DNA from: Streptomyces wedmorensis
GTDB taxonomy: Bacteria; Actinomycetota; Actinomycetes; Streptomycetales; Streptomycetaceae
Direction of reading: 5' to 3'
Assembly (NCBI RefSeq): GCF_000716445.1
Contig: NZ_JNWK01000082.1
Coordinates: 1 to 28,515, forward strand
DNA: 28,515 nucleotides
Both the position numbers and the translations under genes were made by a program. The notes below the pieces were generated by a model that had not been told where the DNA came from, made no database searches, and saw only the letters and a list, made by a program, of their open reading frames with translations. Below, piece by piece: positions 1 through 28,515 of the stretch (within the stretch, counting starts at the first letter, position 1; the number at the start of each line of letters is the position of its first letter).

Positions 1-98
1 ACTTCCTCCACACCTACAACCACCACCGCTGCCACACCGCACTCGACGGACACCCGCCGATCAGCCGTGTCAACAACGCCGCGGGTCAATACACCTAG
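1..98 (+). mobile_element. IS481-type transposase, C-terminal end (cut by window edge)
   Basis: Reading from base 3 gives 31 residues and a TAG stop at 96-98. They include YNHHRCHTALDGHPPISRV, which matches the conserved tail of the DDE integrase-like transposases of IS481 elements (Y-N-x-x-R-x-H-x-x-L-x-x-x-P). Only the end of the gene is inside the window, so the catalytic triad and the intactness of the element cannot be judged. No clear terminal inverted repeat could be identified in the roughly 120 bases after the stop. It borders the toxin/immunity locus and is consistent with an accessory region. The family call rests on a short motif but is fairly distinctive. Confidence 0.75.
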
Positions 99-147
99 GT
101 CCTGTCGGGCATGGTGACCCGGACGCCCCCTGGCGGCGACGGGGCTC

Positions 148-202
148 GGGCCTGATCCGCCGGACAGGCCCCAGGCGGCGGGCCGGGTGGTCTTCCGGCC
201 CG
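148..202. terminator. Two adjacent GC-rich hairpins, candidate terminators
   Basis: Two hairpins lie between the convergent transposase and SUKH genes. The first pairs GGGCCTG (148-154) with CAGGCCC (165-171) and continues with TCC/GGA after one bulged A. The second pairs CGGGCCGG (179-186) with CCGGCCCG (195-202) around an 8-base loop. The second lies about 20 bases past the stop of the minus-strand SUKH gene. Neither has a U-tract, which is common for Streptomyces terminators. The function is inferred from position and shape only. Confidence 0.4.
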
Positions 203-221
203 GGCACGGAGTCCGGCGCCC

Positions 222-1298
222 TCAGAGGGTGGCGGCCCAGGCGTCGAAGGCCGCGACGCACGCGTCCAGGGTGGCCGCCGGGCGGCCGATCGAGGCTCCC
301 GGGCCGGCCGCCAGGGTCAGGGCGAAGCCGTTCGGACCACCGAGCGTGACAGCACAGTCGACGCCCGCCGTCGGGGCCGCGGTGCGCGGCGGGGCCGGGA
401 CGGCCAGCAGGAGCTCGCAGGAGGCGGGCGTCAGCGCCAGGGCGGACAGCTCCGCCTCCATCGCCTCGACCAGCGACGGCGCGTTGTCCTCCAGGGATCC
501 GGGGCGGAGGGGGAAGTCCTGGTCCAGGACGGTCACGCCGATCCCGCGGAGTGTGGTGGCCCGCAGGCGGAGGGTACGGGCGTCGAACACCCCGTGGGTG
601 TGCAGGACGTAGACGGCGACGAGCGCCGCCCTGACTCCGGCGGCCAGGTCGGCCGGTTCCGCCCGCAGGGGCCACTGCCACTCCCGTCCCCGGAGCCGTA
701 CGGGTCGCAGCCCTTCGGTCAGCGCGAGGAGCCCGTCCCGCACGGTCTCCCCGTGGAGCCAGGCACCTCCGGCACCGAGGGAGAAGAGCCGGCCCTCCTC
801 GTCGACGGCCATCGGGGCGTCCGCGGCGGTGCGGCCGAGGGGAAAGAGCCGAGTGCCGAGTCGGTCGGCGAGTCGGTGCAGCGGCGGGCCTGAGTACCGG
901 GCCTCCTGGGGGTCGACGACACAGCCGGTCGCCGCGACCTCACGACCCCCGTGGGCGGCCGGTTCCGGACGGAGGCCGTGGAACTCCCGGACGGCGCGCT
1001 CAGCGGCGGGGAAGAGGGGCCAGGGGCCCATGCCCGCCGTCTTGAGGACGGCGAGCATGGCGGCGTCACCGGCGTCCCGCCCGGGGTGCCAGCCGGCCCG
1101 GACCAGGGAGCTGCCGCCCTCGCCGCCGGACATCCCGTCGGCCGCCGCGGCCCGGGCCGCGGCGGGCCCGGCCGTCGGGAGGCCGGCCGTCGAGGGCCCG
1201 GCCGTCGAGGGGGCCGTCGTGGTCCGCTCGACCGCTGTCTGCTCCGTCGTTGCCTGCTCGACCGCTGTCTGCTCGGTCGCTGTCTGCTCGGTCGTCAT
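222..1298 (-). CDS. SUKH-3 immunity-type protein with repetitive N-terminus and unknown C-terminal domain
   Basis: 358 aa. Residues 1-50 are low-complexity repeats (TEQTA, then PSTAG units). Residues about 66-200 read like a SUKH-3 domain: AGWHPGRD near its start, a VREFHGLRP segment and an RLFPLGRTAADAPMAVDEEGR segment, all alignable to the intact SUKH-3 gene at 1696-2166. Residues about 207-358 form a second domain that I do not recognise. SUKH-3 proteins are known partners of secreted polymorphic toxins, especially deaminases, and act in the cytoplasm. It starts 12 bases after the upstream deaminase stop, so the two are probably co-transcribed. The ribosome site for ATG 1298 is weak; a second ATG at 1136 would skip the repeats and start just before the domain, and is a real alternative. 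Confidence 0.7.
   Translation of the reverse strand: MTTEQTATEQTAVEQATTEQTAVERTTTAPSTAGPSTAGLPTAGPAAARAAAADGMSGGEGGSSLVRAGWHPGRDAGDAAMLAVLKTAGMGPWPLFPAAERAVREFHGLRPEPAAHGGREVAATGCVVDPQEARYSGPPLHRLADRLGTRLFPLGRTAADAPMAVDEEGRLFSLGAGGAWLHGETVRDGLLALTEGLRPVRLRGREWQWPLRAEPADLAAGVRAALVAVYVLHTHGVFDARTLRLRATTLRGIGVTVLDQDFPLRPGSLEDNAPSLVEAMEAELSALALTPASCELLLAVPAPPRTAAPTAGVDCAVTLGGPNGFALTLAAGPGASIGRPAATLDACVAAFDAWAATL
1226..1293. repeat. Tandem repeat inside the SUKH gene N-terminus
   Basis: The 15-mer GCTGTCTGCTCGGTC occurs twice head to tail (1264-1278 and 1279-1293). A 19-base segment, GCTCGACCGCTGTCTGCTC, occurs at 1226-1244 and again at 1256-1274. The unit is a multiple of three, so copy-number change keeps the frame and yields the TEQTAVE-type peptide repeats. 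A related 15-base repeat lies just upstream (about 1185-1215) and encodes PSTAG units. Confidence 0.8.
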
Positions 1299-1310
1299 CG
1301 TGGTCCCGGG

Positions 1311-1703
1311 TCAGGAGTCCTGGAGGACGGTGATGCCGAACGCCTCGGCCAGGGCCGCGCACGAGCGGCAGAGGGGGGCGGGCGCGCCGTGCTCGGGGTC
1401 TCCGTGGGGGCGCACCTTGCGGGAGACGAGGGCCGCGCCGGCGAAGTGCGCCGGCGCCTCGGCGAGGCTCGTGGTCCCGCCGTCCGCGCGCCGGGCGTCG
1501 ACCGCGTACAGCCGGTCCGAGACGAGCGCGGACTCGGCGCAGTACCCGAGGAACGGCTCGCGCAGGCTCGGCACGAGCCCGTCGAAGAACTCCCGTACGG
1601 CGGGGTGGAGTCGGGGTTCGCCGTCACCGGTCAGGTTGGTCTGGCTGGTGATCGTCCCCTGGACGAGGAGGGAGGAGGCGGTTCCCGGAACGGTGTCAGA
1701 CAA
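1311..1703 (-). CDS. Stand-alone YwqJ-like deaminase
   Basis: 130 aa if translation starts at the TTG at 1703. It has the zinc-deaminase signature of the YwqJ-like family: GYCAESALVSDRL (Cys-Ala-Glu, residues about 58-60) and, further on, PLCRSCAAL (CxxC). The same two motifs occur in the toxin at 2180-3352. It has no signal peptide, WXG/LXG region or HINT domain, so it is a bare catalytic domain. Its start overlaps the end of the upstream SUKH gene by 8 bases, and a SUKH fusion gene follows 12 bases after its stop. An in-frame ATG at 1883 would give 190 aa, but the extra residues are the out-of-frame copy of the SUKH gene and look non-coding. Whether it is a toxin cassette, a cytoplasmic effector or an RNA/nucleotide deaminase with a house role cannot be decided here. 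Confidence 0.7.
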   Translation of the reverse strand: MSDTVPGTASSLLVQGTITSQTNLTGDGEPRLHPAVREFFDGLVPSLREPFLGYCAESALVSDRLYAVDARRADGGTTSLAEAPAHFAGAALVSRKVRPHGDPEHGAPAPLCRSCAALAEAFGITVLQDS

Positions 1704-2166
1704 AGTAGTCCCGCGCTTCCTGCTGGGGGCCGCGCAGCAGACAGCTGATGGCCTCGTACGTGTTCGCTCCCAGGAAATAGGGACCGGTGTGGTGCATGAG
1801 GAAGAAGCGTCCGGTCTCGTCGATGAGCACCATGGCCCCGTCGAACGTCTCGTATCCCACGGGGAAGAGCTTCTTCCCCACATTGCGGGCGAGTTCGGCG
1901 ACGTCCTCGCCGCTTTCCTCGTAGATCCAGTGCGGGGTGAATCCGACGGCGTCCGGCGGCGTTCCCGGAATCACCAGGCGCAGCCCGCCGAATTCCCGGA
2001 CGAAGTCCTGGGCGGCCTGGAACGCTTCGACCGGATGTCCTTCCTCGGCGAAGCGGTCGGCGACGAAGTCGAGGAGCTCGGGCAGCTGCGCACCGATGTC
2101 ACGCCCGTGTGACCAGCCCGCCTCGGTGAGGACCGCCTCGACTTCCTCCGCTGTCATTCTCGGCAT
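1696..2166 (-). CDS. SUKH-3 immunity protein
   Basis: 156 aa, a single SUKH-3 domain filling the whole protein: LTEAGWSHGRD near the start, FVREFGGLRLVIPG in the middle, then KKLFPVGYETFDGAMVLIDETGRFFLMH. ATG 2166 is chosen because GAGAGAG lies 6-7 bases upstream; an in-frame ATG at 2157 is also possible, and longer starts run into the previous gene. It begins 13 bases after the stop of the deaminase toxin, the usual toxin-then-immunity order, and SUKH proteins are established partners of deaminase toxins. It should bind and neutralise the toxin in the cytoplasm. It overlaps the next deaminase gene by 8 bases. Confidence 0.8.
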   Translation of the reverse strand: MPRMTAEEVEAVLTEAGWSHGRDIGAQLPELLDFVADRFAEEGHPVEAFQAAQDFVREFGGLRLVIPGTPPDAVGFTPHWIYEESGEDVAELARNVGKKLFPVGYETFDGAMVLIDETGRFFLMHHTGPYFLGANTYEAISCLLRGPQQEARDYFV

Positions 2167-2179
2167 TTCAGGCTCTCTC

Positions 2180-3596
2180 TCAGTGGTGCGCGATGACGCC
2201 GGCGAGGGGCAGCATTCTCTCACAGGACCGGCAGGGCGGTTTGTACTCGCCGTGCAGCAACTGATCGTCCCCGGGACGCATGTTGCCGATCTGAACCGAA
2301 TAGACGCGGGACCCTTCCATGGCCTTCCGCACGTCCTCCGGTGTGACGATGCCCGTGCCGTTCGGATCCATGTGGTGCAACCGGTCGGAGATGAGCGAGA
2401 CTTCCGCGCATTTCCCGTGACCGTTGCCCGGATTCTGGTCGGCCGCCTTCATGTCGTTCTCCACCCGGTCCAGGATCTGTTTCAGAGCCGGGTGGGTGGA
2501 CATCGCGGAGTCGCCGGTGGTGGAGCTGCTCGTGTGCGCGGTCAGGGTGCCGTCGTGGAGGAGGGTTCCGGCGCACGCCGTCTTGAGCCGGTGCTTGCCC
2601 TCCGGATACGGATTGCTGGGCGGCTGGTTCTTGGCGTCGTCGGCGAGGTGGCCGGCCTCGTCGACGAGGGCCTTGCGCTGCTCCTCCTCGCTGAGGTGGC
2701 TGACGTCGAGCGCGTCCCTGCGGTGGTTCTTCATGCCCTGGCCGGTCCGGCCGTGCCAGTCGGGCTGGGGAGTGATCGGCTTTCCCCCCGGGTTGTTGCC
2801 GCCACCGCCTCCGCCGCCCTGGCCGCCACCGCCGCCCGGGGGCTTGCCGCCGCCTCCCCCACCGGCCGGGTTCTTGCCTCCCGGGCCGCCGCCGGAGCCG
2901 TTGCCGGCATCGTGGTCGCCCTTGCGCTGGCGGGCGATGCGGGCGGCCGTGTCGTCGTCGTTGTTCTTGTGGTCCTTGGAGATCTGCTTGACGGCCTTGG
3001 GCAGGGTCTCGCCGATGTGGTCGCCCATGGTCCTGGCGGACTTCACAAGGGCGCCCATGGCCTTCTCGATGACCGGGTCGAGGGCGTCGGCGATGTCGTC
3101 CCGGCCCTTGTTGCGGCCCTGGTGTCCCTTGGCTTTGGTCAGCTTTCCGGCGGTCTTGCCGTGGATGCCGGCGCTCACACCGTTCAGTCGGGTGCCGGCC
3201 TGGTCGTGCTCGTCGTGCTCGATGTGGAAGCCCTTGCCCCCGGCGCCACCGCTGCCACCCCCGGCGGAGGCGAGGTTCAGACCCTCCTTGGCACCCTGCA
3301 CTCCCTCGTCGAAGCCGTCCTTGCCGGCCTGCTTCGTCTGGTCGAGGTTCACGCTCCGCGACGGCCTTCCACTTCATGGCCTCGATCGCGCCCGCCGCGA
3401 GGTCCAGCGCGTCCGCGATCGTGCGGGCCGCGGACACCATGTCCTTGAGGTGCTTGTCCTTGACCTTGCCCCAGTGCGCGTTGAGCGCGTCCATCGCCTC
3501 GCCGTGTCCCGAGGACAGCAGGCGCTGCACGTGGTTGTTGGCGAGCTGGCCGTCGTCGGCGAGGTCGTCCGCGAACTCCCGCAGCGCGTCCGCCAT
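2180..3596 (-). pseudogene. Polymorphic toxin with YwqJ-like deaminase domain, frame broken
   Basis: Two frames together make one recognisable toxin. In the first (3596 down to about 3355) is an N-terminal helical WXG/ESX-like pre-toxin segment ending AIEAMKWKAVAE; the same frame is open upstream (RRWPNVDEDAYRDM) but meets a stop with no start codon before ATG 3596. The second (GTG 3352 to stop 2180, 390 aa) holds a linker with DEHDQAGTRLNGVSAGIHGK, a long Gly tract and the deaminase with KCAEVSLISDRL and PPCRSC. In relatives I remember, about 100 residues separate the MKWKAVAE segment from the linker, so a deletion with a frameshift fits best. The GTG has a purine-rich stretch only 3-4 bases upstream, so the deaminase half might still be made, but without its export region. 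A SUKH-3 gene follows after 13 bases. Confidence 0.7.
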
Positions 3597-3663
3597 GTCG
3601 CGGTACGCGTCCTCGTCGACGTTGGGCCAGCGGCGCGCCCCTCCCCCGTGGCCTCACCGATCG

Positions 3664-4785
3664 TCAGCTCTCGGCTTGGACGATGTCGTACGAAGTGCCG
3701 GGGGGCGTCATGAGCCGGAGGGTCCGCTCCGCCTCGGCGGCGAGGGCGGCACGCGCCGCACGCGTCACGCGTGTGAAGGGTTCGATGGTGAGGGTCGTGC
3801 GGTCTTTCGCCTCGTCGAGGCGCCAGATGCCGGCGAGGACACCGTCGACGAGGAACGTGCGGTGCGCCTGGTTGCCGGTCCAGGTGCGGCCCTTGTGCTC
3901 GGCGGGGACGACGCGGGTGCGGTCGGCGTGCGAGAGGAGCAGGTTGTCGAACTCGGGGAGGAGTCGGGGCGCCGCGGGGGTGTCCTCGTCGGGGCGGGGC
4001 GCGTCGGGAAGGTCGAAGAGTTCGGTGCCGCGCTCGTCCCGGAAGACGAGGAGCTCGGGCCGCAGCCGCTCGAACGCCGGACGGAGGCGGGTGAGACCGC
4101 ACCAGGTCTGCATGTCCTGGACGGAGGCGGGTCCGAAGGCGCCGAGGTAGCGCCGTACGGTCTCGTCGACCTCGGCCGCCTCCCCGTCGGGGCCGCCGAA
4201 CCACACCCGGGTGGTGGTGAGCGCGACCTGGCCGCTCCGCCTCCACAGGCCGCGCGGGGTGACCTGCACCATCAGGAGCAGACAGCGGGCGGCGATGGTC
4301 AGCGCCGTCGGGTCGGCGTCCGGCCACTCCACGAGCAGCCGCTCCCGCAGGTCCTTGGGGGTGCGGGAGCGCTCCTCGACGTACTCGGTCGCCAGGGCGG
4401 TGAGCCGGTCGAGGTCGACGCCGTCGAGCCCCTTGCGGAACATCTTCAGTTCCCGGTCGATGGCCCCCGCCTGCACGAGCCGGCGCAGGCCGACGGCGTC
4501 GCGGGCGGTGTGGGTGTGGACGGTCGAGCGGAGCGAGACGATGCGGGCGACGCGCCGCGACTCCATCAGGTCCGACAGGTCCTCGGGCCGGAACCCGTCC
4601 AGGCGTGCGGCGAGCGCGTAGTACGGGGGCTTGGTGTTCTGGGCCTGGAGGCCGACGAGGTGCGCCACGGCCTCCTCCGCGCCGAGCGCGGCCGGGCGCA
4701 GGAGCAGCTGCCGGTCGAGGGTGGCACGGTTCAGGGCTCGGGTGCCGAGCACGGGGTGGGACGTCTTGAGGGCCATGATCGGCAC
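3664..4785 (-). CDS. Winged-helix DNA-binding protein, YcaQ/AlkX-like family
   Basis: 373 aa. It matches the HTH_42 (DUF1006) winged-helix family, whose best-known member, E. coli YcaQ, is a DNA glycosylase that unhooks interstrand crosslinks. Visible hallmarks are HLVGLQAQNTKPPYYALAAR (residues about 42-61), LRSTVHTHTARDAV (about 86-99, where YcaQ-type enzymes have a QxQ or related motif) and LLPEFDNLLLSHADR near residue 275. The length fits the family. GTG 4785 is used; ATG 4776 (MALKTS) is equally likely. It is the first gene of the minus-strand run that continues into the toxin locus, but it looks like a normal chromosomal gene. A role in DNA repair is family knowledge, not shown here. 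Confidence 0.75.
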   Translation of the reverse strand: MPIMALKTSHPVLGTRALNRATLDRQLLLRPAALGAEEAVAHLVGLQAQNTKPPYYALAARLDGFRPEDLSDLMESRRVARIVSLRSTVHTHTARDAVGLRRLVQAGAIDRELKMFRKGLDGVDLDRLTALATEYVEERSRTPKDLRERLLVEWPDADPTALTIAARCLLLMVQVTPRGLWRRSGQVALTTTRVWFGGPDGEAAEVDETVRRYLGAFGPASVQDMQTWCGLTRLRPAFERLRPELLVFRDERGTELFDLPDAPRPDEDTPAAPRLLPEFDNLLLSHADRTRVVPAEHKGRTWTGNQAHRTFLVDGVLAGIWRLDEAKDRTTLTIEPFTRVTRAARAALAAEAERTLRLMTPPGTSYDIVQAES

Positions 4786-4971
4786 ATTATCGAGACTTGC
4801 GGACAGCTACCGTCCTCGATGCGAGGTGGGGGCGAGGCGCCCGGAAGAGAGATACCGGCGTGCGGGATTCACCCCATATATCCTGCTCTCGGCCCGCAGA
4901 CACACCTGTCCCGCAGACACGCCCGTCGCGCGGGCGGCCCGTCGCGCGGACCGAGGAGGAGGTACGCGAAG

Positions 4972-6078
4972 ATGTCCGACCGCCGCCCCCACGCGGCCTG
5001 GCGCCGCCGCCCCGGACCGCCGCCCGCCGCCTCGTCCGAGCAGCCGTCCCCGGCGGAGCCGAGCGTCGTGCAGTCGACGCTCTACCGGGACGGCCGCCGG
5101 GTCTCCTCCCCCACCACCCTCGCCGACACCTTCCGCCAGCTGCGCGAGCATCCCGACGGCATGGCCTGGATCGACCTCCAGTACCCGACCGTGGAGGAGC
5201 TCCACTACCTGGCGGCCGAGTTCGACCTCCACGAACTCGCCGTCGAGGACGCCATGGAGGCGCACCAGCGCCCCAAGCTCGAACGCTACGGCGACACACT
5301 CTTCGTCGTGCTGCGCGCCGCCCGCTACCTCGACGCCCCCGAGGAGGTCGACTTCGGCGAACTCCACGTCTTCGTCGGCCCCGACTTCCTCATCACCGTC
5401 CGCCACGCCGACGCCCCGGACCTCTCGGCCGCCCGCCTCCGCATGGAGGAGAACCCGGACCTCCTCGCCCTCGGCCCCGAGGCCGTCCTCTACGCCATCC
5501 TCGACGCCGTCGTCGACGGTTACGCCCCCGTCGTCGCCGGCGTCCAGAACGACATCGACGAGATCGAGACGGAGGTCTTCGGCGGCGACCCCGCCGTCTC
5601 CCGCCGCATCTACGAACTCTCCCGCGAGATGGTCGAGTTCCAGCGCGCCACCCGCCCCCTCGTCGGCATGCTCCACGCCCTCATCGCCGGCTTCGCCAAG
5701 TACGGCACCGACGAGGAGCTCCAGCGCTACCTCCGCGACGTCGCCGACCACGTCACCCACACCAGCGAACGCGTCGACGGCTTCCGCCAGGCCCTCACCG
5801 ACATCCTCACCGTCAACGCCACCCTCGTCACCCAGCAACAGAACGCCGAAATGCGGGCCCTCGCCGAAGCAGGTTTCGAACAGAACGAGGAGATCAAGAA
5901 GATCTCGTCCTGGGCCGCCATTTTGTTTGCACCCACACTCGTGGGAACGATCTACGGGATGAACTTCGACAACATGCCGGAGCTGCACTGGGCGGGCGGG
6001 TATCCGTTCGCGGTGGTGCTGATGGCGGTGGTGTGTACGAGTCTGTACGTGGTGTTCAAGCGGAAGGACTGGCTGTAG
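4972..6078 (+). CDS. corA: CorA-type magnesium/cobalt transport protein
   Basis: 368 aa. CorA forms a pentameric inner-membrane Mg2+ channel. The diagnostic GMN selectivity motif is at residues 329-331 (YGMNFDNMPEL), between TM1 (about 310-328) and TM2 (about 345-363), and the protein ends in a basic KRKDWL tail. The large N-terminal cytoplasmic domain includes MAWIDLQYPT, HELAVEDAMEAHQRPKLE and the long helical segment from about residue 190. The start at ATG 4972 is set by GAGGAGGT at 4953-4960; the reading frame is open far upstream but that part shows no conserved sequence. Residues 10-30 are Pro/Arg-rich. It is divergent from the YcaQ-like gene and convergent with the AfsR-type regulator. 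A remnant of a related gene lies at about 12.7 kb. Confidence 0.93.
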   Translation: MSDRRPHAAWRRRPGPPPAASSEQPSPAEPSVVQSTLYRDGRRVSSPTTLADTFRQLREHPDGMAWIDLQYPTVEELHYLAAEFDLHELAVEDAMEAHQRPKLERYGDTLFVVLRAARYLDAPEEVDFGELHVFVGPDFLITVRHADAPDLSAARLRMEENPDLLALGPEAVLYAILDAVVDGYAPVVAGVQNDIDEIETEVFGGDPAVSRRIYELSREMVEFQRATRPLVGMLHALIAGFAKYGTDEELQRYLRDVADHVTHTSERVDGFRQALTDILTVNATLVTQQQNAEMRALAEAGFEQNEEIKKISSWAAILFAPTLVGTIYGMNFDNMPELHWAGGYPFAVVLMAVVCTSLYVVFKRKDWL

Positions 6079-6149
6079 AGCCAAGTCGCAACGCGAGGCG
6101 GTCGGGAACGCCGTCGACGTGCGGCCGGCTCGCTCTCCCGCGGAGCGGC

Positions 6150-9100
6150 CTACTCCCTCGTCGGCACACCGGTGTCCGAGAAGATGGCCTCCGCCTGCCA
6201 CCTTCTCGACCCGACAGGGTGGGTGTCGCGGAGGGCCCTGTCGAGGATCAGGAGGGTGCGGGCTTCCCCGAGTCGGTGACCTGTGCGGCGGTGCACGGTC
6301 AGTGCCTCTTCCGCGTGCGCGGCAGCCGTGTCGAAGGCGGCCTCCGATTCCGCCGTCTCCGACAGGGCCGTCAGGGCTTGGCCCTCCACCACCCGGAACG
6401 AGTGACGGCGCGCGAGGGCGAGCGCTTGCTCGGCGTCACGGCGGGCATCGTCGTACCGGCCCAGCCGCTGGTAGGTGAGAGCGAGGCCCAGGAAGCAGTC
6501 GGCCTCGCCTCGCCGGTACCTCGACCTCCGGGCCAGCGCGAGCGCCTCCCGGCCGGCCCGCTCGGACAGGTCGAGGTGCCCCCGCTCCCGGTGGCACGCG
6601 GCAGTCGTGGTGAGGATGCCGACCCGGATCCAGGGTCGCCCTCGGCTCCCGCACACGGCGAGGGCGCGTTCGGCGTGTTCCGACGCCGCCTCGTGGTCGC
6701 CGCGCTCGAGGGCGATCCTCGCGACGGCGTCCAGCATCATCGCGCGGTCGCTCCGGTGGCCGTCCAGGTCGTCGGTGGCAAGTCGCGGGCCCAGGGCGTC
6801 GAGACCGTCCTGAAAACGGCCGAGTTCCCAGTACACCAAGCCCAGGTTCTGCAGGGCCAGGCTGTGGTCGCTCCAGCCGATCTCCTCGTTCCGGGCGATG
6901 GCCGCTTCGAGGTTGGCGGCGGCCTCGTGCAGGAGGCCCAGATCGCGGCAGGTCACGCCGAGGACGACGAGCCCCAGCGCCTCCAGGTGACGGTTCCCGG
7001 TGTCACGGATCATCCGAAGGCCGGTCGTCACATGGTCGTACGCGGACGGGAGGCGGGCCATGGCCCATTCCGTCAGCGCCATGCCACCCAGGGAAGCCGC
7101 CTCGCCCTCCTGCCATCCGAGTTCCCTGCTGATGGCCCGGACACGCAGGTGGTGCCCCATCGACTCTCGGGCGTGCCCCCGGTCGGACGTGAGCAGTCCG
7201 AGGCTGCTGTGCATGGCCGCCTGACCGAACAGGTCGCCTTCAGCCACGGCTGCGTCCAGCGCGGACTGCGCGGCGTCCTGCCAGGTCGCCCGAGGCAGAT
7301 GCAGCCAGAAGTAGCCGAACAGGGCGTTGGTCAGGTGCCAGGCCACGGCGCGGGGGCCGTTGCGCCCGGCGTGGTGGATGAGGGCCAGGAGATTCGCGCG
7401 CTCCACGTCCAGCCACGGCGCGGCCTCCGGCCCCGACGGGAGGCTCTGCCGGGAAGAGCGGACGAGGTCGCGGGGCAGCTCCGGGAAGAGCCAGGACCCT
7501 CCCGCGGAGCGGGCCGCGCCCAGGTACCAGAGCATGGCTCGGCGCAACGCCGCGTCACGCTCCGCCGCGGCTTCCTCAGCCAGCGCCCGCTCCCGCGCGT
7601 ACTCGCGCAGGAGGTCGTGGAAGCCGTACCGGCCGGCCGCCGCGGGCTCGACGAGGTGCGCGGCGACCAAGGCGCTGAGCAGGCGTCGGGCCTGCGTCGG
7701 CGGTACGTCCAGGAGGGCCGCGGCGACGTCGGCGGTGATGTCGGGGCCCGGAAACAGCCCCAGAAGGCGGAACAGGCGGCGGGCGGCGGGCGCCAGAGCG
7801 AGGTACGACACGGAGAACGCCGTCCGTAAGGGCGAGGCGTCGCTCTCCTGACCTTCCAGGACCTCCAACCGGCTGCCCTCGCTCAACTCCGCTACCAGGT
7901 CGGCCAATCTCAGCCCCGGATCCCCCGCCAACCGGGCGGCGGCCACGCGCAGGGCGAGCGGCAGGCTGCCGCACAGCCGGATCAGCTCGTCGGCGGCCTC
8001 GGGCTCTGTGGCCACGCGCGGCGCGCCGAGCGTCCGGCTCAGAAGTACCAGGGAATCGGCCGGGTGAAGGACGTCCAGGGGCAGGGAGTGGGACCCGTCG
8101 CGGGCGACGAGATCGCCCAGGCGGTTGCGACTGGTGACGACGACGCAGCAGGAGGGGCTGCCCGGCAGCAGCGGACGGACCTGGTCCGCCGACGCGGCGT
8201 TGTCCAGCAGGACGAGCAGACGTCGGCCGGCGAGGAGGGTCCGGTACACGCGCGCTTGGTCCTCCCGGTCCACCGGGATGTCCGAAGCGTCCAGCCCCAG
8301 GCTCCTGAGCAGCAGGCTCAGGGCTTCGCCGGCGGTGAGCGGCGGCCTGTCGTGGTCGAAGCCGTGCAGGTTCACGTACAACTGACCGTCGGGGAAGCGG
8401 TCACGTACCCGGTGCGCCCAGTGGACGGCAAGAGCGGTCTTGCCGATGCCGGCGGCTCCGCCGATGGCGGAGATGACCACAGTCCGCGCCGGGTCCGCAC
8501 CCTGGGGCGGAAGCAGTGCCTCCAGAGCGGCCAGTTCCTCTTCACGCCCTGCGAACCCCGCAGTGTCGTGCGGCAGTTCGGCCGGAACCCGCAGAGTGCC
8601 ACGACTCGACGGCGGACTGGAACGTTCCGGGGCGCCACCGCGGCTCGGGGTGGAACGCGCCGACCCGGCCCCGGGGGACGGACGGCCCAGGGCGGCGTCG
8701 TCCCGGCGCAGTACCGCCTGGTGCACCCGGCGGAGTTCGTCGCCCGGATCGACGCCGAGCTCCTCGCGCAGCCGTACGCGCGTGTCCGCGTAGACCTTCA
8801 GCGCTTCCGCCTGACGTCCGCAGCCGTACAGAGCACGCATACGCAGGGCCAGCAGCGCCTCGTCGTACCCGTCGGACGGCGACATCACCGCGAGATCGTC
8901 CAGGGCGTCGCCGAACCGGCCGAGGGTCACCAGGCAGTCCAGCCGATCGCGGCGGAGCGAGCGCCATCGCTGCGTCAGCCGGTCGCGTTCGGCCTGCGCA
9001 AACGGTCCGGGGAGATGCGCCAAGGGCTCACCCGCGAACAGGGCGAGTGCCTCGCCCAGTTGGTCGGCAGCCGTGGCCATGTCACCAGACGCCTTGGTGA

Positions 9101-9512
9101 GCAGCGCCCGCGCAGCCCGTTCGGTCACATCCGTGAGATCAAGCCGGACCTCCTCGACGTCGAACCGGTACCAGCCCTTTCCGCTGCGGATCACGGACCC
9201 GGTGTGCCGGACACCCGCCGCGTCGAGCGTTCTGCGCAGGGGGTTGATGTGACTGGCGAGCACGCTGGCTCCGGTCGCGGGCGGCTCCGAGCCCCAGACC
9301 GCGTACAGAAGCCGGTCATGGCTCACGACGGCCCCGTCGCGGAGCAGGAGAGCGGCGAGGACGGCCTGCCTCTTGGCAGGTCCCAGATCGAGCGGGGTCG
9401 CCCCCCGCCAGGCCCGAAGGGGTCCGAGCACATCGATCCGCAGCCGCTGCCCCGTGTCCGCGCCCACCGCACAGTCCCCCGATCTCCCGCTCCCTCGCTT
9501 CTCCCCCAGCAT
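6150..9512 (-). CDS. AfsR-type SARP regulator (SARP, NB-ARC and TPR domains)
   Basis: 1120 aa from ATG 9512, which is preceded by AGGGG; a longer start at 9542 adds 10 residues. Order: OmpR-like winged helix (about 22-100; LRIDVLGPLRAWRG, then SHINPLRRTLDAAG), BTAD domain (about 105-255, ending REELGVDPGDELRRVHQAVL), linker, NB-ARC ATPase with Walker A GGAAGIGKTALAVHW (about 351-365) and LLVLLDNA (Walker B), winged-helix segment, then C-terminal TPR repeats to the end. This is the full AfsR layout, a pleiotropic or cluster-situated activator that binds direct repeats at promoters. Codon 562 is TTA (7827-7829), so translation should depend on the bldA tRNA. It is convergent with corA. Its targets are not evident; the polyketide genes to the right are candidates only. 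Confidence 0.9.
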   Translation of the reverse strand: MLGEKRGSGRSGDCAVGADTGQRLRIDVLGPLRAWRGATPLDLGPAKRQAVLAALLLRDGAVVSHDRLLYAVWGSEPPATGASVLASHINPLRRTLDAAGVRHTGSVIRSGKGWYRFDVEEVRLDLTDVTERAARALLTKASGDMATAADQLGEALALFAGEPLAHLPGPFAQAERDRLTQRWRSLRRDRLDCLVTLGRFGDALDDLAVMSPSDGYDEALLALRMRALYGCGRQAEALKVYADTRVRLREELGVDPGDELRRVHQAVLRRDDAALGRPSPGAGSARSTPSRGGAPERSSPPSSRGTLRVPAELPHDTAGFAGREEELAALEALLPPQGADPARTVVISAIGGAAGIGKTALAVHWAHRVRDRFPDGQLYVNLHGFDHDRPPLTAGEALSLLLRSLGLDASDIPVDREDQARVYRTLLAGRRLLVLLDNAASADQVRPLLPGSPSCCVVVTSRNRLGDLVARDGSHSLPLDVLHPADSLVLLSRTLGAPRVATEPEAADELIRLCGSLPLALRVAAARLAGDPGLRLADLVAELSEGSRLEVLEGQESDASPLRTAFSVSYLALAPAARRLFRLLGLFPGPDITADVAAALLDVPPTQARRLLSALVAAHLVEPAAAGRYGFHDLLREYARERALAEEAAAERDAALRRAMLWYLGAARSAGGSWLFPELPRDLVRSSRQSLPSGPEAAPWLDVERANLLALIHHAGRNGPRAVAWHLTNALFGYFWLHLPRATWQDAAQSALDAAVAEGDLFGQAAMHSSLGLLTSDRGHARESMGHHLRVRAISRELGWQEGEAASLGGMALTEWAMARLPSAYDHVTTGLRMIRDTGNRHLEALGLVVLGVTCRDLGLLHEAAANLEAAIARNEEIGWSDHSLALQNLGLVYWELGRFQDGLDALGPRLATDDLDGHRSDRAMMLDAVARIALERGDHEAASEHAERALAVCGSRGRPWIRVGILTTTAACHRERGHLDLSERAGREALALARRSRYRRGEADCFLGLALTYQRLGRYDDARRDAEQALALARRHSFRVVEGQALTALSETAESEAAFDTAAAHAEEALTVHRRTGHRLGEARTLLILDRALRDTHPVGSRRWQAEAIFSDTGVPTRE

Positions 9513-9613
9513 TGCATCACCCCTACCCGGGGTGCCGCCCACGAGGTCGGGTCAGCGGATGGGCTCGCGTGCGCCGAGGAGCGTGGCGGTCGACGGCCAC
9601 GTTCCTCGGCGGG

Positions 9614-9670
9614 GCCGGCTTCCGCCGCATCCGCTTCCACGACCTCCACCACTCGACGGCCGCCCTGCTC
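9614..9670 (+). pseudogene. Tyrosine recombinase (integrase) fragment
   Basis: The bases encode GFRRIRFHDLHHSTAALL, which matches the box II region of tyrosine recombinases, usually written as IRFHDLRHSxATLL. The catalytic Arg of HxLR is His here (HDLHH), and nothing else of an integrase can be followed on either side. It is therefore a dead scrap about 60 bases long, probably left from an integrated plasmid or phage. It lies just upstream of the AfsR-type gene and next to the toxin system at 9.76-12.2 kb. Confidence 0.6.
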
Positions 9671-9718
9671 CGCCCACGTCCGCTGCCGTTGCCGTCAGCT
9701 ACTGCCGTCACACACACA

Positions 9719-9756
9719 CCACGAGGCCCTCCCGAAAGCTCGGGAGGGCCTCGTGG
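9719..9756. terminator. Perfect 17-bp hairpin, likely terminator
   Basis: CCACGAGGCCCTCCCGA (9719-9735) pairs without mismatch with its reverse complement at 9740-9756 around an AAGC loop. It begins 6 bases past the stop of the 85-aa gene on the minus strand, so it most likely terminates the HINT toxin operon and insulates the AfsR-type gene. No U-tract follows on the minus strand; the stem strength alone would have to do it. Confidence 0.8.
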
Positions 9757-9762
9757 CAATGG

Positions 9763-10020
9763 TTACGAGAATTCCGGCAACCATTCCCAGTCGCCGGGCA
9801 GGGACCGCAACCGACTGAATCCCTGTTCGAGACAGTCACTCAGGCTGGAGGATTCGGCACGAATGAATCCCTGCTCGCCCAGTCCTGGACCCGACATCAC
9901 CACAGTCCAGGGCTCGCCATCTTCCGCCATCCTCTCGTCGTCCACCTTGAGGATCACGGTGACGCCTGAGCGGCCCAGCCTCTCCATGAGCTGCTCCATG
10001 TCCATCCTCTGCACTCCCAT
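9763..10020 (-). CDS. Probable immunity protein for the Doc-like toxin
   Basis: 85 aa, small and acidic, with VTVILKVDDERM near residues 20-31 and WTVVMSGPGLGEQGF near 38-52. I do not recognise the family. Its ATG at 10020 shares one base with the toxin stop (TGATG), and GAGGGG lies about 6 bases upstream, so the two proteins are translationally coupled. A small gene directly after a polymorphic toxin is almost always its immunity gene, and that is the basis of the call. No Phd-like DNA-binding segment is visible, so it does not look like the usual antitoxin of free Doc. GC content looks lower than in the surrounding genes. The strong hairpin just downstream closes the operon. Confidence 0.65.
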   Translation of the reverse strand: MGVQRMDMEQLMERLGRSGVTVILKVDDERMAEDGEPWTVVMSGPGLGEQGFIRAESSSLSDCLEQGFSRLRSLPGDWEWLPEFS

Positions 10021-12197
10021 CAGTAACCCCTCAAGGCTGCCGAGATGCCGCTGACATCGTGCAGCTGACCTTTGCCGACTCGGTCGATGACCCTTCGAAG
10101 GTCGGCGGAGGTGGGGCCGCTCGTGACCCGGTTCCGACGCATCAGCTCTTCCACGACAGCCTGGGCAGTGCGCTTGCTTCCGTTGTCGAACATGTGACCA
10201 CCGGCAATATCGCGAATCACGACGGCCGACTTGTCCCAGAAGCTGTGGTATCGGCTGGCGTTGGCCATGGTGTTGGCCGGTGAACCGCTCAGCAGGGTTT
10301 GACCGCCGAAACCACGATTGATCTTGACGATCTCGTCAGGGGTCACACCTACCTTGAAGCCGCCGGTCAGCGAGCAGTTGGAATTGTGAACGAGGACCGG
10401 CGTCTGTCCCGCCAGCACATAGTACGTGTGCAGGTCGGAGACGGTGAGGTCGTGTGTGCGGTACGGCGCTTGCTCGTTGCGGGCCTTGGTCACGACGGCC
10501 CGGGCGCCATTCGGTGTGTGTAGTTCGTCGCCGGGTCGGAGGTCTCGGGCGTTACTCCACTGCTGGTGGTTCGTCACCCAGAAGGGGTGGTTGTCCGTCG
10601 CGGTGATGTCGGCGGAGCCTGGCGCGGTCGTGACGGTGAGGTGGGTGAAGTGTTTGTCGCCGGCGGTGGTGAAGGTGTTGGTCACCGGCCGGGTGGAGGT
10701 GAGCCCTGTCCGCGGGTCGCCTGCGGTGACCAGGTCGCCGATGCGGATGTCCTCGATGGCGCGGGTGGTGTGGTCGGCCAGGAGCACCTGGGTGCCCGCG
10801 GGGAAGCTGTGCGGCTTGGCGCAGTCCGCGGCGTCGCGTTCCGACCGCGCTTGGTCGGCGAGCTTCTTCGCCTCGACCTTGGCCAGCGCGCGGGCGTCGA
10901 TGAAGGTGTCGGCACGGAGGGGATAGGTGAGGCGGACCTTGCAGCCGCAGGCCTGGGCGTCGGCTTCTGCCTGGGCTTGGACGCGGGCTGAGACTGAGGA
11001 GTAGAGCGGTCCGGCTCCCGGGTTGGTGCACTTCAGGGTGCCGGCGACGGAGTTGCCTCGGACCGGGAAGGTGCGCTGTGGGCTGGTGCAGGAGCCGGCG
11101 GGTTTGCCGTCGATGGAGAAGGTCGCGTTCATCACCGCGGTGACTTCGCCTCGGGTGACGCGTTCCTTCCGGGCGATGGAGGTGACCTCGCCCGTGAAGG
11201 CTTGGGTGGCGGTGCAGCCCGTGGGGCCGCAGTCCATCTCGCCCGAGCCGTCGAGGGTGAAGGTGATGCCTCCGTCGGTTGCGTCCTCGAGCTGGTCCGC
11301 GTACTCGACCAGCGTGTCGAACATCCGGTCGGCGGCGTCGGCGAGAACCGGAGTCAGGTCCATTCCCTCGGCGCCACCGGACGCCAGGGGCCCGGTGGTG
11401 ACCCTGCGGGGAGCCGTCGGGGCCTCCCCGTTCTCCAGTTGGTCCCTCACGTCGGCGAGCCCTTCGCGGAGGTCGTATGCCTCCAGCCGCAGCACCCGGT
11501 GCGGCTTCGCCCTCGTCACCAGCAGACGGCCGGCCGAGGTGTCGATGCCGAGTGCGGGCACGCCGTTCACGCTGTGCGGCGGCTTCGGCCCGTTCGCCGG
11601 TGACGGGGACTTCTCCAGGTCGGCCAGAGCCTTCGCCAGCACGGCTGCCAGCTTCGACGGAGCGATGGTGCGAGCCAGCGCCTCGTCCATGAGCGTGGAT
11701 CCGTCGTCCAGCCCGACGATCCACTCGCTGGGCGGCGCCTTCTCGTCCGCTCCCACGTCCCTGCCGGGAGCTGGGTCGGTCTGCCAGCGTGTGAACGTCC
11801 TCCCGCCGATGCGCAGCACGTCTCGACCGGTGTCGCTTCTGCCGGACTTGGTGGTGCCGTAGGTGCTTCCTGCCGCGGTCACCGTGAAGGTGTTCTCGGT
11901 GATGCCGAACGAGGAAGTGTCCTTGTAGTGCACACCCGGGGCGGTGGCGAGGCCTTCCACCGCCTCGCGGAACGGCTGCAGGTCACGCGCCGTCGCCCTG
12001 GAACCGTCGGGTGCGCTGCCGGAGTTCAGCAAGGTGACTGCGATGACGGCGATCACCAGAGTCAGGATCCAGGCCGGCAGGGCGATCCGCGGCCACGAGC
12101 CGAGCCGTTGCCATCCTTCGTACGCCGGGCTTGTCGTACCGGCGGGCCCGAAGCGGGGCTCGCCGTCTTCACCGGAGGCGGGGTTCTGTTGGGACAC
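10020..12197 (-). CDS. Membrane-anchored HINT polymorphic toxin with Doc/Fic-like C-terminal domain
   Basis: 725 aa from GTG 12197 (AAGGGGGAC upstream). A short cytoplasmic N-terminus precedes one TM helix (38-57, PAWILTLVIAVIAVTLL). An exported region of about 400 residues follows, with Cys at 323, 328, 370, 390, 417 and 419. Then comes a pre-toxin HINT domain (459-605): Cys459 in CAKPHSFPAGTQV, NHPFW at 536-540, and VLVHN at 601-605, where autocleavage is expected. Residues 606-725 resemble Doc: TPDEIVKIN at 619-627, the Fic-type motif HMFDNGSKRTA at 668-678, and a QLHDVSGISAAL tail. Doc transfers phosphate to EF-Tu and other Fic proteins AMPylate targets; which reaction applies is unknown. 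Ser674 sits where Doc has Asn. The HINT and TM assignments are firm; the Doc call rests on motif and helix order. The 85-aa gene follows immediately. Confidence 0.82.
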   Translation of the reverse strand: MSQQNPASGEDGEPRFGPAGTTSPAYEGWQRLGSWPRIALPAWILTLVIAVIAVTLLNSGSAPDGSRATARDLQPFREAVEGLATAPGVHYKDTSSFGITENTFTVTAAGSTYGTTKSGRSDTGRDVLRIGGRTFTRWQTDPAPGRDVGADEKAPPSEWIVGLDDGSTLMDEALARTIAPSKLAAVLAKALADLEKSPSPANGPKPPHSVNGVPALGIDTSAGRLLVTRAKPHRVLRLEAYDLREGLADVRDQLENGEAPTAPRRVTTGPLASGGAEGMDLTPVLADAADRMFDTLVEYADQLEDATDGGITFTLDGSGEMDCGPTGCTATQAFTGEVTSIARKERVTRGEVTAVMNATFSIDGKPAGSCTSPQRTFPVRGNSVAGTLKCTNPGAGPLYSSVSARVQAQAEADAQACGCKVRLTYPLRADTFIDARALAKVEAKKLADQARSERDAADCAKPHSFPAGTQVLLADHTTRAIEDIRIGDLVTAGDPRTGLTSTRPVTNTFTTAGDKHFTHLTVTTAPGSADITATDNHPFWVTNHQQWSNARDLRPGDELHTPNGARAVVTKARNEQAPYRTHDLTVSDLHTYYVLAGQTPVLVHNSNCSLTGGFKVGVTPDEIVKINRGFGGQTLLSGSPANTMANASRYHSFWDKSAVVIRDIAGGHMFDNGSKRTAQAVVEELMRRNRVTSGPTSADLRRVIDRVGKGQLHDVSGISAALRGY

Positions 12198-12638
12198 GCT
12201 GTCCCCCTTCGTGTTTCACGCACTGGTCTGGGCAAGCCCGCGGCCTGGACCGGCCGCGGCGGAGAGAGGGACCTGAGACCCAGGCGAGGCACGGCCGGCC
12301 CGACACGAGCGCGTCGAGGCGAGGCGATCGTGACCGGGAACGGCCCTGAACCCGTCTGGGCCGGGTCATGCGGCAGCCTCGCGGCTCGCGTTGCAATTCC
12401 GTTGAAGCGACGATGAAGTGGACCGGCGTACGGGTCCGGCCCAGCCACATCCGTTCCGCCGGGACCGCTCCGCCTCCAGGCAGGGCGACACTCCGAGGAC
12501 CCCGACGGAGCCACCGAGAAGTCATCGGAGGCGCTGCGCGCAAAACCGGAATACCCGGAGTACGCACGGAGAATTCGGATGCTCGACAACGGGCGCTCCG
12601 TGGCCGTGGCCTTCATCCGTGCTCATATCAATGAAGGA

Positions 12639-12760
12639 GGAATGAATTTCGACCGCATGCCGGAACAGGACCGGCCGGGGGATATCAGTTCGCGATCGGC
12701 TCGACGGGGATGGCCCGCACCGGCTTGTACGTGATCTACAAGCGGCGGGACCGGCCGTTG
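12639..12760 (+). pseudogene. C-terminal remnant of a second corA-like gene, frameshifted
   Basis: From GGA 12639 one frame reads GMNFDRMPEQDRPG. After a one-base loss near 12680 the next frame reads GGYQFAIGSTGMARTGLYVIYKRRDRPL. Together they align end to end with the tail of the intact CorA at 4972-6078 (GMNFDNMPEL ... GGYPFAVVLM ... TSLYVVFKRKDWL). A hand alignment gives about 84 of 120 identical bases, or 70%. The GMN motif and the basic tail are kept, while the TM2 core (STGMARTG) has lost its hydrophobicity. Nothing CorA-like could be seen upstream. It is a decayed fragment of a divergent paralogue, not a recent copy. Confidence 0.75.
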
Positions 12761-13029
12761 GACGATCGACCCGCCGGCGTCCAACCGGCCTCGCTCAGAA
12801 GCCGGTTCGAGCTGGCCGATCGGTGCCAGCCCCTGGTCGGCGGGTGGGGGTTGGCACGGACATCCGGGACACGGGACACCCGAACACATCCATCTCCGGA
12901 GCCTTTTGCCGACTCGTGAAAGGTCAGCCATATCGGATGTGTTGGGGTATCACCGCCGACGCGGAGGCCGCCGCCCGTAAACGGAACTGAAGGGTCGACG
13001 ACACGCGCTGTCCGCGATTTCAAACGACG

Positions 13030-13058
13030 TTGACAGTCACGGGCAGACTCGAAATGAT
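13030..13058 (+). promoter_or_regulatory. Candidate sigma-70-type promoter for the LAL regulator
   Basis: TTGACA (13030-13035) is a perfect -35 box. After 17 bases comes AATGAT (13053-13058), 4 of 6 matches to TATAAT. Transcription would start near 13065 and leave a leader of about 230 bases before ATG 13296. This is the best consensus promoter I saw in the region. Confidence 0.5.
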
Positions 13059-13123
13059 CCCGAACATCGAGCAGTTCCCCGTGTCTGACGCGGGGCCTGA
13101 TCCGGCACGGGGGGAGAGACATC

Positions 13124-13243
13124 GTGGAGGCCGACGTACGTCGTCCCGCGGTCGGTGGAGTCCCCCGGTCCGAGGAAGGCGCGTGGGCCCCGCCACGCCC
13201 CTGGGACACACCCCGCACCGCGCAGGCGCGAAGACCGGGATGA
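13124..13243 (+). other. Possible 39-aa leader ORF upstream of the LAL gene
   Basis: GTG 13124 is preceded by GGGGGAGAG at 7 bases or so, and opens a 39-codon frame ending at TGA 13241-13243. It lies in the predicted leader of the LAL regulator, 52 bases before its ATG. The peptide (VEADVRRPAVGG...) resembles nothing I know and its codon use is not diagnostic. It could be a regulatory uORF or chance. Confidence 0.25.
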
Positions 13244-13295
13244 CCGCCCCCGCCCCGTTCGGCTGTCATCGGTTCCGTCACCCCAGAGGCACGCA

Positions 13296-16133
13296 ATGCA
13301 CGCAATGCACGCAGCGCCGGAGAACCCCACACCCCACACACCCGATCTGGTAGAGCGTGACGAGGCCCTCGCGGCGCTCGGCCTGCTGCTCGACAAGTCC
13401 GCCTCCGGCAGAGGGCGGATCGCCCTCGTCCACGCCCCGCTGGGCGGCGGCAAGAGCAAACTCCTGCACGACTTCCTCGAAACCGTCGACCCCGCCGAGG
13501 GGCTCGTGCTCAGCGCGACCGCGTCCTGCCCCGAGCGCGCGCTCCCCTTCGGAGTCCTGTCGCAGCTCTTCCAGACGTCCCAGGTCCCGCAGCGCGTACG
13601 CGACGACATGGACGCCCTGTTCAGCGCGATGCCGGCCCGCGAGGAGGCCGTCGGCCCGGCCACCGCCGGTCTGCCGGCGGAGACGATGACCACCCTCCGC
13701 AAGATCGTCCTCGCGCTGGTCGACCTCGCCGAGAACCGCCGGCTCGTGATCGGGATCGACAACCTCCACGAAGTCGACGCCCCCTCCCTGCGCTACCTGG
13801 CGTCGATCCTCCCCCGGCTCCGGAACGTGAGTTCGCTGGTCGTCATGACCGACGACACCGGCCGGCGCGCCACCAGCGACCGACTGCGGACCGACCTGCT
13901 CCGGCAGCCCAACCTCCACCGGATCGACCTGGGACTCCTGACGCGGGCAGGCGTCCGCCGGCTGCTCACCCAGCACCTCGGCGCGGCGGAGGCGGCCCGG
14001 CTCACCGCCGGATTCGCCGAGGTGAGCGGTGGCAACCCGCTCGTCCTTCAGCACCTCCTGAGCGATCACCGCGCCGGTCTCGGAGACGATCCGCGCGCCT
14101 ACAGCCGCGCCCTGCTGAACTGCCTGTTCCACGGCGAACCCGACCTGCTCGTCGTACTGCGCGCCCTCGCGGTCCTCGGGCACGACGCTCCGCCGCAGCG
14201 GCTCGCCCTGCTCGCCGGGCTCGACGTGGCGGCGGTCGAAGGCGCTCTGCACGCCCTGAACAGCGCCGGGTTGGTGAACGGGACCGCGTTCCGACATCCC
14301 ACGGCGGCCGCCGACGTGCTGGACGACATGCCGGCAGCCGACCACGCCGCGCTGCGGCGCCGAGCCGCCGAACTCCTCCACGCCGAGAGCGCCCCGGCCG
14401 TCGCGGTCGCCGAACAGCTCGTGGCCGTCGGACACACCGGGCCGCCCTGGGCCGGGGACGTCCTCCTCGAGGCGGCCCGCGACTCCCTCTCCGCCCACCG
14501 GCCCCGACGGGCGGCCGACTACCTGGAGCTCGCCGAGCGCACCGGCGGCGACGACTCGTCACGAGCGGCCGTACGGGCCCGCCTCGGCCGCCTCAAGTGG
14601 CAGCTCCAGCCGCCGTCGGCCGTGCACTCCCTGGCACCGCTGATCGAGGACGTGTCGGCCGGACGCACCGGCACGCACGAACTGCTCGACCTGCTGTGGG
14701 CCCTGTCCTGGCACGGCGAACCCGACAGGGTCCACGACCTGTTGCGGCAGGCCGAGGCCCGGTGGCACGAGCTCGACGACGAGGACCTCACCGCCCTGCA
14801 CAGCGTGCGCACCTGGCTGGCCTGCGCGTACCCCGCGTATCCGGGCGGCACGCCCCGGCCGCCGGCGCCCGCCGCCCCGTACCGTGCGCCCGGCCATCAG
14901 CTCGACCCCTGGTCGACGGCGGCGGCCCTCGCCGAGGACCTCATCCGCGGCGACGCCACGCGGCTCGCGGCCCGGGCCGATGCCGTGCTGCACACGGCGC
15001 GGCCCGATCACCACTCGCTGTGGAACGGCGAGGCCGCGCTGCTCGCCCTCCTGTGCCTGGTGTACACCGACAGCTTCGAGACCGCGACCGGTTGGTGCGA
15101 CCATCTACTGGACGAGGCCAGTACCCGCAACACCCCGACCTGGTCGGCTGTTTTCACCGCCGTACGGGCCGAAACGGCGCTGCGAGCGGGCGACTTGAAC
15201 GCCGCTTCGGCAGCCGCGCGGCAAGCGCTCGACCTGCTCCAGGCCGACGCGTGGGGCGTGGCGCTCGGCCTGCCGCTGGGCACGCTGGTGCTGGCCAACG
15301 TCCGCATGGGCAGGCTCGACCAGGCGGCGGACCTGCTCGCGGAGCCGTTCCCCGAGGCGATGCTCCGCAGCCGCTACGGACTGCACTATCTGTACGCCCG
15401 CGGCCACTACCGCCTCGCCACCGGGCAGGCCCGGTCCGCGCTCGCCGACTTCCTCCAGTGCGGCAAGCTCACCCGGAGATGGGCCCTTCGCGGCACCGGC
15501 CCCGTGCCCTGGCGCACCAGCGCCGCCGAGGCCTGGCTCAAGCTCGGCAAGCAGGACCAGGCGGGACTGCTCGCCCGGGACGAACTCAGCAGGCTCTCCC
15601 CGGACAGCCACCGGGCCCGCGGCCTCGCGCTGCGCGTGCTCGCGGCGGCGGCGGGCACCGCCGAGCGGCCACGGCTGCTCGAAGAGGCCGTCGACGTCAT
15701 CAAGGAGTGCGACGACAAGTTCGAGCTGGCCCGCACCCTGAGCGACCTGTCCCAGGCCCACAAGGCGGCCGGTGACCACGGCAGTGCCCGGCGGGCGGCG
15801 CGCAGGGCTTGGCCGATAGCCCGGGCCTCCGGCGCGGAGACCCTCTGCCGCGAAGTCGCTCCCGGCCCGCCGGCTCCCGTCGAGCCCGCGGACCGTCCGG
15901 CCAGGAAGGCCCCGAAGGGCGGCGCCCCCGCCGCCGTCGCCACCCCCGCCACCCCCGCCGCCGCCGTCGCCGCCCTGACGACCCGGGAGAGGCACGTCGC
16001 CACGCTCGCCGGCCGCGGCTACACCAACCAGGAGATCGCGGCCCAGCTGCTGATCACCCACAGCACGGTGGAACAGCACCTCACCCGGGTGTTCCGCAAA
16101 CTCAATGTGAAGCGCCGTCAGGACCTGCCGTGA
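13296..16133 (+). CDS. LAL-family (LuxR-type, ATP-binding) transcriptional regulator
   Basis: 945 aa from ATG 13296, with AGAGG 6 bases upstream; homology begins at LVERDEALAALGLLLD, only 14 residues in. The AAA-like ATPase has a P-loop HAPLGGGKSKLL (Gly-Lys-Ser at 51-53) and LVIGIDNLHEVDAPSLRYL (Walker B, about 149-167). A long helical/TPR-like middle is followed by a Pro/Ala linker and a LuxR helix-turn-helix at 894-945 (LTTRERHVATLAGRGYTNQEIA ... STVEQHL). LALs are pathway-specific activators of type I PKS clusters, PikD being an example. I saw no TTA codon. The protein stops soon after the HTH, as is usual. It heads a rightward run with the phosphoesterase and PPTase and probably activates the convergent PKS operon. 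A 9-bp repeat (GCACGCAAT) straddles the start codon. Confidence 0.9.
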   Translation: MHAMHAAPENPTPHTPDLVERDEALAALGLLLDKSASGRGRIALVHAPLGGGKSKLLHDFLETVDPAEGLVLSATASCPERALPFGVLSQLFQTSQVPQRVRDDMDALFSAMPAREEAVGPATAGLPAETMTTLRKIVLALVDLAENRRLVIGIDNLHEVDAPSLRYLASILPRLRNVSSLVVMTDDTGRRATSDRLRTDLLRQPNLHRIDLGLLTRAGVRRLLTQHLGAAEAARLTAGFAEVSGGNPLVLQHLLSDHRAGLGDDPRAYSRALLNCLFHGEPDLLVVLRALAVLGHDAPPQRLALLAGLDVAAVEGALHALNSAGLVNGTAFRHPTAAADVLDDMPAADHAALRRRAAELLHAESAPAVAVAEQLVAVGHTGPPWAGDVLLEAARDSLSAHRPRRAADYLELAERTGGDDSSRAAVRARLGRLKWQLQPPSAVHSLAPLIEDVSAGRTGTHELLDLLWALSWHGEPDRVHDLLRQAEARWHELDDEDLTALHSVRTWLACAYPAYPGGTPRPPAPAAPYRAPGHQLDPWSTAAALAEDLIRGDATRLAARADAVLHTARPDHHSLWNGEAALLALLCLVYTDSFETATGWCDHLLDEASTRNTPTWSAVFTAVRAETALRAGDLNAASAAARQALDLLQADAWGVALGLPLGTLVLANVRMGRLDQAADLLAEPFPEAMLRSRYGLHYLYARGHYRLATGQARSALADFLQCGKLTRRWALRGTGPVPWRTSAAEAWLKLGKQDQAGLLARDELSRLSPDSHRARGLALRVLAAAAGTAERPRLLEEAVDVIKECDDKFELARTLSDLSQAHKAAGDHGSARRAARRAWPIARASGAETLCREVAPGPPAPVEPADRPARKAPKGGAPAAVATPATPAAAVAALTTRERHVATLAGRGYTNQEIAAQLLITHSTVEQHLTRVFRKLNVKRRQDLP

Positions 16134-16167
16134 AGGCCCCCGTTCGCCCCGGTGGAAGGACACCCGC

Positions 16168-17016
16168 GTGACCCACGGAAAGCTGTTCGCGCTCAGCGAC
16201 CAGCACGTCACCCATCAGGAGAACCGGCGGATCACGGAGTCGCTGCGGCCGGAGTCCGACGACGACTGGCTGCTCGTCGCCGGGGACGTCGGCGAGAAGT
16301 TCGAGGACATCGCCTGGGCCCTGAAGCTCCTCGCCGGCCGGTTCTCCCGGGTCGTCTGGGCGCCCGGCAACCACGAGCTGTGGAGCCATCCCGCCGACCC
16401 GGTCACGCTGCGCGGCGTCGCCCGTTACGACGCCCTGGTCGAGCTGTGCCGCACCCTCGGCGTACTGACGCCCGAGGACCCGTACCCGGTCTGGCACGGC
16501 GAGGACGCGCCGGTGACGATCGCCCCGCTGTTCGTCCTGTACGACTACTCCTTCCTGGCACCCGGAGCGCGCACCAAGGAGGAGTCCCTGCGCGTGGCCC
16601 ACGAGGCGGGGGTGGTGTGCACGGACGAGTACCTGCTGCATCCCGACCCGTATCCGTCGCGGGACGCCTGGTGCCGGGCCCGGGTCGCCCTCACCGAGCA
16701 ACGGCTCGCGGCCGTCGACCCCGGGCACGGCACCGTCCTGGTCAACCACTATCCGCTGGTGCGGGAACCCACCCGCGTCCTGCGCCATCCCGAGTTCGCG
16801 CAGTGGTGCGGCACCGAGCTGACCGCCGACTGGCACCGGCGCTTCCGGGCCGTCGCCGCCGTCTACGGGCACCTCCACATCCCGAGGGTCACCTGGCACG
16901 ACGGGGTGCGCTTCGAGGAGGTGTCGATCGGGTATCCGCGCGAGTGGCGGCCCCGGCCGCCCCGCTCGCCGCTGCGCCGGATCCTGCCCCGTCCCGCTGC
17001 GGAGCGCACGGCGTGA
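16168..17016 (+). CDS. Calcineurin-like metallophosphoesterase
   Basis: 282 aa, GTG start at 16168 with GGTGGAAGGA upstream. It carries the ordered metal-binding motifs of the calcineurin-like fold: SDQH (Asp11, His13), AGDVGE (about 38-43), APGNHELW (about 68-75), VNHYPL in the C-terminal half and YGHLHIP near the end. It is a cytoplasmic, two-metal phosphoesterase of unknown substrate. Its stop overlaps the GTG of the PPTase (GTGA), so the two are translationally coupled. I recall this pair being a recurrent neighbourhood in Streptomyces, which hints at a link to carrier-protein or CoA metabolism, but no direct evidence is seen here. Confidence 0.88.
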   Translation: MTHGKLFALSDQHVTHQENRRITESLRPESDDDWLLVAGDVGEKFEDIAWALKLLAGRFSRVVWAPGNHELWSHPADPVTLRGVARYDALVELCRTLGVLTPEDPYPVWHGEDAPVTIAPLFVLYDYSFLAPGARTKEESLRVAHEAGVVCTDEYLLHPDPYPSRDAWCRARVALTEQRLAAVDPGHGTVLVNHYPLVREPTRVLRHPEFAQWCGTELTADWHRRFRAVAAVYGHLHIPRVTWHDGVRFEEVSIGYPREWRPRPPRSPLRRILPRPAAERTA

Positions 17017-17687
17017 TCGAGGCGATCCTTCCCGAAGGGGTGGCGGGTTCCACGTCGTTCGAGGAACTGACGCCCGCGCCGGACGGACCCGACCGGCTCT
17101 TTCCCGCCGAGTCGGCGGCGATCGTCCGCGCCTCGGCGGGCCGACGGGCGGAGTTCACCACGGTACGGCTGTGCGCGCGGCGCGCCCTGGCCTCGCTCGG
17201 GCTGCCGCCGGCACCTCTCGTGCCCGGCAGGCGGGGCCTGATCACCTGGCCGGGCGGCGTGAGCGGCAGCATGACCCACTGCGCCGGCTTCCGGGCGGCG
17301 GCCGTGGCGCGGACCGAGGTCGCGGCGTCCCTGGGCATCGACGCGGAACCGAACCTGCCGTTGCCCGCCGGGGTCCTGGCGGCCGTCTCCCGGCCGCGCG
17401 AGGCGGCCGCGCTCGCCGGGCTGGCCCGGCGCCGTCCCGATGTGCACGGGGACCGGCTGCTGTTCAGCGCCAAGGAGTCGGTGTTCAAGACCTGGTATCC
17501 ACTGACCGGGCGCGAGCTCGAATTCGAGGAGGCCGAGGTGGAGTTCGATCCGGCGGGCGGCTTCTCGGCGCGGCTGCTGGTGCCCGGGCCCGTGGTGGCC
17601 GGCCGGCGCCACGACACGTTCTCCGGGCGGTGGACGGTGGGGCGCGGCTTCGTGCTGACCGCGATCACCCTGCCGGGAGTAAGGTGA
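17013..17687 (+). CDS. 4'-phosphopantetheinyl transferase, Sfp/EntD type
   Basis: 224 aa from GTG 17013, overlapping the upstream stop by 3 bases. It transfers the phosphopantetheine arm of CoA to a serine of carrier proteins, as needed by the ACPs of the nearby PKS. Signature motifs are GIDAEP (about 109-114; the Asp and Glu bind Mg2+) and FSAKESVFKTWYPLTG (about 150-165; Lys-Glu-Ser-x-x-K). MTHCAGFRAAAVA before the first motif is typical of EntD-like enzymes. The N-terminal ESAAI...RRAEF...RLCARRAL segment also fits. Length is normal for the family. It is the only PPTase in the window and is probably the activator of this cluster's synthase, although such enzymes are often promiscuous. Confidence 0.92.
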   Translation: MIEAILPEGVAGSTSFEELTPAPDGPDRLFPAESAAIVRASAGRRAEFTTVRLCARRALASLGLPPAPLVPGRRGLITWPGGVSGSMTHCAGFRAAAVARTEVAASLGIDAEPNLPLPAGVLAAVSRPREAAALAGLARRRPDVHGDRLLFSAKESVFKTWYPLTGRELEFEEAEVEFDPAGGFSARLLVPGPVVAGRRHDTFSGRWTVGRGFVLTAITLPGVR

Positions 17688-17692
17688 TGATC

Positions 17693-17712
17693 GGTCCGCC
17701 TCGGAGCGGACC
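17693..17712. terminator. 7-bp hairpin between PPTase and mazF-like gene
   Basis: GGTCCGC (17693-17699) pairs with GCGGACC (17706-17712) around CTCGGA, 5 bases after the PPTase stop and 23 bases before the mazF-like start. It may be a partial terminator or a binding site controlling the toxin-like gene. No U-tract follows. Confidence 0.35.
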
Positions 17713-17735
17713 TCTCGTCCTGTCTGGAGGTACCG

Positions 17736-18077
17736 GTGCGGCGTGGTGAGGTCTGGTGGGCCGATTTCGGCGAGCGGCGGGCCGTGGTGCTGCTGTCGGA
17801 GGGGACGAACGCCGAGTTCCGCGGGATGCAGATCGTCGAGCCGGTCACCGTCGACATCACGGGACTCGGACTCGAGGTGCCGGTGGGCGCCGCCGACGGC
17901 CTGGCGCTCGAAGGAGTGGTGCGGGTCGCCTTCCCGCAGCCGGGCATGACGCCCTGCACCTGGCTCGCGACGCTGACGGAGCGGGACGTGATCGAGCGGG
18001 CCGGAGAGCTGTCCGAGGCCAAGCTCGCCGAGATCGAGGAGGCCCTCCGGCTCGGCGGCATCACCACCCGGGTCTGA
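17736..18077 (+). CDS. MazF/PemK-like protein without a visible antitoxin
   Basis: 113 aa from GTG 17736, with CTGGAGG upstream. The start MRRGEVWWADFGERRAVVLLS is the classic N-terminus of MazF/PemK/CcdB-fold endoribonucleases (RGEVWWxDF ... RPVVVL). The middle is less typical and the usual downstream threonine and serine positions are hard to place, so activity is uncertain. These proteins cut mRNA at short sequences and normally sit after a small antitoxin gene. Here the upstream gene is a PPTase and the downstream one is on the opposite strand, so no partner is present. Its 3' end overlaps the end of the convergent DAHP-synthase-like gene by 17 bases. Confidence 0.72.
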   Translation: MRRGEVWWADFGERRAVVLLSEGTNAEFRGMQIVEPVTVDITGLGLEVPVGAADGLALEGVVRVAFPQPGMTPCTWLATLTERDVIERAGELSEAKLAEIEEALRLGGITTRV

Positions 18078-19251
18078 CGGAAGCGTCGCGGGGATCCGCG
18101 CGGCGCCCCTCCTGGCGGGGGTCCCGCCGAGCCCCGCCGCAGGCCTCGGCGAAGTGGAACGCCACGTCGAGCGCCGGCCCGCGGTCCGGGCCGCCGGTCG
18201 CCGGACCGCCGCCGGACGCGGCCGCCGGATCCACGTGGACGCCGCCCGGATGGCTCCCCGAGGACCGGTGGACCTCGACGAAACCCCGCACCTCGTCGCG
18301 TACCTCCTCGCGCGTGGTGTTGGCGCGCACCGGATCGCTCACCCAGCAGACCGAGGCGCCCTCCGCCCGTACCTTCTCGACGACGGCGGGCAGCAGGTCG
18401 CGCACCCGGTCCGCGCCCATCGCCGCCACCAGCGTCAGCCGTCCCGGCGCCCGGTGCGGATCGAGCCGGTCCACGGCGGCGAGCACCGTGTCCGGGCAGG
18501 TGCCGGGCCCGAGCCGGACGGCGACGGGGTTGTGGACCGAGGAGAGGTGGCCGGCGTGGTCCCCGCCCGGCTCGTGGGACTCCCCCAGCCACAGCAGGTG
18601 CCCCGTCGTGGCGTACGGGACGTCGTGGCCCGCTTCCGGGTGCGGCTCGGCGACGGTGAGCGCCCGCTCGTAGTCGAGCAGCAGGCTCTCGTGCCCGACG
18701 AAGAACTCCGGCGGTGCGCCGACTCCGCTCCGGTCGAGTCCGTAGGCCCGCAGGAAGTCCAGACTCCGGCCGATCTCGGCCAGCAGCCCCTCGTGCCGGG
18801 CGCCGGTGTCGGAGGCGGCGGCGTGGTCCTCGTTCCAGGCATGGATCCGGCGCAGGCCGGGGGCGGGAGCGGCGGTGAGGGCCCGCAGCAGATTGAGCGC
18901 CGCGACGGAGCTCTCGTACTCCTGGCGCGGCGCCCGGGCTTCGCGGCCCGGGGGCGGCGGCGCGCACGCCCCCACGGTCCAGCCGACCTTGACGACCGGC
19001 AGTGCCGTCGCGTGGGCGAGGAGCATCTCCATCTGGAGCAGGGTCCGCCGACGCTGCCGCATCCCGTCCTCGGTGAGGGCGTGCAGCGGCTCGGCGCGGC
19101 TGCCGCCCAGCAACAGGACGGCCTCGCCCCGGGCGACCGAGGCCGTGCGGCGGCGCAGGAGTGCGCACCCCGCCGCCGGGACCGGCGGTGGCATCGCCGC
19201 CGGTCGCCGTGCCTCGGAGCCGTCGGGGCCGATGCCGGTGGTGTGGGTCAC
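18061..19251 (-). CDS. Class II DAHP synthase homologue lacking catalytic residues
   Basis: 396 aa, GTG start at 19251. The class II DAHP synthase (AroH/RifH) fold is clear: RRRTLLQM, PVVKVG (85-90), IHAWNEDH, GHESLLLDYERAL (186-198), LLWLGE, RLGPGT, PGRLTLVAAMGADRVRDLLPAVVEKV (269-294) and GFVEVHRSSGSHPGGVHV. The active site is not conserved. GGDCAE is GGSRAE (metal-ligand Cys to Arg52), CDPMHGN is SDPVRAN (ligand His to Arg309), SRMG is AAMG (substrate Arg lost), KVGR is KVGW and HVELTG is HVDPAA. The stretch that normally carries CDPRLN is shortened by roughly 30 residues. It should not make DAHP or aminoDAHP by the known mechanism. Position as last gene of the PKS operon, 22 bases after the thioesterase gene, argues for a retained role. 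It could also be a decaying gene, but the frame is intact. Confidence 0.85.
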   Translation of the reverse strand: MTHTTGIGPDGSEARRPAAMPPPVPAAGCALLRRRTASVARGEAVLLLGGSRAEPLHALTEDGMRQRRRTLLQMEMLLAHATALPVVKVGWTVGACAPPPPGREARAPRQEYESSVAALNLLRALTAAPAPGLRRIHAWNEDHAAASDTGARHEGLLAEIGRSLDFLRAYGLDRSGVGAPPEFFVGHESLLLDYERALTVAEPHPEAGHDVPYATTGHLLWLGESHEPGGDHAGHLSSVHNPVAVRLGPGTCPDTVLAAVDRLDPHRAPGRLTLVAAMGADRVRDLLPAVVEKVRAEGASVCWVSDPVRANTTREEVRDEVRGFVEVHRSSGSHPGGVHVDPAAASGGGPATGGPDRGPALDVAFHFAEACGGARRDPRQEGRRADPRDASVRPGW

Positions 19252-19273
19252 GGAAGGTCCTCGCCGCCGCCGG

Positions 19274-20041
19274 TCAGTGGAGCGTGGGGGTCGGTGCGGC
19301 CAGCCGGTCCGCGATCAGGTCCGTCACCTTCTCGTGCTGGTCGACGAGGTAGAAGTGGCCACCGGGCAGCGTGATCACCTCGAACGCGGCGGAGGTGTGC
19401 GCCCGCCAGGCGGCCGCGTCCTCCGCCGAGACCTTCGGGTCGTCCCGTCCGGTCAGCACCGTCACGGGGCAGCCCAGCGGCGGCCCGGCCTCGTACCGGT
19501 AGGTCTCCACGGCCCGGTAGTCCGCGCGGATCACGGGCAGGGCCATGCGCATCAGCTCCTCGTCCGCGAGGACCCGCGGATCGGTGCCGCCGAGCTCGGC
19601 CATCGCACGCAACAGGCCCTGGTCGTCCAGCCGGTAGTCGAACTCGGCGCGCTGGATGTCCGGTGCGCGGCGGCCCGACGCGAAGAGCCGGACGGGCGGG
19701 TGTCCCTTCTCGGTCAGCAGCCGGGCCACCTCGAAGCCGAGCAGGGAGCCGAGGCTGTGTCCGAACAGCGCGAGCGGCCGGTCCGTCCACGGGACGAGCT
19801 CGTCCACGACGCGTGCGGCGAGTTCGGTGAGGGATTCGATCAGCGGCTCACAGCGGCGTTCCAGCCGTCCCGGGTACTGCACGGCGAGCACGTCGACGTC
19901 CGGGGAGAGGGCCTTGGCCACGGGGACGAAGAAGGGGGCCGATCCGCCCGCGTGCGGCAGGCAGACGAGCCGGATCCGGGCGTCGGGCGCCGGACGGTAC
20001 CGGTATGTCCAGCGCGAGTTGCGGGCGTCGGGGGTGGTCAT
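19274..20041 (-). CDS. Type II thioesterase
   Basis: 255 aa alpha/beta hydrolase from ATG 20041 (GAGGAGC upstream). These enzymes clear aberrant acyl groups from PKS carrier proteins. Catalytic residues are visible: Ser96 in GHSLG, Asp200/201 in LTGRDDP, and His229 in PGGHFYL. The oxyanion-side LPHAGGSAPFF (28-38) and YPGRLERR are standard for the RifR/TEII family, and the length is normal. It starts 46 bases after the dehydrogenase stop within the same minus-strand operon. A separate type II enzyme does not conflict with the absence of a TE domain on the PKS, since chain release is assigned to the amide synthase. Confidence 0.93.
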   Translation of the reverse strand: MTTPDARNSRWTYRYRPAPDARIRLVCLPHAGGSAPFFVPVAKALSPDVDVLAVQYPGRLERRCEPLIESLTELAARVVDELVPWTDRPLALFGHSLGSLLGFEVARLLTEKGHPPVRLFASGRRAPDIQRAEFDYRLDDQGLLRAMAELGGTDPRVLADEELMRMALPVIRADYRAVETYRYEAGPPLGCPVTVLTGRDDPKVSAEDAAAWRAHTSAAFEVITLPGGHFYLVDQHEKVTDLIADRLAAPTPTLH

Positions 20042-20087
20042 GCTGCTCCTCGGGGGTCGTGCGGTGTCGGTGCGGACGGCGTCGGGG

Positions 20088-20963
20088 TCACGATGCCGTC
20101 CCGTCGTAGCGGAAGAAACCCCGGCCCGCCTTGCGGCCGAGCCGGCCGTCCTCGACCATCCGGGACAGCAGGGGAGGCACCTCGTCGACGAGGTCGTCGG
20201 AGTTCTCCCGCATGCTCCGCGCCACGGCGGTGATGGTGTCGATCCCGATCATGTCCAGCAGGGCGAGGGGTCCCATCGGGTGGCCGCATCCGAGGGTCAT
20301 GCCGCGGTCGATGTCCTCGGCACTGGCCACCCCCCGCTCGTACATGCGGACGGCCGCCATCAGGTAGGGCACGAGCAGCGCGTTGACCACGAAGCCGCAG
20401 CGGTCCTGGGTCCTGACGACCTCCTTGCCGAGCAGGTCGACCACGAACGACTCGGCCCTGTCGACGGTCGCGTCGCCGGTGCGGTCGGACCGGACGACCT
20501 CCACGAGCGGCATGACCGGGACCGGGTTGAAGAAGTGCATGCCGACGACGGCCTCGGGACGGCCGGTCACCTCGGCGAGGTCCGCCACGAGCAGGCTGGA
20601 CGTCGTGGAGGCCAGGACGGCGGCCGGATCGGCCACCGCCGCGTCGAGCGCCTTGAACACCCGGCGTTTGGTCTCCAGGTCCTCGGCCACGGCCTCCACC
20701 ACGAGCTGTCTGTCGGCCAGTTCGGAGGGGTCCACGGCGAACCGGAGGCGGTCGGCGGCCCCCGTGCGCTCCTCGGTGGTCATCCGCCCCTTGGCGACGG
20801 CCCGGTCGAGCGCGCGGAGGATCCGCTCCGACGCGGGCCCGATCCGGCCCGGCGACGAGACCACGACCCGTACGTCGAGTCCGGCGCGCAGGGACACCTC
20901 GGCGATCCCGGCCCCCATGGCGCCGCAGCCGACGACGCCCACTCGGCTCAGTGCGTCCGCCAT
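20088..20963 (-). CDS. 3-hydroxyacyl-CoA (3-hydroxybutyryl-CoA type) dehydrogenase
   Basis: 291 aa from ATG 20963, which shares one base with the KAS III stop. The NAD(P)-binding Rossmann motif is GVVGCGAMGAGIAE (9-22). The catalytic histidine is His143 in GMHFFNPVPVMPLVEVV, paired with the downstream Asn/HPMGPLALLDMIG region, as in FadB2/Hbd enzymes. It should reduce the 3-ketoacyl-CoA formed by the adjacent KAS III to the 3-hydroxyacyl-CoA. Dehydration to the 2-enoyl-CoA then gives the substrate for the CCR; the dehydratase is not encoded in the window. One-base overlap with KAS III and an 8-base gap from KAS III to CCR imply coupled expression of the three enzymes. Confidence 0.92.
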   Translation of the reverse strand: MADALSRVGVVGCGAMGAGIAEVSLRAGLDVRVVVSSPGRIGPASERILRALDRAVAKGRMTTEERTGAADRLRFAVDPSELADRQLVVEAVAEDLETKRRVFKALDAAVADPAAVLASTTSSLLVADLAEVTGRPEAVVGMHFFNPVPVMPLVEVVRSDRTGDATVDRAESFVVDLLGKEVVRTQDRCGFVVNALLVPYLMAAVRMYERGVASAEDIDRGMTLGCGHPMGPLALLDMIGIDTITAVARSMRENSDDLVDEVPPLLSRMVEDGRLGRKAGRGFFRYDGTAS

Positions 20964-22006
20964 CACCGTCCTCCTCGCGGGGTCGACCAGCGCAGCAGAC
21001 CGGCGCCGACCGCCATGCCCGCGCCGAAGCCGGCGAGCAGCACGAGGTCGCCGTCGCGCAGCGCACCGGAGCGGTTCGCCTCGTCCAGGGCCACGGGGAC
21101 CGAGGCCGAGCCGATGTTGCCCGAGTGGCGCAGCGGCAGATGGGTGTGGGCGCCGTCGAGGCCGCTGGCCGCGGCGAGTGCCGTCACCAGCGTGCCGTTG
21201 GCCTGGTGGGGCACGAAGTGGTGCACGTCGGAGGCTTCTTGACCGCAGCGCTTGAGGAGGCCGGCGAGGACGCCGGGCACGTTGTCGAGGACGAAGTCCT
21301 TCACCCCCCTGCCCTGCATGCGCAGCAGATGGCCGCCGTCGGCGACCGTCTCGGCCGAGGCCGGGCGGCGGCTGCCGCCCGCCTCCATGCTGATCAGCTC
21401 GTGGGCGTCGCCCCGGCCGACCAGCTCGATGTCGAGGAGGCCGCGCTCCGCGCCGGGGACGGCGCCCGGGAGCGCGCCGACGACGGCGGCGCCCGCGCCG
21501 TCGCCGAAGAGGACGCTGGTGGCGCGGTCCTCGAAGTCCACGAACCGGGTGTACACGTCGGTGCCGATCACCAGTGCCTTCGTCTCCGGCCTGAGCGCGA
21601 CGAACGCCCGCGCGACGGCCAGGGCGGACATGAACCCGGTGCAGGCGATGTTGATGTCGAAGCAGGCTGCCTGGTGGGCGCCGAGCGCACGCTGCACCAG
21701 GGAGGAGGTCGCCGGGATCGGGGCGTCGCCGGTGGTGGTGGAGACGATGACGAAGTCGAGCCGTTCGGCGGCCAGTCCGGCCTGGTCCAGCGCGGCGCGG
21801 GCCGCGTGCACGGCGAGGTCGGAGGCGGCCTCGTCGGGTGCGGCGTAGCGGCGCGAGAGGATCCCGGTCCTGCTCTCGATCCACTCGGCGGAGGTGTTCG
21901 GGACCCGGACGACGATGTCGTCGTTGGTGACCACCCGCTCGGGCAGGTAGGAGCCGGTCCCGAGGATGGTGACGGGCAGGGCGCCGTTCGTCGTGTCGAT
22001 GCTCAC
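20963..22006 (-). CDS. 3-oxoacyl-ACP synthase III (KAS III/FabH-like)
   Basis: 347 aa from GTG 22006, with GAGG upstream. The Cys-His-Asn triad is complete: Cys122 in DINIACTGFMSAL, His267 in HHFVPHQANG, and Asn297 in RHSGNIGSAS. It starts the extender-unit pathway by condensing an acyl-CoA with a malonyl unit to a 3-ketoacyl thioester. In branched-extender clusters the primer can be isobutyryl-CoA or another short acyl-CoA; the primer here cannot be read from sequence. The protein is a free-standing initiation-type KAS, not a PKS KS. It sits between CCR and dehydrogenase with nearly no intergenic DNA, so the three probably act as one set. Confidence 0.93.
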   Translation of the reverse strand: MSIDTTNGALPVTILGTGSYLPERVVTNDDIVVRVPNTSAEWIESRTGILSRRYAAPDEAASDLAVHAARAALDQAGLAAERLDFVIVSTTTGDAPIPATSSLVQRALGAHQAACFDINIACTGFMSALAVARAFVALRPETKALVIGTDVYTRFVDFEDRATSVLFGDGAGAAVVGALPGAVPGAERGLLDIELVGRGDAHELISMEAGGSRRPASAETVADGGHLLRMQGRGVKDFVLDNVPGVLAGLLKRCGQEASDVHHFVPHQANGTLVTALAAASGLDGAHTHLPLRHSGNIGSASVPVALDEANRSGALRDGDLVLLAGFGAGMAVGAGLLRWSTPRGGR

Positions 22007-22013
22007 GCGTGCC

Positions 22014-23366
22014 TCACCCGGCCGGCGGGGCGTCGGGCGCGAAGGAGCGCAGCACGGTCAGCCGGTCCTCGCCGATGCGCGCGCGGAGCTCGGGGTCGGT
22101 GACGCCGAGGCCGGGCCGGTCGGCCAGGCACAGCACGCCGACCTTGCCGATGTGCTCGTTGAGCTGGACGAGGCGGGTCGCCTCGCCGATCTGCTCCAGC
22201 GGGTACAGGGCGGTCAGCGCCGGCATGATGCTGCCCTGGGTGAACAGCCGGGCGGTGTCGACCTGTTCCTGGAGGTTGGCGACGTGGCTGCCGATGATCC
22301 GCTTGAGCCGCATCCACAGGTAGCGGTTGTCGAACTGGTGCTGGTAGCCGGTGCTCGACCCGCAGGTGACGACGGATCCGCCCCGTCGCACGACGAACAC
22401 CGAGATGCCGAACGTGGACCGGCCGACGTGGTCGAAGACGATGTGCGGGTCTTCTCCGACGCCCTGCCGGATCAGCCGGCCGAGGGCCTTGCCCTGTGCC
22501 ACGACGCGTTCGGGGTCGTCGCCCAGGTCGTCGCCGATGCCGATGTCGGCCCGGTTGATGACGAGGTCGCAGCCGAGCGCGCGGGCCGCCTTCGCCTTCT
22601 CCTCGGAGCCCACGACGCCGACGGCGACGCCGCCGCCGTTCTTCACGAGCTGGACGGCGTACGCGCCGAGGCCGCCCGAGGCGCCCCAGATCAGCACGAC
22701 GTCGCCCTGCTTCATCCGCGCGCCCCGGTCGCTCACCAGCATCCGGTACGCGGTTCCGGCGCAGGCCGGTGTGGTGGCGGCCTCCTCCCAGGTCAGATGG
22801 GCCGGCTTGGGGATGAGCTGGCTGGCCCGCGCCACGCAGTAGTGGGCGAGGCCGCCGTAGTTCGTCTCGAAGCCCCAGGCGAGCTGGTGGTCGCTGAGCA
22901 TGCCGTCGGCCTGGACCGACGCCTCCTGGTCGTCGACGCACGCGGCGTTGACCATCACGTGGTCGCCGGTCTTCCAGCGGCGTACGCCGTTGCCGGTCCG
23001 CACGATCACCCCGGCCGCGTCCGAGCCCAGCACGTGGAACGGCTGGTCGTGCCGGGACGCCCAACCTCCCTCCTTGCCGTACGACTTGAGGAAGCGGAAC
23101 GTGGAGAGGGGTTCGAAGGTGGCCGACCAGACGGTGTTGTAGTTGATCGAACTGGCCATGACGGCGATCAGCACCTCGTCGGGTGCCAGTTCGGGCATCG
23201 GCACGGGGCCGACGCGCAGGGTCTTGCGCACGTCCCGGTCTTCGACGCCCTGGAAGACGTTCTCGTCCTCCACGCGCAGGTGGGCGGCGGTGAATTCGGC
23301 CGGCAGCGGGGTGTTCGCCAGGACCTCGGGCGAGGCGCCCGCCAGGACCGCTTCGGACAGTGACAT
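22014..23366 (-). CDS. Crotonyl-CoA carboxylase/reductase (CCR) family enzyme
   Basis: 450 aa medium-chain dehydrogenase from ATG 23366 (AAGGACACC upstream). CCRs reduce a 2-enoyl-CoA with NADPH and trap CO2 to give an alkylmalonyl-CoA. The CO2-pocket residues are conserved: Asn in SSINYNTVW (72-80), Phe166-Glu167 in WGFETNYGG, and His361 in GSHVAN. The NADPH loop is LIWGASGGLGAYAVQL (225-240). The pocket segment TPACAGTAYRML (199-210) differs from the one I remember for primary-metabolism CCRs (GLVNSTAYRQL) and may mark a preference for longer or branched enoyl-CoAs. Together with KAS III and the dehydrogenase it completes a dedicated extender-unit route. The exact substrate is not determined. 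Confidence 0.94.
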   Translation of the reverse strand: MSLSEAVLAGASPEVLANTPLPAEFTAAHLRVEDENVFQGVEDRDVRKTLRVGPVPMPELAPDEVLIAVMASSINYNTVWSATFEPLSTFRFLKSYGKEGGWASRHDQPFHVLGSDAAGVIVRTGNGVRRWKTGDHVMVNAACVDDQEASVQADGMLSDHQLAWGFETNYGGLAHYCVARASQLIPKPAHLTWEEAATTPACAGTAYRMLVSDRGARMKQGDVVLIWGASGGLGAYAVQLVKNGGGVAVGVVGSEEKAKAARALGCDLVINRADIGIGDDLGDDPERVVAQGKALGRLIRQGVGEDPHIVFDHVGRSTFGISVFVVRRGGSVVTCGSSTGYQHQFDNRYLWMRLKRIIGSHVANLQEQVDTARLFTQGSIMPALTALYPLEQIGEATRLVQLNEHIGKVGVLCLADRPGLGVTDPELRARIGEDRLTVLRSFAPDAPPAG

Positions 23367-23380
23367 GTCTGGTGTCCTTC

Positions 23381-24136
23381 TCAGTGGGCCGCGACGGGCT
23401 GGAAGTAGGTGGTGTCGATGGTGCGGAGTTCCTCGTCGTTGCGGATGGGCCGCGGGCGCTCCACGCCGTCCTCGACGGACAGGAAGATGTTGGCGATCTG
23501 GACGACCTGGCCGTTCTCGGTCCCGCGCCGGCGCCGCCGGACGAAGCGGTCCTCCTGGGCGCCGATGAGTTCGGCGAGCACCCGCCAGTCGCCGGGGTCG
23601 CGGGGCCGGGTCGTGAACCGGTACGCGTTCCGCCAGGGCTTGTTGCGGGTCTTGAACTCCAGGAGGTGGAACTCGCCCTGGCGCACCAGCCGGAAGTCGA
23701 TCCCCTGCTGGGTGCGGGTCTCGCCGGACAGGGGCAGCGGGTCCACGATCGATATGCCGCCGTTGCCGACGTCCACCAGCCAGTCCTCGCCGTCGACGGT
23801 GACGACCATGACCATGTGCTCGACGTCGGGCCCCCAGGCGCCGCCGAGGAGCTGCATGCTCGCCGACAGCAGCTTGACCTCGTAGCCCAGCTCACCGAGG
23901 AGCCGGTGGAAGAGCAGGTTCAGGTCCGTGCAGATGCCGCCGCGCCCCTTCAGCACGATCGTGTCGAAGACGGCGTCCGCGTCGAACTCGACGAAGTCGG
24001 TGCTGTGGATGAAGCCGTTGTCGTAGTGGAAGCGGATCTGGTGCCTGCGGTGGATGTCCTGCAGGGTCGCCAGGTCGGCGGCGGGGGCGGGACCGGAGTA
24101 CCCGATGTACTCCAGGTAGGTGTCCTTGTCGAACAA
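23381..24136 (-). CDS. Arylamine N-acetyltransferase-like amide synthase (RifF type)
   Basis: 251 aa from a TTG at 24136, supported by AAAGGAG 7 bases upstream. The NAT catalytic triad is in place: Cys69 in KGRGGICTDLN, His107 in DVEHMVMVV and Asp122 in WLVDVGNGG, very close to the spacing in RifF. FHYDN and the first RGG also fit. RifF and its relatives take the finished polyketide from the last ACP and close a macrolactam with the starter amine. The gene lies 60 bases after the stop of a PKS that ends in an ACP with no thioesterase, exactly the rifamycin-type order. Acting on xenobiotic arylamines is the alternative family role, made unlikely by this location. Confidence 0.9.
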   Translation of the reverse strand: MFDKDTYLEYIGYSGPAPAADLATLQDIHRRHQIRFHYDNGFIHSTDFVEFDADAVFDTIVLKGRGGICTDLNLLFHRLLGELGYEVKLLSASMQLLGGAWGPDVEHMVMVVTVDGEDWLVDVGNGGISIVDPLPLSGETRTQQGIDFRLVRQGEFHLLEFKTRNKPWRNAYRFTTRPRDPGDWRVLAELIGAQEDRFVRRRRRGTENGQVVQIANIFLSVEDGVERPRPIRNDEELRTIDTTYFQPVAAH

Positions 24137-24196
24137 GGCCGTTCTCCTTTGGTGCCGTGTGCGGAGGGGAAGTCGTGGGTGTGGTGGCGTGCCGCG

Positions 24197-27100
24197 TCAG
24201 TCCGCGGTGAGCGCGTCGATGCGCTCCAGCAGCTGCTCGGCGAGCATCTCCACCGTGGGGTACTCGAAGGCGAAGGCGGCGGGGAGCCTCAGCCCGGTCA
24301 GGCCGGACAGCCGGTTGCGCAGTTCGACGGAGGTCAGCGAGTCGAAGCCGACCTCGAACAGGACGGTCTCCGGTCCGAAGTCGTCCGCCGAGAGGTGGCC
24401 GAGGACCGCCGCCGCCTCCTGGACGACCAGTTCGAGGAGGATCGCTCCACGCTGTTCGCGGGGTGCTTTGGCGAGCGCGTCGGCGAGCCGGCTCGCCCCG
24501 GCCGCCGTCCCGTCGCCGACCGCCCGGCGGCCCACCCTGAGCAGGCCGCGCAGCAGCGGGGGCACGTGGTCGGCGCTCGTCGTGGCGCGCATGGCGGCGA
24601 AGTCGAACTTCGCCGGTGCCAGCACGGCGTCCGGGGCGCGCAGCGCGGCGTCGAAGAGCTCCATGCCCTCCTGTTCGGTGAAGGCGAGGATGCCGAGCCG
24701 GTCGATGCGCTGGAGGTCGATCTCGCCGAGGTGTTCCACGATCTCGGAGGTCTGTCCCCACCAGCCCCAGGCGAGGGAGGTGGCGGGCAGGCCGACGGCC
24801 TGGCGGTGCTGGGCGAGGGCGTCGAGGAACGCGTTGGCCGCCGCGTAGCTGCCCTGACCGGGGTTGCCGAGGGTGCCGGCGGCCGAGGAGAACAGCACGA
24901 ACGCGGCCAGGTCGAGGCCGGACGTCAGCTCGTGGAGATGGACGGCCGCGTCGATCTTCGGCCGGAAGACCGTGTCGAGCCGCTCGGGGGTGAGGGCCGT
25001 GACGACACCGTCGTCGAGGACGCCCGCCGTGTGGATCACGCCGGTCAGCGGGGCCTCGGCGGGTATCTCCGCCAGCAGCGCCGCCAGGGCCTCGCGGTCG
25101 GCGACGTCGCAGGCCGCGATCCGCACCCGGGCGCCCAGGCCGGTCAGCTCGGTCTCGAGCGCGTCGGCGCCGGGCGCCTCCGGTCCGCGGCGCGACACGA
25201 GCAGCAGGTTCCCGACCTGGTGTTCCCGCACCAGGTGGCGGGCGACGAGACCGCCGAGCGCTCCGGTGCCGCCGGTGATGAGCACCGTGCCGGCCGGGTC
25301 GAGCTTCCGGTGCCGCCCCCGCGCGGGCTCGGCCCGTACCAGTCGCGGCACGTGGACCGCTCCCTTGCGGACGGCCACCTGCGCGTCGAAGGACGCCAGG
25401 ACGCCCGGCAGGGCGCGCAGCGACTCCTCCGTGTCGTCGGTGTCGACCAGGACGACGCGGCCGGGGTTCTCGGCCTGTGCCGAGCGCAGCAGGCCCCACA
25501 GCGCGGCGGCCGACAGGTCGGTCGGCTCGCCCCCGGCGGCGACGGCGCCGTGCGTCACGGCGAGCAGCCTGGTGTCCTCCAGGGTGGGTTCGGCCAGCCA
25601 TGCCTGGAGCAGCTCCAGGACCTGGGCGGCCACGTCGCGCACCTCGTCGGCGTCGGGGCGGTCGCCGCCGAAGACGTCGAGGAGCAGGAGCGCGGTGTCG
25701 GTGCCGGCGAGGGCGCGGACGTCCTCGGCGGTGGCGACGGAGACGGCGGCCAGTTCGGCGTCCTGGGACTTGACCGTGGTCGGCTCCCACTCCACGCGGA
25801 ACATCTGCTCGGCCACCGCGCCGGAGCCGGCGCGCAGGGCGGCCGGGTCCACCGGCCTGGCCACCAGCGACTCGACGGAGGCGACGGGGGCTCCGGTGCT
25901 GTCGGCGAGGTGCAGGGTGATGGTGTCCTCGCCGCTCGGGACCAGGCGCAGCCGCAGGGCGTCGGCCCCGGCCGCGTACAGCCGTACGTCGCTCCACGCG
26001 AAGGGCAGCACCAGTTGCCGCTCTCCGTCGCCCGGCCGGAAGACCCCGGCGTGCAGGCAGGCGTCGAGCAGCGCCGGGTGCAGTCCGAAGCCGTCGGCCT
26101 TGCCCGCCTCTTCGGGCAGGGCGATCTCGGCGAAGATCTCCTCGCCCCGGGTCCACACCGACCGCAGGCCCCGGAAGGCGGGCCCGTAGCCGTACCCGCT
26201 TCCGGCCAGTCCGTCGTACGCGGTGACGGCGGCGTCCTCGACCGGCTCGGCGCCGCGCGGCGGCCACTGGGTCAGCTCGAAGTCGGGTTTGCCGTTCTCG
26301 GGCGCCAGTTGCCCCGACGCGAGCCGGGTCCAGGCCGTGGCCGGGCCGGCGTCCTCGCGGCGGGAGTGGATGGTGAACCGGCGGTGTCCCGAGCCGTCCG
26401 CGTCGGCGATCTCCACCCGGAGCTGCACGCCGCCCTGCGCGGGCATGGCGAGCGGGGCCTCGATCACCAGCTCGGCGAGCAGCTCGCAGCCGGCCTCGTC
26501 ACCGGCCCGCAGGGCCAGCTCGACCAGGGCGGCGCCGGGTACGAGCACCGTCCCGGCGGCGGCGTGGTCGGCCAGCCACGGGTGCGAGAACAGCGAGAGG
26601 CGGGAGGTGAACAGGAGGGCGCCGGAGCCGGGGATCTCCGTCATCGCGCCGAGGAGGGGGTGCGCGACGGCGGCCAGGCCCAGGCCGGCCGGGTCGCCCG
26701 CGCCGGAGGTGGTGTCCAGCCAGTAGCGCTGCCGCTGGAAGGCGTACGTGGGCAGCTCGGCGGCCGGACCACCGGCCTCGCCGAGGACGGCGTTCCAGTC
26801 GACGGGCACGCCGCGCACGTGGAGGGCGGCCATCGCCTCCAGGAAGCGGCGGGGGCCGCTCTCCTCGCGGCGCAGCGTCCCGGTCACCAGCGCGGAGGCC
26901 ACGCCGGCGGCTTCGAGGCTCTGCTCGATCGCCGGGACGAGTACGGGGTGGGTGCCGGCCTCCACGAAGACGTCGTGGCCACCGGCGCCGAGGGCGCGGA
27001 CCACCGGGTCGAGGCGGACCGTCTGCCGCAGGTTCCGGTACCAGTACCCGGCGTCGAGTCCCGCGGTGTCGAAGAGCCCGCCCGTCACCGTCGAGTAGAA

Positions 27101-28515
27101 GGGCATCTCGGAGGAACGGGGGGCGAGACCGGCCAGGGCCTCGACGAGTTCCTGCTCGACGGCGTCGACGTGGGAGGAGTGCGAGGCGTAGTCGGCGGGG
27201 ATCGGGCGGACCCGGACACCGGCGTCCTCGCACCCGCGGACAAGACCGGCCAGCGCCTCGGGGTCACCGGCGACGACGAACGCCTCCGGGCCGTTGACCG
27301 CCGCGATGTCGAGCCTGCCGGGCCACGGCGCCATGAGTTCCGCCAGCCGCCCGGGGTCCGCCGCGACCGAGGCCATCGCGCCCCGGCCGGACAGCGCGGT
27401 CGCCACGACGCGGCTGCGGATCACGACGACCTTCGCCGCGTCCGCCAGGCCCAGCCCGCCGGCCACGCAGGCCGCCGCGATCTCGCCCTGCGAGTGGCCG
27501 ACCACCACGTCCGGGACGAAACCCGCGGCCTGCCACAGCGCGCCCAGGGAGACCATGACGGCGAACGACACCGGCTGCACGACGTCGACCGCGTCCAGCG
27601 AGGGCGCCCCCTCCGTCTGCCGGATCACATCGAGCAGCGACCATCCGGTCAGCGGGTCGAGTACCTCGGCGCACTCCCGCATCCGGGCCGCGAACACCGG
27701 CGAGGAGTCGAGGAGATCGGCTCCCATGCCGGGCCACTGGCCACCCTGCCCGGGGAAGACGAGCACCTTCCGCCCGTGCAGCGGACCGCCCAGACCGGTG
27801 ACGAGGCCCTGCGCGGGCTCGTCCGCCCCCAGTGCCGCCAGACCCGTCAGCGCCTCCTCGCGGTCTCCCGCGACGAGGACGGCCCGCTCGGGCAGCGGGC
27901 CCCGGGTGCGTACGAGGGAACGTGCCGCGCCGGCCGCGCTCACGTCCGGGTGCGCGGCGAGGTGCGAAGCCAGACGCCGGGCCTGTCCCGCGAGAGCCCC
28001 TCTGCCACGCGCCGAGAGGACGAGCGGGACGGGCCCGGCGACGAGCGGTTCGGACGCGTCGTCGGTGCGGGCGGGCGCAGGCTCGGGGGCCTGTTCCAGG
28101 ATGACGTGGGCGTTGGTTCCGCTGACTCCGAAGCTCGACACACCGGCTCGGCGGGGCCGGTCGACCTCGGGCCAGGGCCGGGCCTCCGTGAGCAGCTCCA
28201 CGGCACCGGACGCCCAGTCCACCTGGGGCGTCGGCTCGTCGACGTGGAGGGTCTGCGGCAGCACGCCGTGCCGCATCGCCATCACCATCTTGATGACGCC
28301 GGCGACACCGGCGGCGGCCTGCGTGTGCGTCGCCCAGCGCGGTCCCGGTGCCGTGCGCCTCCACCGCGTCCACGTCGGAAGGACGCAGGCCCGCGTTGGC
28401 CAGCGCCCGGCGGATGACCCGCTGCTGGGAGGGGCCGTTGGGGGCGGTCAGGCCGTTCGAGGCGCCGTCCTGGTTGACGGCGGAGCCGCGTACGACACCC
28501 AGGATCCGCCGGCCG
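24197..28515 (-). CDS. Type I PKS, terminal module KS-AT-DH-KR-ACP, no TE (continues past window; KS frame broken)
   Basis: The frame ending at 24197 is open from 28288 (1363 codons; numbering from there). It holds the KS tail ([19 protein letters not shown]), AT 173-460, DH about 540-745, KR about 999-1170 and ACP about 1285-1355, ending TAD. AT: Ser266 in GHSQGE and YASH at 367-370, plus DVVQP, predict methylmalonyl-CoA. DH: His575 ([10 protein letters not shown]) and Asp742 suggest activity. [14 protein letters not shown] at 1091-1093 (B type), Tyr1148 and Asn1152, active. ACP: GFDSL, Ser1317. No ER or TE. The module would add an alpha-methyl enoyl unit, then pass the chain to the amide synthase. 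Upstream of about 28325 the KS continues in another frame ([23 protein letters not shown]) because of an internal deletion. Confidence 0.92.
28325..28331 (-). other. Deletion junction inside the ketosynthase
   Basis: Reading leftward on the minus strand, the KS passes through [11 protein letters not shown] and is followed at once, in a different frame, by [21 protein letters not shown]. In an intact KS about 31 residues (PIEAQ ... SNIG) lie between these motifs, so about 92 bases are missing and the frame is lost. The first catalytic His motif (EAHGTGT) is present. The second (NIGH) is cut at the junction. Confidence 0.8.

What the first reader, a model, noticed from the sequence alone, without database searches (positions are those of the whole stretch)
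18061..19251. A class II DAHP synthase homologue that has lost its active site, fixed in a PKS operon
The fold is preserved over most of its length, but the metal-ligand Cys and His, the conserved Arg of SRMG, the HVELTG motif and the CDPRLN region are changed or missing. True aminoDAHP synthases of ansamycin pathways (RifH) keep these. An intact frame in a co-transcribed operon suggests selection for another job, such as regulating or scaffolding the starter pathway, or a new reaction in the old barrel. This is the most likely new biology in the window.
Basis: partly seen in the sequence, partly recalled or inferred. Interest (0 to 1): 0.8.

Follow-up and report, generated by a model that had tools for sequence, protein, structure and literature searches.

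The report
Dead DAHP synthase in ansamycin cluster
A protein shaped like the first enzyme of aromatic amino-acid biosynthesis, but with its catalytic site destroyed, sits at the end of what looks like an ansamycin-antibiotic operon; related copies were kept for a long time in several bacteria but it may now be wearing away here, and its job is unknown.

Summary

The operon has a RifF-like amide synthase, and another contig of the genome carries AHBA starter genes (rifG, I, J, K, L, M, N types), so this is an ansamycin-type system. No intact RifH was found in the genome.

The target is not a worn RifH. Its clade (99/99 support; Streptomyces and Catenulispora) arose inside the trp-operon-type, allosteric type IIA enzymes. 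Within the clade the catalytic face varies most and the opposite face stays constrained, the reverse of active enzymes. That favours a non-catalytic structural or regulatory role over a new reaction.

Against function: it is among the fastest-evolving genes compared, and the two closest other copies on record are badly damaged.

My reading: a pseudoenzyme kept as a possible partner of AHBA supply, perhaps now being lost in the window's lineage. No partner is shown; a functionless relic remains a close rival.

The parts
18061..19251 (-). Pseudo-DAHP synthase (type IIA-derived), 396 aa, GTG start, last gene of the operon
19096..19098 (-). Arg52 at the position of metal ligand Cys87 (M. tuberculosis numbering)
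18979..18981 (-). Trp91 at the position of PEP-binding Arg126; Trp in 11 of 11 clade rows, Arg in 30 of 30 rows of the intact set (one further, otherwise intact gene outside that set, L039, also has Trp)
18580..18582 (-). Glu224, the only one of the 13 catalytic positions retained (Glu283)
18514..18516 (-). Arg246 at the position of PEP-binding Lys306
18421..18423 (-).
18325..18327 (-). Arg309 at the position of metal ligand His369
18229..18231 (-). Asp341 at the position of metal ligand Glu411; acidic in 11 of 11 clade rows
18061..18129 (-). C-terminal tail of 22 residues (and stop) beyond the end of relatives P0002/P0003
19274..20041 (-). Thioesterase, 22 bp upstream of the pseudo-DAHPS
20088..20963 (-). 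3-hydroxyacyl-CoA dehydrogenase
   Evidence: reading frame from codon-position GC
20963..22006 (-). Beta-ketoacyl-ACP synthase III
22014..23366 (-). Crotonyl-CoA carboxylase/reductase
   Evidence: 542 bits, cut-off 379
23381..24136 (-). Arylamine N-acetyltransferase-fold protein, RifF-like ansamycin amide synthase by context
24197..28515 (-). Type I PKS module, KS broken near the contig end, then AT-DH-KR-ACP
13296..16133 (+). LuxR-family LAL regulator, homologues in the related clusters

Best explanation
It is a catalytically dead paralogue (pseudoenzyme) of type IIA DAHP synthase, the last gene of an ansamycin-type PKS / amide synthase / ethylmalonyl-CoA operon. SHOWN by computation: fold predicted with confidence, catalytic site lost, AHBA genes elsewhere in the genome, no intact RifH found, origin inside the trp-operon-type DAHPS group, same kind of gene after a NAT gene in four lineages. 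INFERRED: the PEP plus imino-erythrose-4-phosphate step is carried out by the housekeeping DAHP synthase, and the dead paralogue keeps the shape of a DAHPS subunit, including the alpha2a/alpha2b region that in M. tuberculosis DAHPS builds the tetramer interface and Trp site, so it can join or mimic DAHPS oligomers and tune flux or feedback for AHBA supply. In the window's own lineage the gene may already be eroding. My confidence is about 0.95 that it makes no DAHP or aminoDAHP; the number below is for the non-catalytic-partner mechanism.
Against: No partner, complex or phenotype is shown. Its identity to the three related clusters (48/50/42%) is below all other cluster genes compared (49-85%; closest is the LAL regulator, 49/53/58%; a KASIII row of 27% in two clusters is a different gene). 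GARP residues 0.46 vs 0.345 in intact enzymes. The two closest other recorded copies are damaged (P0004, P0005). Substitutions between clade members avoid conserved columns at p<0.05 in only 6 of 10 pairs tested. The dimer interface is no better kept than the rest (41% identical vs 46%), and about the first 40 residues of the M. tuberculosis protein, part of that interface, have no full counterpart. The Arg126-to-Trp change is not unique to dead copies: L039 has it with its other motifs intact. AHBA genes and window lie on separate contigs.
Confidence: 0.42

Rival explanations
1. Functionless relic: a DAHPS copy captured by the cluster, disused because housekeeping DAHPS suffices, and now decaying while the operon around it stays under selection.
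For: Among the fastest-evolving cluster genes; the two closest other recorded copies have lost about 100 or more residues, one with an out-of-frame stretch and run-on past the normal end; target runs 22 residues past the end of P0002/P0003; catalytic face unconstrained; many AHBA clusters have no DAHPS nearby.
Against: Clade-wide retention as open frames in Streptomyces and Catenulispora with 0 stops in four DNA lineages (2 of 200 neutral runs), more invariant columns than any of 200 neutral runs, constraint on the non-catalytic barrel face equal to active enzymes.
Confidence: 0.38
2. New enzyme: the old pocket, with Trp in place of Arg126 and an acidic residue at Glu411, binds or converts another compound of the pathway.
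For: Trp in 11 of 11 and Asp/Glu in 11 of 11 clade rows.
Against: The other pocket positions differ between sub-groups of the clade, and the catalytic face is its most variable part; part of the beta2-alpha2 substrate loop is deleted in 11 of 11; Trp at 126 also occurs in the otherwise intact L039, for which I lowered this from 0.08.
Confidence: 0.07
3. Still the cluster's aminoDAHP synthase (a divergent RifH) working with other residues.
For: Belongs to an ansamycin-type system in which no intact RifH was found; rifG, J, K, L, M, N types present.
Against: No metal ligand Cys or His, no PEP-binding Arg/Lys, E4P loop damaged; RifH comparators all keep them; separate origin; RifH-less AHBA loci exist without any such gene.
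Confidence: 0.04
4. Sequence or assembly artefact: the losses come from mis-assembly.
For: This assembly does seem to drop segments: both canonical aroG copies are cut from the same codon and the PKS KS lacks a piece.
Against: A protein 100% identical but for one Pro codon is on record on a 133,689-bp contig, and P0002, P0003 and the wider clade share the losses.
Confidence: 0.02

Closest known systems
Type IIA DAHP synthase (M. tuberculosis AroG, 2b7o; trp-operon-type paralogues of Streptomyces)
   Same: Fold, alpha2a/alpha2b region, about 50% identity to the Streptomyces trp-type group; the clade is nested in that group
   Different: 12 of 13 catalytic residues lost, part of the beta2-alpha2 loop and CDPRLN deleted, N-terminal extension shortened
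RifH / aminoDAHP synthase of ansamycin clusters (type IIB-like)
   Same: Belongs to an ansamycin-type AHBA/PKS/amide-synthase system
   Different: RifH keeps all 13 residues (10 of 10 examined), most RifH-like family matches are interrupted where alpha2a/alpha2b would be (a few are reported as one continuous match), and RifH lies apart in the tree (its own grouping weak, 47/35)
Pseudoenzyme partners in general (e.g. EryCII activating EryCIII, PMC3391682; heteromeric pantothenate kinase, PMC8366970; title and abstract start seen in listings only)
   Same: An inactive relative kept beside an activity that the pathway still needs
   Different: No partner has been shown here

Membership tests
Functional class II DAHP synthase (TIGR01358) | Score above the curated equivalog cut-off (614.7) | tested here: not met
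   258.8 bits, (the RifH comparator L082 also falls below, 401 bits)
Functional class II DAHP synthase (TIGR01358) | Metal ligands Cys87, His369, Glu411, Asp441 | tested here: not met
   R, R, D, gap
Functional class II DAHP synthase (TIGR01358) | PEP-binding Arg126, Glu283, Arg284, Lys306, Arg337 | tested here: not met
   W, E, gap, R, A
Functional class II DAHP synthase (TIGR01358) | Class II DAHPS fold | tested here: met
Functional class II DAHP synthase (TIGR01358) | DAHP synthase activity | not testable with these tools
   needs assay
RifH aminoDAHP synthase | Catalytic residues retained | tested here: not met
   RifH 10 of 10 rows intact, target 1 of 13
RifH aminoDAHP synthase | Groups with RifH in a tree | tested here: not met
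   clade nested in trp-type DAHPS; (RifH group itself only 47/35)
RifH aminoDAHP synthase | Lies in an AHBA/ansamycin cluster | tested here: met
   in the window's own genome across two contigs, in G341 on one
Type IIA DAHP synthase (allosteric form) | alpha2a/alpha2b insert present | tested here: met
   family match continuous 152-394, helices 132-145 and 149-168 in the model
Type IIA DAHP synthase (allosteric form) | Complete N-terminal extension | tested here: not met
   model residue 7 aligns with residue 41 of 2b7o
Pseudoenzyme | Lacks catalytic residues but is retained by selection | tested here: inconclusive
   loss clear; retention supported over the clade, contradicted by damaged close copies
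Pseudoenzyme | Acts on an active partner | not testable with these tools
   no complex prediction or experiment available

The most novel reading that the evidence does not exclude
A dead DAHP synthase recruited from a feedback-regulated tryptophan-type enzyme assembles with the housekeeping DAHP synthase and retunes it (substrate choice or feedback release) so that it can feed the AHBA pathway, replacing a dedicated RifH. A second, independent degenerate clade in other rifG/rifJ- or PKS-NAT-bearing clusters would then be a convergent case.
Probability: 0.17. Interest if true: 0.8.

Novelty: new variant of a known kind. Interest (0 to 1): 0.5.

Why it matters
AHBA clusters without any recognisable RifH nearby are common in this survey, which raises a question that can be tested directly: who makes aminoDAHP there? 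A dead, allosteric-type DAHPS in such a cluster, with its catalytic face released and its opposite face constrained, is a concrete candidate for a regulatory subunit and would matter for boosting ansamycin starter supply. If it is only a relic, it suggests that the dedicated step is dispensable.

Tried and rejected
Descent from RifH: rejected by the tree. RifH-like loci were not trusted by HMM pattern alone; 10 of the 18 near an AHBA synthase (8 of 16 within 10 kb, 2 of 2 at 28 kb) were read and checked. Close orthologues with DNA for dN/dS were sought in 346 relatives, in 392 genus genomes and in genome contigs (3 loci, 2 of the clade); none was close enough, so no dN/dS was computed. The protein searches list only the best 120 of 671 and of 436 hits, so the clade may have more members. 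First neutral simulation used tree lengths and overshot divergence (identity 0.31 vs 0.58 seen); I rely on the rescaled one. The stop expectation of 27 has the same overshoot and is not relied on. One search was run with gap characters left in some rows; cleaned. One search used model strand numbers shifted by one residue after residue 100; corrected. The GC figure for the Catenulispora gene was computed in a wrong frame and is not used. Automatic start choice shortened the Catenulispora gene (L040); the record P0081 (335 aa) was used instead. One search reports one TGA in the Catenulispora match; it is the gene's own stop at its end (translation).

Rows dropped before counts. On the 11-row clade: P0001 (target but for one Pro), P0080 (near-identical to the G341 gene L042), L040/L083 (same gene as P0081), L084 (same as L041), and the damaged P0004 and P0005. 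From the 30-row intact set: L039/L052 (one S. harbinensis gene), left out without good reason when I listed the rows; it has Trp at position 126 and its other motifs intact. From the 64 AHBA-synthase loci: five loci of 61-64% identity (G241, G082, G060, G133:C25, G359), taken as possibly another aminotransferase.

Literature: ten searches in an open-access library, some on neighbouring points; in their listings and in the passages I read I saw no report of an inactive DAHPS in ansamycin clusters. Subscription papers, such as the hygrocin and divergolide cluster papers cited in PMC11213898, were not read, so this is no proof of absence.

Full report
WHAT IS THERE. The window is the whole of contig C82 of a 9.38-Mb, 259-contig draft genome, of Streptomyces type judging by its named close homologues. 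The gene at 18061-19251 (-) encodes 396 aa, matches Pfam DAHP_synth_2 with 242.6 bits and has coding-type composition. A protein identical but for one proline codon in a poly-proline run is on record on a 133,689-bp contig. The operon on the minus strand reads PKS (24197-28515, KS incomplete near the contig end), NAT-fold protein (23381-24136), crotonyl-CoA carboxylase/reductase, KAS III, 3-hydroxyacyl-CoA dehydrogenase, thioesterase, then this gene 22 bp further on.

AN ANSAMYCIN-TYPE SYSTEM. The NAT-fold protein belongs to the family that includes ansamycin amide synthases (PF00797; PMC11213898 passages). Contig C73 of the same genome carries an adenylation-domain PKS start, a DHQ synthase (rifG-like), an AHBA-synthesis-associated phosphatase (TIGR01454, above cut-off), an oxidoreductase, an AHBA-synthase-like aminotransferase, a type II dehydroquinase, a ROK kinase and a shikimate-dehydrogenase-like gene. 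The rif names of these genes are assigned by homology and order from memory, supported by PMC4551226 and PMC8788734 passages. The genome has four PF01474 genes: this one, two canonical copies on C14 and C15, and a second divergent copy on C14. The last joins RifH-type rows in the tree, on a very long branch that the program flags as unsafe, and has itself lost Cys87, Lys306 and His369. None is an intact RifH. The link of C73 and C82 is inferred from gene content and from G341 (2 contigs), where AHBA genes, PKS, NAT, thioesterase and the dead DAHPS lie in one run of about 50 kb.

RELATIVES. The same kind of gene follows a NAT gene in G341, Catenulispora rubra (L040) and S. viridochromogenes NRRL 3413 (L041; no thioesterase directly before it there, and fused in frame to a dehydrogenase E1 subunit). 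These four genomes have an extra rifG-type DHQ synthase; three comparison genomes with other degenerate DAHPS do not. In a 69-row tree (five duplicate rows removed) the clade has 99/99 support and sits inside the Streptomyces DAHPS group found in loci with TrpE-, TrpG-, TrpD- and TrpC-type genes (families checked in L047 and L048), not with RifH. In G230 (L183) a cluster with similar CCR, KAS III and dehydrogenase genes has an intact RifH. A second clade of degenerate DAHPS (95/94) occurs in G029, G734, G075 and G299, next to rifG/rifJ or PKS-NAT genes; two of its four members keep most of the metal site. The clade is rare: in 392 genomes of the genus the search brought up only the window's own copy and G341's, as far as the motifs of the loci that I read show.

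WHO MAKES AMINODAHP. Of 64 AHBA-synthase loci in 56 genomes, 16 have a PF01474 gene within 10 kb and 4 within 10-60 kb (one of these is G341's dead gene); 29 loci in 24 genomes lie in genomes with a single PF01474 gene (in two, G050 and G710, that one is non-primary or partial); 15 lie in genomes with other copies far away or on other contigs. Five weaker loci were left out. Class I DAHPS was absent in 11 of 12 genomes tested. So housekeeping type II DAHPS probably makes aminoDAHP in such strains, in line with the statement in PMC8788734 about E. coli DAHP synthases. That these clusters are active is assumed.

SELECTION OR DECAY. For: within the clade the catalytic face of the barrel has entropy 1.21 and the opposite face 0.63 (48 columns each, p 0.0002), while active enzymes show 0.38 and 0.66; 68 of 288 gap-free columns are invariant against 45.1 expected (sd 5.8, max 64) in 200 identity-matched neutral runs, and four lineages with DNA have no stop, seen in 2 of 200 runs. 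Against: the gene is only 48, 50 and 42% identical to its counterparts, while other cluster genes compared are 49-85%; GARP residues are raised; only 6 of 10 pairwise tests show substitutions avoiding conserved columns at p<0.05; and the nearest other recorded copies are damaged. P0004 (S. wedmorensis, 274 aa) lacks about 100 internal residues. P0005 (Streptomyces sp. SS, 691 aa) lacks residues 26-156, has 27 residues there that match another frame of the window's DNA, and runs on past the normal end. Either could be a sequencing or assembly error. The target itself carries a 22-residue tail absent from P0002 and P0003.

READING. The protein almost certainly does not make DAHP. A new reaction in the pocket is unlikely because the pocket side is what the clade does not conserve. 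The remaining choice is between a non-catalytic partner (0.42) and a relic (0.38). The tetramer-interface region is about as well kept as the rest (42% identical and 63% similar, against 46% and 55%), and type IIA descent makes the housekeeping DAHPS the most plausible partner, but this is inference.

Noticed in passing
G000 contig C14, L008:5396-6361 and 6364-6747 (-): A second divergent DAHPS (321 aa, very long branch beside the RifH-like rows L082/L186, active site also damaged) directly follows an AroH-type chorismate mutase (TIGR01796), near genes resembling leuA/leuC/leuD and prephenate dehydratase by eye; possibly a mutase-DAHPS pair in another pathway.
   Followed up: partly
L001 and L002 (own aroG copies on C14 and C15): Both canonical aroG copies are assembled with a deletion starting at the same codon, removing the metal-site end; probably repeat drop-out in the assembly.
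   Followed up: partly
window 28288-28515: The PKS ketosynthase changes frame and lacks a conserved piece near the contig end, again like an assembly drop-out.
   Followed up: partly
L172, L173, L174, L175: A second, independent clade of degenerate DAHPS in other rifG/rifJ- or PKS-NAT-bearing clusters; L172/L173 keep Cys, His and Glu of the metal site (Asp in L173 only) but have Thr for Lys306.
   Followed up: partly
L039:9944-11293 (+): An otherwise intact trp-type DAHPS of S. harbinensis has Trp at the Arg126 position, like the dead clade; it does not group with that clade.
   Followed up: no
L041:3237-5342 (+): In S. viridochromogenes the pseudo-DAHPS is fused in frame to a dehydrogenase E1 alpha subunit (701 aa).
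   Followed up: no
window 16168-17016 (+): A protein that looks like a metallophosphoesterase by eye is 66% identical to genes beside the second-clade DAHPS in L173 and L175; unexplained shared member.
   Followed up: no
window 17736-18077 (+): PemK/MazF-like gene overlapping the 3' end of the target by 17 bp on the other strand; no antitoxin was looked for.
   Followed up: no
window 222-1298 (-) and 10020-12197 (-): SUKH-3 immunity-type protein and a pretoxin-HINT protein, a polymorphic-toxin-like neighbourhood.
   Followed up: no
L043, L045, L046 and P0008/P0016: Further degenerate DAHPS groups of separate origin in Streptomyces (one from the primary type, one from the trp type), so active-site loss has happened repeatedly.
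   Followed up: partly
genome survey: AHBA-synthase loci without any nearby DAHPS are common, notably in one other family (f18), with rifG, I, K, L, M, N types present in the two loci read (L190, L191).
   Followed up: partly
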